Origin: Sphingobacterium alkalisoli
GTDB taxonomy: Bacteria; Bacteroidota; Bacteroidia; Sphingobacteriales; Sphingobacteriaceae
Direction of reading: 5' to 3'
Length of the DNA stretch: 64,000 nt
Assembly (NCBI RefSeq): GCF_005049105.1
Contig: NZ_SUKA01000001.1
Coordinates: 930,001 to 994,000, forward strand
The notes beneath the pieces are model-generated. The model was not told the origin of the DNA, searched no databases, and saw nothing but the letters and a program-made list of their open reading frames with translations. Below are positions 1 through 64,000 of the stretch, in pieces. A program made the translations under genes and the position numbers. Position 1 is the stretch's first letter, and each line of letters opens with the position of its first letter.

Positions 1-2166
1 TTTGTAATAGGTGTCATAGACAAACTCCACGCGATTGTTAAATATCGAAATATCTAACCCGAAGTTATATTGCATCGAAGTTGTAGGCTTCAAGTTCGGA
101 TTAGGAATCTGACCAAAATTAATACCTATCCCGGCTTGTTGGTTATAATTGCCTTGAATATCATACCGACCGTAGATTCGTTCCAGCGTACTGTTTGGCA
201 TTACATTAATCCCCCAACTTCCGCGTATGGAAGCTAGGCTTATCCAGGAGGCATTATCTTTTACCCACTCCTCATTGTGCGCATTCCAACGTAAGCCGAG
301 CGCTGGGTTTTTCGTATAAAGGTTTCCAAAACCATTTCCTGAAGAGCCATCCATACGATAGGAAAGATCAACGACATATCTTCTTTTGTAGTCGTAAGAA
401 GTAGACAGGGCAAAGGATAGCGCTTTTTCGTTTCTAAAATTGTTTAATAGCCCTCCGCCCCGTGAAAAATACCCATCATAGCCTAACGGACCTTGATAAT
501 TATCGTTTGGTGTGCGATCTTGTTGAATCGGGAAATCCTGCCGGGTCACGTTGCGAGCCTCGTTGAAGAGGTTGATAAAGATATTATGTGCCTCGTTGAA
601 GGATTTGCTGTAATTCAGCGAGCTGCGGCTATACAGTTGCGTTTGCCTCCCGGCAAAAGAATAGACTTTCGAAAACTGATTGTTAGCCGCTGCAGGTGAG
701 AACGTATCTTCAGTGTCAGAAACAAACTCATAACTCAGTGCCGAAGTAAGGCGCAGACCAGTTAAGATTTCATATGATCCTTCAATATAAGGACGGATTA
801 ACCGCTTAACATTGTCATTTTTTGTACTAATGGAAGAGATGTACTCCGATGACGCCGAATAGAAAGAAGGCGGCGGGAGTAAAGTGGAAGACATTCCGCC
901 AGAGGCGACACCTGTTTGCAGTATGCCCGTACCATCGCCTTTATTTATCTTACCTAACTGGGCAAACACCTGTCCTGTAAAGCGAAGCTTAGAATCCGGA
1001 CTATAATCCATCCGAAGGTTGGTCGAATAGCGGTCAAAACCTGTATTGCGAATAATACCCGTTTCGGTATGATACCCGATATTGGCTTTGTAAGATAGTA
1101 CATTGTTACCGCCATCGACACTTAGGTTATGGCTTTGATTGAATGTGGTCTGAAAATACAAATCTTGCCAGTTTGTAGAGTTGTTAAAATACGCGTTCAA
1201 GCTATCCGATAAATGCGGAGTCTGCTGTATGCGGTCGATATCATCCTGTGTCAATGCATTTCCAAAAATCTGCTCCAGCTTTAGCCTACGCTCAAGATTA
1301 CCGCCTAAGGTTTCCCGTAATTTGGGAGGCGTCCGCATAAATGAATTATTGACGTAATTGATCCGTGGGATTTCTGAATTTCCTCTTTTTGTATTGATGA
1401 TAATTACCCCGTAAGCGGCCAATGAACCATAAAGAGAAGTCGCCTGGGCATCTTTTAAAATTTCTATACTTTCCACGTCTTCTGGCGGAATCATGGACAA
1501 CGGACTGATACCCGGTCCTTGCTGCTGTAAGCCCATTTCGGAAGCCCTATCCGCATCCAATGGTACTCCGTCGATTACGTATAAGGGAGAGGTAGGCATG
1601 AGGATGGATTCATTTCCTGAGCCCGCCGTGGCCAGTGTGGAAAGACCGCGTATTTGCGTCGTACCACGAAATCCCGGTGCGCCCGTGTTCACCTGTATAT
1701 TAAGTCCGGGAGCCCTTCCCTGTAGTAAAGTTTCCAAAGATCCGGGTATATCACGGATGTCATCCGCTGTGATGATGTTGGATGCTCCCGTAGAGGTTTC
1801 TTTGGGCCGTTTTACATAACCGCGTGTTACCACTACTTCCTCTACCGACTCCGTATCCTCAGAAGGTTCCATGGTGACAGTTAGGTTGGTCTGTCCGCTA
1901 GTACGTGTCCGTTGGTCTACATAGCCCACTAGTTTGAACAATAACGTGGTGCTTCCCGTTATGGAAACTGAGAACCCACCATTTTCATCCGTAGCGACCA
2001 ACGCACGGCCTGTCGAAGTATTTATGACGGTGACACCAGCGAGACCTCTGCCGTTTTCGTCCAATACTCTCCCTCGCACGGTGGTTTGTGCAATCCCTTG
2101 AAGACAAAGACCTATACAAAATAGAAGTATGCTATATATAATTTTATTTTTCATAGAGAGCTGCAT
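1..2166 (-). CDS. SusC/RagA-type TonB-dependent receptor (C-terminus beyond window)
   Basis: Outer-membrane TonB-dependent importer of the SusC type, expected to pair with a SusD lipoprotein. About 720 N-terminal residues are visible. They show a signal peptide ending near GIAQ, a carboxypeptidase-regulatory-like domain starting TTVRGRVLDENGRG, a SusC hallmark motif EVVVTRGYVKR, a plug domain with PLYVIDGVPLD and SIEILKDAQATSLYG, then barrel strands. No STN signalling domain is present, so ECF/FecR-type signalling is unlikely. The ATG at 2166 overlaps the upstream stop as TAATG. A second in-frame ATG at 2154 gives a cleaner signal peptide and may be the true start. It is the last visible gene of the minus-strand FAS1/SusCD locus, and a SusD gene is expected just left of the window. 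Confidence 0.93.
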   Translation of the reverse strand, partial: MQLSMKNKIIYSILLFCIGLCLQGIAQTTVRGRVLDENGRGLAGVTVINTSTGRALVATDENGGFSVSITGSTTLLFKLVGYVDQRTRTSGQTNLTVTMEPSEDTESVEEVVVTRGYVKRPKETSTGASNIITADDIRDIPGSLETLLQGRAPGLNIQVNTGAPGFRGTTQIRGLSTLATAGSGNESILMPTSPLYVIDGVPLDADRASEMGLQQQGPGISPLSMIPPEDVESIEILKDAQATSLYGSLAAYGVIIINTKRGNSEIPRINYVNNSFMRTPPKLRETLGGNLERRLKLEQIFGNALTQDDIDRIQQTPHLSDSLNAYFNNSTNWQDLYFQTTFNQSHNLSVDGGNNVLSYKANIGYHTETGIIRNTGFDRYSTNLRMDYSPDSKLRFTGQVFAQLGKINKGDGTGILQTGVASGGMSSTLLPPPSFYSASSEYISSISTKNDNVKRLIRPYIEGSYEILTGLRLTSALSYEFVSDTEDTFSPAAANNQFSKVYSFAGRQTQLYSRSSLNYSKSFNEAHNIFINLFNEARNVTRQDFPIQQDRTPNDNYQGPLGYDGYFSRGGGLLNNFRNEKALSFALSTSYDYKRRYVVDLSYRMDGSSGNGFGNLYTKNPALGLRWNAHNEEWVKDNASWISLASIRGSWGINVMPNSTLERIYGRYDIQGNYNQQAGIGINFGQIPNPNLKPTTSMQYNFGLDISIFNNRVEFVYDTYYK

Positions 2167-3281
2167 TATTCGTTGTCAAATTTTGGATTGTCGTTTTTGA
2201 AATGAAAAACGATTTCCCAATCGCCTTTCTTAAAGATCTTAAAATTTAGACCGAAGGAGGCTATTTCCCGTGTGCCACCCCAGCCTATGCGCGAGTAGCC
2301 AAACTCAGCCTGCACCCTATCTCCTATCGAATAGATGGTGCGTATGGAAGTCAGCGGAATTGGATAAGCCACATCGTATTGCACATATTCGGCCGTTACT
2401 TCCTTATTGAACCCATGCACTAGTTCATCCCAGCGTGTTTCATTGAAATCGAGGGGATAGATAGGTATGCTGTCCTTATTCAAAAATTTGAAGCGAAGTT
2501 TATTTCCATTACCTCCTTCAAAAGGTCGGATATAGACAACTATATCTTTCTTTTGAATGTTATTCTCCAATAGCACATTTGTGGTTTCGCCTACAATATT
2601 CGATATAAACGAAGGTACAATGTATGCTCTTTTCCTCGGATCATTTGGGGCATTGGGATCTGGTGCAATACCGCCTGTGTACGGGTTGATATCGGTTGAT
2701 GGCTCATACGGTATCTCTCGCCAGGGAATAAGTTGAAAGTCCTTAACGTAGCGTATTCCACCTGAATTGCTAAGTTTGAGGTCAAAAAAGCGAATATCTT
2801 GCGTTTTTAGTACGGTGTCTGCAGGACGAGGCGTCACAAGTTCATTTGTCGCTGTGGCATGCATAATAAAGCGGCCTCCCGCATCGACTTCAAAGAGTGG
2901 TTTGTCTACCAAATGACGTTTGTTCTCAATTTCCTGTAGCGAGGTCTCCTCGCCATCGTATTCGGCAATCCATTCATAAGTCGGTACGACCTGTAAAAAG
3001 TCAGTTACGGGTCTACCGTCACCAAAACGGGGATTGATGATCTCGAAGCCGATTGGTAGTGTAGAATTGTCCGCATTTAACGGATTCATGATTGTCGTTA
3101 TCCCCAATCTGGGTTCTAATACCTTATTTGTATAATTTAGGTTTTCGCTGATAAAATCCTTATCCTCCGGCAAGTCGTACATTTCAGTACAGGATGTTAC
3201 CGCAAAAAAAACACTTGCTACCGTTCCCAAAACCTTGTATTTCATATAACTCATCATATATAGGTTATCGTTAAGTTTCAT
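2166..3281 (-). CDS. SusCD-locus lipoprotein, DUF5007-like (tentative)
   Basis: Predicted outer-membrane lipoprotein of 371 residues. The signal sequence ends in the lipobox AVTSC (Cys31 from this start). Met13 at 3245 would give a tidier 19-residue lipoprotein signal and is a plausible alternative start. The remainder is beta-rich without a catalytic motif I recognise. It contains GEEDG-poor, Asn/Pro-rich loops such as GGIAPDPNAPNDPRK. It resembles the DUF5007 lipoproteins annotated beside fasciclin and SusC/D genes in Sphingobacteriaceae, but this is from memory. It lies 5 bases after the FAS1 lipoprotein and overlaps the next SusC start, so it belongs to the same transcript. It probably acts as a surface accessory or glycan-binding protein. 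Function unknown. Confidence 0.8.
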   Translation of the reverse strand: MKLNDNLYMMSYMKYKVLGTVASVFFAVTSCTEMYDLPEDKDFISENLNYTNKVLEPRLGITTIMNPLNADNSTLPIGFEIINPRFGDGRPVTDFLQVVPTYEWIAEYDGEETSLQEIENKRHLVDKPLFEVDAGGRFIMHATATNELVTPRPADTVLKTQDIRFFDLKLSNSGGIRYVKDFQLIPWREIPYEPSTDINPYTGGIAPDPNAPNDPRKRAYIVPSFISNIVGETTNVLLENNIQKKDIVVYIRPFEGGNGNKLRFKFLNKDSIPIYPLDFNETRWDELVHGFNKEVTAEYVQYDVAYPIPLTSIRTIYSIGDRVQAEFGYSRIGWGGTREIASFGLNFKIFKKGDWEIVFHFKNDNPKFDNE

Positions 3282-3286
3282 CTGTT

Positions 3287-4381
3287 CTATAATAACTCTT
3301 CGTAGTTTACCGACCAGTCTGCCAATTGGAATGTTGAACCAGCCCTTATTCGCGTAATGGTCAGACGGTAATAGGTATATGCGGTGGTGTTTCTGATTCT
3401 AAATACACGTTGCATAAACCGATTTACAAATTCTTCGGATGATCTTGAATCCAGCTGCGTCCAGGTGGTGCCGTCATGAGAGCCTTCTAAACGCCAATCA
3501 ATAGGATCTCTATCTTGCACGTCGTTGGCCGAGGTCAACGTGTAGGCATTGGCCACAGAAGGTTCATTTAATTGTACTTGCATCCATAAAGAATTGCTGA
3601 AACCTACTAAGAATTTGGTTTGTGAATTCCCGTCGAAGACGTACTTGGATGCTTCCTGCGCATTCGGGCCACCGCTGTGTTCCGTTGATGCGCTAAACGT
3701 GCCGCCTACGGTAACAAATAAATTTGGTGGAGGAGGTATATAGGTCAATCTCTTTACGAAATCAGCGAAACCAAACACATGATCGGGCGACAATACGTGT
3801 ACGATACCATTTGTGGTTTCAATATTAATGGATGCAGTACTAGTCGTTACCCAATTGCGTATAAAGCTACTCTTTTTAGTGTCGCTGAACTCGATAACCG
3901 AAGGTCCTCCATGAATATAGCCCGAGGAATAGGATTCTGTCAGTTTTCCGTGCATAGGGTATCCATAACGGAAATCAACTAGCGATTTTCCATCCTTAGA
4001 GGCTAACGAGTCGCCGTTTAGCTTGCCTCGCACGATATACTGTGACATCATCGTGTCTAGATGTGCTAAATCTACGTCTACTAGGTACTCCCTAGACTGA
4101 TCCGCACGTCTACGAACAATATTTAGGTTTTCTATTGCCAGCCTGAAACTTTCATTGGTCGGTGCGAATAAGGTCACGCCATCGTTGGTCAGTACTTGGT
4201 CCAGCCCGACCCGGTCAACAACTTTGATTAAAGAGTCGTATACACCAGGCTTGCTTTTAAGATACGTATATATATCCCCATTGAACTGGGATTTTTGCAA
4301 TTCATGCTTATACATGCCGTTGTCCTTGGTGCAGGAAAGCGCCAATAGGCAGCATAAAAGATATACTATTCGGAGTGTCAT
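3287..4381 (-). CDS. FAS1 (fasciclin) lipoprotein with C-terminal discoidin-like domain
   Basis: Surface lipoprotein of 364 residues. The signal peptide ends at CLLALSC (Cys17). A FAS1 domain covers about residues 25-215, with the usual signature pair: VTLFAPTNESF early and GIVHVLSPDHVFGF late. After a proline-rich linker (PPPPN) comes a jelly-roll module of about 135 residues resembling F5/8 type C (discoidin) or CBM32 folds. It carries YVFDGNSQTKF, WMQVQLNEP, WRLEGSHDGTTWTQLD and YYRLTITRI. FAS1 domains are adhesion or ligand-binding modules and discoidin folds often bind sugars, so a glycan- or matrix-contacting role is inferred. It follows SusD by 22 bases in the same operon. Confidence 0.88.
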   Translation of the reverse strand: MTLRIVYLLCCLLALSCTKDNGMYKHELQKSQFNGDIYTYLKSKPGVYDSLIKVVDRVGLDQVLTNDGVTLFAPTNESFRLAIENLNIVRRRADQSREYLVDVDLAHLDTMMSQYIVRGKLNGDSLASKDGKSLVDFRYGYPMHGKLTESYSSGYIHGGPSVIEFSDTKKSSFIRNWVTTSTASINIETTNGIVHVLSPDHVFGFADFVKRLTYIPPPPNLFVTVGGTFSASTEHSGGPNAQEASKYVFDGNSQTKFLVGFSNSLWMQVQLNEPSVANAYTLTSANDVQDRDPIDWRLEGSHDGTTWTQLDSRSSEEFVNRFMQRVFRIRNTTAYTYYRLTITRIRAGSTFQLADWSVNYEELL

Positions 4382-4403
4382 GATAATTCTTTTTTATTAA
4401 ACA

Positions 4404-5909
4404 TTATTGCCAGTAGTTATTTTGTTCTAGAAGCACATTTTGCCGGAGCAAGGATTCGGCAATAGGCCAATAAATCCCACCTTCTCTAATCAACTGTACA
4501 AAGTCTGGATCGTTGTTTTTAATTTTGTGATATCGTACAAGGTCATACCAGCGATGTCCTTCGGCCATCAATTCCCGACGCCTTTCCTTGAAAATAGCAT
4601 CTACTAAATCGCCGTTGTTGGCCTCTGTATATAATGCTAGGCCTCTATTTTCACGGATTCGATCCAGCATTTCCACTGCTCCATTCCGATCGCCCAGCAC
4701 AGCTAGTGCTTCGCCCCGCAGCAGGACCATGTCTTCCAGTCTCGAAAAAACAAGGGCACTCGAGAAGATACGAAAGGAAGGATCGGTATTTCCGCCCTGA
4801 ATGCATTTTATCTTACTCAGAATAGGGTAGCGGCCATTGAAATTTCTAAAATAATTTTCAGTAACCGGATTTCCCAACGTATCTATGCTAAAGCGTTCAT
4901 CTTTCGGTTCATTAAATACAGCAGAGATTGTCTCCTTTGTGTAGTACATATCGGGAATACTTTTATTCACAACTGGAGCGGCCAGGGTGAGTTCTTCTAC
5001 TTGACCTGTAAAATTTGCTTCCACGTGACCCCAAATAGAAGGGAAGGCAAACATCTGGCTACTGTGTTTGTCAAAAAAGAATCCGCTAGGGGATACCAAA
5101 CTTGACGTGGCAACATAGTTGATATTGGCCCTTGTATAATTGTCCATAACATAAGCCGTATAGGATGCCACATCGGGGTAATTTTCTTGCCAGGCTGCCA
5201 AGTGCGCCATGATGGCATAAGCTGCAATTTTTGTAGCCAGTGCTCCGTCCCAGCGGGACGTGGCTTCATTGTAGTAATTTCCTAATTGCTCCGGCTCGTT
5301 TACGCTGTATCGTATCGGAAGGTGATCAGCAGCCTGTTGAAGCTCAACTTCGATCCACGCCATTAATTTTTCTTTTTCTTCTCGCTTTTTAGTCATAAAG
5401 CTGCCTTCCGAAGAGCTTGTGATCAGCGGTACATCGCCCCATATCCGGGTCATGTTAAAATATGCGAAGGCACGCAGAAAACGGGCTTGCGCCAAATCTA
5501 CATTTAAATTGTTTTGTGTATAACGCTCGTCTTTTTCAAGAACCTCGTGTGCACGCTCCAGAAATATGTTGGCCTCATTGACTACGGCATACCATCGACG
5601 CCAGTTGCGCAAAGCGTCTAATGTAGGGTCGTTGGCGTTCAGTTCGTTAGCTGATATGGCCCGTAGGTCCATTCGTGAGGGGATCGCATACTCGCCGCTC
5701 CGGACTTCGCCGTATAACCAAAAAGCATTACGGTCTACTAAGGCAGCCTTGGTCATGGCGTATACGCCCATCAATTTTGCTCGGGTATCTTCTATCTTTT
5801 CCCACATGTTTTCTTCCGAAACCACCCGTGTCGAATCGACATCAAGCATATTGTTGCAACTGGTACATAGTAGGATCAAGAACATCAAATAATAAAGTAT
5901 CTTTTTCAT
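4404..5909 (-). CDS. SusD/RagB-family nutrient-binding lipoprotein
   Basis: Surface substrate-binding lid for the adjacent SusC receptor; 501 residues, normal length. The signal sequence ends ILLCTSC with lipid Cys18, followed by the SusD start motif NNMLDVDSTRVVSEENMW. The SusD N-terminal helical domain includes ARFLRAFAYFNMTRIWGDVPLIT, a very typical TPR-like helix. The C-terminal RagB/SusD part has RLEDMVLLRGEALAVLGD and ERRRELMAEGHRWYDLVRY, and it ends NNYWQ. It starts 9 bases after the SusC gene, the usual SusC-SusD pairing. Substrate is not deducible from the sequence and no enzyme is visible in this locus. Confidence 0.96.
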   Translation of the reverse strand: MKKILYYLMFLILLCTSCNNMLDVDSTRVVSEENMWEKIEDTRAKLMGVYAMTKAALVDRNAFWLYGEVRSGEYAIPSRMDLRAISANELNANDPTLDALRNWRRWYAVVNEANIFLERAHEVLEKDERYTQNNLNVDLAQARFLRAFAYFNMTRIWGDVPLITSSSEGSFMTKKREEKEKLMAWIEVELQQAADHLPIRYSVNEPEQLGNYYNEATSRWDGALATKIAAYAIMAHLAAWQENYPDVASYTAYVMDNYTRANINYVATSSLVSPSGFFFDKHSSQMFAFPSIWGHVEANFTGQVEELTLAAPVVNKSIPDMYYTKETISAVFNEPKDERFSIDTLGNPVTENYFRNFNGRYPILSKIKCIQGGNTDPSFRIFSSALVFSRLEDMVLLRGEALAVLGDRNGAVEMLDRIRENRGLALYTEANNGDLVDAIFKERRRELMAEGHRWYDLVRYHKIKNNDPDFVQLIREGGIYWPIAESLLRQNVLLEQNNYWQ

Positions 5910-5918
5910 GTGGCTATA

Positions 5919-8897
5919 TTAAAAATTCAATTTAAAACCCATTAAAAACGTCCTTGGAATAATCATGTTGTATCCCTCGTCGTACCCCAGAGAATTAGCT
6001 ATTTCTGGATCACGTCCTGAATAGTTTGAAATCGTGAAGAGGTTATTTGCTGAGAGATAACCATAAAATTTACCCCCGCCCAACTGCGATCCCAATAGGT
6101 CGGAAAAATTGTACCCTAGCGACACTTGTCTTAGTTTCATAAATGAACCATTTTCAAGAAAGAGATCCTGCGAAGATTGGTAGGCATTGACTGTGCTCCA
6201 AGGATTGTATAACGGATACTTGCTGTAGTCGCCACGCTTTTCCCAATAGGTGATTTCTTTAATAGAATTGACATTCTTCGCATTTTCGTTATTGATAAAA
6301 TCAAAGCGGTTTGCCATTTCCTGATTGAGAATCTGTCGTCCCAGATTAAAATACAAATTAACCTTCAGGTCGAAATTTTTGTAATAAAAATCATTCTGCC
6401 ATGAACCCGTTACTTTGGGAATATGATTACCATGCATCAGCCGATCTTCGGAAGAGATGCGGTTGTCACTATTTTGATCCGTCCATATGGGATCCCCGGC
6501 TTTAAAGGTTATTCCATTATAGTTTTTCTTTACACCGTTTATTTCCGGTACTTCGGAATCCGTTTGATAAATCCCTTCGTTTTCCAGCACCCAGAAAACA
6601 TCGACCCGTTCACCAACTTTAAGTTTACGGTTCTGGATGACCACCTCGTCGAGCCCGCCAGGCAATGCGGTTAATTTGTTGTTATTGGCGGCTACGTTGA
6701 TCCCGGAGTGCCAGCGAAAGTTGCGTTCCAAACCAGCAATAATATCTCCGCCAAAAGCTAATTCGACACCGGTGTTACGTACGTCCATCCCTGCCTCTAG
6801 ACTATATTCATATCCATATTCCGCATAGGCAGGAATCGTTAATACTTGATTTTTATTATCCCGGATATAAGCATCCAACGTGATATAAGCGTTTCGTTTG
6901 GACAGTTGGATGTCAAGTCCTACATTCGCTTGATCGGTATAGGCCCAGGGCATATTGTATCCAACCCATCCATCTTCATACGGCCTTACTAGAGCTGCGA
7001 TCCCGTTGTATGCCGGTACGATGACGTTTCCGGTATAACCAATCTGTGCCGTATAGTTCGGCCCCTGGGAAATATTGTCGTACATATTTAGGATACCTAG
7101 CCTTCCAGCACTGGCCCTGATTTTGAAACTCTGGTAGGCATTGTTGTCTTGTAAGAATTCTTTCTTAATGTCCCACCCCAACGCGATAGACGGCGTAAAC
7201 AGCCAGCGATTCGTTGGCTGAGCATTGGAAGACCCGTCGTAACGAAGCAATAGACTTGCCGAATACTTATCCATTAAGTTATAGGTTCCACGACCGAAGA
7301 AGGACACAAGGTTGTGGCGTGTACGGTCCAAAAACTTGTAGGTTAGCTGTCTTGGAAAAGCGGTGGGATTTAGGAAATTTCCGTTATTGGGATCCGATTC
7401 CAACAGGTTGATTTTAATATGGTCGTTAATTCCTTTGTATGCATAGGCATAATTATATTTATGCAAATCCCACTGTAAAACATTTCCCGCTTCCAAGAAA
7501 AGATTGCTGTTGTCCATTTTCAAGTCATAAGAAGCTACATTATCATATATCAATCGCTGGCTATAGCCGTAATAGTTGGAAGCAAAGTTATTTCGTTCCA
7601 TCAAGCTGCTATGGTAAAAGAGGTCGCGAAACCCTTCATTATAATCCACCGACATGCTTGATTTAAGCTTGAAGGATCCAAACTGTACATTGAGTGCCAT
7701 ATTGCCTTCTAAGATATTCGAAAAGTTATTGTCAAAACCTTTGTCATGTATCAGCCGATAACTATCATAAGCATCTTTGTTAGGTGCCAACGGCGCGCTT
7801 AAATCGGGTAGATACGAAAGCATGGCGTAGCGGTTTCGGAGGTTTTTGTTTCTGTTCCTGTCAAGACGTGCCGCGTTGATGGTGGTGTGGAAAAATAGCC
7901 ATTTGAGTGGTTGCAGATCCAGTTGAAACCGAGCATTGTACTTCTTGAAATTGGTGTCTTCGGCGATCCCTGAATTTTGCAGTGTGCCCAATGAAAATTG
8001 GAAATTAGAGCGTTTCCCTCCTCCTGATAATCTGGCATTTATACCATAGTTTAGTCCGTTATTGTAATAACTGTCGCTCCAGTTCGAGGGGCCGTAGTAG
8101 CGGGGATTTAATGAATCACTTAAGTACACGGGGTATGTGTCATCCGCATTGTAGCGTCCGTTGGTGGTATACAAGTCGTAAAATTGCTGTCTAAATCGGT
8201 TTTCATAGCCGCCATTGATGGTAGTCACCTGTGGTCTGCTCGCCATCCCTACAAAACTGTTCACGCTTATTCTTCTTCTATTGTCGCTAGCGCTTTTCTT
8301 AGATGTGATTTTAATAACGCCATTCGCCGCTATGGGGCCATAAATCGCGATGTTTGCCATATCCTTCAGCACCTCAATGGAAGCAATATTGTCCACGTCA
8401 ATATTGCTCAATAAATTGTTCTCAGGGCCAATCCGATCAATATCGTAAGATTGGATCATGTAAGAAAATGGGTGAGGGCTGATCATAGGGATGCCATCAA
8501 GGACAACCAGAGGTTGGTTCTGATAAACATCCTTATTGCTGAATATCGGAGAAGAAATACCTCTGATAAACATGTAGTTCGGGGTTCCCGGTTCACCAGT
8601 CGGTTCGCTGATGTAGAGACCCGCAGCCTCACCCTTCAGCAATTGAGGAATCGTTGCGTTACCATAAAGAGCAATGTCTTCAATAGGCTTAGGTACGGAT
8701 CTAGTCCTGATATTTTTAAAATTCAGCTCAAAGACCGAATCCAACAGCTGTGGCACTGTATCCTGCAGTACATTAAGGGAGAGCGGTTCATTTAAGACTC
8801 TTTCTTTATGTCTTGCAAAGAGCTGAACATGAAGTAATAGCATAAAAAACACAGCAGGAATACCGACATTATATGTGCTTGGAAATTTCTCCTTCAT
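5919..8897 (-). CDS. SusC-type TonB-dependent receptor lacking the N-terminal regulatory-like domain
   Basis: Outer-membrane TonB-dependent receptor of 992 residues, first gene of the minus-strand locus. A signal peptide precedes LFARHKERVL. Unlike most SusC proteins there is no carboxypeptidase-regulatory-like beta-sandwich. A short stretch (roughly residues 45-75) leads directly into the plug, with TIPQLLKGEAAGLYI, GTPNYMFIRGIS, QPLVVLDGIPM and SIEVLKDMANIAIYGPIAANGVI. The barrel follows and ends in aromatic Phe (GFKLNF), as expected for BAM-dependent assembly. It pairs with the SusD 9 bases downstream. The start is the first ATG, with an A-rich upstream region typical of Bacteroidota. The SusC at 49120 shares a similar ARHK element after the signal peptide, suggesting a related sub-type. 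Confidence 0.95.
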   Translation of the reverse strand: MKEKFPSTYNVGIPAVFFMLLLHVQLFARHKERVLNEPLSLNVLQDTVPQLLDSVFELNFKNIRTRSVPKPIEDIALYGNATIPQLLKGEAAGLYISEPTGEPGTPNYMFIRGISSPIFSNKDVYQNQPLVVLDGIPMISPHPFSYMIQSYDIDRIGPENNLLSNIDVDNIASIEVLKDMANIAIYGPIAANGVIKITSKKSASDNRRRISVNSFVGMASRPQVTTINGGYENRFRQQFYDLYTTNGRYNADDTYPVYLSDSLNPRYYGPSNWSDSYYNNGLNYGINARLSGGGKRSNFQFSLGTLQNSGIAEDTNFKKYNARFQLDLQPLKWLFFHTTINAARLDRNRNKNLRNRYAMLSYLPDLSAPLAPNKDAYDSYRLIHDKGFDNNFSNILEGNMALNVQFGSFKLKSSMSVDYNEGFRDLFYHSSLMERNNFASNYYGYSQRLIYDNVASYDLKMDNSNLFLEAGNVLQWDLHKYNYAYAYKGINDHIKINLLESDPNNGNFLNPTAFPRQLTYKFLDRTRHNLVSFFGRGTYNLMDKYSASLLLRYDGSSNAQPTNRWLFTPSIALGWDIKKEFLQDNNAYQSFKIRASAGRLGILNMYDNISQGPNYTAQIGYTGNVIVPAYNGIAALVRPYEDGWVGYNMPWAYTDQANVGLDIQLSKRNAYITLDAYIRDNKNQVLTIPAYAEYGYEYSLEAGMDVRNTGVELAFGGDIIAGLERNFRWHSGINVAANNNKLTALPGGLDEVVIQNRKLKVGERVDVFWVLENEGIYQTDSEVPEINGVKKNYNGITFKAGDPIWTDQNSDNRISSEDRLMHGNHIPKVTGSWQNDFYYKNFDLKVNLYFNLGRQILNQEMANRFDFINNENAKNVNSIKEITYWEKRGDYSKYPLYNPWSTVNAYQSSQDLFLENGSFMKLRQVSLGYNFSDLLGSQLGGGKFYGYLSANNLFTISNYSGRDPEIANSLGYDEGYNMIIPRTFLMGFKLNF

Positions 8898-9739
8898 ATA
8901 AATTTAGGTTTTTAGTTTTATTATAATTGACGATTTATTCTATAATTTATTCGTTCGTGCAATGGGAGATATCTGTATCAAGGATATCCACATTCGTACT
9001 GTAATTCGCGTTGATAAGATGAAATTCTGAAATCATATATTAATTCAATTGGTTGTTAATTCAGTGTTTATAAATTGTTAATACGATTTAGCAAAATCAA
9101 TTTGAAAGTGCATATTTTTCATTACTTAATTAGCTGTCGGTTTTCACAAAATTGCCCTCTTTCAAGAAGAGGATGAATTATGCTTTATTGGAAACTGACT
9201 CTAAAAATTTAAAAATGTTTGTTTTATTTAAGTTATGTTAATTGTATCGTCTATAGTCGAATCATAATCCAGTTGTATCCAATGTTTCTACGCATATAAG
9301 CATGATCTTAAATCGATTTAGCTTAACAAGATAGAGCTTCATAATTCATTCTATAAATCTAAAGTAGATATAAAAAAGTTACAATCAAAAAAAAAATGAT
9401 TTTTTTTATTAATACTGCCTTTGGAAGTCTTTGAGACAATATTGTTCATAGTGCAGGAACCTTAGTTTGCCCGACAGTGTAACAGTGAATGTGGTATTTC
9501 ATTCTTCGCAGAGCTATCGATTCAAAGGACGGTTGTTGTTACCGGCTTTTGGAAGCGGCATCAGTTTAGAAAAATAATTGAGAGGATATAGACCTTTCTG
9601 ATCGGCGTAATAACAACAAAAATTCGGCAAAACGACATACAGATTCTTAGCGGTTATCAAATACAGTTCTTCTCAGAAAAATAAAAGGGTATCAGAAACA
9701 TACTGTTCTAATACCCTTTTATAAATTTATACGAAATTA
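8898..9739. other. 842-base non-coding gap with locus promoter region and possible gene relic
   Basis: No complete gene is supported here. The part next to 8898 must hold the promoter of the minus-strand SusC operon. It is AT-rich with a small dyad (GATATC repeats near 8970-8990), but I could not pick a convincing -33/-7 pair. An A10 run followed by a T8 run at 9387-9407 is a weak bidirectional termination candidate. On the minus strand 9514-9672 is an open frame of 52 codons with protein-like composition and no usable start, possibly a gene remnant. The DUF2911 gene terminator lies at 9683-9720. Confidence 0.6.
9683..9720 (-). terminator. Hairpin terminator of the DUF2911 gene
   Basis: Perfect 10-bp inverted repeat, AAAAGGGTAT (9683-9692) and ATACCCTTTT (9711-9720), with an 18-base loop. 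It lies 20 bases beyond the stop codon of the minus-strand DUF2911 gene. Read on the minus strand the stem ends in a U-run, so it fits an intrinsic terminator. Confidence 0.75.
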
Positions 9740-10258
9740 CTACTGTACAGCTTTGACTTGAAAAGGCAGCAAATAATTGCCCCATGCCAAGGTGACCTTA
9801 CCCGCTTTATCTGCATTTATTTTAAATCTTTCCAGCGCTGTACCACCGCTGCTATTAATTACGGTAACCCGTAAAGCATCTTGCTTTTCGTCGTATTTGC
9901 CAGCACCCCACTGGTTCCAGATTTTATTGAATATCAGTATTGTTTGCATCTCGCCGGGTAGGGTGTATAAGCTGTATTTGCCTTTGGCCAGTTTTTCGTT
10001 ATTAATCAGTACATCCCTGTCAAACTCGATAGTAGTCGCTTCGTTAGCCCCCGTGCGCCACAATTGACCTAACGGTACGATATCTACTCCTATTTCTCTA
10101 CCTTTTAGTGATGGACTGCTGTAATGTATTGCCATCGTGACACCGTCATTTGTTGTCACCATTACGCTGTCTGGCGGGCTTGGTCTTTTGCTTTTGTCGG
10201 TCTGTCCAAATACGATGGTGCATACCATCGTCATCATTAGTAAGAGTGTTGTCTTCAT
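9740..10258 (-). CDS. DUF2911-domain exported protein
   Basis: Small exported protein of 172 residues with a cleavable signal peptide (about 18 residues, ending VFGQ). The body matches the DUF2911 family: VDIVPLGQLWRTGANEATTI and LAKGKYSLYTLPG are characteristic, followed by WNQWGAGKYDEKQDALRV. The function of the family is unknown. These proteins are common in Bacteroidota periplasmic or extracytoplasmic fractions. It is monocistronic, with its own terminator downstream and 182 bases separating it from ilvA upstream on the same strand. Confidence 0.9.
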   Translation of the reverse strand: MKTTLLLMMTMVCTIVFGQTDKSKRPSPPDSVMVTTNDGVTMAIHYSSPSLKGREIGVDIVPLGQLWRTGANEATTIEFDRDVLINNEKLAKGKYSLYTLPGEMQTILIFNKIWNQWGAGKYDEKQDALRVTVINSSGGTALERFKINADKAGKVTLAWGNYLLPFQVKAVQ

Positions 10259-10440
10259 TTTTTTTCGATTTAGTATTTATAAGGAAACAATAAAACTGAT
10301 CTTATGTTTTAGAGATGAATCAATTGTGTTTAATTTCGGCTGAATTGGCTGTCAACTGATGCTCAAGCAGGACCTCCATTGTCCTCAATAAACTTCTGAA
10401 ACGTTAACAGCTGTTCGCTCCCACTAATTACCGAGTTTTC
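10259..10440. other. Gap between ilvA and the DUF2911 gene
   Basis: This 182-base gap should hold the end of the branched-chain transcript and the promoter of the DUF2911 gene. I see no strong terminator hairpin after ilvA. The ilvA frame stays open for 25 more codons beyond its stop (to 10363) with protein-like content. That may be chance or a relic. Confidence 0.4.
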
Positions 10441-11688
10441 TTATACTAAATACTCGAATAGGGTTTGATCTTTATTAATTTCGATAAAATCAAATTTGTA
10501 CATTTTCATGCGCTCGATAAAGCTAATATAATCCTTGGGGTCGTTAAGCTCGATACCTATTAGTGCCGGACCACGTTCTCGTTCAGTTTTTTTGATGTAT
10601 TCAAAACGGGTAATATCGTCCTTCGGACCAAGTACCTCGGTAACCAAAAGGCGTAAAGCACCTGGCCGTTGCGGAAATCGAACGATAAAATAATGTTTGA
10701 ACCCTTCGTATAACAACGACATCTCCTTAATTTCGCTCATGCGATCGATATCGTTATTACCGCCTGAAACAACACAGACTACTTTTTTACCTCTGATTTC
10801 TTCCTGGTGAAACGCAAGAGCGGCAATGGAAAGCGCACCAGCTGGTTCCGCCACAATGGCATCTTTGTTATAGAGTTCTAAAATCGAGGTACAGATTTTC
10901 CCTTCCGGCACCGATTTTACAGAGTCCAGTAATTGGCTACTGATGGCATAGGTCAAGGCGCCGATCTTTTTGACCGCCGCGCCATCCACAAACTTATTGA
11001 TATGGTCCAATTCGATGGGGCCGCCATGCGCAAGAGCTGCTTGCATAGATGGAGCTCCTTCTGGTTCAATACCGTACAATTTTACGTGGGGAGCAACTTT
11101 TTTCATATGAAAGCTTACTCCCGATGATAAACCACCTCCACCGATAGGAAGCAAAATGGCGTCTAGGTCGGGAAGATCTTCTATGATTTCTACAGCTACG
11201 GTCCCCTGTCCTTCAATTATTTTAATATCGTCAAAAGGAGGGATGAAATTCATGCTATGTTCGGCAGCATATTCCATTGCTGCTTTTTGGCAATCGTCAA
11301 AGGTATCCCCCGTCAACACAATTTCGATGTGGCCATTTCCCCACATCTCCGTCTGCGTGATCTTTTGACGAGGTGTTGGTCCGGGCATAAAAATAACACC
11401 TTTGATACCCAGTTTTTTACATGACAGTGCTACCCCTTGTGCATGATTACCGGCGCTGGCACATACCACTCCACGGGATCGCTCTTCTTCGGATATACTC
11501 ACGATCTTATTGTAGGCTCCCCGTAATTTGTACGAACGCACGACTTGCAAGTCTTCTCTTTTTAGGTATACGTCTGCGCCATATTTTTCAGAAAGATGCA
11601 GGTTGTATTGTAGCGGTGTGCGTGTAACAACGTCTTTTATACGTTCTTTCGCCGCGAGCGAATCTATTTCTAATGTTGATAGGTCCAT
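10441..11688 (-). CDS. ilvA: Threonine ammonia-lyase (threonine dehydratase), biosynthetic
   Basis: PLP enzyme that deaminates threonine to 2-oxobutanoate, the entry step to isoleucine. From ATG 11688 it is 415 residues. The PLP-binding lysine lies in VRSYKLRGAY (Lys54) after VYLKREDLQ, and the phosphate-binding glycine loop is LPIGGGGLSSG. A single C-terminal ACT-like domain (about 330-415) begins YFIVRFPQRPGALR, so this is the short form compared with two-ACT enzymes. An upstream TTG at 11724 would place the start inside a hairpin, so the ATG was chosen. It is the last gene of the branched-chain cluster, consistent with supplying oxobutanoate to IlvB/N. Confidence 0.95.
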   Translation of the reverse strand: MDLSTLEIDSLAAKERIKDVVTRTPLQYNLHLSEKYGADVYLKREDLQVVRSYKLRGAYNKIVSISEEERSRGVVCASAGNHAQGVALSCKKLGIKGVIFMPGPTPRQKITQTEMWGNGHIEIVLTGDTFDDCQKAAMEYAAEHSMNFIPPFDDIKIIEGQGTVAVEIIEDLPDLDAILLPIGGGGLSSGVSFHMKKVAPHVKLYGIEPEGAPSMQAALAHGGPIELDHINKFVDGAAVKKIGALTYAISSQLLDSVKSVPEGKICTSILELYNKDAIVAEPAGALSIAALAFHQEEIRGKKVVCVVSGGNNDIDRMSEIKEMSLLYEGFKHYFIVRFPQRPGALRLLVTEVLGPKDDITRFEYIKKTERERGPALIGIELNDPKDYISFIERMKMYKFDFIEINKDQTLFEYLV

Positions 11689-11703
11689 TTTATATGGGAG
11701 AAT

Positions 11704-11753
11704 GGATGAAGGAATAAGGATCAAAGATGTCTTTAATCCTTATTCCTTCATCC
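11704..11753. repeat. Near-perfect 50-base inverted repeat in the leuA-ilvA spacer
   Basis: Perfect 18-bp arms at 11704-11721 and 11736-11753, with a 14-base centre that itself almost pairs (AAAGA/TCTTT). The whole element can fold into a hairpin of about 24 bp. It has no flanking U-tract that would make it a clear terminator. The core AAGGAATAARGATCAAAGA recurs in the ilvD-ilvB spacer. It may be an mRNA-stabilising or attenuating hairpin or a mobile palindromic element. Confidence 0.75.
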
Positions 11754-11763
11754 TTGATCTATA

Positions 11764-12918
11764 TTATTTAACTAAGGAAAGCAGGTCTTCATCATTAATG
11801 TCCTTTTTCGCATCTGCGATAGCTAAGAAACGTTCGTATGTATCCGCCAAGGTTTCTTTATCCAAATGGTAGCCAAGACGTTCTAAGTGATGTTTTAACG
11901 CATGACGGCCAGACCGTGCCGTCAAGATAATATCGGCTTCTTCCAGGCCGACATCTTCAGGACGGATGATTTCGTAATTTTCACGATGTTTTAGGAAACC
12001 ATCTTGATGTATACCTGAGCTATGCGCAAAAGCATTTCGACCCACAATAGCTTTATTGGGTTGTACAGGCATGTTCATCATGTCGCTCACTTTTCGTGAA
12101 ATATAGGTAAACATGGTACTGTCAATATTGGAGCTCAGATTTCCAAAAGATTGATTATGTACTTTTAAGATCATCGCGACCTCCTCCAATGATGTATTGC
12201 CCGCACGCTCTCCGATACCATTGATTGTACATTCTACCTGCCGAGCCCCATTCTGCACTGCAGCAATAGAATTGGCAGTAGCTAACCCAAGATCATTATG
12301 GCAATGTGCCGAGATGATAGCCTGGTCAATGTTCTTCACATGCTCTGTAAGATATTTTATCTTAGCACCATATTGGTCGGGTAGGCAATAGCCATTTGTG
12401 TCTGGGATATTAACTACAGTAGCACCAGCAGCAATGACAGCTTCGATCATTTGAGCCAAATAAGCTAGATCAGCGCGTCCCGCGTCTTCGGCATAGAATT
12501 CGACATCTTCGACATATGATTTCGCATGTTTCACAGCCGCTACAGCTCTTTCCAAAATCTCTTCCCGGGTACTATTGAATTTGTATTGGATATGCATATC
12601 CGACGAGCCAATTCCGGTGTGTATACGCGGACGCTTGGCATATTTTAAAGCATCAGCAGCTACATCGATATCGTTTTTATTGGCCCTGGTTAAGGCGCAA
12701 ATAATCACATCGTCTACAGCTTTGGATAATTCGACAACCGACTGGAAATCGCCAGGACTTGATACTGGAAATCCAGCTTCAATAATATCAACGCCTAACC
12801 GTTCTAGATCTTTAGCGATTTCGATTTTCTCTATCGTCGTTAATTGGCATCCAGGAACTTGCTCACCGTCGCGAAGCGTCGTGTCGAAGATGTATAAGTG
12901 ATTCGGATCGTGTAACAT
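11764..12918 (-). CDS. leuA: 2-isopropylmalate synthase, short form
   Basis: Condenses acetyl-CoA with 2-oxoisovalerate, the first committed step of leucine synthesis. It is 384 residues with the HMGL-like TIM barrel: [14 protein letters not shown] at the start, metal-binding [11 protein letters not shown], and [17 protein letters not shown]. The C-terminal region after about residue 300 is a short linker/helical part. The roughly 120-residue LeuA regulatory (leucine-sensing) domain of the 500+ residue enzymes is absent. Members of this length exist in Bacteroidota. Its place between leuB and ilvA supports isopropylmalate rather than homocitrate synthase. Confidence 0.93.
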
Positions 12919-13084
12919 AATTTTAAATTAAAAAATTAATAAAGTATACATTAAGAGGTCATCGAGTTATAAAGTTATGCAGGATTATCTTTTTATCCAA
13001 TTATTTGGGTAATGAGACAACTGGCTACAATAAGCCATAGGTTGCATAGTCAACATCTTAATACTCAATGCTCATATCTTAATA
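12919..13084. other. leuB-leuA spacer with repetitive TAGTATTRAG-type sequence
   Basis: The 166-base spacer begins (minus strand, from the leuB stop) with repeated words of the type TAGTATTAAGA and GAGTATTAAGA, then an AT-rich tail with TTTATAACTCGATGACC. The same word family occurs in spacers near 19740, 22170 and 25460. No gene or clear terminator is visible. Confidence 0.5.
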
Positions 13085-14158
13085 CTATTTAATAAACTCC
13101 AAGACTTTAGCACCCATTTCGTTTGTGCCTAACATCTTATCGGAAGCAGTTTCTGCATTGGCAATATCACCCGTTCGCCACCCTGCTTTCAATGTTTCCG
13201 CTACGGCTGTTGTCACCAGTTTTGCTTCTTCCTGTAAGCCGAACGCAATATCGAGCATTAATGCAGCAGATAGGATGGAAGCTAATGGATTGGCTTTATT
13301 CTGACCTGCTATATCATGCGCCGAGCCATGGATGGGTTCGAAAAATCCCGTTCCATCACCGATAGAAGCTGAAGCTAACATTCCCATAGATCCTGCGATT
13401 TGTGAAGCTTCGTCCGTTAAGATATCACCAAACAAATTCGCCGTCAATACCACATCAAATTTCTTTGGATTCTTTACCAGTTGCATAGCAGCATTGTCGA
13501 TAAACATATGTTCGGTTTCCACATCAGGATACTCTTGTGCAATCTCCTGTACAACTTCGCGCCAAAGGCGGGAGGTTTCTAGTACATTGGCCTTATCGAC
13601 AGAGCACAGTTTTCTATTACGTGTACGTGCAGCATCATATGCTTTGCGCGCGATCCGCTCTACTTCGTAACGATGATAGTTCATCAGGTCAGAAGCAAAT
13701 GTATTGTCCTCATTTCGTTTTTTTTCGCCGAAGTACACATCTCCTGTCAACTCGCGGAAGAATAAGATATCTGTTCCACGTAACACCTCTGGCTTCAAAC
13801 TGGAAGCGTCTAATAGTTCATCGAATAACAAGATTGGCCGTAGGTTAGCATATAGACCCAATTCTTTGCGTATTTTCAAGAGACCTTGTTCTGGGCGTAC
13901 CTTTGCTGAAGGGTCATTATCGTATTTCGCGTGTCCAATAGCACCAAATAAAATAGCATCGGAAGCTTTTGCTTTCTCCAAGGTTTCTTCAGGGAGTGGA
14001 TCTCCAGTCGCTTCGATAGCGGTGTGCCCCATAATAGCTTCGTCAAAAACAAATTCATGGTTATATTTTTGGGCTACAGCTTCCAATACTTGCTTTCCCC
14101 AAGTAGTTACTTCTTGTCCAATTCCATCACCTGGAATAATAAGAATATTTTTCTTCAT
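13085..14158 (-). CDS. leuB: 3-isopropylmalate dehydrogenase
   Basis: NAD-dependent oxidative decarboxylase converting 3-isopropylmalate to 2-oxoisocaproate in leucine synthesis. The length of 357 residues is normal. N-terminal IIPGDGIGQEV is the family signature. RPEQGLLKIRKELGLYANLRP carries the substrate-binding arginines. FFRELTGDVYFG contains the catalytic tyrosine region. LFGDILTDEASQIAGSMGML and EPIHGSAHDIAGQNKANP form the metal and NAD sites. It follows the ABC ATPase gene by 7 bases on the minus strand, inside the leu segment of the cluster. Confidence 0.97.
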   Translation of the reverse strand: MKKNILIIPGDGIGQEVTTWGKQVLEAVAQKYNHEFVFDEAIMGHTAIEATGDPLPEETLEKAKASDAILFGAIGHAKYDNDPSAKVRPEQGLLKIRKELGLYANLRPILLFDELLDASSLKPEVLRGTDILFFRELTGDVYFGEKKRNEDNTFASDLMNYHRYEVERIARKAYDAARTRNRKLCSVDKANVLETSRLWREVVQEIAQEYPDVETEHMFIDNAAMQLVKNPKKFDVVLTANLFGDILTDEASQIAGSMGMLASASIGDGTGFFEPIHGSAHDIAGQNKANPLASILSAALMLDIAFGLQEEAKLVTTAVAETLKAGWRTGDIANAETASDKMLGTNEMGAKVLEFIK

Positions 14159-14165
14159 TGCAGTG

Positions 14166-15629
14166 TTAAACGTTTTCTAATATATTTTCTATGGCGATGA
14201 CTTCGCCCTGTTCTAATACAATCCGGTGTTCGATGCATTTCGGTAGTTGACTTTCGTAGTGACCTACATAGATTAATGTTTTTCCATGCTGGGCCAACTC
14301 ATCCACCACATCGTTAAAATATTGGGTTTGGTCACTATCCAAACCCTGGCAAGGTTCATCCAACACCAATAAAGGTGGATTTTTAATGATCGTTCTTGCG
14401 AGTAATGCTAAGCGTTGTTTGCCCAACGGCAAAGTATGAAGCAATTGATTCTTGTATTCCGTTAAATCGAAAAAAGCCATCAATTCTTCAATCTGTTTTT
14501 GTTCCTGAAATTTGACATCGATAAACCAGCCGATGCTATCATAAAATCCTGATGCTATCGTATGCCATACTGTTGCATTTTGATCAAAATACCAGTGCAT
14601 TTCCGGAGAGATAATTCCAATTTTATGTTTAATGTCCCAGATACTCTCACCCGAGCCTCTTTTATTACCAAACAGAAGAATATCCATTCCATAAGATTGC
14701 GGGTGGTCGCCATTGATTAGACTCAATAAGGTCGATTTACCAGATCCATTAGGCCCCTGTAACACCCATTTTTCACCAACCTTTACTTCCCAGGAAACAT
14801 TTTTTAATACATTTTTCTCACCATAACGAATATGTACACCACTTAATCGTACAATAGTGTCATAGGGTGTATGTGGTACTTCTTTTAAAAACGTGGGTAG
14901 AGCCCTAGGTTGCCGTACACTTTCTCTTACAAAGGCAAGTGGGCCTGTAACTTCATCTATTTTTCCTTCCCGCAATTGTGTGAAGTGATTAATAGCGTTG
15001 GGAAGGGCGGTGTCATTACTGATAATAACAAGATGTACACCCTCGTCGGCCAGTTCGTCAAGCCACAGGTTTAATACAATCCTAGAATTTTTATCCAAGC
15101 CAGTATACGGCTCGTCAATGATTAGTAGTTGTGGTTTAAGCCACAGGCCTTTTACCAACTGAAGTTTTTTGTGTTCGCCACTCGAAAGCTCAATCAATTG
15201 CGATTGCTGTACATTGGCAAAGCCAAATTCGATCAATTTGCTTTCTATTTCCGTAAAATCTAAATTCTCCTGCTGCGCGAAATGTTCCAACTCAGCCTTT
15301 ACCGTTAAGGTGTCTTGCCCTTGATGTTTATTGTAGCGCTGCTGATAATAAAAATTCCGGTCTCCTTCCAGATTGGTAAACTGAAACCAGTTGGAAATAT
15401 AGTATGCTTTTGCAGGTAAGTGACTTGCCGTGTCAAAATGAATTAATGTGTTTCCACTTGTTCTTGTCACACCTGCAAGCGCCTTACCTAGGGTGGTTTT
15501 ACCCGTTCCACTTTTTCCTCCGATAAGCCAGTGTTGCCCTCGCTCGATAGTCCACGAGAGGTTATCCAATACGATTTGTGTTGCGTATTGAACGTTAAGC
15601 AGTTGTATCTGGACGAAAGGTTCCGGCAT
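14166..15629 (-). CDS. Tandem ABC ATPase, ModF-like, inserted in the leu operon
   Basis: Soluble protein of 487 residues with two ABC nucleotide-binding domains and no membrane segment. Domain 1: Walker A GGKSGTGKTT (37-46), signature LSSGE (148-152), Walker B LLIIDEP (168-174). Domain 2: Walker A GPNGSGKST (292-300), Walker B LLVLDEP (420-426), but a degenerate signature LPLGK (400-404). The architecture matches ModF/PhrA-type proteins, whose role is poorly known. Its ATG overlaps the leuD stop (TAATG) and leuB follows 7 bases later, so it is translated with the leucine genes. Any link with leucine synthesis is inference. There is no molybdate transport gene nearby. Confidence 0.87.
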   Translation of the reverse strand: MPEPFVQIQLLNVQYATQIVLDNLSWTIERGQHWLIGGKSGTGKTTLGKALAGVTRTSGNTLIHFDTASHLPAKAYYISNWFQFTNLEGDRNFYYQQRYNKHQGQDTLTVKAELEHFAQQENLDFTEIESKLIEFGFANVQQSQLIELSSGEHKKLQLVKGLWLKPQLLIIDEPYTGLDKNSRIVLNLWLDELADEGVHLVIISNDTALPNAINHFTQLREGKIDEVTGPLAFVRESVRQPRALPTFLKEVPHTPYDTIVRLSGVHIRYGEKNVLKNVSWEVKVGEKWVLQGPNGSGKSTLLSLINGDHPQSYGMDILLFGNKRGSGESIWDIKHKIGIISPEMHWYFDQNATVWHTIASGFYDSIGWFIDVKFQEQKQIEELMAFFDLTEYKNQLLHTLPLGKQRLALLARTIIKNPPLLVLDEPCQGLDSDQTQYFNDVVDELAQHGKTLIYVGHYESQLPKCIEHRIVLEQGEVIAIENILENV

Positions 15630-16213
15630 TATCTGTGTTGTTCGAATTCTTCTATTAATTCTTTTTGACTTAAGATGTAATCGATGTCGTCATAACCATT
15701 AATTAAGCACGACTTTTTGTATGGATTGATTTCAAAAATATATTGATCTCCTGTGGCAGGGAGTGTTATGCTCTGTGCTTCCAGATCAACGACCACTTCG
15801 GCTGCAGGATTGGCAAATACTACATCGAAAATCTTTTTCAAAAAATCATCTGGAACTTGAATCGGCAATACACCATTGTTCAAGGCATTCCCTTTAAATA
15901 TATCCGCAAAAAATGAGCTGACAACAACGTCAAAACCATAATCCTGAATCGCCCAGGCGGCGTGTTCTCTTGAAGATCCGCAACCAAAGTTTTTACCTGC
16001 GACTAATATTTTTCCGTAATAAGTCGGATCGTTCAATATAAAATCCGCCTTTGGTTTATTGTCCGCTTCATAGCGCCAATCGCGAAATAAGTTGTCACCG
16101 AATCCGTCACGGGTCGTTGCTTTTAGGAAACGAGCCGGGATAATCTGATCAGTATCTATATTTTCAATCGGTAGAGGTACTACCCTTGAACTTAATGTTT
16201 CAAATTTTTTCAT
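15629..16213 (-). CDS. leuD: 3-isopropylmalate dehydratase, small subunit
   Basis: Small subunit of isopropylmalate isomerase, which with LeuC interconverts 2- and 3-isopropylmalate. The length of 194 residues is normal. Visible family features are [17 protein letters not shown] near the start, and the swivelling-domain motif [21 protein letters not shown] with [16 protein letters not shown]. It lies 49 bases after leuC on the minus strand. The stop overlaps the start of the ABC ATPase gene, implying translational coupling. Confidence 0.97.
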
Positions 16214-16262
16214 GTTTTAGAATAAAAAGTAAAAAAGAGTGTATACTTCCAATTTTGACTTT

Positions 16263-17663
16263 TTAATGAAGTAGCTCTCTTACATCCGTAATTTTTCCGG
16301 TGACGGCGGCGGCGGCGGCAGTAAGCGGACTTACCAGCATGGTACGTGCATTCGGACCTTGGCGGCCTTCGAAGTTTCTGTTCGACGTCGAAACGCAATA
16401 TTTACCCGCTGGAATTTTATCCTCGTTCATTCCCAAACAGGCCGAACAACCAGGTTCACGTAGCTCAAAACCTGCAGCTTCGAACACCTTGTCGATACCT
16501 TCCAATTTGGCTTGTGCTTCTACTTGTTTAGAACCAGGTACGATCCAAACCTCTACGTTAGATGCTTTCTGTTTTCCTTGTACAAAAGCAGCTACCTCAC
16601 GTAAATCTTCAATGCGCGAGTTTGTGCAACTTCCAATAAAGACGTAGTCGATAGGTTTTCCAATCACCTCCTCTCCATCATGGAATCCCATATAATCCAA
16701 GGCTTTTTGATAAGATGGCCGCTCGGATTCAGGTTGGGTAATTGTCGTTGGGATGTGCTCAGAAATACCCATACCCATACCTGGATTAGTACCGTAGGTA
16801 ATCATGGGTTGAATATCCGCCGCATCAAATGTTAATATGGAATCAAATTCAGCATCATCATCGGAATACAATGTTTTCCAATAAGCAAGCGATTGTTCCC
16901 ATTCTTCACCTTTAGGAGCGAACTCGCGACCGTTTACATAGTCGTATGTAATTTGATCTGGCGCAATCAAGCCACCGCGTGCACCCATTTCAATGCTCAT
17001 GTTGCATATGGTCATCCGTGCTTCCATGCTCAAAGAGCGAATAGCAGATCCAGCATATTCGATAAAATACCCTGTGCCTCCTGCTGCCGAAATTTTTGCG
17101 ATAATGTATAAGATAATATCTTTTGCACCTACACCTTTTTCTAGCTCACCATTTACCTCGATTTTCATCGTTTTAGGTTTTTGTTGCAACAGGCATTGTG
17201 TTGCAAAAACTTGTTCCACTTGAGATGTTCCGATACCGAAAGCAATTGCACCAAATGCTCCGTGAGTAGACGTATGGCTGTCGCCGCATACCATTGTTTT
17301 ACCAGGTAGTGTAATGCCCAGTTCAGGGCCTATAACGTGAACAATACCTTGGTAGGGGTGCCCCAGACCATATAACTCGATGCCAAATTCGTTACAATTT
17401 TTGGTAAGCATATCCACTTGGTAACGAGATAGCTCTTCTTTGATAGGAAGGTGTTGGTTTAACGTCGGGACATTATGATCGGCTGTTGCTACAGTTTGTT
17501 GCGGACGTAAAACTGGAAGACCTCTTTTGCGCAATCCTTCAAACGCTTGAGGAGATGTTACCTCGTGGATTAAGTGGGTGTCGATATATAAAATATCAGG
17601 AAACCCTTCTTGGCGTTTGACGACGTGTGCATCCCAAATTTTTTCGACTAATGTTTTTCCCAT
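16263..17663 (-). CDS. leuC: 3-isopropylmalate dehydratase, large subunit
   Basis: Aconitase-family Fe-S dehydratase of the leucine pathway. From the ATG at 17663 ([15 protein letters not shown]) it is 466 residues, the normal size. Substrate and cluster motifs visible are [56 protein letters not shown] and [13 protein letters not shown], whose cysteines ligate the 4Fe-4S cluster. An ATG 33 bases upstream lies inside an inverted repeat and adds a non-conserved extension, so the internal start is preferred. It works with LeuD directly downstream. Confidence 0.96.
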
Positions 17664-17687
17664 GTTTCTCTCTTTCTCTATTGTTTT

Positions 17688-17731
17688 AACCGACATTGCG
17701 AGGTTTTACGTCCCTATCCGCAATGTCGGTT
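17688..17731. promoter_or_regulatory. 13-bp inverted repeat upstream of leuC
   Basis: Perfect arms AACCGACATTGCG (17688-17700) and CGCAATGTCGGTT (17719-17731) with an 18-base loop, in the short ilvC-leuC spacer. It is not followed by a U-tract on either strand, so it is not a typical intrinsic terminator. It sits about 25 bases ahead of the leuC start and could be an mRNA processing/stability hairpin or an operator. Confidence 0.6.
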
Positions 17732-17743
17732 AGCTTAGTTATA

Positions 17744-19225
17744 TTAAATAGTTTTAATTGTTTTCATTGCCGTCATCGCTTTACGCAATTTTCTGCCGAC
17801 AATTTCCACTGGATGATCACGTAATAGCTCGTTCACCTGTACAAGTTTTACATTGTCTACCGAACCATCTTTGCCATCGTTAAAGTTTTTTCCGACTAAG
17901 TCTGTGTCTACTTTTTTCATAAAGTCTGCCAACAACGGTTTACAAGCTTGATCAAATAAATAGCATCCGTATTCGGCTGTATCCGAGATGACACGGTTCA
18001 TTTCAAATAATTTTTTGCGTGCGATTGTGTTTGCGATCAACGGTGTTTCATGCAGCGACTCATAGTATGCCGATTCGGCTTTAATGCCCGCTTCAACCAT
18101 CGTTTCAAAAGCCAGCTCAACACCCGCTCTTACAAAAGCAACCATTAATGTGTAGTTGTCAAAATATTCCTGTTCTGCGATTTTTACATCGCCTGCAGCT
18201 GTTTTCTCAAAAGCTGTCTCACCAGTTTCTGCTCTCCATTTCAATAAGTTTGCATCACCATTCGCCCAGTCTTCCATCATCGTTTTTGAAAATTCACCAG
18301 AGATGATATCATCCTGGTGCTTTTGAAACAACGGACGCATAATATCTTTTAATTCTTCCGAAATTTCGAAAGCTTTCAATTTTGCGGGGTTGCTCAAGCG
18401 ATCCAACATCCCACTTACACCGCCATGCTTTAATGCCTCTGTGATTACTTCAACACCGTATTGTACCAGTTTAGAAGCATATCCTGCGTCGATTCCTTTT
18501 TCAACCATTTTGTCGAATGAAAGAATAGAGCCTGTTTGTAATAAGCCACAAAGGATTGTTTGTTCACCCATTAAGTCAGATTTTACTTCTGCCACAAAAG
18601 ACGATTTCAATACACCGGCACGATCACCACCTGTACCCACACAGTATGCTTTAGCTTCAGCCCAACCCTTCCCTTGGGGATCGTTTTCAGGATGAACCGC
18701 AATTAAGGTAGGAACACCAAAACCTCTTAAATATTCCGCACGTACTTCCGACCCTGGACATTTAGGTGCTACCATGATGACTGTTAGATCTTTACGGATT
18801 TGCATACCTTCTTCCACAATGTTGAAACCATGTGAATACGATAAGGTAGCTCCTTGTTTCATCAATGGCATTACTGCATTGATGACAGATGTATGTTGTT
18901 TATCGGGAGTCAAGTTGATGACGAGATCCGCCGTAGGAATTAATTCTTCGTATGTTCCTACATTGAAATTGTTGTCCGTTGCATTTTTCCAGGAATCTCT
19001 TTTTTGTTCAATAGCTTCTTTACGTAATGTGTAAGACACATCTAATCCGCTATCTCTTAAGTTTAATCCTTGGTTTAAACCCTGAGCACCACATCCTACG
19101 ATTACAATCTTTTTGCCTTTTAAAGCCTGTACACCATCTGAGAATTCTGATGAATTCATAAATTCTGCTTGTCCTAGTTGTCTTAGTTGTTCTCTAAGCG
19201 GTAACGTGTTGAAATAATTTGCCAT
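17744..19225 (-). CDS. ilvC: Ketol-acid reductoisomerase, class II
   Basis: NADPH- and magnesium-dependent isomeroreductase of valine and isoleucine synthesis. At 493 residues it is the long class II form with a duplicated knotted C-terminal domain. The Rossmann motif is [19 protein letters not shown]. The phosphate/NADPH loop contains [44 protein letters not shown] and [12 protein letters not shown] carry catalytic residues (Lys and metal-binding Asp/Glu). It follows the DinB-like gene in the cluster and is upstream of leuC, with a 13-bp hairpin in between. Confidence 0.97.
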
Positions 19226-19264
19226 TTTTTTATTATTAATGCTTTTCTTTTTTAGTTTAAGTTG

Positions 19265-19735
19265 TTATTTGCCGTTTTTGATCATTCGTCTTTGTGCCAC
19301 AGCGTATCCAAAATGAAGGTTGTCATGCCCCACCGTCGTGATAATGACATCCTCAATAGTAGGCATGATCTCCTTATATGTATCAGTTGAAAACGGACTA
19401 ATTTCCTTAAAAATTCCGGCAAAATAATCCTTTTCTATCTGCTTCACTGTTTGAATAGCCAATGCTTTTAAGTCTTCAACTTCATCTTTCGTAACCATAT
19501 AGGTAGGTTTTGTTCCCTTTGTATAAGCGGCACCGTATTTGATTACGTAATCCAGATTAACTTGTGTTCGCAGATAACACAGGCCTTGGGTAGCGACGAC
19601 AATATGCCCAAAATTCCATATGATGTTGTTACTAAATCCATCGGGGATCTGATTCAGTTCCTCGATCGTTAGTCCATCTACCAATCCGATGAAAGCCTTG
19701 CGTGTTTGAAGTATGTAGTTGAATGTTTTTTCCAT
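19265..19735 (-). CDS. DinB-family protein inside the ilv operon
   Basis: Cytosolic four-helix DinB/DUF664-like protein of 156 residues. The likely metal ligands are histidines in IWNFGHIVVATQG and VGHDNLHFGYAVAQRR, with a third position less clear. Members are putative metal-dependent transferases, some linked to thiols such as bacillithiol. No substrate can be deduced here. It sits between ilvN (62-base spacer) and ilvC (39-base spacer) on the same strand, so it is probably co-transcribed. Its role in branched-chain synthesis is unknown. Confidence 0.85.
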   Translation of the reverse strand: MEKTFNYILQTRKAFIGLVDGLTIEELNQIPDGFSNNIIWNFGHIVVATQGLCYLRTQVNLDYVIKYGAAYTKGTKPTYMVTKDEVEDLKALAIQTVKQIEKDYFAGIFKEISPFSTDTYKEIMPTIEDVIITTVGHDNLHFGYAVAQRRMIKNGK

Positions 19736-19797
19736 TTCTTTAGTATTGAGTATTTAGTACAACGTATTGAGTAACGAGATTTATCTTTAACCCTTTC
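19736..19797. other. ilvN-DinB spacer with TAGTATTGAGTA repeats
   Basis: Short spacer carrying TTAGTATTGAGTATTTAGTA followed by CGTATTGAGTAACGAGAT (plus strand). These are degenerate repeats of the word (T/A)GTATTGAG. The same word family is seen in other spacers of this cluster. Confidence 0.5.
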
Positions 19798-20388
19798 TTA
19801 CATTGTAAATACATTGTCTTGCTGATCGAGAAATTCGTTTTCCACGATTTCCTGTGATGGCTCTGTTTTCTCAAATTGAATCAATTTGGAATGAAAACCA
19901 GCACTTTCTTTAATAATGGCTATACGCGCTCCACGTACGAACTCGATAAGTTTGTATTTCCCTAATTCCTCCGTCAATCTATCGATTTCTTCACGATGGC
20001 CTGCGGTTTCAAAAACAATGTAATCATTACGGATTACGACAACATTTGCACCATATTGGCGCAATAGTCGCTCGACATAGGCTTTCTCCGCGATTACGTG
20101 TGCAGGAACCTTGTATAAAGCTTGTTCCTGCCAGATCAGTTCGTCATTCGTATTGAAATATGCTTTTAATACTTCCACCTGTTTTTCAATCTGACGACAT
20201 AGCTTACGTACTACCTCCTCGGATTCTGTAATTAAGATCGTAAAGCGGTGAATACCCTCCACCTCTGAAGGTGAAGTGTTTAAGCTCTCGATATTGATTT
20301 TACGTCTTGAAAAAATCCCGGAGATACGTCCAATCATACCAATGGAGTTCTCTGTATATAGGGTGATGGTATATTCTTGTTTTTCCAT
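19798..20388 (-). CDS. ilvN: Acetolactate synthase, small regulatory subunit
   Basis: Regulatory subunit of acetohydroxyacid synthase, conferring valine feedback control on IlvB. It is 196 residues, slightly longer than the usual 160-175. An N-terminal ACT domain starts YTITLYTENSIGMIGRISGIF with INIESLNTSPSEVEGIHRFTI. The C-terminal ALS_ss_C region includes YGANVVVIRNDYIVFETAGHREEIDRL and ends in a poorly conserved tail. It lies 36 bases after ilvB on the same strand. Confidence 0.95.
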   Translation of the reverse strand: MEKQEYTITLYTENSIGMIGRISGIFSRRKINIESLNTSPSEVEGIHRFTILITESEEVVRKLCRQIEKQVEVLKAYFNTNDELIWQEQALYKVPAHVIAEKAYVERLLRQYGANVVVIRNDYIVFETAGHREEIDRLTEELGKYKLIEFVRGARIAIIKESAGFHSKLIQFEKTEPSQEIVENEFLDQQDNVFTM

Positions 20389-20424
20389 TTTCTAATTCAT
20401 TTGTGTCTGCAAATCAGCTTTTCA

Positions 20425-22164
20425 CTATTTCAGTCTAATTTCCGATACGGACGTGCCTTGTGCCACCATAGGGAATACATTATTTTCCTTACCTACCATT
20501 ACCTCCAGCAGGTACGAGCCATCGTGATCTAACATCGTTTTTAGCGCATCACGGAGATCTTTTCTTTCCGAAATTTTATTTCCGTCTATGTAATACCCTT
20601 TTGCCACTGCGACAAAGTCTGGGCTCGTAATATTTACAAAAGAGTAACGCCTGTCATGGAAGAGCTGTTGCCATTGACGCACCATACCTAAGAACTCATT
20701 GTTCAGAATTAAGATTTTGACTTTAGCGCCAAATTGCATAATTGTTCCTAATTCCTGAATGGTCATTTGTATACCACCATCTCCGATTATGGCAACTACG
20801 TCGCGCTCCGGAGCACCATACCAAGCGCCAATAGCTGCTGGTAATCCGAATCCCATTGTTCCCAATCCGCCGGAAGTAACATTAGATTTGGAAGAATTGA
20901 ATTTAGCATAGCGACAGGTCACCATCTGATGCTGACCAACATCTGTAACGATTACTGCGTTACCTCCGGTTAGCTCGTTCAATACGTTAATAACCTCACC
21001 CATGGTAAGCACCTCACTCGTTGGGTTAAGTTCATCGTAGATCACCTCTTTAATTTCCTCTTTTTCGAGTTCGCGGAATTGTTGCAACCATTTGCTGTGA
21101 TCCACTTGGTTTATTAAATCTGTCAAAAGCGGTAGGGTTTCCTTGCAATCTCCCCAAACCGGTACTGTGGCTTTTACATTTTTATCGATCTCAGCAGGGT
21201 CTATATCCAAATGAACCACTTTAGCTTGTTTCGCATATTTGTCGAGACGTCCAGTAACCCGATCGTCGAATCGCATACCTATGGCAATTAACACGTCGCA
21301 CTCATTAGTCATGACATTAGGTGCATAGTTTCCATGCATACCCAGCATGCCCACATGTTGCGGGTGATCTGTCTCTAGTGCACTCAGTCCCATTACGGTT
21401 GTGGCAGCAGGGAATCCTCCTTTTTCGATGAAGGTTTTAAATTCCTGCTCTGCCTTCCCTAAGATAATCCCTTGACCGAAAATCACAAATGGCTTTTTCG
21501 CCTCATTGATCAATTGAGCTGCTTGTTCAATATATTCGTTACGGACAATAGGTTTAGGCCTATAGCTACGGATATGATTACAGAATTCGTATCCATGATA
21601 ATCGAATAGTTGTAATTGTGCATTTTTAGTAATATCGATTAATACGGGACCAGGTCGCCCTGTACTCGCGATATAGAAGGCCTTTGCCAATACACTGGGA
21701 ATTTCGGTGGCATCCGTCACCTGGTAGTTCCATTTTGTAACAGGTGTCGTAATATTAATAACATCCGTCTCTTGAAAAGCATCGGTTCCGAGTAGTGAAG
21801 CGAAGACCTGACCGGTAATGCAGACGATAGGGTTACTATCAATCATAGCATCAGCTAGGCCGGTTACTAAGTTGGTAGCACCGGGACCGCTTGTTGCAAA
21901 AGCGACACCCACACGGCCTGATGTTCGTGCATAGCCCTGTGCCGCATGGATTCCTCCCTGTTCGTGGCGCACGAGAATATGGGTTAACTTATCATTGTAA
22001 TCATACAATGCATCATAGATTGGCATAATAGCGCCACCCGGATATCCAAAAATGGTATCTACCCCCTCGTGGATCAAGGCCTCTAAAACCGCTTGCGAAC
22101 CGCTCAATTGTTGCATTGTAGCGGGAGCAGCTTGTTCCTTTTCCGTTTTTTCCAGTGTACTCAT
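20425..22164 (-). CDS. ilvB: Acetolactate synthase, large catalytic subunit
   Basis: TPP- and FAD-dependent acetohydroxyacid synthase forming acetolactate or acetohydroxybutyrate. The length of 579 residues is normal. Visible motifs are IFGYPGGAIMPIYDAL, the catalytic glutamate in HEQGGIHAAQGYARTSG, and ATSGPGATNLVTGLADA. The C-terminal TPP-binding stretch is IGDGGIQMTIQELGTIMQF with ILNNEFLGMVRQWQQLF. It is directly upstream of ilvN and downstream of ilvD, separated from ilvD by a 100-base repetitive spacer. Confidence 0.98.
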   Translation of the reverse strand: MSTLEKTEKEQAAPATMQQLSGSQAVLEALIHEGVDTIFGYPGGAIMPIYDALYDYNDKLTHILVRHEQGGIHAAQGYARTSGRVGVAFATSGPGATNLVTGLADAMIDSNPIVCITGQVFASLLGTDAFQETDVINITTPVTKWNYQVTDATEIPSVLAKAFYIASTGRPGPVLIDITKNAQLQLFDYHGYEFCNHIRSYRPKPIVRNEYIEQAAQLINEAKKPFVIFGQGIILGKAEQEFKTFIEKGGFPAATTVMGLSALETDHPQHVGMLGMHGNYAPNVMTNECDVLIAIGMRFDDRVTGRLDKYAKQAKVVHLDIDPAEIDKNVKATVPVWGDCKETLPLLTDLINQVDHSKWLQQFRELEKEEIKEVIYDELNPTSEVLTMGEVINVLNELTGGNAVIVTDVGQHQMVTCRYAKFNSSKSNVTSGGLGTMGFGLPAAIGAWYGAPERDVVAIIGDGGIQMTIQELGTIMQFGAKVKILILNNEFLGMVRQWQQLFHDRRYSFVNITSPDFVAVAKGYYIDGNKISERKDLRDALKTMLDHDGSYLLEVMVGKENNVFPMVAQGTSVSEIRLK

Positions 22165-22264
22165 TTTTTAGTATTTAGATATTAGTATTGAGATTTTAGA
22201 TTAAGGAATAAAGATCAAAGACAATTATCTAGAAGTCTTTGTTCTTTACACTTTAATCTTTATT
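22165..22264. repeat. ilvD-ilvB spacer: TAGTATTGAG words and inverted repeat
   Basis: The 100-base spacer contains AGTATTTAGATATTAGTATTGAG, shown here only as repeated (T/A)AGTATT words. It then has AAGGAATAAAGATCAAAGAC facing GTCTTTGTTCTTTACAC with an imperfect inverted complement. The AAGGAATAARGATCAAAGA core is shared with the leuA-ilvA hairpin at 11704-11753, so the two spacers are related elements. Confidence 0.6.
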
Positions 22265-23965
22265 TTAAATATCCGTCACACAGCCCTGTGAAGCATCTGC
22301 AACAGTTTTTGCGTATTTATACAATACACCCTTTGTTACTTTTAACGCAGGTTGTATCCATGTGGCGCGACGACTGGCTATTTCTTCGTCCGACACTTTT
22401 AGGTTCAGCGTATTGTTAACAGCATCAATTTCGATAATATCGTCGTCTTTTACCAATCCAATCAGTCCACCTTCGTAAGCTTCCGGAGTGATATGGCCTA
22501 CTACGAAACCGTGGGTACCACCCGAGAACCTGCCGTCGGTAATTAGAGCGATGGATTTACCTAGCCCCGCACCAATAATTAAAGCCGTAGGTTTTAGCAT
22601 TTCAGGCATACCGGGAGCCCCTTTAGGCCCCTCATTCTTGATTACGACAACATCGCCCGGCTTAATTCTGCCTGAAGAAACACCTGCCACTAAATCATGT
22701 TCGCCATCAAATACACGAGCAGGACCGCTGAATTTCTCGCCTTCTTTACCTGATATTTTTGCAACAGAACCTTTTTCCGCTAGATTGCCGTATAGAATCT
22801 GCAAATGCCCCGTAGCCTTAATTGGGTTGTCCAGTTTTTGAATAATAGGTTGGTTATAATCGATTACCGATTTTACACCCTCTAAATTTTCAGCCAGTGT
22901 TTTGCCCGTTACCGTTAAACAATCCCCATGTAACAAACCCTCGTCTAGTAGATAGCGTAATACAGCAGGAACACCACCGTATTGATGCAGATCTTGCATA
23001 AGATATTTACCTGATGGTTTGAAATCTGCTAATACAGGCGTCTCATCAGACATGCGTTGAAAATCATCTTGCGAAATATCTACACCAACGGATTTTCCGA
23101 TTGCAATAAAGTGCAATACGGCATTCGTAGAACCTCCTAGGATAACAATGGTGCGAATTGCGTTTTCAAATGCTTTACGCGTCATGATGTCCGACGGCTT
23201 GATATCCTTTTCTAAAAGGATTTTGATGTATTTTCCCGCTTCAAGACATTCGTCCTGTTTTTCTTTAGATACAGCTGGATTGGAAGAGGAGTAGGGTAGA
23301 CTCATTCCCAGAGCTTCAATTGCAGAGGCCATCGTGTTTGCGGTATACATACCTCCACATGCACCCGCACCTGGGCAAGTATGTCTGATTACACCGTCGT
23401 AATCTTCATCCGAAATTGTGCCCGCGATTTTCTTGCCCAACGCTTCAAAAGCAGATACGATATTTAACTCTTCACCTTTATAGTGACCGGGAGCAATCGT
23501 GCCACCGTATACCATGATAGCGGGACGATTCAGCCGGCCCATAGCTATTACGGCTCCAGGCATATTTTTATCACATCCCGGAATGGCTATTAAGCCATCA
23601 TAATATTGCCCCCCACAGATCGTTTCGATACTGTCGGCAATGACATCGCGCGATACTAAGGAATAACGCATCCCATCTGTACCGTTACTCATGCCATCAC
23701 TTACGCCAATCGTTCCGAAAGTTAAACCTACTAGATCATTAGCCCATACGCCTTTTTTTACGACTTGTGCCAAATCGTTCAAATGCATATTACAGGTGTT
23801 TCCATCGTACCCCATACTGGCGATACCAACTTGTGCTTTTTCCATATCCGCATCGGTCAATCCAATTCCGTACAACATGGCTTTGGCTGCCGGTTGTGTT
23901 TTGTCTTGGGTGAAAATACGGCTATATTTGTTTAATACATTTGTGCTGTCAGATGATGACTTCAT
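22265..23965 (-). CDS. ilvD: Dihydroxy-acid dehydratase
   Basis: Fe-S dehydratase producing the 2-oxo acids of valine and isoleucine. The length of 566 residues is normal. The three cluster-associated cysteines are visible in [11 protein letters not shown] (Cys58), [10 protein letters not shown] (Cys131) and [16 protein letters not shown] (Cys203 as the third ligand). The C-terminal motif [19 protein letters not shown] is also present. Its 5' end overlaps the 3' end of ilvE by 17 bases, indicating translational coupling. Confidence 0.98.
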
Positions 23966-24839
23966 AATTCTCTTGCTCTAATACTAAATTTTTATATTTT
24001 CTTTGGATAGATGCTCCTATTGTGTGCTCCCAATGGTCTTTGTATACAACGTGATCAACTTGTTTTACACCGATGATTTCTGCTGCTGTCCCACTCAAAA
24101 AAGCGCTGTCAGCCTGGTATATATCGTCGACCGTTAATTTCTTTTCGATGATCTCAAAGTTTAGTTTTTTACAGATCTCCAATACAGTTTGACGAGTGAT
24201 TCCTGGGAAAATATTTTCTAAGGGTGGGGTGTAAATTTTGAAATCCTTTTCGATAAATATGTTTTCACTGGATGCTTGTGCCACAAAACCATCTTGATCT
24301 AATAGCAAGGCTTCGTCAAACCCATTTTTAATTGCTTCGCTTGTCGCCATGATTGAATTGATGTACTGCCCGGATATCTTGGCATCCACCCGAAATGATT
24401 TTGGATTTGGCCGTTCTATACTGGAGATATTCGCTTTTATTAAATTTTGACCTAAGTACGGACCCCATTCCCATGCCGCTATCATGATGTTTGCTTTGGT
24501 AGATGAAGTCAAATGCATGTTGGAACCAGAAAAAACCAAAGGTCTGATATAAGCAGATCTTAAATTATTCGCTGCCAATAGATCATAGGTCTTTTCGATC
24601 AACACCCGATTATTCCAAGAATAGGGAAGGTTAATGGCGTTACAAGATTCTTCTAAACGCTCAAAATGTTCTTCAGCTTTGAATATCCGAGTACCATTGT
24701 GTGTGCTATATGATCGAAGTCCTTCAAAGGCTCCGTACCCATAGTGAAGTGATTGACCAAATAGATCAACGCCAGCACCATGTGCCTTTACAAACTCACC
24801 GTTCAAATAAATTAAAGTGTTCTGATTGTAGTACTGCAT
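23949..24839 (-). CDS. ilvE: Branched-chain amino acid aminotransferase
   Basis: Class IV PLP aminotransferase that performs the last step of leucine, isoleucine and valine synthesis. From ATG 24839 ([20 protein letters not shown]) it is 296 residues. Typical motifs are [27 protein letters not shown] and the PLP-lysine region [31 protein letters not shown]. The C-terminal part has [16 protein letters not shown] and [19 protein letters not shown] 57 bases upstream extends the frame but adds unconserved residues, so it was not used. First gene of the branched-chain cluster; it overlaps ilvD. Confidence 0.96.
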
Positions 24840-25148
24840 TTTTTCTGATTTCTTCGTGATGAAAAGTTCCTCCCCAAAAACTCTAATGTCAATCAAAATT
24901 ATAACATTGTTAAGTTAGCTCGAATTAGAATTCTTTACAATAGCTATTTGTGTTTTTTTTAAAAAGTTTTTTATTTCGATTATTGTTTTAAATCAAAATA
25001 ATATTCTGAATTTATATATTTATTTGATTTTAAATTTGTTTGCCTGTAGACTAGAATTAAAATCGGTATATTTCTTGAGTTTTTGAAAAATGGTTCTAAA
25101 AACCAAAATTCTTCGTAAAAAAGGGTTTTGGCCCAAAAAAATATAAAA
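24840..25148 (-). promoter_or_regulatory. Promoter/leader region of the ilv-leu cluster
   Basis: AT-rich gap of about 310 bases between ilvE and the atpC terminator. It must contain the cluster promoter. A -7-like TAATTTTG (minus strand, 24894-24901) matches the Bacteroidota TAnnTTTG consensus, but I see no convincing -33 partner. No leader peptide rich in Leu, Ile or Val codons and no attenuator hairpin is evident. Confidence 0.4.
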
Positions 25149-25185
25149 AAATAGCCCTTAAAACTCGAAGTCTTAAGGGCTATTT
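25149..25185 (-). terminator. Intrinsic terminator after atpC
   Basis: Perfect 13-bp stem: AAATAGCCCTTAA (25149-25161) pairs with TTAAGGGCTATTT (25173-25185) around an 11-base loop. On the minus strand it is followed by a run of U, and it lies 17 bases past the atpC stop. A strong rho-independent terminator separating the atp genes from the ilv cluster. Confidence 0.9.
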
Positions 25186-25202
25186 ATCATATGTTATTTT
25201 TA

Positions 25203-25451
25203 CTAGTTCTGCACAATTCCTTCCGCTAAAACGATGATATTGTTGTCCTTTACTTCTACCACACCGCCCTTGATAATAATGACCTGCTCATCATTGCCTT
25301 TTTTGACAATGACATTGCCATCGTCCAGCGTAGACACAATAGCCGCATGGTCCTTTAAGATTTGAAAAGACCCCGCAGAACCGGGAACCGTAACCGCAGT
25401 TACCTCACCTTCGTATGCTAATCTGTCTGGAGTAATAATTGTTAATTTCAT
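25203..25451 (-). CDS. atpC: ATP synthase F1 subunit epsilon, short form
   Basis: Epsilon subunit of the F1 central stalk. It is 82 residues: the N-terminal beta-sandwich (LTIITPDRLAYEGEVTAVTVPGSAGSFQIL, spanning the first 35 residues, with DHAAIVSTLDDG) is complete. The C-terminal two-helix regulatory arm found in about 135-residue proteins is absent, a common state in Bacteroidota. It follows atpD after a 106-base spacer and is followed by a strong terminator. The other ATP synthase genes are not in the window. Confidence 0.95.
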   Translation of the reverse strand: MKLTIITPDRLAYEGEVTAVTVPGSAGSFQILKDHAAIVSTLDDGNVIVKKGNDEQVIIIKGGVVEVKDNNIIVLAEGIVQN

Positions 25452-25557
25452 TTTTTTAGATACAAGATTTGAGATGTGAGATTTGAGAACGCTTAGCTTT
25501 CAAAGTAGATATGAGATTCTGCTGTCTATTATCTCCTATCTAATGTCTCCTATCTAA
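25452..25557. other. atpD-atpC spacer with GAGAT/TCTCCTATCT repeats
   Basis: This 106-base spacer carries direct words such as GATTTGAGATGTGAGATTTG and, further on, TATCTCCTATCTAATGTCTC with TCCTATCTAAT repeated. It is low-complexity and similar in style to the ilv/leu spacers. No gene or terminator is apparent. Confidence 0.5.
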
Positions 25558-27116
<1,559 letters not shown>

Positions 27117-27255
27117 TTGGAATGCAAAAATAAGTTTTATCGCGCTAAAAGCAAAACTTCTTCATTAAATAAATGAATATTTTTTTTAGCTGCTTATTTG
27201 CTTAATCGCGAATCTGTTGATTTGCGAATTTAATAATAGAGAAACCTCGATTAAC

Positions 27256-27849
27256 TTAAGAGTTTCTTTTCAGTTGCTCGTCGAGTAGCTGCCGTTTTAA
27301 TAATTGTTCTTTTTCCAATGCTTTCTTTTTGTGTATTTGAAGCTCCTCTTGAAACTCTTCCGCGGTTTTCTTGGATGATACCGTATCAACTTTTGCTTTG
27401 CGAAAAGCAAAGAAAGTCGCTAGGAACGCTATTGCAAGTACAATGATCAAGAGCCATACAAAGCTGTGGTAACCGCTTTTTGAGAAGTCGATACCCAAGA
27501 AGGATATACTGTCTGTTTTTAATTTTTCGGCATCCAACCGCGTCTGCAGATTTTGCACACTGTCTGTGAGTTGTTGGTTGGCAGATACAGAAGACGAACT
27601 CGATTGTTTCAGGTTCTGGATTTCCGTACGTAATGTCTTCAGCGTATCGCGCGTGTTTTGACGCACACGCTCTAAGTTGGTTTTACGTATGATTTTAAAA
27701 TCCGCGTCCTGCGAACGCGAGAGTATATTAAGATAATAGAATTGACTGTCGATAGAGCTTTTTGTCAAGGCCTCTTGAAGATTGATTTTTTGCCCAAAAG
27801 CAGATGAAATGAACAAAAGGAACGTGAGTGCATGTATAAATTTTAGCAT
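27256..27849 (-). CDS. Exported coiled-coil protein with one membrane helix
   Basis: Protein of 197 residues with a signal peptide (to about residue 19, SSAFGQ) and a helical region with repeated Lys/Arg-Thr motifs. Residues about 70-115 form a coiled coil (EIQNLKQSSSS through SVQNLQTRLDAEKL). One transmembrane helix follows (about 131-149, FVWLLIIVLAIAFLATFF), then a charged cytoplasmic helix rich in Lys/Glu. I recall similar Bacteroidota proteins labelled tRNA (guanine-N1)-methyltransferase, but no methyltransferase motif is visible, so that label would be wrong here. Divergent from scoA, downstream of nothing obvious. Function unknown. Confidence 0.8.
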   Translation of the reverse strand: MLKFIHALTFLLFISSAFGQKINLQEALTKSSIDSQFYYLNILSRSQDADFKIIRKTNLERVRQNTRDTLKTLRTEIQNLKQSSSSSVSANQQLTDSVQNLQTRLDAEKLKTDSISFLGIDFSKSGYHSFVWLLIIVLAIAFLATFFAFRKAKVDTVSSKKTAEEFQEELQIHKKKALEKEQLLKRQLLDEQLKRNS

Positions 27850-27960
27850 AGATAAATAGTGTATTTATTTAAATGTAACATAAATTTTGAAAATATATTG
27901 CATAGCTCCAAATAAAATACGATATTAGGTAGAACCAAAAAGGATAAAACCTTATAAACC

Positions 27961-28674
27961 ATGGTAGATAAAAGTGTGTTAAATGCGGTCGAAGCAATAC
28001 GAGAGGTTAGCAGTGGAATGACAATCGCCGTTGGGGGATTTGGATTGTGTGGCATTCCTGAAAACCTTATCGCTGCGTTGATGGAAAGGGATCTTCGGGA
28101 ATTGACCTGTATCAGTAATAATGCAGGAATAGACAATTTTGGGCTGGGTCTTTTATTACGCCGAAAGCAGATCAAAAAAATGATAGCATCCTACGTAGGT
28201 GAGAATGCAGAATTTGAACGGCAGATGTTGAGTGGCGAGTTGGAAGTTGAGCTGGTGCCCCAAGGAACCCTAGCCACACGTTTGATGGCAGGGGGATATG
28301 GTCTCCCGGTGATTTATACACCGGCCGGTGTAGGTACAGAAGTGGCTGAGGGAAAAGAGGTACGCAAATTCAAGTTCCATGGTGTAGAAAAGGAGTATCT
28401 AATGGAGTATGCATTCGAGCCCGATTTTGCACTAGTGAAAGCCTGGAAGGGTGATCGTATGGGCAATTTAGTCTATAGAGGGACAGCACAGAATTTTAAC
28501 CATGCGATGGCCATGTGCGGGAAGATCACCATTGCCGAAGTAGAAGAATTGGTAGAGCCAGGCGTATTAGATCCTAATTTCATTCACACACCTGGGGTAT
28601 ATGTGCATAAGATCTTTCAGGGCAAAAATTACGAGAAGCGAATAGAACAACGGACTTTCAGGCCAAAATCGTAG
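27961..28674 (+). CDS. scoA: CoA-transferase subunit A (3-oxoacid/succinyl-CoA type)
   Basis: Alpha subunit of a family I CoA transferase; 237 residues. Signature GMTIAVGGFGLCGIPENLI near the N-terminus matches the COG1788 pattern. The central part has NNAGIDNFGLG, LVPQGTLATRLMAGGYGLP and TPAGVGTEVAEGK. This form usually transfers CoA from succinyl-CoA to acetoacetate (ketone body or branched-chain/leucine catabolism), but exact substrates cannot be read from sequence. Four bases separate it from the beta subunit gene. Confidence 0.93.
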   Translation: MVDKSVLNAVEAIREVSSGMTIAVGGFGLCGIPENLIAALMERDLRELTCISNNAGIDNFGLGLLLRRKQIKKMIASYVGENAEFERQMLSGELEVELVPQGTLATRLMAGGYGLPVIYTPAGVGTEVAEGKEVRKFKFHGVEKEYLMEYAFEPDFALVKAWKGDRMGNLVYRGTAQNFNHAMAMCGKITIAEVEELVEPGVLDPNFIHTPGVYVHKIFQGKNYEKRIEQRTFRPKS

Positions 28675-28678
28675 AGGT

Positions 28679-29308
28679 ATGTTAGATAAATATGGAATTG
28701 CAAAACGTATTGCCAAAGAAATACAAGATGGATATTATGTGAATCTGGGCATCGGTATCCCAACCTTAGTAGCTAATTATATTGCAGATGATATCAACGT
28801 GGTGTTACAAAGCGAAAATGGCTTGCTCGGCATGGGGCCGTTCCCTTATGAAGGAGAAGAGGATCCCGATTATATTAATGCGGGTAAGCAGACTATTACC
28901 ACATTGCCCGGTTCCGTTTTCTTTGATTCCGCAATGAGTTTCGGTATGATTCGCTCCAGAAAGATTGATTTGACAATTTTGGGGGCTATGGAGGTGTCCG
29001 AGCATGGCGATATTGCCAACTGGAAGATTCCGGGTAAAATGGTGAAGGGAATGGGAGGCGCCATGGATCTTGTTGCCAGTGCACAAGATATTATTGTCGC
29101 CATGCAACATGTGAATAAAGCAGGAGAGTCCAAATTGCTTTCCGCCTGCACGTTGCCGCTTACGGGCAAACGGTGTGTAAAAAAAATCGTTACGGAGTTG
29201 GGGGTTTTCGATGTATTACCGCAGGGCGGTTTTAAAATCATCGAATTGCATGATGGTGTAACCTTAGATGAAGTGCGGAGAAGTACACAAGGTAAACTTG
29301 TGGAATAG
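28679..29308 (+). CDS. scoB: CoA-transferase subunit B (3-oxoacid/succinyl-CoA type)
   Basis: Beta subunit of the family I CoA transferase; 209 residues. The catalytic glutamate motif is QSENGLLGMGPFP. The oxyanion/glycine segment includes GIGIPTLVANYI, and GAMEVSEHGDIANWKIPGK is typical. It begins 4 bases after scoA and forms an alpha2beta2 enzyme with it. The next gene (GH28) has its own probable promoter, so scoAB looks like a two-gene unit. Confidence 0.94.
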   Translation: MLDKYGIAKRIAKEIQDGYYVNLGIGIPTLVANYIADDINVVLQSENGLLGMGPFPYEGEEDPDYINAGKQTITTLPGSVFFDSAMSFGMIRSRKIDLTILGAMEVSEHGDIANWKIPGKMVKGMGGAMDLVASAQDIIVAMQHVNKAGESKLLSACTLPLTGKRCVKKIVTELGVFDVLPQGGFKIIELHDGVTLDEVRRSTQGKLVE

Positions 29309-29330
29309 ACGTTTATTTTTTACATATACA

Positions 29331-29359
29331 TTGACTATCCAATTTTTTCTATATTTTAG
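29331..29359 (+). promoter_or_regulatory. Candidate promoter of the GH28 gene
   Basis: TTG (29331-29333), an 18-base spacer, then TATTTTAG (29352-29359), close to the Bacteroidota TTTG / TAnnTTTG arrangement. It lies about 40 bases ahead of the GH28 start. The -7 element has one mismatch to the consensus. Confidence 0.4.
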
Positions 29360-29397
29360 GCACTTTAAACATAAACCGTGTCAATAAATTTATCCTC

Positions 29398-30828
29398 ATG
29401 AATCGTTTTTTTTCGCTACTCCTTTTAGGTCTTATTTTTTCAATGAAATCTTTTTCGCAACCACATGACGCAAGCCCGTGGGCAAAATTAGATAGTATCA
29501 GAACGTTGATCGTGGCGCCAACATTCGCAGACAACACCTATTTGATTACCGATCATGGCGCCAAAGGCGATGGCGTATTTATGAATACGGATATCATTAA
29601 TAGCATCATCACACGTTGTTCGGAAGGCGGCGGGGGGAAAGTGATCGTCCCCAAGGGTGTTTTTTTGAGTGGTGCCATTCATTTAAAATCTAATGTGAAT
29701 CTGCATTTTGAAGATGGTTCTAAAATTTTATTCAGCCGTAATCCGCAAGATTATTTACCCTTAGTCCGCTCCAGATGGGAGGGTATGGATCTGATGAATT
29801 ATTCTCCGCTCATCTACGCCTATCAGGTAGAGAATATTGCAATAACCGGAAACGGAATATTAGATGGAAATGCTGATAATCAGCACTGGTGGCCGTGGAA
29901 AGCAAAGAAAGAACATGGTTGGGTCGAAGGAATGGATAATCAATTGGCATCGGTAAAGCAGCTGACGCAACAAGTCAAAGACCGTACCCCTGTAGCAGAT
30001 CGCATATATGGAGATGGTGGCTTTTTACGACCTCCATTTATCCAACCCTATCAATCCAAAAATATTGTAATCGCCGATATTACGATAAACAATGCTCCTT
30101 TTTGGAACCTCAATCCTGTATTGTGTGAAAACGTAACTGTGCGCGATGTGAAGATCATCACCCACGGTCCTAATAATGACGGTTGTGATCCCGAGGCCAG
30201 TAAAAATGTCCTTATAACAGGCTGTTATTTTGATACGGGCGATGATTGTATCGCTATAAAATCCGGACGCAATGAAGACGGACGGGATCTAGCAGTTCCA
30301 GCCGAAAATATTATTATAGAAAATTGCGTCATGAAAGATGGTCACGGCGGCATTGTGATCGGAAGCGAAATTTCTGGAGGTGCAAAAAATATTTTTGCGC
30401 AAAACCTGCAAATGGATAGTCCGGAATTGGATCGTGTTATCCGATTGAAGACAAGTTCGTTGCGTGGGGGCGTAATAGACGGTTTGTATGTGCGGAATAT
30501 TAAGGTAGGCACCTATAAGGAAGCGGCTATTCGCTTTAACATGTTTTATGAAAATCCTGGGGATTTCCTTCCGCAAATCAAAAATGTATGGGTCGAAAAT
30601 CTTCAGGTTGAAAAAGGAGGGAAGTTTGGAATCCTGATTGATGCCTATAAAGATTCTCCGGTAACGAATTTTACCGTGATCAATTCCTCAATTAATGGAG
30701 TAGATATACCTGTGCAAAGTAACCATACCAAAAATGTGGTTTTCTCAAATTTTAAAATAAATAATAAAACGGTAGAATCAATAGAAAGTATAAACAATCA
30801 AAAAAAAGAAAATGCGGAGAAGTTCTAA
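29398..30828 (+). CDS. GH28 polygalacturonase / rhamnogalacturonan hydrolase
   Basis: Exported right-handed beta-helix glycosidase that hydrolyses pectin backbones; 476 residues. A signal peptide ends near residue 20 (SMKSFSQ). The GH28 catalytic signatures are complete: HGPNNDGCDPE (Asp261), DTGDDCIAIKSG (Asp282 and Asp283), KDGHGGIVIGSE (His316) and RVIRLKT (Arg349, Lys351). The N-terminal pectate-lyase-like strand LITDHGAKGDGV is typical. Whether it prefers homogalacturonan or RG-I cannot be read here, but the adjoining rhamnose genes favour rhamnogalacturonan. No T9SS tail, so it is probably periplasmic. Confidence 0.95.
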   Translation: MNRFFSLLLLGLIFSMKSFSQPHDASPWAKLDSIRTLIVAPTFADNTYLITDHGAKGDGVFMNTDIINSIITRCSEGGGGKVIVPKGVFLSGAIHLKSNVNLHFEDGSKILFSRNPQDYLPLVRSRWEGMDLMNYSPLIYAYQVENIAITGNGILDGNADNQHWWPWKAKKEHGWVEGMDNQLASVKQLTQQVKDRTPVADRIYGDGGFLRPPFIQPYQSKNIVIADITINNAPFWNLNPVLCENVTVRDVKIITHGPNNDGCDPEASKNVLITGCYFDTGDDCIAIKSGRNEDGRDLAVPAENIIIENCVMKDGHGGIVIGSEISGGAKNIFAQNLQMDSPELDRVIRLKTSSLRGGVIDGLYVRNIKVGTYKEAAIRFNMFYENPGDFLPQIKNVWVENLQVEKGGKFGILIDAYKDSPVTNFTVINSSINGVDIPVQSNHTKNVVFSNFKINNKTVESIESINNQKKENAEKF

Positions 30829-30860
30829 TCTTTTGGTTTAGATGCTTATGAATCAATACG

Positions 30861-30878
30861 AAGCCCTTTTTAGGGCTT
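30861..30878 (+). terminator. Hairpin terminator after the GH28 gene
   Basis: Stem AAGCCCT (30861-30867) with AGGGCTT (30872-30878) and a TTTT loop, followed by TGCTTATTTT. It is 33 bases beyond the GH28 stop and separates that gene from rhaT. Confidence 0.6.
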
Positions 30879-31000
30879 TGCTTATTTTAAGAGAGATATT
30901 GGAGCTTTTCGAAAGAGGACATGACAGTTCATAACAGTTATGTAAATAGACTATTTTATCTTAGAACACATTTATAAATCTATCATTATTGTAATAATTT

Positions 31001-32074
31001 ATGAACGCAATAGCAGGAGTAATATTTCATTTTATCGGGGGGTTCGCATCAGGGAGCTTCTATGTACCTTATAAGAAAGTAAAGGACTGGTCTTGGGAGG
31101 CTATGTGGATTCTTGGTGGGTTATTTTCTTGGATCATCGTACCGCCCATCGCGGCGTATTTGACGATTCCAAATTTTATGGAGATCATCCAAAATACCGA
31201 TTCCAGTATTTTGGGATATACCTTTTTATTCGGTCTATTGTGGGGCATCGGGGGCCTTACCTATGGGCTGGGTGTACGTTATCTCGGCGTTTCCTTAGGA
31301 AGCAGTGTCATTTTGGGATTGAGTATGGTTTTTGGCTCGCTCATGCCTGCCATCTATTATTTTTTCAACAAGGCCGAAGGAAAACACGGTATCGATTATT
31401 TCTTTACAACGAATGCAGGAGTCTGCGTCATGGTGGGGTTGTTGGTTTGTGTATTAGGTATTTACCTCTGTGGGAAAGCTGGTGTTCTCAAAGAAAGAGG
31501 ACTCGCTAACCTGTCTGGTGAGACACAGCTGGAGTATAAATTTGGACTAGGGATCACAGTAGCTATTATCTCCGGAATATTAAGTGCTTGTTTTAATTTT
31601 GGAATTGAATCAGGAAAGCCGATGGCCGATGTTGCCAATCAGCTTTGGAAGGCTGCCAATCCCAATGATGGCGAATTTCTTTATCAAAATAATGTCACTT
31701 ACATTGTTATACTTTGGGGCGGATTTACAACAAATTTTATTTGGTGCCTCTACCTATTAGCCAAGAATAAAACATTTTCAGATTATAAAAAATCCACCGC
31801 TCCACTAGGTAAGAATTTCTTGCTGTGTGCATTAGCCGGTACGACTTGGTACTTACAGTTTTTCTTCTACGGTATGGGCGAGAGTAGATTAGGAAACGGG
31901 GCAAGTTCATGGATCCTACATATGGCATTTATCATCCTGATTTCAAATGCTTGGGGCATATTCCTGAAAGAGTGGAAAGGTGTGAGTAAGGCTACCTATC
32001 GCTCTATTATTGCGGGTATTGCGATCATTATTTTATCAATCTGTATTGTTGGATTTGCAAAAACATTAGAATAA
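31001..32074 (+). CDS. rhaT: L-rhamnose/proton symporter
   Basis: Inner-membrane rhamnose importer of the RhaT family; 357 residues, close to the 344 of E. coli. It begins AIAGVIFHFIGGFASGSFYVPYKKVKDWSWE (the first ten residues and this stretch are typical). About ten hydrophobic segments follow, with GLLWGIGGLTYGLGVRYLG in TM3-4 and GMGESRLGNGASSWILHMAFI near the C-terminus. First gene of the rhamnose cluster. Its neighbours encode the full catabolic pathway, which supports the substrate. Confidence 0.95.
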   Translation: MNAIAGVIFHFIGGFASGSFYVPYKKVKDWSWEAMWILGGLFSWIIVPPIAAYLTIPNFMEIIQNTDSSILGYTFLFGLLWGIGGLTYGLGVRYLGVSLGSSVILGLSMVFGSLMPAIYYFFNKAEGKHGIDYFFTTNAGVCVMVGLLVCVLGIYLCGKAGVLKERGLANLSGETQLEYKFGLGITVAIISGILSACFNFGIESGKPMADVANQLWKAANPNDGEFLYQNNVTYIVILWGGFTTNFIWCLYLLAKNKTFSDYKKSTAPLGKNFLLCALAGTTWYLQFFFYGMGESRLGNGASSWILHMAFIILISNAWGIFLKEWKGVSKATYRSIIAGIAIIILSICIVGFAKTLE

Positions 32075-32096
32075 TAACTTTTAAAATTATATTGGT

Positions 32097-34205
32097 GTGA
32101 AAACATATAAACACGTAAATTACTTGTGGGACGAACAAAAGGCAAAATCACTTGAAGGAGATGAAGTTGCGTTATTGTTATACCGCTCCAACCTATTAGG
32201 TTCTGATTTGAGAATCACCAACTATGGTGGTGGAAATACTTCCTGTAAGCTAATAGATAAAGATCCCTTGACGGGTGCGTCTGTAGAAGTGATGTGGATT
32301 AAAGGATCTGGAGGAGATATCGGAACATTAAAAAAGTCAGGCCTTGCCGCATTATATGTTGATCGTTTACGCGATCTTGAAAAAGTATATAGAGGTATCG
32401 AACACGAAGACGAGATGGTCGAATTGTTCAACCACTGCATCTTCGATCTAAGTTCCAAAGCACCTTCCATCGATACACCGTTGCACGGATTTTTACCGTT
32501 CAAACATATTGACCACTTGCATCCCGATGCAGCCATAGCTATTGCTGCGGCAAAAGATGGTAAGCAGATCACACAGGATTTATTCAACGGAACAATCGGA
32601 TGGGTAGATTGGCAAAAGCCAGGTTTTGATCTAGGGCTACAGTTGCGCGACTGTCTTGATCAGAATCCCGGAATCCGCGGAATTATGTTAGGTTCCCATG
32701 GTTTATTTACTTGGGGCGATACCGCTTATGAAAGCTATTTAAATTCCTTAGATGTTATCGAGACCTGTGCAGAATATTTAGAACAGAATTACGGTAAAAA
32801 GCGCCCAGTATTTGGCGGACAAAAAATAGAGAGCTTATCTGCAGATGAACGGGCGTTACAAGCGGCGAAATTGGCTCCTATTTTAAGAGGCTTCTGCTCT
32901 AGCGAGCGTCATATGATTGGTCATTTTGCAGATGATGACAAAGTATTAGAATACATCAATTCCAATGACCTGGAGCGTTTAGCACCGCTAGGAACAAGTT
33001 GTCCAGACCATTTCTTAAGGACGAAGATTCAGCCTTTGATCTTAAATCTAGACAAAGGAGAAGACCTAAGTGATGCCGAGGCTATCAAAGCGAAACTTCT
33101 TCCACTTTTCGAAGATTACCGGGAGATGTATACCAATTATTACGAAACATGTAAGCACGCCAATAGTCCTGCTATCCGTGATAAGAATCCGGTCATTATT
33201 TTATACCCAGGCGTAGGCATGTTTGCCTTTGCAAAAGATAAACAGACTGCACGGGTGGCAGCCGAATTTTACACCAATGCCATTAATGTGATGAAGGGCT
33301 CCGAAGCCGTAAGCGAATATACTTCGTTGCCGCGCCAAGAAGCATTTAATATCGAGTATTGGCTGTTGGAAGAAGCTAAATTGCAACGTATGCCAAAGCC
33401 AAAGGCATTATCTGGAAAAATTGCTTTAGTCACAGGTAGTGCTGGTGGTATCGGTAAAGCGATTGCAAAGAAATTTGCCAGTGAAGGTGCCGTTGTAATT
33501 CTGAATGATATGAATGCTGAGCGATTGGCATCAGCAGAGGAAGAATTTATCGGAATCTTTGGAAAAGATGCCGTTGCAACTGCTGTATTGGATGTAACCA
33601 ATGAAGAGCAGATTGTGAAGGCACTCGAAAAATCAGCATTGGCATTTGGAGGTGTCGATATTATTGTGAATAACGCGGGTCTATCTATTTCCAAAACGAT
33701 CGAAGACCACACCCAAAAAGACTGGGATTTATTGTATAATGTGTTGGTAAAAGGTCAGTTCTTGGTAACCCAAGCAGCTACGCGTACGATGAAAGCACAG
33801 GGAGTCGGCGGCGATATCATTAATATCGTTAGTAAGAATGCCCTCGTTAGCGGGCCAAATAATGCCGGATACGGTAGTGCAAAAGCGGCGCAGTTGCACC
33901 TGAGTCGATTGAATGCAGCAGAATTGGGTGCAGCAAGCATTCGGGTCAATGTCGTAAATCCAGACGCCGTGATTTCAGACAGCAACATCTGGGCCGGTGG
34001 ATGGGCAGAAGGACGTGCAAAGGCATATGGCGTTACGGTTGAAGAACTTCCTGCATATTATGCTAAGCGTACCTTATTAAATGAGATAATTTTACCAGAT
34101 GATATCGCAAATGCATGTTTTGCATTTACTGGAGGCCTGTTAAATAAATCCACAGGGAACGTATTAAATGTCGATGGCGGAGTAGCTATGGCGTTTACAA
34201 GATAA
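32097..34205 (+). CDS. Bifunctional rhamnulose-1-phosphate aldolase / short-chain dehydrogenase
   Basis: Two-domain enzyme of 702 residues. Residues about 1-420 form a class II aldolase-like domain (NYGGGNTSCKL, GSGGDIGTLKKSG, HPDAAIAIAAAKDG, GIMLGSHGLFTWGDT). Residues about 430-702 form a short-chain dehydrogenase with LVTGSAGGIGKAIA, NNAGLSI and the YGSAKAA active-site tyrosine/lysine. Orthologues such as YuxG/RhaEW cleave L-rhamnulose-1-phosphate to dihydroxyacetone phosphate and L-lactaldehyde, then oxidise the latter to lactate. The start is GTG at 32097, since no ATG lies near the conserved N-terminus. It starts 22 bases after rhaT. Confidence 0.95.
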   Translation: MKTYKHVNYLWDEQKAKSLEGDEVALLLYRSNLLGSDLRITNYGGGNTSCKLIDKDPLTGASVEVMWIKGSGGDIGTLKKSGLAALYVDRLRDLEKVYRGIEHEDEMVELFNHCIFDLSSKAPSIDTPLHGFLPFKHIDHLHPDAAIAIAAAKDGKQITQDLFNGTIGWVDWQKPGFDLGLQLRDCLDQNPGIRGIMLGSHGLFTWGDTAYESYLNSLDVIETCAEYLEQNYGKKRPVFGGQKIESLSADERALQAAKLAPILRGFCSSERHMIGHFADDDKVLEYINSNDLERLAPLGTSCPDHFLRTKIQPLILNLDKGEDLSDAEAIKAKLLPLFEDYREMYTNYYETCKHANSPAIRDKNPVIILYPGVGMFAFAKDKQTARVAAEFYTNAINVMKGSEAVSEYTSLPRQEAFNIEYWLLEEAKLQRMPKPKALSGKIALVTGSAGGIGKAIAKKFASEGAVVILNDMNAERLASAEEEFIGIFGKDAVATAVLDVTNEEQIVKALEKSALAFGGVDIIVNNAGLSISKTIEDHTQKDWDLLYNVLVKGQFLVTQAATRTMKAQGVGGDIINIVSKNALVSGPNNAGYGSAKAAQLHLSRLNAAELGAASIRVNVVNPDAVISDSNIWAGGWAEGRAKAYGVTVEELPAYYAKRTLLNEIILPDDIANACFAFTGGLLNKSTGNVLNVDGGVAMAFTR

Positions 34206-34221
34206 TTCATTTTTGTTTGTT

Positions 34222-34252
34222 AGGTGTTGGAAGGTTCTACTTTCCAGCACCT
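34222..34252 (+). terminator. Hairpin between aldolase/dehydrogenase and isomerase genes
   Basis: Arms AGGTGTTGGAA (34222-34232) and TTCCAGCACCT (34242-34252) with one G-U pair and a 9-base loop, followed by TTATTT. It could be a partial terminator or a stability hairpin within the rhamnose operon. The U-tract is weak. Confidence 0.5.
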
Positions 34253-34301
34253 TTATTTACCAAGTATAAGTTTCGACTTGTAACTTTTTTATTTTGAGAA
34301 A

Positions 34302-35576
34302 ATGAGAATAGAAAAACAACTAATTGACCAACATAACCAAAAGCTAGAAGCGAAGCATCGCCGTGCTTTTAATTATATTTCCGAGGAGATTTCTGATATA
34401 GAATCACTTTTGAGAAAAGTAGAAAAGTTCCAGATTGCTATTCCCAGTTGGGCACTAGGCACCGGTGGTACACGGTTTGGACGCTTTACGGGCAAAGGCG
34501 AACCCTCTTCATTGGAGCAAAAAATCGAGGATGTAGGTTTATTGCATGCATTGAATAAATCCAGTGGCGCGATCTCTTTGCATATTCCTTGGGATATTCC
34601 ACAAGACGCTGAAAAAATAAAGGAACTTGCCACATCGTATGATTTGGTATTTGATGCAGTCAATTCCAATACTTTTCAGGATCAGCCTGGACAGGCATAC
34701 AGTTACAAATTTGGATCGTTGCAACACGTAGATCCAAACGTAAGGAAACAAGCTGTAGATCATAACATCGAAGTGATCAAGCATGGTATCGCACTAGGAT
34801 CCAAAGCACTTACCGTGTGGTTGGCCGATGGTTCATCTTTTCCTGGCCAGTTGAATTTCAGGGAGGCATTCCAGAATACCTTAGAAAGTCTAAAAGAAAT
34901 CTACAAGCATCTACCGGAGGACTGGAAAATGTTTGTCGAATACAAAGCATTTGAACCTAATTTTTATTCCACCACTATTGCCGATTGGGGACAGTCGTTA
35001 TTGCTAGCAAATAAATTAGGAGATAAAGCGTATACCTTGGTCGATTTAGGTCACCATTTACCCAATGCAAATATCGAGCAGATCGTTTCCTTGTTACTAA
35101 TGGAAGGCAAATTAGCTGGATTCCATTTTAACGATAGTAAATATGCGGACGACGATTTGACCGCAGGCAGTATTAAGCCATACCAACTGTTTTTGATTTT
35201 CAACGAGTTGGTCGACGGGATGGATGCTGCAGGAATCGATCACGCAACCGGGCTAGGCTGGATGATTGATGCATCACACAATCTGAAAGATCCATTAGTG
35301 GATTTGTTGCAATCTGTGGAAGCCATTAAGATTGCTTACACGCAGGCATTGATGGTAGACCGAAAAGCATTACGCGCCGCACAGCAGGCTAATGATGTGG
35401 TAAAAGCACAAGAGATATTACAAGATGTTTTCCGTACTGATGTACGTGCAATTGTTGCTGAAGCAAGATTTAGAAGCGGTGGCGCCTTGGATCCAGTAGG
35501 ATTATTTGAAGAGGTGGCAGTAAGAACGAGATTGATAGAAGAAAGAGGAAGCAATTCTGTCGCTACAGGTTTATAA
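34302..35576 (+). CDS. rhaI: L-rhamnose isomerase, RhaI (sugar isomerase TIM-barrel) type
   Basis: Isomerises L-rhamnose to L-rhamnulose. The 424-residue xylose-isomerase-like TIM barrel matches the Pseudomonas-type RhaI family rather than E. coli RhaA. Visible motifs are PSWALGTGGTRFGRF, SLHIPWD, KALTVWLADGSSFPGQ, MFVEYKAFEP (metal-binding glutamate), LVDLGHHLPNANIEQIV and HFNDSKYADDDLT (metal-binding Asp/His). It lies 97 bases after the aldolase gene and 35 before the kinase. Confidence 0.94.
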   Translation: MRIEKQLIDQHNQKLEAKHRRAFNYISEEISDIESLLRKVEKFQIAIPSWALGTGGTRFGRFTGKGEPSSLEQKIEDVGLLHALNKSSGAISLHIPWDIPQDAEKIKELATSYDLVFDAVNSNTFQDQPGQAYSYKFGSLQHVDPNVRKQAVDHNIEVIKHGIALGSKALTVWLADGSSFPGQLNFREAFQNTLESLKEIYKHLPEDWKMFVEYKAFEPNFYSTTIADWGQSLLLANKLGDKAYTLVDLGHHLPNANIEQIVSLLLMEGKLAGFHFNDSKYADDDLTAGSIKPYQLFLIFNELVDGMDAAGIDHATGLGWMIDASHNLKDPLVDLLQSVEAIKIAYTQALMVDRKALRAAQQANDVVKAQEILQDVFRTDVRAIVAEARFRSGGALDPVGLFEEVAVRTRLIEERGSNSVATGL

Positions 35577-35610
35577 ACGTTTTTTTTACTTAAATATTTT
35601 TTAATTTATT

Positions 35611-36960
35611 ATGCGCATTCCGGTCGTTGCAATCTTTGATGTTGGTAAAACGAATAAGAAGCTTTTTTTGTTCAACGAACACTATCAGATTGTATTCGAG
35701 AAATCGGCCCGCTTTTTAGAAACAGTGGATGAAGATGGCGATCCTTGTGAGAACCTGGAAAGCTTAAGACTTTCCGTTTTCGATTCATTGCACGAAGTAT
35801 TTCGACGTACGGAGTTTGATATCAAGGCGATTAATTTTACGTCATACGGTGCAAGTTTTGTGTATCTCAATGAAAGCGGTCATCCATTGACCCCACTTTA
35901 TAATTACCTTAAAGAATATCCACAGGAATTAGATAAAGATCTTCATGTAAAGTATGGGGGAGTTGAACAGTTTTCATTAACTACAGCTTCCCCTTCATTA
36001 GGAAGTCTCAATTCCGGTCTGCAGGTGTATCGCCTCAAGACCGAGAAGCCAGAGGTATTTGAGCAGATGAAATATGCCGTGCATCTGCCCCAATATTTAA
36101 GTTTCTTGGTTTCCGGACAAATGTATTCGGATATGACCAGTATCGGTTGCCATACCGCGCTGTGGGATTTTGATGCCAGAGATTACCACCAATGGGTAAA
36201 AGATACAGGGATTGCACAAAAGCTCGCTCCTATTGTACAGGGAGATGAGGTTTTTCCAGCTACCTTCCCAGGGAGTACCTACAAAGTAGGCGTCGGATTA
36301 CACGACAGCTCTTCAGCGTTGATTCCCTATTTACTTAATTTTCATGAACCTTTTGTCCTAATTTCTACGGGTACGTGGTGTATTTCCCTCAATCCATTTA
36401 ACGAGAGCCCACTGACAAAAGAGCAATTGGACAAAGACTGCCTGTTCTACCTCACGTATGCAGGTACACCTGTCAAAGCTTCCCGGCTATTCGCAGGCTA
36501 TGAGCACGAAGTGCAGACCAAGCGAATTGCCGAACACTTCGGCACGACTACTGCCCGGTTTAAAAGCATCGAGATCGACTGGTCGATCATCGATAAGCTA
36601 AAAGAAGAAAATTCGCCTACGAGTCTCGATACCTTTTCCAAAAGAGACTTAAGCCAGTATGCACACGTCGCAGAGGCCTATCATGGACTCGTGATCGACT
36701 TAGTGAATGCGCAGGTGGAATCCACCCGCCTGATCCTGTCGTCGCAACGTGTAAAAAGAATATTTGTAGACGGCGGTTTCAGTAAGAACAATATTTACAT
36801 GACTTTGCTGGCGCGAGAATTTACCGATGCAGAAGTATATGCTGCGTCGATGGCACAAGCCACCGCAATAGGGGCCGCTTTAGTCATACATCAGCATTGG
36901 AACAGCCACCCTATTCCAAATGATATTATCGAGTTACGTTATTTTAGAGGTAGATCCTGA
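35611..36960 (+). CDS. FGGY-family carbohydrate kinase (rhamnulokinase)
   Basis: Sugar kinase of 449 residues with the actin-like ATPase fold. N-terminal phosphate-1 motif AIFDVGKTNKKLFLF. The phosphate-2/adenosine region is VLISTGTWCISLNPF, and near the C-terminus IFVDGGFSKNNIYMTLL is typical of FGGY kinases. In this context it should phosphorylate L-rhamnulose to L-rhamnulose-1-phosphate for the upstream aldolase. It belongs to the Bacteroidota FGGY group rather than close E. coli RhaB, so the substrate rests on neighbourhood. Last gene of the rhamnose operon; a terminator-like hairpin follows. Confidence 0.88.
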   Translation: MRIPVVAIFDVGKTNKKLFLFNEHYQIVFEKSARFLETVDEDGDPCENLESLRLSVFDSLHEVFRRTEFDIKAINFTSYGASFVYLNESGHPLTPLYNYLKEYPQELDKDLHVKYGGVEQFSLTTASPSLGSLNSGLQVYRLKTEKPEVFEQMKYAVHLPQYLSFLVSGQMYSDMTSIGCHTALWDFDARDYHQWVKDTGIAQKLAPIVQGDEVFPATFPGSTYKVGVGLHDSSSALIPYLLNFHEPFVLISTGTWCISLNPFNESPLTKEQLDKDCLFYLTYAGTPVKASRLFAGYEHEVQTKRIAEHFGTTTARFKSIEIDWSIIDKLKEENSPTSLDTFSKRDLSQYAHVAEAYHGLVIDLVNAQVESTRLILSSQRVKRIFVDGGFSKNNIYMTLLAREFTDAEVYAASMAQATAIGAALVIHQHWNSHPIPNDIIELRYFRGRS

Positions 36961-37060
36961 TTTCTTCAATGGCATCAATCCGTGGTACAATAGTGACTGG
37001 ATCGAACTGTGCCAGAACTTAGATCGCCACGTCATTCTTCCGAGGAAGACATTAAGGTTT

Positions 37061-37090
37061 AAGCCTGTTTACCCGTAGGTAGGCGGGCTT
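37061..37090 (+). terminator. Hairpin terminator after the rhamnulokinase gene
   Basis: Thirteen-base arms AAGCCTGTTTACC (37061-37073) and GGTAGGCGGGCTT (37078-37090) pair with three G-U pairs around CGTA, followed by TATCGGTTTTT. It is about 100 bases beyond the kinase stop, so it fits an operon-end terminator. It may also be part of a repetitive palindromic element. Confidence 0.65.
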
Positions 37091-37183
37091 TATCGGTTTT
37101 TCCATGCAGTGATGTAGTCCATAAGCCCTTCATCGCGAACCGGAGGTACGATGGTACGGCAGGAAGATGACCTTTGTTCGTGC

Positions 37184-37227
37184 AGGATGGCTCAGGTTGC
37201 GGAACTCGGATAAACCAGCTAATTTAG
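37184..37227 (+). promoter_or_regulatory. Promoter of the CE12 esterase with shared 19-nt motif
   Basis: AGGATGGCTCAGGTTGCGG (37184-37202) contains a -33-like TTG at 37197-37199. A 20-base spacer leads to the -7-like TAATTTAG at 37220-37227, 50 bases before the start codon. A copy with 17 of 19 identities and the same TTG-N20-TAnnTT geometry lies at 38746-38789. A shared activator site is inferred. Confidence 0.5.
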
Positions 37228-37276
37228 TGTCACGAATATAAACCGAACACACCGTAGATTTAACTGTTGACATCTT

Positions 37277-38590
37277 ATGAACTTAATTGCAAAAAGAAAA
37301 GCTATCGTACTGCTAACTATGGTATTGATTAATATCCAGTTTTTGTCTGCAGGCCAAGTACTGATGGAGTTTTCATTCACTAAGAAAAGCAAATCACAGA
37401 TAGCCATTAACCATCCGCTTGTTTACGATTCGAAGGCAGGTTATGGTTTCGATCTCGGAACCGAAGGCAACGTAGCTATAGTTAAGAACAAGCGAGGGTA
37501 CTTGTCCAGCAATAAGCCTTTTTATTTTTCGGTACAAGTGGCAGAAGGAAATTATAAGGTAACAATAACATACAAGAATATCGGCAGAGCCTATACCAGT
37601 ACGTTACGATCTGAATCTAGACGTCTGCAGTTAGAACATGAAAAGATAGATCATAAGACTGGATTTCAACGCTCCTTCCTGGTACATGTAAAAGATGCAC
37701 AGATAGCCGGAACCGACTCGGTGAGGTTAAAAGAGCGGGAAAGGTCGAAGTTGGATTGGGACAATAAATTAACCTTAGAATTTCAGGGCGAAAATCATAT
37801 AGAAGCTATTCGAATAGAAAAAGTTACGGATGCTGTTACGTTGTTTTTAGCGGGTAACTCTACGGTGGTCAATCAGGAAGAAGAACCCTGGGCATCCTGG
37901 GGGCAAATGATTCCCCGGTTTTTTGATCCGCACGTCGCCGTTGCAAACCATGCCGAATCAGGACTATCATTAGGATCGTTTCTCTCTTCGCGTAGGCTGG
38001 AAAAAATTCTATCCATCGCTAAGTCAGGTGATTATTTATTTGTTGAATTTGGTCATAACGATCAGAAAGAAAAAGGAGAAAATGCTGGCGCTTACAAGTC
38101 TTATTCCGAGCGACTAAGAAAGTTTATCAGCGAGTTTCGCACCAAAGGCGGCATACCTGTTATTGTTACTTCCACCGCAAGACGATCTTTTGATGGGGAT
38201 GACAGACTCATACATACCCTAGGCGATTTTCCAGATGCTGCGCGTAAAATAGCGAAAGAGTTGCAGGTACCCTTGATCGATCTGAATGCGATGACCTCCA
38301 CATTTTACACTGCGCTCGGTGTAGAAGCATCGAAAAATGCATTGGTGCACTATCCTGCGAATAGTTTTCCTGGTCAATCAGAGCCTTTACAGGATAATAC
38401 CCATTTCAATACCTATGGAGCCTATCAGATTGCGAAGATGGTGCTGCAGGGCATGTCCACTGCTGGATTAGATGTGCGGAAACACATTGTTGATTTTCAG
38501 GGCTACGATCCTAAAGAGCCAGATTCTTTTCAAGATTGGAATTGGCCGCTAAGTGTGAAAAATAGTACGATTAAGCCAGACGGGAATTAA
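37277..38590 (+). CDS. Rhamnogalacturonan acetylesterase, CE12/SGNH family
   Basis: Exported esterase of 437 residues that removes acetyl groups from rhamnogalacturonan I. A signal peptide ends near residue 26 (FLSAGQ). An N-terminal galactose-binding-like beta-sandwich follows (about 28-185, with AGYGFDLG). The SGNH catalytic domain (about 186-425) shows LFLAGNSTV (Ser195), ESGLSLGSF (Gly block), EFGHNDQKE (Asn261) and DNTHFNTYG (Asp373/His376). It has its own predicted promoter sharing a motif with the operon at 38921. No T9SS tail, so it is probably periplasmic. Confidence 0.93.
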   Translation: MNLIAKRKAIVLLTMVLINIQFLSAGQVLMEFSFTKKSKSQIAINHPLVYDSKAGYGFDLGTEGNVAIVKNKRGYLSSNKPFYFSVQVAEGNYKVTITYKNIGRAYTSTLRSESRRLQLEHEKIDHKTGFQRSFLVHVKDAQIAGTDSVRLKERERSKLDWDNKLTLEFQGENHIEAIRIEKVTDAVTLFLAGNSTVVNQEEEPWASWGQMIPRFFDPHVAVANHAESGLSLGSFLSSRRLEKILSIAKSGDYLFVEFGHNDQKEKGENAGAYKSYSERLRKFISEFRTKGGIPVIVTSTARRSFDGDDRLIHTLGDFPDAARKIAKELQVPLIDLNAMTSTFYTALGVEASKNALVHYPANSFPGQSEPLQDNTHFNTYGAYQIAKMVLQGMSTAGLDVRKHIVDFQGYDPKEPDSFQDWNWPLSVKNSTIKPDGN

Positions 38591-38920
38591 TTTACTACCT
38601 TTTTCATCCTAAACCTTTCTCATGTCCTTATTAATTTATAAATCAGTTTAGCTTACAATACTCTTGTTAAAAGCTTTTAGTAGTCGATTTAGTACGTTTA
38701 TTTCCATCGTTGTAGGATTTTAACCATCATTTATAGTATTTTATCAGGATAGCGCAGGTTGCGGGATTGCAGGGTATATGTTACATTTGGATATACCAAT
38801 TGATAGATTATACCATCAATGAAATTTTTTGCCGATACGTTTTAATCATTTTTTGCTGAGAGCCGATTTTTTTTACGTTACCAATTTATAACAATAAACT
38901 TTTAACTAACCCAATAAACT
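38591..38920. other. 330-base gap holding the PUL operon promoter
   Basis: Non-coding, AT-rich. It contains the promoter at 38746-38789 and an inverted repeat GGTATAT/ATATACC (38773-38779, 38791-38797) that straddles the -7 element. The 5' UTR is about 125 bases. I see no clear terminator for the upstream esterase. Confidence 0.5.
38746..38789 (+). promoter_or_regulatory. Promoter of the large PUL operon with shared 19-nt motif
   Basis: AGGATAGCGCAGGTTGCGG (38746-38764) overlaps a -33-like TTG (38759-38761). After exactly 20 bases comes TACATTTG (38782-38789), a perfect match to the Bacteroidota TAnnTTTG -7 element. The same motif and spacing occur ahead of the esterase gene at 37277, which supports co-regulation. 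Confidence 0.6.
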
Positions 38921-41146
38921 ATGTTTATGCTTTTTAACAAGTATTCCCTTTGCTGGTTACTCTTGTTCTTAACGATCTCCAGTTGTCGAAAAGCGGCATT
39001 CGACGAATTTTATGGCCGTCCGGATTGGCTTGAGTCTGCCATCTATTCCAAGTTGCAAGAGGAAGGGAGATTTTCAATGATTCTGAAGCTCATCGATAAA
39101 GCGGGCTATCAAGAAACCCTAAACCAAGCCGGCTATTGGACATTTTTTGCGCCTAATGATGACGCTGTTAAACGTTTTCTAGAAGAACAAAATATTTCGG
39201 ATATCGATGCGGTTTCTGCCGATATAGCAGAAAAAATTGTTCGTAACGCATTAGTATACAATGCTTTTAAAACCGATCGCATCTCGGATTACCAGTCTAG
39301 TTTGGGTTGGGTAGAAGGTATGTCTTTCCGTAGACGAACAGCATATTATGACGGTTTTCAGAAAGAAAATGTAAAAATCAATGGAGTAGAACAAGAGTTA
39401 ATTGTTGCGGCGTCTAACCGTAATAACATGACCGTTTCATTTGGAACACCTTATTATGTCGATGGAGATAATAATAACAAATATGTAACCTATTTTCACT
39501 CCAAATATGCGGCATTAAATAACCTAACGGCTAGCGACTATACGTTTTTCCATCCAAATGTGAACTGGACCGATTTTAACTTTATGGGCTCAAAGGTCGT
39601 GAAGGCAAATATCATTGCGGAAAACGGCATTATTCACGAAGTAGATGCCGTTAATCTTCCACAGTTAAGTTTGGACCAATATATTGCTCAGAATGATGAC
39701 TATAGCTTTTTTAGGGATTCAATTCTAAATCCGTATTTTGTAACCTACCAACCCAATGCCGAAGCGAGCAAGACTTACGAATATCGTACAGGGCAGGCTG
39801 CTCAAGTATATATCAAAGCATATGACCCGATGCTGACCTTCTCTCCCAATAACGAGAACTACCTAAAGATGGAGGATAACGACGGACAGATGGACGCCTA
39901 TACGCTATTTATCCCTAAGAATGAAGTGTTGATTCCTTGGGTCAGAAATGTGCTGCTAGAACATTATAAAGCGCTGGGCAATGTACCCAAAACTGTATTG
40001 GCCGATTTAGTCAATACTATGCTCTGGCAAAATGCCGTATGGCCAAGTCAATTTGGTTTAAAAACCAATATACACGAAGAAGAGGCGACTTTTGAATTAT
40101 CTGATATCGCTGATAAGCAAATGCTTAGCAATGGTTTTTTCTACGGAACGAGTAAAATGCAGGAGTCCAATCTGTTTAGTACAGTGTATAAGCATGTGAT
40201 TTTAGATCCAGATTATTCTTTAATGCTCATGTTGCTAAATAAAGAATATAAAAGATTCGTAACCAATCCAAATAAGCAGTATACCGTATTTTTATTTTCC
40301 GACCGTTTATTACAGCAGTTAGGCTATGCATATAATGACCGGATTAATGATTGGTCATGGCGAGATCGTAATAACAACGTTATTGGTCACTCCATTACCG
40401 AACCCCGTCTACAGCGTATCCTCTACACCCATATTGTTGAAACACCCAATGATGAGTTAGCTAATATCGGCACCACAAGTGGTTATATACAGACCGGAGA
40501 TAATGTTCTTCCCGGTGAATACATCAAGTGGAGTAACGGGAATATATACGCTTCGGGTAATGAGTTTTTAGGGCAGGCTGTCCATGTTGTTGGATCGGCC
40601 AAGTTTGGCAATAATGGACGGATCTATTATGTCGATAACTTATTGGAATTTTCATCAGAAACGGTAGGGCAAGCATTGACACGTATTGCTACGTCTAATA
40701 CAGATGTAAGCCGTTTTCGGGATTATGTGTTTAATTCAAGGTTATACCGAGCAGCTGATTTGACATTAAATGGGATTGCTACAGGTTCATCTTATACCAT
40801 CTTGATGCCGAACAATGACGCTATCCAGCAAGCTATAGATGATGGTGTATTGCCGGCAAGTCATACGCCCGGAGACCTAGCGGATCAAGTCAAAGTTGAG
40901 CAGTTTGTTCAGCACCATATCCTGACAAACGTTAATCTTGCGCCTGATGGAAATCAAGATATAATATCTGCCATAAGCCTTTTAAAGGACGCGAACGATC
41001 AATCCATTATTGTAGGCGTAGCCAATGCAGTCAATAATTTGCGCTTTATTGATAGTTCAAATAGAACTATTCCTGTGGTCAATAATACGAATTTATACAT
41101 CAGTAACCGCATTGTATTACATGAACTCAATGGATATCTTAACTAG
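38921..41146 (+). CDS. Lipoprotein with four predicted FAS1 domains
   Basis: Outer-membrane lipoprotein of 741 residues, first gene of the PUL operon. The signal ends LFLTISSC with lipid Cys22. Four FAS1-like segments can be traced: about 38-255 (YWTFFAPNDDAVKRF ... GIIHEVDAVNLP), 256-430 (AYTLFIPKNEVLIPW ... VYKHVIL), 431-595 (QYTVFLFSDRLLQQL ... IYYVDNLLEF) and 596-741 (SYTILMPNNDAIQQA ... IVLHELNGYL). The middle two are more divergent. FAS1 modules mediate adhesion or ligand binding, so a surface scaffold or glycan-contact role for the SusC/D complex is inferred. Confidence 0.87.
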   Translation: MFMLFNKYSLCWLLLFLTISSCRKAAFDEFYGRPDWLESAIYSKLQEEGRFSMILKLIDKAGYQETLNQAGYWTFFAPNDDAVKRFLEEQNISDIDAVSADIAEKIVRNALVYNAFKTDRISDYQSSLGWVEGMSFRRRTAYYDGFQKENVKINGVEQELIVAASNRNNMTVSFGTPYYVDGDNNNKYVTYFHSKYAALNNLTASDYTFFHPNVNWTDFNFMGSKVVKANIIAENGIIHEVDAVNLPQLSLDQYIAQNDDYSFFRDSILNPYFVTYQPNAEASKTYEYRTGQAAQVYIKAYDPMLTFSPNNENYLKMEDNDGQMDAYTLFIPKNEVLIPWVRNVLLEHYKALGNVPKTVLADLVNTMLWQNAVWPSQFGLKTNIHEEEATFELSDIADKQMLSNGFFYGTSKMQESNLFSTVYKHVILDPDYSLMLMLLNKEYKRFVTNPNKQYTVFLFSDRLLQQLGYAYNDRINDWSWRDRNNNVIGHSITEPRLQRILYTHIVETPNDELANIGTTSGYIQTGDNVLPGEYIKWSNGNIYASGNEFLGQAVHVVGSAKFGNNGRIYYVDNLLEFSSETVGQALTRIATSNTDVSRFRDYVFNSRLYRAADLTLNGIATGSSYTILMPNNDAIQQAIDDGVLPASHTPGDLADQVKVEQFVQHHILTNVNLAPDGNQDIISAISLLKDANDQSIIVGVANAVNNLRFIDSSNRTIPVVNNTNLYISNRIVLHELNGYLN

Positions 41147-41162
41147 GAGTGCTGATCTCGAG

Positions 41163-44100
41163 ATGGTAGTTGAAAAAAAGAATAATAAACCTATGAAATT
41201 ACAGTTAAACTATATTTTTTCCCTGATGGTGTTATTCCTCTTGATGGGTGCTGAGAATACGTATGCCCAAACTGTGCTTCGGGGAAGGGTAACCGACTCG
41301 CAGACGAAAGAACCTATTGTGGGTGCAACAGTTGCCGAATTAGCCAGTGATAACCGTACTGTTACAGCCGTGACCACAGATATGGACGGTAACTATGCAA
41401 TTACGTTAAAAGGGGCTACGAATAGACTAAACGTATCCTTTATTGGCTATCATGTTCGGACCCTGCCTATCAATAATCAGACACAGCTGAACGTATCATT
41501 GGTTTCTAGTGATAATCAGATCGAAGAGGTGGCCATCTCCCGGCAGCAGACGGGTACAAATACGGGGCTGCTCAATATTGCGCAGCGTGACTTAACAACA
41601 GCTACAGCTACAATTAATGCCAAAGTACTCCAAGATATGCAATCTAGTTCGATTGATGAGGCGCTTCAAGGACGTTTACCTGGGGTAGATATTTCGGCTA
41701 ACTCCGGTGATCCAGGATCCGGGATGTCTATCCGGATTCGGGGAACTTCATCCTTAAGTGGTAATGCAGAACCTCTCATTGTGGTAGATGGGATGCCATA
41801 TGAAACAAGTATTCCCGGCGATTTTAACTTCGGAACAGCCGACGAAGACGGTTATGCACAGCTATTGAATATTGCACCGGCAGATATCGAAACCATAACC
41901 GTCTTAAAAGATGCGGCGGCAACTGCGGTATGGGGATCCCGGGCGTCCAATGGTGTGTTATTGATTACCACAAAACGTGGTACGATGTCTAAACCGACTA
42001 TCAATTACTCGTTCCGCGGTTCACTATCAAGTTTACCTGATGCTATACCGCTATTAAATGGCAATCAATACTCGCAACTGATTCCAGAGATGGTAATGAA
42101 CCGTACGGGTACCCCTCTAAATACCTTGACCTTTAAAGAATTTCAGTACGATCCGGGGGATGTTTACTATTACAATAATTACAGTCAAAATACGGATTGG
42201 ATCGACGCGATTACGCAAACAGGTCTTTCCAATGATCATACCTTCTCCATTCAGGGCGGGGGCGAAAAAGCACGCTATTACTCATCTGTAGGTTATCTAG
42301 GTCAACGTGGGGTAACGGTTGGGACAGGCTTGGAACGGATTTCCGCACGTCTGAATCTGGATTATGAAATCTCAGACCGCATTAAGTTCCGTACCGACAT
42401 TGCGTATACACATACCGTAACGGATCGAAATTATGTAAATACAAAGGACAATCAAGATAATATCAGGGGGCTTGCTTACATTAAAATGCCTAATATGAGT
42501 TTGTATGAGTATGACCGATATGGCAATGAAATGCCGGTATATTTTTCTCCAGATCGCAATATACAAGGTGCTTATCCAGGCACATACAATCCTGCTGCTA
42601 TGGCTGAATATGCCAGTAACAGACACTCGGGAGAACGAATCACACCGGTTTTCAATCTGAAGTACGATATTATTCCAAGCAAGTTAATATCCGATTTTCA
42701 GGTCATGTTTGATATTAATAATGCCCGGGTGAACAATTTCTTACCGCAGTTGGCTACCGGTCGACCATATACCGAGACGGTTGTAAACCGGGCTGGAGAA
42801 TCAGATCATGATTCTTTCCGTTTGCAGACGAAGGCCAATCTGATCTACTTTCCCATCGCAACAGAAAAACACGATCTACAGATGCTATTGTCCTGGCAAA
42901 CAGATGAAGCACGTGGATTAAACTATGAATCCTTGATTTCCAATACGGCGTCGACGTTATTAACAGATCCGTCTAATCCAGGCCGTACACAAAACAATGA
43001 ATTGGCGCTATTCGCCGGCATGGGCGAATCTCGGTCGATAGGGGGATTGTTTAGTACACAATATAAGTTAAACGATAAGTATATTATTAACGCAGGCTTG
43101 CGCGCCGATGCCAATTCTAAATTTGGGGCCAATAATCGCTTTGGCTTGTTTCCGTCCATTTCTACGCGGTGGCGGGTCTCGGGAGAGGAATTTATGAAAA
43201 ATATTCCTTTTATTAATGAGCTGAGCCTACGGGCAAGTTACGGACAATCTGGTCGGGCTCCACGTTATGACTATTTGTTTTATAGCAATATTGTTAATAA
43301 CGCAACGTCCTATCTAGGTGAAACAGGTGTGTTTCCGGCGAATATGGAACTACGGAATTTGAAATGGGAAACCGTGAAAGGACAGAATGTCGGTTTCAAT
43401 GTGGAGGTGTGGGATAGAAAAGTGCGTCTTGATGTGGATTTCTATCGAAACCGTACTGTGGATATGTTATTCGAAAACTTAGGTGTGCCGAATATCAGCG
43501 GTTACAACAGCATATGGCTAAATTCTGGAACCATGGACAATCAAGGTTGGGAGGTCGGACTGAATGCCACACCCTACCGTACCAATGATCTCACCATAGA
43601 CTTTTCGTTTAATATCGCACGGAATATGAATGTGATCCGGGAGATCCCAGAGTTCCTGGTAAATGAACAAGGACGCGGCACCGTGAATGGTGAATTCAAG
43701 CGTATCTTACAGATGAATAACCCGATTGGTTCATTCTATGGCTATCGGTACGAAGGTGTTTATTCTACTACAGAAGAAACCATTGCAAAGGACGTAGATG
43801 GGAACAACATCATCGGGCCCGATGGAGAGCCCGTCTACATGCGATTTAATTATCCCTACTCAGACTACGTTTTTCAGGCGGGAGATGCCAGATATGCAGA
43901 TATCAATAATGATGGTAGTATAGATGAACGGGATATTGTGTATTTAGGAAATTCCAGTCCCAGATTAACGGGTGGCTTTGGCCCGTCGGTAAATATCAAA
44001 AACCGCTTACGTATTGCGCTATTTTTTAATTTCAGGACAGGATATGACGTTGTAAATGGTGCCATGATGCATACGACGAAGATGCACAATTACGACAATC

Positions 44101-44456
44101 AATCTACCGCTGTGATGAGCCGCTGGCGAAATGAGGGGGATGTAACGGATATGCCACGTGCTTTATTGGCAGAAGGATATAATTGGTTGGGATCGGATCG
44201 CTATGTGCAGGATGCTTCTTTTCTGCGTTTCAGATCGGCCACGGTGAGTTATAGTTTTGGTCAGGATCTGATGAAGCGTTTGGGAATGAGTGATTTAAGA
44301 ATGTATGTCACTGGGGAAAACTTCTTTACCTGGACAAACTATCTGGGACAAGATCCGGAAATCAATATGCAAAAAGGCATTTTTGGTGTGGCCTGGGATG
44401 ATTCCCGGACACCGCCCACCATGCGTTTTACGTTAGGACTATCCACTCGATTTTAA
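41163..44456 (+). CDS. SusC/RagA-type TonB-dependent receptor
   Basis: Outer-membrane importer of 1097 residues from ATG 41163. ATG 41193 (MKLQLNYIF) is an equally plausible start. The signal peptide ends NTYAQ. The carboxypeptidase-regulatory-like domain (about 37-115) begins LRGRVTDSQTKEPIVGATV. The plug includes SIDEALQGRLPGVDI, MSIRIRGTSSL, EPLIVVDGMPYE and TITVLKDAAATAVWGSRASNGV. The barrel ends with LGLSTRF. A longer frame starting at 41025 would overlap the FAS1 gene and was rejected. Paired with the SusD 22 bases downstream; presumably imports RG-I oligosaccharides. Confidence 0.96.
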   Translation: MVVEKKNNKPMKLQLNYIFSLMVLFLLMGAENTYAQTVLRGRVTDSQTKEPIVGATVAELASDNRTVTAVTTDMDGNYAITLKGATNRLNVSFIGYHVRTLPINNQTQLNVSLVSSDNQIEEVAISRQQTGTNTGLLNIAQRDLTTATATINAKVLQDMQSSSIDEALQGRLPGVDISANSGDPGSGMSIRIRGTSSLSGNAEPLIVVDGMPYETSIPGDFNFGTADEDGYAQLLNIAPADIETITVLKDAAATAVWGSRASNGVLLITTKRGTMSKPTINYSFRGSLSSLPDAIPLLNGNQYSQLIPEMVMNRTGTPLNTLTFKEFQYDPGDVYYYNNYSQNTDWIDAITQTGLSNDHTFSIQGGGEKARYYSSVGYLGQRGVTVGTGLERISARLNLDYEISDRIKFRTDIAYTHTVTDRNYVNTKDNQDNIRGLAYIKMPNMSLYEYDRYGNEMPVYFSPDRNIQGAYPGTYNPAAMAEYASNRHSGERITPVFNLKYDIIPSKLISDFQVMFDINNARVNNFLPQLATGRPYTETVVNRAGESDHDSFRLQTKANLIYFPIATEKHDLQMLLSWQTDEARGLNYESLISNTASTLLTDPSNPGRTQNNELALFAGMGESRSIGGLFSTQYKLNDKYIINAGLRADANSKFGANNRFGLFPSISTRWRVSGEEFMKNIPFINELSLRASYGQSGRAPRYDYLFYSNIVNNATSYLGETGVFPANMELRNLKWETVKGQNVGFNVEVWDRKVRLDVDFYRNRTVDMLFENLGVPNISGYNSIWLNSGTMDNQGWEVGLNATPYRTNDLTIDFSFNIARNMNVIREIPEFLVNEQGRGTVNGEFKRILQMNNPIGSFYGYRYEGVYSTTEETIAKDVDGNNIIGPDGEPVYMRFNYPYSDYVFQAGDARYADINNDGSIDERDIVYLGNSSPRLTGGFGPSVNIKNRLRIALFFNFRTGYDVVNGAMMHTTKMHNYDNQSTAVMSRWRNEGDVTDMPRALLAEGYNWLGSDRYVQDASFLRFRSATVSYSFGQDLMKRLGMSDLRMYVTGENFFTWTNYLGQDPEINMQKGIFGVAWDDSRTPPTMRFTLGLSTRF

Positions 44457-44478
44457 TGAAGATAATCTATAGAAAGAC

Positions 44479-45966
44479 ATGAAAAGAATCAATTTATATA
44501 TTTCCATTGTTCTGATAGCAATCTGCTCGCTATCGAGCTCCTGTACAAAATGGCTTGACCTCAAGCCACAGGATGGATTGGTAGAGCAGGATTTTTGGCA
44601 GACAAAGGAACATGTTCGTTCAGCGGTAAACGGTATCTATATTTCTTTAGTATCGAGTAATCTTGTGAGTTCACTCTTTATGCACGGCGAGATGCGTACC
44701 AACATGGTGGAGCTTACTGCTTTTACCACACAGATGCATGAAGAATATCGTTTTGCTAATCTAATGTCAACCAATACGTTTACCAATTGGGGTGATTTTT
44801 ATCGTATTATCAATTATTGTAATAATGTAATAGATAATGCACCAGGTGTAAAAGAGGTAGATCCGACCTTGCTTCAAGCCGATCTGGATGCGTACATCGG
44901 CGAGGCGTTAACCATACGCGCATGGATGTATTTTTATCTGGCCCGTATTTGGGGGGATGTACCGTTAAAATTAAATTATACGCAGTCGGATGACGATAAT
45001 CTAATGATTGCAAAATCCAGTCAGGAAGAAGTGTTGGCCGCTGTGGTTGCGGACCTGATTCGTGCAGAGGGAATGGTTAAGGAAACCTTTGCCACAACAA
45101 TTGCAGCCGACAAAGGGAAGGTAACTAAATATACGGTTAATGCCCTATTGGCAGATGTATATCTGTGGCAAGATGACTATTCCAAAGCGTTGGATGCCTG
45201 CGAGATGATTGTCAAGTCTGGCAAGTTTGAATTGGTCTCGGGAGATCCATCGACGTGGCTAAATGTGCTATTTGCAGTGGGTAATTCTTCTGAAGGTATA
45301 TTCGAATTGCAATACGATCGGCAGCAGTTAAATCCATTTCATAATCTCTTCATACAAAATCGTATTTATGCAGTAGGAGGAACTGTGTATGAATCGTTGT
45401 ACATGATTGATGAGAGCGATCCTGATAATTTTGATGTACGCGGAGATCGGGGTTCGCTAGATGCTTCTACAGGGCAAATCTACAAGTACCAAGGAATTAA
45501 CAGACAACAGCGTAAAACATTGGAAGAATCATATACCCACTGGATGGTATATCGCTATGCGGATGTTCTGTTGATGAAAGCTGAAGCTTTAAACGGCCTA
45601 AACGAAGGGCAGGAGGCGATAGATTTGATTTACGAGGTACGCGAGCGTGCAAATGCATTAGATTTGAACGATTTAACTCCTACCGAGGATGATCAGGCTA
45701 CGATAACAACATTTTTGGTTGCAGAACGGGCACGTGAATTTGCGTACGAGGGCAAGCGTTGGTTTGATGTCTTACGCCATGCGAGGCGGAATAATTATGC
45801 ACGTATAGATTTGATTACAAATATGGTAATGGAATACGCTCCTGCAGACCGGCAACAGTCCATGCTAGGCAAATACCGGGATCCGAATAGTCATTATCTG
45901 CCTATCTATTTTACTGAATTGCAGATGAACAAGGCATTGGTACAAAACCCGTTTTATAACAATTAA
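44479..45966 (+). CDS. SusD/RagB-family lipoprotein
   Basis: Glycan-binding surface lipoprotein of 495 residues, partner of the SusC upstream. Signal ends CSLSSSC with Cys22, followed by TKWLDLKPQDGLVEQDFW, the classic SusD N-terminus. EALTIRAWMYFYLARIWGDVPLKL is the conserved helix pair. The C-terminal region shows YRYADVLLMKAEALNGLNEG and ERAREFAYEGKRWFDVLRHAR. Substrate cannot be read, but the RG-I enzymes in the operon point to pectic oligosaccharides. Confidence 0.96.
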   Translation: MKRINLYISIVLIAICSLSSSCTKWLDLKPQDGLVEQDFWQTKEHVRSAVNGIYISLVSSNLVSSLFMHGEMRTNMVELTAFTTQMHEEYRFANLMSTNTFTNWGDFYRIINYCNNVIDNAPGVKEVDPTLLQADLDAYIGEALTIRAWMYFYLARIWGDVPLKLNYTQSDDDNLMIAKSSQEEVLAAVVADLIRAEGMVKETFATTIAADKGKVTKYTVNALLADVYLWQDDYSKALDACEMIVKSGKFELVSGDPSTWLNVLFAVGNSSEGIFELQYDRQQLNPFHNLFIQNRIYAVGGTVYESLYMIDESDPDNFDVRGDRGSLDASTGQIYKYQGINRQQRKTLEESYTHWMVYRYADVLLMKAEALNGLNEGQEAIDLIYEVRERANALDLNDLTPTEDDQATITTFLVAERAREFAYEGKRWFDVLRHARRNNYARIDLITNMVMEYAPADRQQSMLGKYRDPNSHYLPIYFTELQMNKALVQNPFYNN

Positions 45967-45978
45967 TACATTAAGGTT

Positions 45979-47637
45979 ATGAAAATAAAATATATAGAAA
46001 AAATAATGTACTGGACTTTGGGAGTCTGGATGCTTATGGTGCAGGGAGCTTGTGTTAAAGAAGATTTTACCCAAACTACTGACGTGACACCCAATATCGC
46101 TACCTTTTTGAAAAATTCGGAAGATTTTACAGTATTCTATGAAGCGGTTGTGAAAGCCGGTACAGCTGCTTATCTAGATGCTTGGGGTACGTATACAGTG
46201 TTTGCTCCAAATAATGTCGCAATGGACACTTACATCCGCAGCTTGGGTAAGAGTAAGGTCGCCGATCTCACGGACGAGGAAGCTAAATTGTTGGTAACAC
46301 AGCATATTGTGACTGATACGGTATCCACAGGCAATTTTAAAGATGGTAAAATTACAAAGAACTCCGTAGCGGGTCTGTTTATCACCACTTCCGTACGCAA
46401 TGTAGACGGACGCTCCGAAATTCTGCTTAATAAAGAATCGGTTATTATCTTACCTAACCAACGTACGGGAAATGGATTGGTACATGGGGTAGATAAAGTA
46501 TTCACGCCTATTACGCGTACGCTTATGGAAGAGATTCAGGCTAACCCAGAGCTTAGTTTATTTGCAGAAGCCTTACAAGAGACTGGCTTGGATGCAACCT
46601 TGAATATAGTTGAAGAAGAACAATATTTTTCGGTGTTAGCTGTGTCAAATGCCGTATTTGCACAGCGAGGTATTAATAGCTTAGCAGATTTACGAGACAA
46701 GTATTCCCATACAGGAAACCCGAAAAATCCGAATGATAGCCTTTATATGCATATGGCTTACCATATTGTACCTGATCTAAAATATGTGTCTGACCTTATG
46801 TTGCAAAATTCACATGTGACTAAGGTAAATAATGAGATTATTTTGGTAAAGGTTGATGGTGAGCGTGTGTTGATTAATGAAGAGGAGTGGTTGGGAAATA
46901 TCGAATTGGGTGCTGAAATCGATCGTAGCATCAGTGATAATACAACAAAAAATGGTGTGTTACATCAATTGAAAGATAATATCTTTATTAAAGCGCGTTT
47001 CCCTTTTCCAATTTATTGGGATCCAGCTGATCAACCTGAGATCAGGATAGCGGGTGTTTATGGTCGGGCTAATTTATCTGTAGCTAAAGGTTTTCTGAAA
47101 GACGTGAGTTGGGGAGGGGCTGAATCTGCGGCGATAGATTATGAAAGCTTGCTTGGAGCCAATATGATAGGAGCGGTTTATAATGATCTATTGATAGTTA
47201 ATTTACGCACAGCAGTTATACCTTGGATTGAACTCAAAACCCCCGTGATTGTAAAAGGACGCTACAAAGTGTGGATCAGTTGGCGTACAATAGATAGTCA
47301 GCAAGGCTCTAATACTATCGATGTATATGTAAACGGTGCGCAGCTTTCGCGCTCGATCGTTAACGGTGAGTATAGAAATAGAACTTTGCCAGCACGGGAA
47401 TTAGAGGCTTTAGGTTATAAGATGCATCTGGCTGGATCTCCTTCTGGGGCTAATAATTACAACACGAAGATGGTTGGTATTGTAGATATAAACTCGACAG
47501 ATCGGCATACCATACGGCTGGAAACGAAAACTAACCGCAATACGCCTTTTCGAATGGATATGATCCACTTCATACCTGTAGATATGGAACAGATCTATCC
47601 TGTATTCGATATCAATGGAAATGCCGTGTATCCATAA
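45979..47637 (+). CDS. FAS1 lipoprotein with C-terminal beta-rich domain (I)
   Basis: Surface lipoprotein of 552 residues. The lipobox is VQGAC (Cys25). Two FAS1 domains are evident: about 38-180 (TYTVFAPNNVAMDTYI ... GLVHGVDKVFTPI) and 181-340 (YFSVLAVSNAVF ... GVLHQLKDNIFI). The C-terminal 205 residues form a separate beta-rich module (RYKVWISWRTIDSQQ, NTIDVYVNGAQL, DMIHFIPVDMEQIYP) that looks like a carbohydrate-binding beta-sandwich, although I cannot name the family. It follows SusD by 12 bases. The gene at 47668 encodes a related but distinct protein. Confidence 0.87.
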   Translation: MKIKYIEKIMYWTLGVWMLMVQGACVKEDFTQTTDVTPNIATFLKNSEDFTVFYEAVVKAGTAAYLDAWGTYTVFAPNNVAMDTYIRSLGKSKVADLTDEEAKLLVTQHIVTDTVSTGNFKDGKITKNSVAGLFITTSVRNVDGRSEILLNKESVIILPNQRTGNGLVHGVDKVFTPITRTLMEEIQANPELSLFAEALQETGLDATLNIVEEEQYFSVLAVSNAVFAQRGINSLADLRDKYSHTGNPKNPNDSLYMHMAYHIVPDLKYVSDLMLQNSHVTKVNNEIILVKVDGERVLINEEEWLGNIELGAEIDRSISDNTTKNGVLHQLKDNIFIKARFPFPIYWDPADQPEIRIAGVYGRANLSVAKGFLKDVSWGGAESAAIDYESLLGANMIGAVYNDLLIVNLRTAVIPWIELKTPVIVKGRYKVWISWRTIDSQQGSNTIDVYVNGAQLSRSIVNGEYRNRTLPARELEALGYKMHLAGSPSGANNYNTKMVGIVDINSTDRHTIRLETKTNRNTPFRMDMIHFIPVDMEQIYPVFDINGNAVYP

Positions 47638-47667
47638 TGTAATTTAATGGAGTTTTAAAAATATATA

Positions 47668-49107
47668 ATGAAAAATAAAACTATATACATATTGAGCATC
47701 TTATTGCTTACGTCAATTTTAACGCATTGTACCGATCCATGGGACGATCACGTGAACGATGGAGTAACAAATGTTAATCAAAGCTTGCTCCAACGATTGG
47801 AGAGTGAGGCAAATGCGACCGTATTCCTGGATCTACTCAAGACTTCCGGATTAGACAAAAATCTTGATGGACGAAATGCTTATACGGTCTTTGCTCCGAC
47901 CAATGAAAGTATTCAATCGTTGGTAACCTCCCTAAAGACGGACCCTGAAGCCCTTGAGACCTTTGTTCAAAATCACATCGCAGTATCTACGCATCGTTTA
48001 AATACAGGTAGTGACACGGTGCAGATTACGATGCTGAACGGTAAAATTTTAGATTTGGTGAACTCGCAAATAGGTGGGGTTGCTTTTGCCAAGGCGAATC
48101 AAGGAAGTGCTGATGGACTGTACCATGTTATTAATACGCCGTTAATGCCCCAGCAAAATTTGTGGGAGTTTATTAACAGTAATACCGATTATGCCCAAAA
48201 TCAATTTGTGCTTAGTCTGAACACCTATAATTTACTAGACACTGCTGCTGGTCAAGATGATCCCGAAGACGAGTACCTAAACAATGAGTTTCTACATAAT
48301 TTAGCCGACGTACGTGTGGAGAAAGACCGATTTACTTATTTCGTATTAAATAATGCGACGTTTGAGCAAGAGGTCAATGGTTTCCTTCCTTATGTTAACT
48401 ACCGTAACGAAGCAGATTCTTCGTTAGCGATTAGCCGGTACCATATTGTAAAAGACCTGATATTTGCACAGGCTTACGACTTAGAAAGCCTACCGGATCA
48501 ATTGGTAAGTATCTCGGGTGTGCAGTTTCCAATTGATAAGAATGCAATTGTTGAAACGATACCCTTAAGCAATGGCTATATACACGTATTAAATACCTCT
48601 ACATTACCGGTGGCTAATAGGTTGTTAGACCTGGTTATTGAAGGAGAAGATTTTACAGGAACAACATCCTCCGTTTCTAATTCCACGTTTGTAAGAGAAA
48701 AAATGGATCCATCAGGAAATATCTTTCGGGATTTGATGATTCAGAACCACGGTGTATCCGCGTTAGGGGTGAGATATGCGTTGCCTTATCTGCTAAGTAC
48801 CAATTATGATGTTTACTGGCGGGCGGTAAATGATATTCAGACAAATGTGTTTCAGCAAAGAGTAGTCATGACAGATATAAATATGGTAGAAGATGAGTTT
48901 GGCGTACTTCGATACCCAACATTTCAAGAGTTTCCGTATATGAATGTGGAAGTGCGTAATTACAATGAAGTGTATTTAGGAGAGTTTGAATTAGCAGAGC
49001 TAAAACGTGTAAATGCCTTTTTAACAGGTGCGGCAGTCACGACAAACGGGAATAATACCATCGTGGCGGATTATCTGCGATTTGTACCAAAAGTAAAACA
49101 AAACTAA
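47668..49107 (+). CDS. FAS1 lipoprotein with C-terminal beta-rich domain (II)
   Basis: Surface lipoprotein of 479 residues. Signal ends SILTHC (Cys21). Two FAS1 domains: about 38-165 (AYTVFAPTNESIQSL ... GLYHVINTPLMP) and 170-320 (RFTYFVLNNATF ... GYIHVLNTSTLP). The C-terminal 155 residues end NTIVADYLRFVPKV, similar in layout to the C-terminal module of the gene at 45979 (DMIHFIPV). Together the pair sits between two SusC/D pairs. A shared role as surface scaffold or glycan-binding accessory is inferred; no enzyme motif is visible. Confidence 0.87.
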   Translation: MKNKTIYILSILLLTSILTHCTDPWDDHVNDGVTNVNQSLLQRLESEANATVFLDLLKTSGLDKNLDGRNAYTVFAPTNESIQSLVTSLKTDPEALETFVQNHIAVSTHRLNTGSDTVQITMLNGKILDLVNSQIGGVAFAKANQGSADGLYHVINTPLMPQQNLWEFINSNTDYAQNQFVLSLNTYNLLDTAAGQDDPEDEYLNNEFLHNLADVRVEKDRFTYFVLNNATFEQEVNGFLPYVNYRNEADSSLAISRYHIVKDLIFAQAYDLESLPDQLVSISGVQFPIDKNAIVETIPLSNGYIHVLNTSTLPVANRLLDLVIEGEDFTGTTSSVSNSTFVREKMDPSGNIFRDLMIQNHGVSALGVRYALPYLLSTNYDVYWRAVNDIQTNVFQQRVVMTDINMVEDEFGVLRYPTFQEFPYMNVEVRNYNEVYLGEFELAELKRVNAFLTGAAVTTNGNNTIVADYLRFVPKVKQN

Positions 49108-49119
49108 ACCAATTAGAAC

Positions 49120-52100
49120 ATGCAGTTGATACATAAATTATTTATAGGGGGATTTGCCTTAGTTACGTTTTTGCCTGTCGATATGCTGCAGGCAAGACAT
49201 AAGATGCTAGCTTCCTCTGCTATATATCGAAGCGAAATACAAGATATCGAGATCAAGGGGGTAGTGCGCTTTGCTTCCGACGGGGAACCTGTGTCGGGCG
49301 CAAATGTGAGTATAGAAGGTGTTTCTGTGGCGATTACCGAAGACGATGGTAGCTTTACAATTAAAGCCCGCTCCCAGAATGTGAAGCTGGTGGTGCAGTA
49401 TGCTGGTTATCAGGAAAAAATAGTTTTTTCTAAGGTTGGGGAGGAAAGTTTAGATATCCTGCTCTACGAAGCCGGATACAGTCCGTTATTCCAAACAACT
49501 AATCAATTCAATAGGGCGGTAAACAAAATGTCTACCGTTGGAGCGGTCGAGGTTCTTGATCTAAAAAAATATCAGTGGAACAGTACCATTAATGAAAACG
49601 CATCAACCATTTTTCAGGGGAAAATTGCTGGTCTGAATGCGGTTCGTCGGTCGGGAACAACTAATACGGGGGCTAATCTAACATTACGGGGCATCAGTTC
49701 TTTTTATGGCACTTCTCAACCTTTATTGGTCGTAGATGGTATGTTGTATGAAGATCAGGACTATAGCCACCAGTTGATCAGCAACTATTTCGAATCTGGA
49801 TTAGCTAATATTGATCTCCGCGATGTTGATAACATTACGGTTCTCAAAGATGGTTCATCACTCTATGGAACCAAGGGTAGCAATGGGGTTATTTTTATTA
49901 CGACCTCCCATGCAGACGAATTGGCTACGCATATCAATTTTGGTGCGTATACCAGCTTTAATCAACGGCCTAAGTTCCTACCGTTGATGGAAGCGAACGA
50001 TTACCGGTCTTACCTTTCCGAGCTGTTAAGAAGCCAGGGACTAAGCTCGGCAGAAATTGCTGAACAGCCCTATTTTGGAGCCGAGCCAAATACAATGGAT
50101 TACTATACCTATAATAACAACACGGATTGGCAATCGGTGGTATTTGATAATAGCATTAGTCAGAACTATTTTCTTAAAGTTACTGGCGGAGATAATATTG
50201 CGAAATATTCGCTATCAACAGGGTACATTCAGGATCAAGGGGTCTTAGTGAATGATGAAATCAGTAAGTATTCTATGCGGTTGAATGGGGATTTGCAGCT
50301 TTCGAAAAAATTTACGGTACAGTCTAACCTTTCTTTTTACTATAATCAACACAATCTACGTAGCCAGGGTGTCGGCTCTTATTCCAGCCCGATGCATGCA
50401 GCGCTCGTGAAATCACCAATATTATTTGCTAACGTATATGGTGACGATGGTGGTATTTCACCGCTCTTGTCCGACGTTGACATTTTTAATCAGACAAATC
50501 CAGCTGTACTGGTAAGCGATAATACGATAGGTAATAACCGGAGTTATCGTTTTATCGGAAATATACATTTTGACTTTAAATTCAATGACAACTATGCCTT
50601 AAAGAGTATTGCAGGTTTAGTTTACGACAAAGGACGTGAAAACTTTTTCCTGCCTGAGATTGGGGTTTTCGCCGAAAACCTGCCGACAGCAGAAGTTTCT
50701 AACCAGTCTGGAACAGAAATACGGAGATTGTTTAGTCTGTTTAACGATACGTACCTACATGCCACCAATCGATTTGGAGTGGATCATTTGTTAGACACAC
50801 GGGTCGGCATACGTGTGCAGTCGAATAAAGCGGAGCATGATTACGGCTTGGGATTTAACTCAGCAAATGATGACTATGTCAATATCGGCGCAGGCAGTAA
50901 TTTACTGAGACAGATTCGGGGCGGATTCGGTAACTGGAACTGGATGAATGTGTACTTAGCAAATAACTATTCGTATAAAGATCGGTATCTATTCTCTTGG
51001 GATGTAGCATTGGATGGATCTTCTCGCTTTGGTGACGATCCACAGAACAATATGGTAAAATTTGGCCAGAATGCTTTTGCCGTTAATTCAGCTGTTAATG
51101 CGGCGTGGATTGTATCAGCGGAGAATTTCTTTCAATCGTCAGCGGTAGATCTTCTAAAATTAAGAGCGTCTTTTGGGCTAAGCGGTAACGACGATATCGG
51201 AGATTACGCTGCCAAATCCTACTATTTGTCACAGAATTTGTTAGGTGTGCAGGGCTTGATCCGCGGTAATATCGGTAATCCAAAATTACAGTGGGAACGG
51301 GCGATTAAAACGAATGTCGGAGCAGACCTGTCATTTGCCAATGAACGTATCAATCTATCCGCCGATGTGTACAACAATCAGTTCAAAGATGTGGTTACAT
51401 ACCAAGGTTTACAGGCGCATTCAGGTATTGATGTGGTCTTTCTCAACGGAGCTTCAATGCGCAATCTGGGTGTAGAAGTAGGTATCAATGGACGACTTGT
51501 TCACAATAAGAATACGACGTTTGATATCGGTATACAATTGTCAAAATACCGTAATGAAGTAACGTCTCTTCCTGATGGAGCTTTTGAGACATCGTATTAC
51601 GGCGGCGATATGATTACAGAAGTCGGGTCTGCAGCCAATCAATTCTATGGACTACAGACACAAGGTATCTATTCAACCTCAGAAGAGGCTGCATCCGCAG
51701 GATTGAACCGGCAGCTGTCAGATGGAAGTTTATTGCCTTTTCAAGCAGGAGACATGCATTTTATAGATCAAAACGGAGATGAAATTATTGACGCACGCGA
51801 TAAGGTAATTATCGGCAATCCCAATCCAGATTGGTTTGGTGCCTTTACCACTTCATTAACGTATAAAAGCTGGTCTTTTAATACCGTGTTTACCTATTCG
51901 ATTGGTAATGATGTATACAATGCGGTACGGAGAAATGCAGAAAGCGGATCTAATTATGATAACCAAAGTATTGCTGTGGTAAACCGCTGGAAAGAAGAGG
52001 GGCAGTTAACAAATGTTCCGAGAGCAAATTGGGGTGATCCGTTGAACAATGCCGAGTTTTCGGATCGCTGGATTGAAGATGGCTCTTACTTGAGATTACG

Positions 52101-52314
52101 GACGGTAAATATTGGTTATCGCCTACCTTTAAATAAGGCTGTGTTGAAGTCAGTTGATATATATTTCGCGGCGAACAATTTATTTACGCTATCGAAATAT
52201 CTCGGCTATGATCCGGAATTCAGTGGAAACAATTCCATTTTCAGCCAAGGTGTGGATATTGGCATGTCGCCTCAATATAGAATGTTACAGTTGGGCATTC
52301 GGGCTGGGTTTTAA
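49120..52314 (+). CDS. SusC-type TonB-dependent receptor, second of the locus
   Basis: Outer-membrane receptor of 1064 residues. Signal peptide followed by LQARHKM. A regulatory-like beta-sandwich at about 43-120 (IEIKGVVRFASDGEPVSGANV). The plug has ASTIFQGKIAGLNAV, ANLTLRGISSF, QPLLVVDGMLYE and NITVLKDGSSLYGTKGSNGVI. The barrel ends GIRAGF. It follows the FAS1 gene by 12 bases and pairs with the SusD 84 bases downstream. The ARHK element after the signal is shared with the receptor at 5919-8897, suggesting a common sub-type. Confidence 0.96.
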   Translation: MQLIHKLFIGGFALVTFLPVDMLQARHKMLASSAIYRSEIQDIEIKGVVRFASDGEPVSGANVSIEGVSVAITEDDGSFTIKARSQNVKLVVQYAGYQEKIVFSKVGEESLDILLYEAGYSPLFQTTNQFNRAVNKMSTVGAVEVLDLKKYQWNSTINENASTIFQGKIAGLNAVRRSGTTNTGANLTLRGISSFYGTSQPLLVVDGMLYEDQDYSHQLISNYFESGLANIDLRDVDNITVLKDGSSLYGTKGSNGVIFITTSHADELATHINFGAYTSFNQRPKFLPLMEANDYRSYLSELLRSQGLSSAEIAEQPYFGAEPNTMDYYTYNNNTDWQSVVFDNSISQNYFLKVTGGDNIAKYSLSTGYIQDQGVLVNDEISKYSMRLNGDLQLSKKFTVQSNLSFYYNQHNLRSQGVGSYSSPMHAALVKSPILFANVYGDDGGISPLLSDVDIFNQTNPAVLVSDNTIGNNRSYRFIGNIHFDFKFNDNYALKSIAGLVYDKGRENFFLPEIGVFAENLPTAEVSNQSGTEIRRLFSLFNDTYLHATNRFGVDHLLDTRVGIRVQSNKAEHDYGLGFNSANDDYVNIGAGSNLLRQIRGGFGNWNWMNVYLANNYSYKDRYLFSWDVALDGSSRFGDDPQNNMVKFGQNAFAVNSAVNAAWIVSAENFFQSSAVDLLKLRASFGLSGNDDIGDYAAKSYYLSQNLLGVQGLIRGNIGNPKLQWERAIKTNVGADLSFANERINLSADVYNNQFKDVVTYQGLQAHSGIDVVFLNGASMRNLGVEVGINGRLVHNKNTTFDIGIQLSKYRNEVTSLPDGAFETSYYGGDMITEVGSAANQFYGLQTQGIYSTSEEAASAGLNRQLSDGSLLPFQAGDMHFIDQNGDEIIDARDKVIIGNPNPDWFGAFTTSLTYKSWSFNTVFTYSIGNDVYNAVRRNAESGSNYDNQSIAVVNRWKEEGQLTNVPRANWGDPLNNAEFSDRWIEDGSYLRLRTVNIGYRLPLNKAVLKSVDIYFAANNLFTLSKYLGYDPEFSGNNSIFSQGVDIGMSPQYRMLQLGIRAGF

Positions 52315-52398
52315 TAAAATAATCGGATTAGTAACAGTCCATGTGGAATGTGTATAAACGATACTCCATATGGACATTAAAAGATAAATAATATACAT

Positions 52399-54147
52399 AT
52401 GAAACGGAAGACCTTATATGGTGTATGTCTTGCCTTCTCGCTATGGGGATTGTCATCCTGCTCCAAATTTTTGGATGTTGAGCCAGAAGAAGTGCTGTTG
52501 AAGGAACAGATGTACCGTAATATTTTTGATGCAGATGCTGCAGTAATAGGTGTTTACGGAAAGTTTCTCGGCCTCGCCGAGCAGCATGTGCTTTTGAATG
52601 AGCTGCGCGCGGATCTATTAACTGTGACGCCACAGGCGGATCCGTACTTACACGAAATCAATAGCAACGATGTGACGGCAATGAGCGCCAATAATCCGTA
52701 CATCAACCCGCGTAAATTTTACGAAGTAATACTGGCCTGCAACGATGTGCTGACAAACTTTAATGCCATGCGCGACGACAATAAAATGGATATTGACCAA
52801 TACAATAGCCGTTATTCGGATATCATGGGCATCCGAACTTGGGTATATTTACAACTGGGAATACATTACGGTAATGTGCCTTACGTGACCGATCCGTTGG
52901 AGAGTATGGATGATGTATTGGACAATAACAAATATCCGATTATAGCATTTGAGCAGTTGCTGTCAAATCTGATCCGGGACATGGAAAATATTCCGTACAA
53001 AGGACTTTATCCTGACGATGAATCGCTGCGTCTTGCGGTAGATGGTTTTAACCTCGAACGTTTTTTTATAAACAAGTATACCTTATTAGGAGATTTGTAT
53101 CTCTGGAATAACGATTACCTCAAGTCCGCAGATGCCTATAAGCGAGCCATGACCTATTATGATAATAAAGGTAATGATACTTGGAATTTTGATTATTTTA
53201 AGTTAAAAGAACGCTCTGTAACAAACAACAATGACCTGTCGATAGGGTACGCCCGATTTAGGGAACAAGATATCCGGACATTTGTAAACAGCAAAACCTT
53301 GGGTTGGCGCTCGATGTTCTCCCGTTCGCAGGATGCCTTATGGAACTCGGAATGGGTGTGGACTATGCCCTTCGCCAGTAATTTTGGACAAACCAATCCC
53401 TTTATACGTTATTTTGCGATCAATGGAGGTGAGTACCTGCTAAAACCAAGTAAAGAAGTCATTGACTTATGGGATGAACAGGAACAATGGAACGGTGTGC
53501 CTTATGATGGGCGTAAATTGCTTTCGGTAACGAATGTAGACGACCGTCCGGTAATCACTAAATATACCGATGAGTATGCCGATATTACGACCTTACTTCC
53601 AGTAGACGAATACAACCGGAATGGGAAATGGTTCCTTTACCGCGCAGCGAAATTGCATTTGCGTTTTGCGGAAGCCGCTAATAGGGATGCAAAACATAAG
53701 CTTGCCTATGCTTTACTGAATAACGGTCTACGCGGAAATTACGATGACCCGACACAAACGGATAAGACTGACTTGATGCAAACACATCTGCCTTGGCCGT
53801 ACGATTTTGATGCAAGGATGGGAGCAAATCCGTATTTCCGGGGCATTTGGCACCGTAATGAAGGCATACGCTCTCGCGCGTATCTTCAAAGTAGGGTTAT
53901 TGAAAACCCGGCAGATAGTCTAATGCATATTGAGAATTATTTAATCGAAGAAGGAGCTTTAGAGCTAGCTTTTGAAGGGAGCCGATGGGAGGATTTGGTA
54001 CGTATAGCACGTAGACGTAATGATCCTGCGTTTCTTGCCGATAAGGTATACGAAAAATTGAGCAAGGAAGGCGTTGGGAATGCATCCGCTATTCGCAGTA
54101 AGTTGATGCAACCGGAGAATTGGTATTTACCATTTCGTTGGGAGTAA
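52399..54147 (+). CDS. SusD/RagB-family lipoprotein, second of the locus
   Basis: Lipoprotein of 582 residues, longer than the 495 and 501 residue SusD proteins in this window. Signal ends LWGLSSC (Cys21), followed by SKFLDVEPEEVLLKEQMY. The helix GIRTWVYLQLGIHYGNVPYVTDPL is the usual SusD core, and LELAFEGSRWEDLVRIARRRND is the C-terminal signature. The extra length lies in the middle (about 230-420). Expected to form a lid complex with the SusC at 49120. Confidence 0.95.
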   Translation: MKRKTLYGVCLAFSLWGLSSCSKFLDVEPEEVLLKEQMYRNIFDADAAVIGVYGKFLGLAEQHVLLNELRADLLTVTPQADPYLHEINSNDVTAMSANNPYINPRKFYEVILACNDVLTNFNAMRDDNKMDIDQYNSRYSDIMGIRTWVYLQLGIHYGNVPYVTDPLESMDDVLDNNKYPIIAFEQLLSNLIRDMENIPYKGLYPDDESLRLAVDGFNLERFFINKYTLLGDLYLWNNDYLKSADAYKRAMTYYDNKGNDTWNFDYFKLKERSVTNNNDLSIGYARFREQDIRTFVNSKTLGWRSMFSRSQDALWNSEWVWTMPFASNFGQTNPFIRYFAINGGEYLLKPSKEVIDLWDEQEQWNGVPYDGRKLLSVTNVDDRPVITKYTDEYADITTLLPVDEYNRNGKWFLYRAAKLHLRFAEAANRDAKHKLAYALLNNGLRGNYDDPTQTDKTDLMQTHLPWPYDFDARMGANPYFRGIWHRNEGIRSRAYLQSRVIENPADSLMHIENYLIEEGALELAFEGSRWEDLVRIARRRNDPAFLADKVYEKLSKEGVGNASAIRSKLMQPENWYLPFRWE

Positions 54148-54189
54148 GGTCAACAAAATTAAAGTCTATTAATCAATAATTACAAGATT

Positions 54190-57100
54190 ATGAAAAGAAT
54201 TCTTTCAATAGGAATAATTTGTTTAGTCACCCTTGTTTCTTTAGGGTTCATCGCATTAGATAGATCCCGTATCGTATTGATCGGAGATTCTACGGTGCGT
54301 AGCGGACAAGAAGAATGGCCCAACGGTGTATTATGGGGTTGGGGTACTTCGCTAAAGGAGCTATATGAAGACGATAGGGTTGAAATTGTCAACCGTGCAC
54401 AAGGGGGGGAAAGTAGCCGTACCTTTTATGCTAGTGGTAAATTTACGCAGGTATTAGAAGAATTGCAAGCAGGAGATATCCTGTTACTACAGTTTGGACA
54501 TAACGATGCAGGTAGTGTTACCGGGGATAGTAAGGCAAGTTTGCGCGGAATAGGAGATAATATACAGAATGTGACAAATTCACAGGGACAGCAGGAGGTG
54601 GTACATTCTTATGGCTGGTACTTGCGTCAGTTTATACAATTGGCGAAAGAGAAAGGTGTCAAGCCGGTCGTTGCCTCTCCTGTGCCACGAAATGCTTTTG
54701 TGGAGGGTTTTACAGTCCGTTCCTTAGAAGAGTGGGGGCTGTGGTCAAGACAAGTGGCTGAACAGGAAAGTGTTGATTTTCTAGACTTGAATAACCGTGT
54801 CGCAGATTTATATGACTTTATGGGGGAAGATGCTGTTGCCGAATTTTTTCCGGACGACAACCTGCACACCAATAAGGCTGGCGCTGATGCCACGGCAGAG
54901 ATTGTGTACAATGGACTTGTAGCTTTGAATATCATCTCTATTGATGATAGTGCCCCCGAAAATATATGGGAAATTATGGGTAATGATAACCAAATTTCGG
55001 ATGTAGCCACTGCATACGGGTCTGCGGTAGGTCGAGTGGAAGGTGGCGTAGAAGTTCCCTACGCTGTTTTTACAAGTTCGGCGGATGGTTTGGTTGTTAA
55101 GAAAAGGAATGCATCCGGACAGTGGGAGCAAGTAGGGACAGCATTGACTGACTATAAGTTTACAAACAGCGGTAATAGGCAGGCTATTGCGCAGTCATAC
55201 CTGTGGCTCGGTAAGGATAATGTGCTCTATTGCTCGTATGTTGACGGCAGTGACGGCCACAGGCTGAAGATCGTTTACTATAAGGAAGCGGCGGAAAGTT
55301 GGGAGCCTCTGGGTGACAATGCCGCTAACCTACAGGTTAGCACAGGCGGTATAAGCCCTTGGGGTACAAATAACATACGCGACCAGGTGAATCATTACGT
55401 TGCGTTTGACAAGAACAATGTCCTGTATATTGCATATGGTGAAACTCCAACCAACACGCGTAAAGGGGCAGCCCATGTAAAGCGTTTTGTAGGTGGGGCA
55501 TGGGAATTAGTAGGAGGCGGAGCCATCCCTATAGAAGGTGCTCCTAGTTATGGAGCGGCTGGGTATTCGGTTGCATTTGACAGCCAAAACCGTCCCTTTG
55601 TTTCGTATGCCTGGAGCGCGAATAATCCGGACGAAGTGGGAGCTGTTCAGGTCAGGTATTTCGATGCGGGCAGTTGGAAGACTTTAGGCGATGTCACGTC
55701 TTCGGGGCAGGGCAGTTCCGCTCGTTATACCCAGATGGGTATTTCTAACGACATGGTCTTTGTCTATTTTATGAATACCGGATCGGGCAGCAGGCCATTT
55801 TTGGTGTATTCACCCATAGCGGATCCATCTTGGACCAACTTGCGGATGGCCGATCATGCAAACTCGGTCAATGAGCAGCTTGTTGTAGATGCTGCGGGCA
55901 ATATGACCATATCCCACATGGAAAGCTGGGGCAATATCTATGTGTATCATTTGACAAAAAGCAAGATTGCTGAAATTTCCACGTCCTCTCCTTTGACGTT
56001 AGCAAGCTTTATAACGTTGGAGAAGTCAGCGGAGACAGCACTTGTAGATGCCGGTGCCCGGCTGTCGATGAGTGTGTCGGCAAGTGGAGACCCTTATATC
56101 CTTTATACGAAAAATGAACGACCTTTTGTACAACGCTATCTGTTCCCGAAGATTGATTTTATACCAAATACTTGGGAAATTATGGGTAGTGATAACCAGA
56201 TTTCGGATGTAGCGAGTGCGTACGGGTCTGCGGTAGGTCGAGTGGAAGGTGGCGTAGAAGTTCCTTACGCTGTTTTTACAAGTTCGGCGGATGGTTTGGT
56301 TGTTAAGAAAAGAAATGCATCCGGACAGTGGGAACAGGTAGGGGCAGCGTTGACTGACTACAAGTTTACAAACAGCGGTAATAGGCAGGCTATTGCGCAG
56401 TCATACCTGTGGCTCGGTAAGGATAATGTGCTTTATTGCTCGTATGTTGACGGCAGTGACGGCCACAGGCTGAAGATCGTTTACTATAAGGAAGCGGCGG
56501 AAAGTTGGGAGCCTCTGGGTGACAATGCTGCTAACCGACTTGTTAGCACAGGCGGTATAAGTCCTTGGGGTACAAATAATATACGCGACCAGGTGAATCA
56601 TGCTGTCGCATTTGATAGGGACAATGTTCTGTATGTTGTATATGGGGAAGCTCCAACCAACACGCGTAAAGGGGCAGCCCATGTAAAGCGTTTTGTAGGT
56701 GGAGCATGGGAATTAGTAGGAGGCGGAGCCATCCCTATAGAAGGTGCTCCTAATTATGGAGCTGCTGGTTTTTCTATTGCATTTGATAGCCAAAACCGTC
56801 CCTTTGTTTCGTATGCCTGGAGCGCGAATAATCCGGACGAAGTGGGAGCTGTTCAGGTCAGGTATTTCGATGCGGGCAGCTGGAAGACTTTAGGTGATGT
56901 CACTTCTTCGGGGCAGGGCAGTTCTGCTCGTTTTACCCAGATGGGTATTTCGAACGATATGGTCTTCGTCTATTTTATGAATACCGGATCGGGCAGCAGG
57001 CCCTTTTTGGTGTATTCTCCTATAGCGGATCCATCTTGGACCAACTTGCGGCTGGCCGATCATGCTAGTTCGGTAAGTGAGCGGCTGGTCGTAGATGCCG

Positions 57101-59970
57101 GGGGCAATATGACCATATCCCACATGGAAAATTGGGGGAATATCTATGTTTATCATTTGTCGAAGAGCAAGATTGCCGCTATTAGCGCCTCTTCTCCTTT
57201 GACAGCAGCAAGTTTCTTAACGTTGGAACAGTCGACAGAGACGTCTGTTGTAGATGCCGGTTCCCGGCTGTCGATGAGTGTGTCAGCAAATGGGAAGCCC
57301 TATATCCTTTATACGAAAAATGAAAGACCTTTTGTACAGCGTTATCACTTGGTGGTGGATGAAACAGAAGAACCTGAGCCGGAACCCGAGCCAGACGAGG
57401 TCGTAACAACAGCCAGATGGATGGAAACACTGGATCGTGGCGTTGTAGCTGTCCGCCCTGCTAATAACCGTGTTTTTGTCAGCTGGCGGCTGTTGGGCGA
57501 TGAAACCATGGATTTGGGATTCAATGTGTACCGTGATGATATCAAGCTCAATGAAGAACCTATTACCGGTTCGACAAACTATCAGGATGTGACAGAGATA
57601 AACGGTAAATATATCGTGGTTCCTGTGGTCAACGGCGAAGAAGGCACGCCTTCCAAAGAAGTGGACGTATGGAGCCAGGGTTATCTTTCTATTCCAATGG
57701 ACATACCACCCACAGGTGTAGCCCAAGATGGAACTCCATATACCCATACAGCGAACGATCTAAGTGTGGGGGATTTAGATGGCGACGGTGAATATGAAGT
57801 TATTGTGAAATGGGAACCCACGCTTTCCGGCGATAATTTGCAGGGCCAGCGCGGAAAAGTTTATTTAGATGCGTACAAATTGAACGGAACCAAATTATGG
57901 CGGATAGATCTTGGAATAAATATACGTGCAGGTGCACACTACACGCAGTTTTTAGTGTACGATTTCGACGGGGATGGGAAAGCAGAGTTAGCATTACGTA
58001 CCTCGGATGGTACAGTTGATGGAACAGGCGTGGTTATTGGCGACGCCAATGCCGATCATCGTGAACCCAGTGGTTTTATTCTTTCAGGACCGGAATTTTT
58101 AACGGTATTCGAAGGAATGACTGGTAAAGCATTGGCTACAGTAGATTATATACCTGAGCGTGGGCGTGTGGCAGACTGGGGCGACCTTTACGGTAACCGG
58201 GTTGACCGTTTCATTGCAGCGGTAGCTTATTTAGATGGCGAACGTCCAAGTATGGTATTTGGACGGGGATATTATACCCGTATGGTTCGAGCAGCATGGG
58301 ATTGGCGAGATGGAAAACTTACCCAAAGATGGGTCTTCGATACAAACACGAAAGGCAATGAAGCGCATTTTGGTCAGGGTAATCACCAGATGTCGGTAGC
58401 CGATGTAGATAATGACGGAAAAGATGAGATACTCAATGGTGCAAGTGTAGTCAATGACAACGGAAGAAAATTTTATAGTACGGGTCGAGGTCATGGAGAT
58501 GCCCTTCATGTAAGCCAAATGGATCCAACTAAGGATCGGCAGTTGGTCTGGATGCCGCATGAATCGCCAAGTTCTTACAAAGATTTAGCGATCACATTAG
58601 TCGATGCATCGACAGGTGAGACCATCTTTGGTATACCTGCCACGAGGGACATTGGTCGTGCCATGGCTGCCGATATTGATCCGCGCTACAAAGGCTACGA
58701 GATGTGGTCTGCTGCGGGCGGCTTGTATAATGTAAATGGCACTCAAGTCACACCTGCAAAACCGAGCTCTATGAACTTTGGAATTTGGTGGGACGGTGAT
58801 CTTTTGCGAGAATTATTGGACGGGACCAATATTGATAAGTGGGATTGGAATAACAATTCGACGAAACGTTTGGCGACTTTTGGTAACCAAGGTGCATTGT
58901 CGAATAACAGTACGAAGGCCACACCAGGTTTAAGTGCAGATGTTCTTGGCGACTGGCGAGAAGAGGTCATCTATCGTTCAGAAGACAGCAAGCAGCTGAT
59001 GGTGTTCACTACGGCGATACCTACAGAACATCGGTTGTATACGTTGATGCATGATTCGCAGTATCGCACGGCAATTGCGTGGCAGAACAGCGGCTATAAT
59101 CAACCGCCCCATCCTAGTTTTTATCTAGGAGAGGAGATGGTTGAGCAAGAGCAGCCTAATATAGCGTTGTTGGAACTGGAGAAAAAGGAACAGGAAATTG
59201 ATTTCCCTGAGTTTCCAGCGCTCACCTTCGATCTCGCACAAGTACGTCCAGAAGCGACAGCAACCTCCGGATTAAGAATTGACTACACAACGGACAACCC
59301 GCAGGTGGTTACGGTAGAAAACCAACAATTGAAGTTTGTTGGTATAGGAACCGCTAATATTACCGCGGTACAGAAGGGCAATATTACTTGGGAAGCCGCC
59401 GATCCTGTTACGAAATCACTGTCAATAGCGAAAGGAATACAGACGATTAGCTTTGAAGATTTGCCAACGCTGACGGTAAGTGACGATCCTTATCTAACGG
59501 AAGTAGAAAGCAGTTCCGGCCTGCCCGTGTCACTCGAGTCTATGGACACACGCCTTGCTACTATTGAGGGCGACCATGTCGCTGTACACCAAGGTGGGCG
59601 TACAGAGATTGTTGCGAAACAAGCTGGTAATGAATTGTGGCAAGCAGCCGATCCGGTGAGCAAGGATCTCGAGATTTTAGAGAAGCCATCCATGGATGTG
59701 GTGAAAGTAGTCACTCCCAATGGCGACGGAGACAATGATGTGTTGATTGTGAGAGAGATTGAGCGTTATCCGGAAAACACATTCCGTGTATTTAATCGCC
59801 AGGGGCAGATGCTCGCCGATATCGAGAACTACAACAATGCAGATAGGGTGTTTGACGGAAAAGACACCTCTGGGAATTTGCTCCAGGAAGGAACTTATTT
59901 CTTCAAGCTGGAATGGTTACAGGACGGTAAAAAGTTGCAACAAAGTGGTTGGTTTTATTTAAAAAGATAA
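54190..59970 (+). CDS. Giant CE12 esterase - double propeller - PL11 rhamnogalacturonan lyase with T9SS type-B tail
   Basis: Secreted protein of 1926 residues. Order: signal peptide (1-22); CE12/SGNH acetylesterase (about 25-250) with IGDSTV (Ser34), RAQGGESS, QFGHNDAG (Asn105) and DDNLHTN (Asp223/His226); two nearly identical predicted propellers (260-661 and 662-1052); an acidic EPEPEPEP linker; PL11 rhamnogalacturonan lyase (about 1075-1650) with calcium-loop motifs DLDGDGEYE (1195), DFDGDGK (1258) and DVDNDGKDE (1405); two Ig-like/MBG repeats (about 1665-1835); and a gliding-type C-terminal domain (1837-1926, TPNGDGDNDVL and VFDGKDTSGNLLQEGTYFF). It should deacetylate and cleave RG-I outside the cell. 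Export by T9SS with PorP/SprF help is inferred. Confidence 0.94.
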   Translation: MKRILSIGIICLVTLVSLGFIALDRSRIVLIGDSTVRSGQEEWPNGVLWGWGTSLKELYEDDRVEIVNRAQGGESSRTFYASGKFTQVLEELQAGDILLLQFGHNDAGSVTGDSKASLRGIGDNIQNVTNSQGQQEVVHSYGWYLRQFIQLAKEKGVKPVVASPVPRNAFVEGFTVRSLEEWGLWSRQVAEQESVDFLDLNNRVADLYDFMGEDAVAEFFPDDNLHTNKAGADATAEIVYNGLVALNIISIDDSAPENIWEIMGNDNQISDVATAYGSAVGRVEGGVEVPYAVFTSSADGLVVKKRNASGQWEQVGTALTDYKFTNSGNRQAIAQSYLWLGKDNVLYCSYVDGSDGHRLKIVYYKEAAESWEPLGDNAANLQVSTGGISPWGTNNIRDQVNHYVAFDKNNVLYIAYGETPTNTRKGAAHVKRFVGGAWELVGGGAIPIEGAPSYGAAGYSVAFDSQNRPFVSYAWSANNPDEVGAVQVRYFDAGSWKTLGDVTSSGQGSSARYTQMGISNDMVFVYFMNTGSGSRPFLVYSPIADPSWTNLRMADHANSVNEQLVVDAAGNMTISHMESWGNIYVYHLTKSKIAEISTSSPLTLASFITLEKSAETALVDAGARLSMSVSASGDPYILYTKNERPFVQRYLFPKIDFIPNTWEIMGSDNQISDVASAYGSAVGRVEGGVEVPYAVFTSSADGLVVKKRNASGQWEQVGAALTDYKFTNSGNRQAIAQSYLWLGKDNVLYCSYVDGSDGHRLKIVYYKEAAESWEPLGDNAANRLVSTGGISPWGTNNIRDQVNHAVAFDRDNVLYVVYGEAPTNTRKGAAHVKRFVGGAWELVGGGAIPIEGAPNYGAAGFSIAFDSQNRPFVSYAWSANNPDEVGAVQVRYFDAGSWKTLGDVTSSGQGSSARFTQMGISNDMVFVYFMNTGSGSRPFLVYSPIADPSWTNLRLADHASSVSERLVVDAGGNMTISHMENWGNIYVYHLSKSKIAAISASSPLTAASFLTLEQSTETSVVDAGSRLSMSVSANGKPYILYTKNERPFVQRYHLVVDETEEPEPEPEPDEVVTTARWMETLDRGVVAVRPANNRVFVSWRLLGDETMDLGFNVYRDDIKLNEEPITGSTNYQDVTEINGKYIVVPVVNGEEGTPSKEVDVWSQGYLSIPMDIPPTGVAQDGTPYTHTANDLSVGDLDGDGEYEVIVKWEPTLSGDNLQGQRGKVYLDAYKLNGTKLWRIDLGINIRAGAHYTQFLVYDFDGDGKAELALRTSDGTVDGTGVVIGDANADHREPSGFILSGPEFLTVFEGMTGKALATVDYIPERGRVADWGDLYGNRVDRFIAAVAYLDGERPSMVFGRGYYTRMVRAAWDWRDGKLTQRWVFDTNTKGNEAHFGQGNHQMSVADVDNDGKDEILNGASVVNDNGRKFYSTGRGHGDALHVSQMDPTKDRQLVWMPHESPSSYKDLAITLVDASTGETIFGIPATRDIGRAMAADIDPRYKGYEMWSAAGGLYNVNGTQVTPAKPSSMNFGIWWDGDLLRELLDGTNIDKWDWNNNSTKRLATFGNQGALSNNSTKATPGLSADVLGDWREEVIYRSEDSKQLMVFTTAIPTEHRLYTLMHDSQYRTAIAWQNSGYNQPPHPSFYLGEEMVEQEQPNIALLELEKKEQEIDFPEFPALTFDLAQVRPEATATSGLRIDYTTDNPQVVTVENQQLKFVGIGTANITAVQKGNITWEAADPVTKSLSIAKGIQTISFEDLPTLTVSDDPYLTEVESSSGLPVSLESMDTRLATIEGDHVAVHQGGRTEIVAKQAGNELWQAADPVSKDLEILEKPSMDVVKVVTPNGDGDNDVLIVREIERYPENTFRVFNRQGQMLADIENYNNADRVFDGKDTSGNLLQEGTYFFKLEWLQDGKKLQQSGWFYLKR
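54967..56172 (+). repeat. First copy of a 1.2-kb in-frame tandem repeat (propeller 1)
   Basis: Encodes residues 260-661. The unit is repeated at a 1206-base offset with long identical nucleotide runs, for example 55150-55310 against 56356-56516 with only isolated changes. Seven internal blades can be seen, each with a hydrophobic strand, an Asp/Asn-containing loop and a Trp-containing strand (WEQVG, WEPLG, WELVGG, WKTLG, WTNLR). Confidence 0.9.
56173..57345 (+). repeat. Second copy of the 1.2-kb tandem repeat (propeller 2)
   Basis: Encodes residues 662-1052 and starts with WEIMGSDNQISDVASAYG against WEIMGNDNQISDVATAYG in the first copy. The differences are few, scattered, and mostly conservative, which points to recent duplication or ongoing gene conversion. 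It is joined to the lyase by the acidic Glu-Pro linker. Confidence 0.9.
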
Positions 59971-59971
59971 G

Positions 59972-60880
59972 ATGAGAAAAACAGGATATTTTTACCGTTC
60001 TTTCATAGCGGTATTCATGATAAGCATACTAGCAGTAGAAGTCAATGCCCAGCAACAGCTCGGAACATATTTGCAATATCAACAGCATCCCGAAGCGATC
60101 AATTCGGCCTATACGCTGGCTTCTGATCAGGCCAAAGTTTACAGTGTGGGCCGTAAGCAATGGATGGGAATTGATGGCGCCCCAGCGACCGTATTGTTGG
60201 GGGGGCATATCAAGACCTCTAATGAACGTTCTGCAGTCGGGTTTAATCTGTTGTATGACAAGATCGGTCCCGAACGCTATACGGAAGCCAGTGCCTTTTA
60301 TGGGCATAGCATCCAGTTGTCCGAAAATGATTATATATCAGGTACCGTCGGACTAGGGTTGCGATTTTATAATGTGCGTTTTGCGCTGCTCGAACAGAGC
60401 GATCAGTCGTTGCGAAGTGATATTAATGAGCGGGTAGGAAGCATAGGTCTATCTTTCCTTTACCATAGACCTGAGCAATTTTATGTTGGTGTATCGGTGC
60501 CACGTATTGGAGCAGAACAGTTTAAAGAAGTCCAAGTCTTCCGTGAGAATTATTCAGCTGTAGCTGCATACCTCTTTACGGTAGACCAAGGGTTTCATGT
60601 GAAAGCAGCAACCTGGCTTTCTATGATGGATAATGAGGAGATGCTCGGTAACTTTTCGGCTACGGCCTACTTCAATCGTAAGATAGGCTTAGGCCTTAAC
60701 TATGGCACGAGCAGAGATATGGGTGTTATCGCATCCTTTCAGGTGAGCAATAGTTTCAAATTTGGCTATGGTTACCAGTTTGGGGTAGCTAGTACAAATA
60801 TCTCTGGAATGCGTAATGGTTCACATGAGATTTCTTTAAGCTATCATTTTTCAAAGGGAGGGGGACTTCGGTTACTTTAG
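59972..60880 (+). CDS. PorP/SprF-family outer-membrane protein
   Basis: Outer-membrane beta-barrel of 302 residues with a signal peptide ending VNAQQ. PorP/SprF features are QLGTYLQYQQHPEAINSAY near the N-terminus, RKQWMGIDGAPATVLLGGH, a GFNLLYDKIGP segment and SLSYHFSKGGGLRLL at the C-terminus. Family members (PorP, SprF) assist secretion or attachment of T9SS cargo with type-B C-terminal domains. It starts one base after the stop of the giant lyase gene, whose tail is of that type, so it is the probable dedicated partner. Confidence 0.93.
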   Translation: MRKTGYFYRSFIAVFMISILAVEVNAQQQLGTYLQYQQHPEAINSAYTLASDQAKVYSVGRKQWMGIDGAPATVLLGGHIKTSNERSAVGFNLLYDKIGPERYTEASAFYGHSIQLSENDYISGTVGLGLRFYNVRFALLEQSDQSLRSDINERVGSIGLSFLYHRPEQFYVGVSVPRIGAEQFKEVQVFRENYSAVAAYLFTVDQGFHVKAATWLSMMDNEEMLGNFSATAYFNRKIGLGLNYGTSRDMGVIASFQVSNSFKFGYGYQFGVASTNISGMRNGSHEISLSYHFSKGGGLRLL

Positions 60881-60962
60881 CAACAACTATTTTCGCAATG
60901 AAATAACGTGCCTTATTTGATTATTATCTATTTGGTTAATATATAGTTTAAGCTTTCAAAAT

Positions 60963-61412
60963 ATGAAAACAGGTGTGATTGTAGGTAATCTATTGGTTAC
61001 CTACATTCTTTTTCCACTTATATATGTTGCCGAGTATTTGGTGAACATTTTTACGAAAAATTATAAGTATTATGACACATATTATAGCGATTTAGGATCG
61101 TATTTAAGTAGGGTTTTCGAGGGAGTATTTTTCTGGGGTACAATTTTGCTTGTTGCAACATTGATTCCACTACATTTAGTTAAAATTAAGTGGTTATATC
61201 GAATACGACGAAATTATATACTACTATCAATTTTGTGCTATATCGCTATAAATATTTTATTTGTTATACTGACTGGATACGGTATGTTGCTGTTGACAAA
61301 ATTCAGCCCTTGGTCAGAGCAGGTTCCGTTTGCTGTTGTGCTGATCGGTTTTTCATCTTTGATTCAGGGTGTCCTATATTTTTTAGTCGATCGCTACTAT
61401 CGACTAAAATAA
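60963..61412 (+). CDS. Small four-helix membrane protein
   Basis: Hypothetical protein of 149 residues with four hydrophobic segments (about 7-27, 52-75, 84-105, 119-141) and a Tyr-rich loop KNYKYYDTYYSDLGSYL. I recognise no family. It lies 82 bases after the PorP/SprF gene in the same direction; this may be a separate transcript. Function unknown. Confidence 0.65.
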   Translation: MKTGVIVGNLLVTYILFPLIYVAEYLVNIFTKNYKYYDTYYSDLGSYLSRVFEGVFFWGTILLVATLIPLHLVKIKWLYRIRRNYILLSILCYIAINILFVILTGYGMLLLTKFSPWSEQVPFAVVLIGFSSLIQGVLYFLVDRYYRLK

Positions 61413-61565
61413 TTTCTGTACGAGTTCTAATTCGTAGGTTGACCTATTTCATCACAGAAGCCTATTCTGTTCCATTAAGTTGTTTGAGGACCTTATTGAT
61501 TTCTTGTCTTGTGGTAAGATTATTGTAGTTAGTAACCGATATTTTTGGTAATTAAAATTAAACTT

Positions 61566-61967
61566 ATGGCACCACAACCCTCAAAAATATGGGCCGATTA
61601 CCCAGTAAAAGACATCAATAGGTCCAAAGAATTCTATACCGCACTAGGATTTTCCGTACGGGATCAAACGCACGACGGGGATAATTTCATTAGCCTTACC
61701 ATAGGCCATAGCGGTTTCATCCTTAACCTATTTTCTACTGAACGGTTTGAAAAGGGCGTAAAGACGAAGTCTGCGGATACGGCTAACGGCAATGAAGTGA
61801 ATTTCAGTATTTCTGCAGACACTAAAGAAGAAGTATTAGAATGGGAAAAGGCACTTGAAGCAATCGGTGCAGATATCATCAGCCCACCCGAAGAGATGAA
61901 GGAGGGGTGGTGGGCTATGCGTTTTGCCGATCCGGACGGACACCGTTGGGTGGTGTTAAATATGTAA
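61566..61967 (+). CDS. VOC (glyoxalase/bleomycin-resistance fold) protein
   Basis: Small cytosolic protein of 133 residues with the vicinal oxygen chelate fold. It starts MAPQPSKIWADYPVKDINRSKEFYTALGF and ends WAMRFADPDGHRWVVLNM, both typical halves of the VOC domain. Metal ligands are not obvious, so it may be a non-catalytic or binding member. An upstream TTG (61545) extends the frame, but the ATG has the conserved start and an A-rich upstream region. Substrate unknown. Confidence 0.9.
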   Translation: MAPQPSKIWADYPVKDINRSKEFYTALGFSVRDQTHDGDNFISLTIGHSGFILNLFSTERFEKGVKTKSADTANGNEVNFSISADTKEEVLEWEKALEAIGADIISPPEEMKEGWWAMRFADPDGHRWVVLNM

Positions 61968-61972
61968 TAGAA

Positions 61973-62515
61973 TTACCGAAATGATTCTACTGCAATACCC
62001 AAGTTTTTCACCCGTTTTGCCCATATCCTGTAAGACATAAATAGCTGCAGGAGGAATATCGAGCTGATAATGGCTAGCGAGATATATTTGCTCGGGTTAA
62101 ACGTTATTCCGTAGGTGAAAAACAAAAGAAGCCCCATTAGGTAAATCTGTCTGGTAATAATGGAAACGATAGCGTAAATTTTAACTTTAGATCGATACTT
62201 GTTTATCGATTCTCGAATATTTGTTCCTTGCACCGGGTATTTAGCAATGCGATAACCCATCAAGTTGTGAATAATGGGTACAAGCACAGATAGTACAAGC
62301 AGGATGTTGATCCATACTGGTTTTTTGTCACCGTCAAACATGGAGTAATAGCATATCAGAAAAATACTCCATACAATGATTTCTATTGTTAATTGTTTTC
62401 TAATACCGCTAAGAGTAGGGTGCATTTTTTCGGATGCCATGGCCCGAATTTCTTGATCGGAAACTCGTGGAGATTCCACTGTGCTCCATGTAGTCTTTAT
62501 ATCGTTCAGTTCCAT
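61973..62515 (-). CDS. Membrane protein paired with an ECF-type sigma factor
   Basis: Protein of 180 residues. A soluble N-terminus (ELNDIKTTWSTVESPRVSDQEIRAM) precedes four hydrophobic segments (about 43-62, 68-87, 112-135, 140-163). It starts 2 bases after the sigma factor gene, so the two are co-transcribed and probably translationally coupled. The position and topology suggest an anti-sigma or sensor role, but the sequence shows no zinc-finger (HxxxCxxC) or FecR motif. Function inferred only. Confidence 0.75.
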   Translation of the reverse strand: MELNDIKTTWSTVESPRVSDQEIRAMASEKMHPTLSGIRKQLTIEIIVWSIFLICYYSMFDGDKKPVWINILLVLSVLVPIIHNLMGYRIAKYPVQGTNIRESINKYRSKVKIYAIVSIITRQIYLMGLLLFFTYGITFNPSKYISLAIISSIFLLQLFMSYRIWAKRVKNLGIAVESFR

Positions 62516-62517
62516 TA

Positions 62518-62994
62518 TTAATTGTTTAAAAAGTTTTTGATTTTGATTTTAATTCTGTTCAATTTGACACCAACATTATTTTCACTTATTCCTGTAATTT
62601 CTGCTATTTGTTGATAACTCAGATCTTCAAGGTATAGGGTGATAATTGCCTTATCGGCATCATTAAGCCTTTTTAACGCATTGAATAAACGCTCTTGACG
62701 AATGGCAAGTTCTTCATCGGGTTGTTCGTCTGCAAGATCGGGCAAGACGGGTGAGTACTCAATTGCATGTTTCTTTTTACGGAAGGAGGCAATTGCAGTA
62801 TTCAGCGCAATGCGATAGATCCAGGTGCTGATTTTAGACTCATTTTTAAATGTCTGATGGGATTTCCAAAGCTGGAACGTTATTTCCTGAAAAAGATCTT
62901 CACGGTCCTCGCGGATATCCCGGTACAGGCGACATACTTTATGGATAATTCCTTGATGTTCACTTATAAGGGCTAAAAACACTGCTTCATCCAT
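62518..62994 (-). CDS. ECF-type RNA polymerase sigma factor
   Basis: Sigma-70 family factor of 158 residues. Region 2 (about 9-75) contains YRDIREDREDLFQEITFQLW and FKNESKISTWIYRIALNTAI. Region 4 (about 100-155) contains RLNDADKAIITLYLEDLSYQQIAEI and GISENNVGVKLNRIKIKIK, a helix-turn-helix. It directs transcription of an unknown regulon. The downstream membrane protein is the likely regulator. No SusC gene in this window carries an STN domain, so it is not of the FecI/FecR transport type. Confidence 0.93.
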   Translation of the reverse strand: MDEAVFLALISEHQGIIHKVCRLYRDIREDREDLFQEITFQLWKSHQTFKNESKISTWIYRIALNTAIASFRKKKHAIEYSPVLPDLADEQPDEELAIRQERLFNALKRLNDADKAIITLYLEDLSYQQIAEITGISENNVGVKLNRIKIKIKNFLNN

Positions 62995-63222
62995 TACTCT
63001 CTTTTATTAAAGGTAATAATTTTGCGACCGTCTGTATATTCGTCTTATTCATATTATCTGTATTTCTCAATAAGTAGCGGAAATACGGAAAAACTTACAG
63101 CGGTTTATTAAATATGTCACTCACTCACCGTCAATTTTGGCATATCAAATTTGCCACATATATCTACGATTTTTTCGTAATCAATATATTTTTTATATCT
63201 TTATAAGATCAAAATAAACATT

Positions 63223-64000
63223 ATGAGATACTTACTTCTAGTTTTATCCTTTTTTGTGGAATTTACTGTCTATGCTCAAGAAAAAGCCATAGCAAAAGTC
63301 CATTATATCTTTGAACATGTCAACGATACAGCACAACGTGAACAGCCTTTAGTGTTTGAGACCATAACTTATTTAGGAAACATAGGAAGTTTTTTTACCG
63401 AAGGATCCACTTTAAACGCTCAGGAGGTCATGCGTAAACAGTTTTTGTCTGCTAATTTTGACGGAAATATAGTAATCGAAAAAAGAGCTGATCCCCTGAG
63501 AAACTATTATATTATAATTCCTTCAAAAGCCGAAATTTTTGAAGTACATAATATTGCCGGCGAGAACTTTGTTACCAAGACTGATTACGATGTGCCATCA
63601 TGGACTATAGAAGACGATACATCGACAATCGGAGGTTATTTATGCCAAAAGGCAGTTACGAAATTTAAGGGAAGGAACTATACCGCTTGGTTTACAGCCG
63701 AACTTCCCTTTTCCTTTGGTCCTTGGAAACTTCATGGATTACCAGGTCTAATTTTGGCTGCAAAGGATGATAAAGAAGAAGTAACTTTTAAATACGGAGG
63801 TTTTGAGAAGGTCGATAGTGAAGATGCTAAACTGATCGCCGCTCCTGAAAATACGATTTCGGCTAAACCGGAAGAGATAATAAGACTAAAAACAGCCTAT
63901 GAAGAGAATCCCTCCGCATATTTCAAATCTAGAGAATCCGTCCGGAGGTCCGGTACTTCATCTGGCGCCAATACTTCGAAGGATTTGGACGCAAGAAAGA
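63223..64000 (+). CDS. GLPGLI-family protein (3' end beyond window)
   Basis: Exported protein; 259 residues visible, running off the right edge. A signal peptide ends near residue 19 (EFTVYAQ). The family name motif is present as KLHGLPGLILAAKD (about 169-182), preceded by the typical GGYLCQKAVTKFKGRNYTAWF (139-159). GLPGLI proteins are widespread in Bacteroidota and of unknown function, often next to peptidases or TonB receptors. It is divergent from the sigma factor. Confidence 0.9.
   Translation, partial: MRYLLLVLSFFVEFTVYAQEKAIAKVHYIFEHVNDTAQREQPLVFETITYLGNIGSFFTEGSTLNAQEVMRKQFLSANFDGNIVIEKRADPLRNYYIIIPSKAEIFEVHNIAGENFVTKTDYDVPSWTIEDDTSTIGGYLCQKAVTKFKGRNYTAWFTAELPFSFGPWKLHGLPGLILAAKDDKEEVTFKYGGFEKVDSEDAKLIAAPENTISAKPEEIIRLKTAYEENPSAYFKSRESVRRSGTSSGANTSKDLDARK

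Follow-up and report, generated by a model that had tools for sequence, protein, structure and literature searches.

The closest described counterparts of the protein analyzed here combine a CE12 acetylesterase and a PL11 rhamnogalacturonan lyase on one chain. An in silico survey listed 50 such proteins in CAZy, none of them characterised, with CE12:PL11 or CE12:CBM35:PL11 architectures; one protein was modelled as CE12:CBM35:PL11, and synergy of the two families has already been proposed (PMC10483417). The catalytic domains have structurally solved relatives in 1DEO, a single-domain fungal rhamnogalacturonan acetylesterase (RGAE) of family CE12, and in YesW (2z8r) and 4cag, which are PL11 lyases without an esterase, extra propellers or a T9SS tail. 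For export, the nearest parallels are SprB/SprF and PG1035/PorP, in which cargo with a type B C-terminal domain (CTD) has a PorP-like partner, although neither SprB nor PG1035 is an RG-I enzyme; PorP-like proteins appear to anchor type B T9SS cargo (PMC9143113). Multimodular flavobacterial enzymes such as CelAly likewise unite multiple catalytic and binding domains in a single secreted polypeptide, but the targets of CelAly are cellulose and alginate (PMC13235733).

The window, a stretch of 64,000 nucleotides from Sphingobacterium alkalisoli (5.78 Mb genome, 22 contigs), contains a gene that fuses CE12, two propellers, PL11, two Ig-like domains and a T9SS type B CTD in one frame (54190..59970, + strand, ATG to stop, 1926 aa). 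The preliminary description had implied that this exact architecture was new. For the CE12 and PL11 pairing as such, novelty had to be rejected in view of the CAZy entries already reported, whereas no description of a propeller-bearing T9SS version of it was found in the open-licence literature. Proteins such as Metabacillus HUW50_16055 carry both of these catalytic families, arranged in the order found in the fused protein, and the CE12:CBM35:PL11 members have a proposed RG-I-binding module between the catalytic domains (PMC10483417). They differ in having CBM35, or no listed CBM, where the fused protein has two propellers, and neither a T9SS tail nor a PorP/SprF partner is described for them. 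Pfam gave no CBM in aa 258-1060 of the fused protein, the region modelled as propeller; CBM35 is itself reported for some of the fusions only. Judged by its sequence, the Sphingobacterium protein is thus a variant on a known pairing, and its architecture is conserved in four species.

Domain organisation and active sites

The expectation that a CE12/SGNH esterase, two 400-residue repeats, a PL11 lyase and a type B tail share a single 1926-residue frame was borne out by profile and PDB searches. All parts named earlier are present, but two Ig-like domains and the adjoining PorP/SprF gene had been missed. The domains, all on the + strand, begin with a CE12/SGNH rhamnogalacturonan acetylesterase-like domain (54271..54939, aa 28-250), recognised by Lipase_GDSL_2 (aa 31-233, 4e-13, Pfam/NCBIfam) and by a PDB match to the CE12 enzyme 1deo (3e-25). 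Propeller repeat 1 (54964..56154, aa 259-655) and repeat 2 (56170..57363, aa 661-1058) follow; over about aa 258-655 and 660-1060 they are 90-91% identical to each other in protein and 91% in DNA. An acidic/proline linker read from the sequence, EEPEPEPEPDEV (57370..57405), leads from propeller 2 to the PL11 rhamnogalacturonan lyase (57418..59157, aa 1077-1656). This domain consists of an RGI_lyase beta domain (aa 1077-1161, 2e-27) and RGL11_C (aa 1165-1656, 3.5e-234), with both profiles fully covered, and has PDB sequence matches to 4cag and 2z8r. Two Ig-like repeats seen in the sequence (59170..59685, aa 1661-1832) precede the T9SS type B C-terminal sorting domain (59695..59967), to which CHU_C (aa 1836-1924, 4.6e-19) and TIGR04131 (aa 1836-1926, 1.8e-12) match at the very C-terminus. 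The Ig-like and tail region (~aa 1665-1926) also matches other large open frames, which are T9SS type B proteins of the genus. A putative N-terminal signal peptide was recognised by eye.

Two doubts had been raised about the fused protein, namely that its frame might be an assembly artefact and that one of its active sites might be dead. A chance frame or assembly error was ruled out because homologues with the same architecture occur in three congeners: S. olei HAL-9 (1930 aa, 83% identity), G007 (1873 aa, 62% identity, in a one-contig genome) and G085, in which the interior of the repeats is a run of N (L051:7898-9515). PL11 was found in 115 of 400 genomes in a search at the level of the Sphingobacteriaceae, and three of the four fused frames were the longest among the frames listed; the fourth, that of G085, is shortened by its N run. 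Elsewhere in the Bacteroidota, the long PL11 frames that were read, drawn from 395 genomes across the phylum and 400 of the family, included no CE12-PL11 fusion.

As to the second doubt, both catalytic domains retain their key residues. In the SGNH test of the CE12 domain, the catalytic Ser, Asp and His and the oxyanion Gly and Asn were all present, with S34, G73, N105, D223 and H226 aligning with S9, G42, N74, D192 and H195 of 1DEO. The PL11 domain is complete and keeps every catalytic and calcium residue checked against YesW: H1399, H1435, R1490, K1576 and Y1636 correspond to H363, H399, R452, K535 and Y595, the Arg, Lys and Tyr having catalytic or binding roles and the His belonging to the calcium site (PMC8787155). 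D1437 is likewise conserved. Furthermore, the alignment showed that the domain lacks a YesX-type insertion. It is the insertion loop of YesX that makes this enzyme exo-acting, and because it is absent the PL11 domain of the fused enzyme is probably endo-acting.

Fold, occurrence and candidate role of the propellers

The 400-residue repeats had been proposed to be propellers, and fold prediction agrees, the AlphaFold2 model of the propeller having a pLDDT of 80 and a pTM of 0.87. A PDB search with the propeller sequence gave no match up to E 10, and Pfam gave only BNR_4, which matched weakly in four of the six members (best E-value 2e-7). Among solved structures of sugar-active proteins, the nearest folds were the GH145 group (BT3686 and its relatives), the PL42 L-Rha-α1,4-GlcA lyase, the PL24 and PL25 ulvan lyases, whose likeness was found by Foldseek, and the PLL/PHL lectins, which bind fucose or rhamnose. 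Z scores against the model were about 25 for GH145 and 24-25 for PL42, and GH145, PL42 and the lectins together ranged from 23 to 25. The structural matches, which include 5mul, 5mum, 7esk-n, 6byp and 5uam as well as PLL lectins, are only 10-13% identical to the propellers. Since propellers share their fold across many functions, and the top VIA-align row for the model was CylK, an unrelated enzyme, the fold alone does not fix what these domains do.

What the sugar-active matches have in common, besides the fold, is that their substrates or ligands contain L-Rha or L-Fuc. Several of the best ones (5mul, 5mum, 7esk-n, 6byp and 5uam among them) are enzymes that act on L-Rha-(1->4)-uronate linkages, and this likeness, with the weak BNR_4 matches, would fit propellers that are not binders but a third catalytic activity on Rha-uronate linkages, as in GH145, PL42, PL24 and PL25. 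We consider this improbable. The histidines on which such enzymes depend are H85/H105 in FoRham1, H146/H167 in LOR_107 (PL24/PL42) and His48 in BT3686, and BT3686 itself does not act on RG-I (PMC8377490). In a sequence alignment of 19 members of the propeller family, neither the PL24/PL42 pair nor His48 has a counterpart that is conserved throughout, and no His is invariant. One His is kept in 14 of the 19, with Tyr or Phe at that position in the fused protein, and the Arg beside it is invariant in all 19 (propeller residue 254, protein residue 511). Because the catalytic histidines of GH145, PL24 and PL42 have no invariant counterpart here, the propellers are more likely to bind than to catalyse.

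The distribution of the family points in the same general direction. One genome per species was scanned for 84,980 species, and matches were read frame by frame. Within Sphingobacterium, clear matches were found in only 4 of 94 genomes, namely the host, S. olei, G007 and G085. Propellers lie upstream of PL11 without CE12 in ten Flavobacterium-type loci, Pedobacter, Paradesertivirga and Parapedobacter composti, and the family search added two further propeller-PL11 frames (L154 and L155). The Flavobacterium propeller-PL11 proteins share the propeller family and a T9SS tail with the fused protein but carry just one propeller, include a segment resembling FN3 and end in a type A tail. In Parapedobacter composti two propellers, as in the fused protein, stand ahead of PL11 and Ig repeats, and the tail is of type B; CE12 is absent. 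The Flavobacterium palustre protein (L104:8869-14127) has its propeller in front of a rhamnogalacturonan lyase of family PL4, and it also contains cadherin-like repeats and a tail similar to T9SS type A. The occurrence of the propeller with two unrelated families of RG-I lyase, PL11 and PL4, is the strongest argument for a role on RG-I and suggests an undescribed family of RG-I-binding propellers. The earlier proposal that the propellers are glycan-binding spacers is thus plausible from the modelled fold, whose nearest relatives have L-Rha, L-Rha-uronate or L-fucose as substrate or ligand, and from this co-occurrence. If true, it would add a new family of pectin-binding propellers with members on two unrelated RG-I lyases.

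As a separate observation, the tandem propellers of the Parapedobacter protein (L092:8881-14112) and of a Botryobacter protein (L105:7237-11478) are near-identical within one protein, which suggests repeated homogenisation or duplication.

Descent of the fused gene and exchange of its propellers

A PL11 tree was obtained by quick search with SH-aLRT support. In it, the enzymes with propellers group together, the four fused proteins make up a single clade (100), and the Parapedobacter propeller-propeller-PL11-Ig-CTD protein stands next to this clade (94). In the CE12 tree, the four fused domains also form one clade (100), on a long branch. The grouping in the PL11 tree is explained most simply if CE12 was added last. 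The propeller-PL11 unit would accordingly be old in Bacteroidota, and CE12 was apparently appended later, in one Sphingobacterium clade.

Comparison with S. olei revealed a recombination cassette within the gene (54937..57354, + strand), in which the DNA is near-identical whereas fourfold sites in the gene around it are saturated. DNA identity is 97.4% for propeller 1 (91% at fourfold sites) and 92.4% for propeller 2 (81%), against 24-32% fourfold-site identity for CE12, PL11, Ig and CTD. On the left the cassette starts abruptly, near codon 250, and exact runs inside it reach 323 bp; on the right it tapers off at about codons 1000-1060. For comparison, atpD, the rhamnose genes and the neighbours are 46-76% identical at fourfold sites, and a glyoxalase gene is 87% identical. 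The propellers are therefore more alike between the two species than most backbone genes, though the block surrounding them is saturated. A simple transfer of 97% identical propellers between distant species was also considered and rejected: judged by atpD and the rhamnose genes, S. olei is a close relative.

In the PL11 tree, the closest lyase to that of the S. alkalisoli protein is the one of G007 (92), not the S. olei enzyme, whereas the propellers of S. alkalisoli and G007 share just 36-40% identity. With PL11 nearest to G007 and the propellers nearly identical to S. olei, the propeller pair has a recent past that the rest of the gene does not share, and these comparisons indicate that it was exchanged between species as a cassette. 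The two propeller copies of G007 are 67% alike and closer to each other than to those of any other protein; the same within-protein similarity was seen by eye in Parapedobacter, and both fit concerted change or repeated duplication.

The exchange can also be read in a way that has nothing to do with binding of RG-I. If the propellers were mere spacers, or adhesion modules for a target other than RG-I, pressure on a surface-exposed protein and not substrate recognition could have moved them, and it is the propeller cassette that moved between species; the more distant Botryobacter protein, moreover, has such propellers without a recognised lyase. We regard this as unlikely, as 14 of the 16 closest loci have PL11 (counting the fused protein of S. 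olei) and one has PL4. An undescribed group of RG-I-binding propellers, common to PL11 and PL4 lyases in Bacteroidota and passed between species as a cassette within a surface enzyme that has its own deacetylase, remains a tentative proposal, to which we give a little less than an even chance. The putative binding part would then have been exchanged in spite of deep divergence in the catalytic domains and in the PUL around them, and substrate recognition may accordingly be the fastest-adapting part of the surface enzyme. The propeller family and its exchange are of more interest than the esterase-lyase pairing.

Beyond the propellers, the block from SusC1 to the PorP gene (41025-60880, compared with S. 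olei L126-L129) is syntenic yet saturated, at about 24-32% fourfold identity. In species this close, the pattern looks like the replacement of one PUL core allele by another.

Export, genomic surroundings and working model

The fused gene is the last of an RG-I/rhamnose PUL. Upstream on the + strand lie genes for GH28 and for L-rhamnose uptake and catabolism (RhaT, RhaD-dehydrogenase, isomerase and kinase; 29398..38590), a segment that includes a second SGNH esterase (37277-38590). Two SusC/SusD pairs (41025-45966 and 49120-54147; block 41025..54147) accompany the CAZymes, as expected of a PUL. SusC1 (41025-44456), SusD1 (44479-45966) and SusC2 (49120-52314) were assigned by reading the sequence and SusD2 (52399-54147) by Pfam, all on the + strand; genes for fasciclin-domain proteins (38921-41146, 45979-47637 and 47668-49107) are interleaved with them. 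As listed, the frame of SusC1 shares 122 bases with that of the first fasciclin protein, and the true start of SusC1 is probably downstream of the listed 41025.

Two bases past the stop codon of the fused gene begins a gene for an outer-membrane protein of the PorP/SprF family (59972..60880, + strand; PF11751 8.6e-37, TIGR03519 1.1e-40). PorP/SprF genes are also found downstream in homologous loci, and the genome encodes SprA and seven PorP/SprF proteins above the family cut-off. The adjoining protein is likely to be the anchor or shuttle of the fused enzyme, and with the type B CTD it supports the surface anchoring that had been suggested from the sequence, by analogy with the systems described in PMC9143113.

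From the enzyme activities, the cooperation of the domains and the binding role of the propellers, as we infer them, a working model can be drawn. The two propellers would keep the RG-I backbone close to the cell while CE12, at the N-terminus, removes its acetyl groups, and PL11 would then cleave the Rha-(1->4)-GalA backbone so exposed through beta-elimination. The two SusCD pairs would import the RG-I pieces, and GH28, GH105/88 and the rhamnose genes would finish them; GH88/105 genes are located elsewhere in the genome and would act on the unsaturated ends. A T9SS-exported, PorP/SprF-anchored surface enzyme of this kind, in which the propellers hold, CE12 deacetylates and PL11 cuts, is in our judgment reasonably probable.

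The genome also contains a standalone PL11 gene beside two standalone CE12-like genes, none with a T9SS tail, and in most PL11-bearing congeners PL11 and two CE12-like genes are likewise separate neighbours. Linkage of CE12 and PL11 is thus not needed for function, and this arrangement, with the 800-residue propeller block that lies between the two sites, would suit a fusion that does no more than place two independent enzymes under a single T9SS export signal and brings no cooperation in cis. Such an account is doubtful but has to be weighed seriously; the Bacillota protein with the same two families fused in the same order (PMC10483417) would fit a benefit of linkage and is suggestive only. 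Under the preferred model of a cooperating surface enzyme, the fused protein would be the front end at the cell surface and the separate PL11/CE12 set would be periplasmic, although this second, CTD-less set may do the same job. If the model is true, the fused enzyme offers a natural test of whether linking deacetylase and lyase helps on acetylated pectin.

A further frame of 3149 aa in the same genome (G000:C16:167221-168909) has the same Ig/type B tail, with another PorP/SprF gene close behind it. It would be one more giant surface protein of type B, and that PorP/SprF protein its likely partner.
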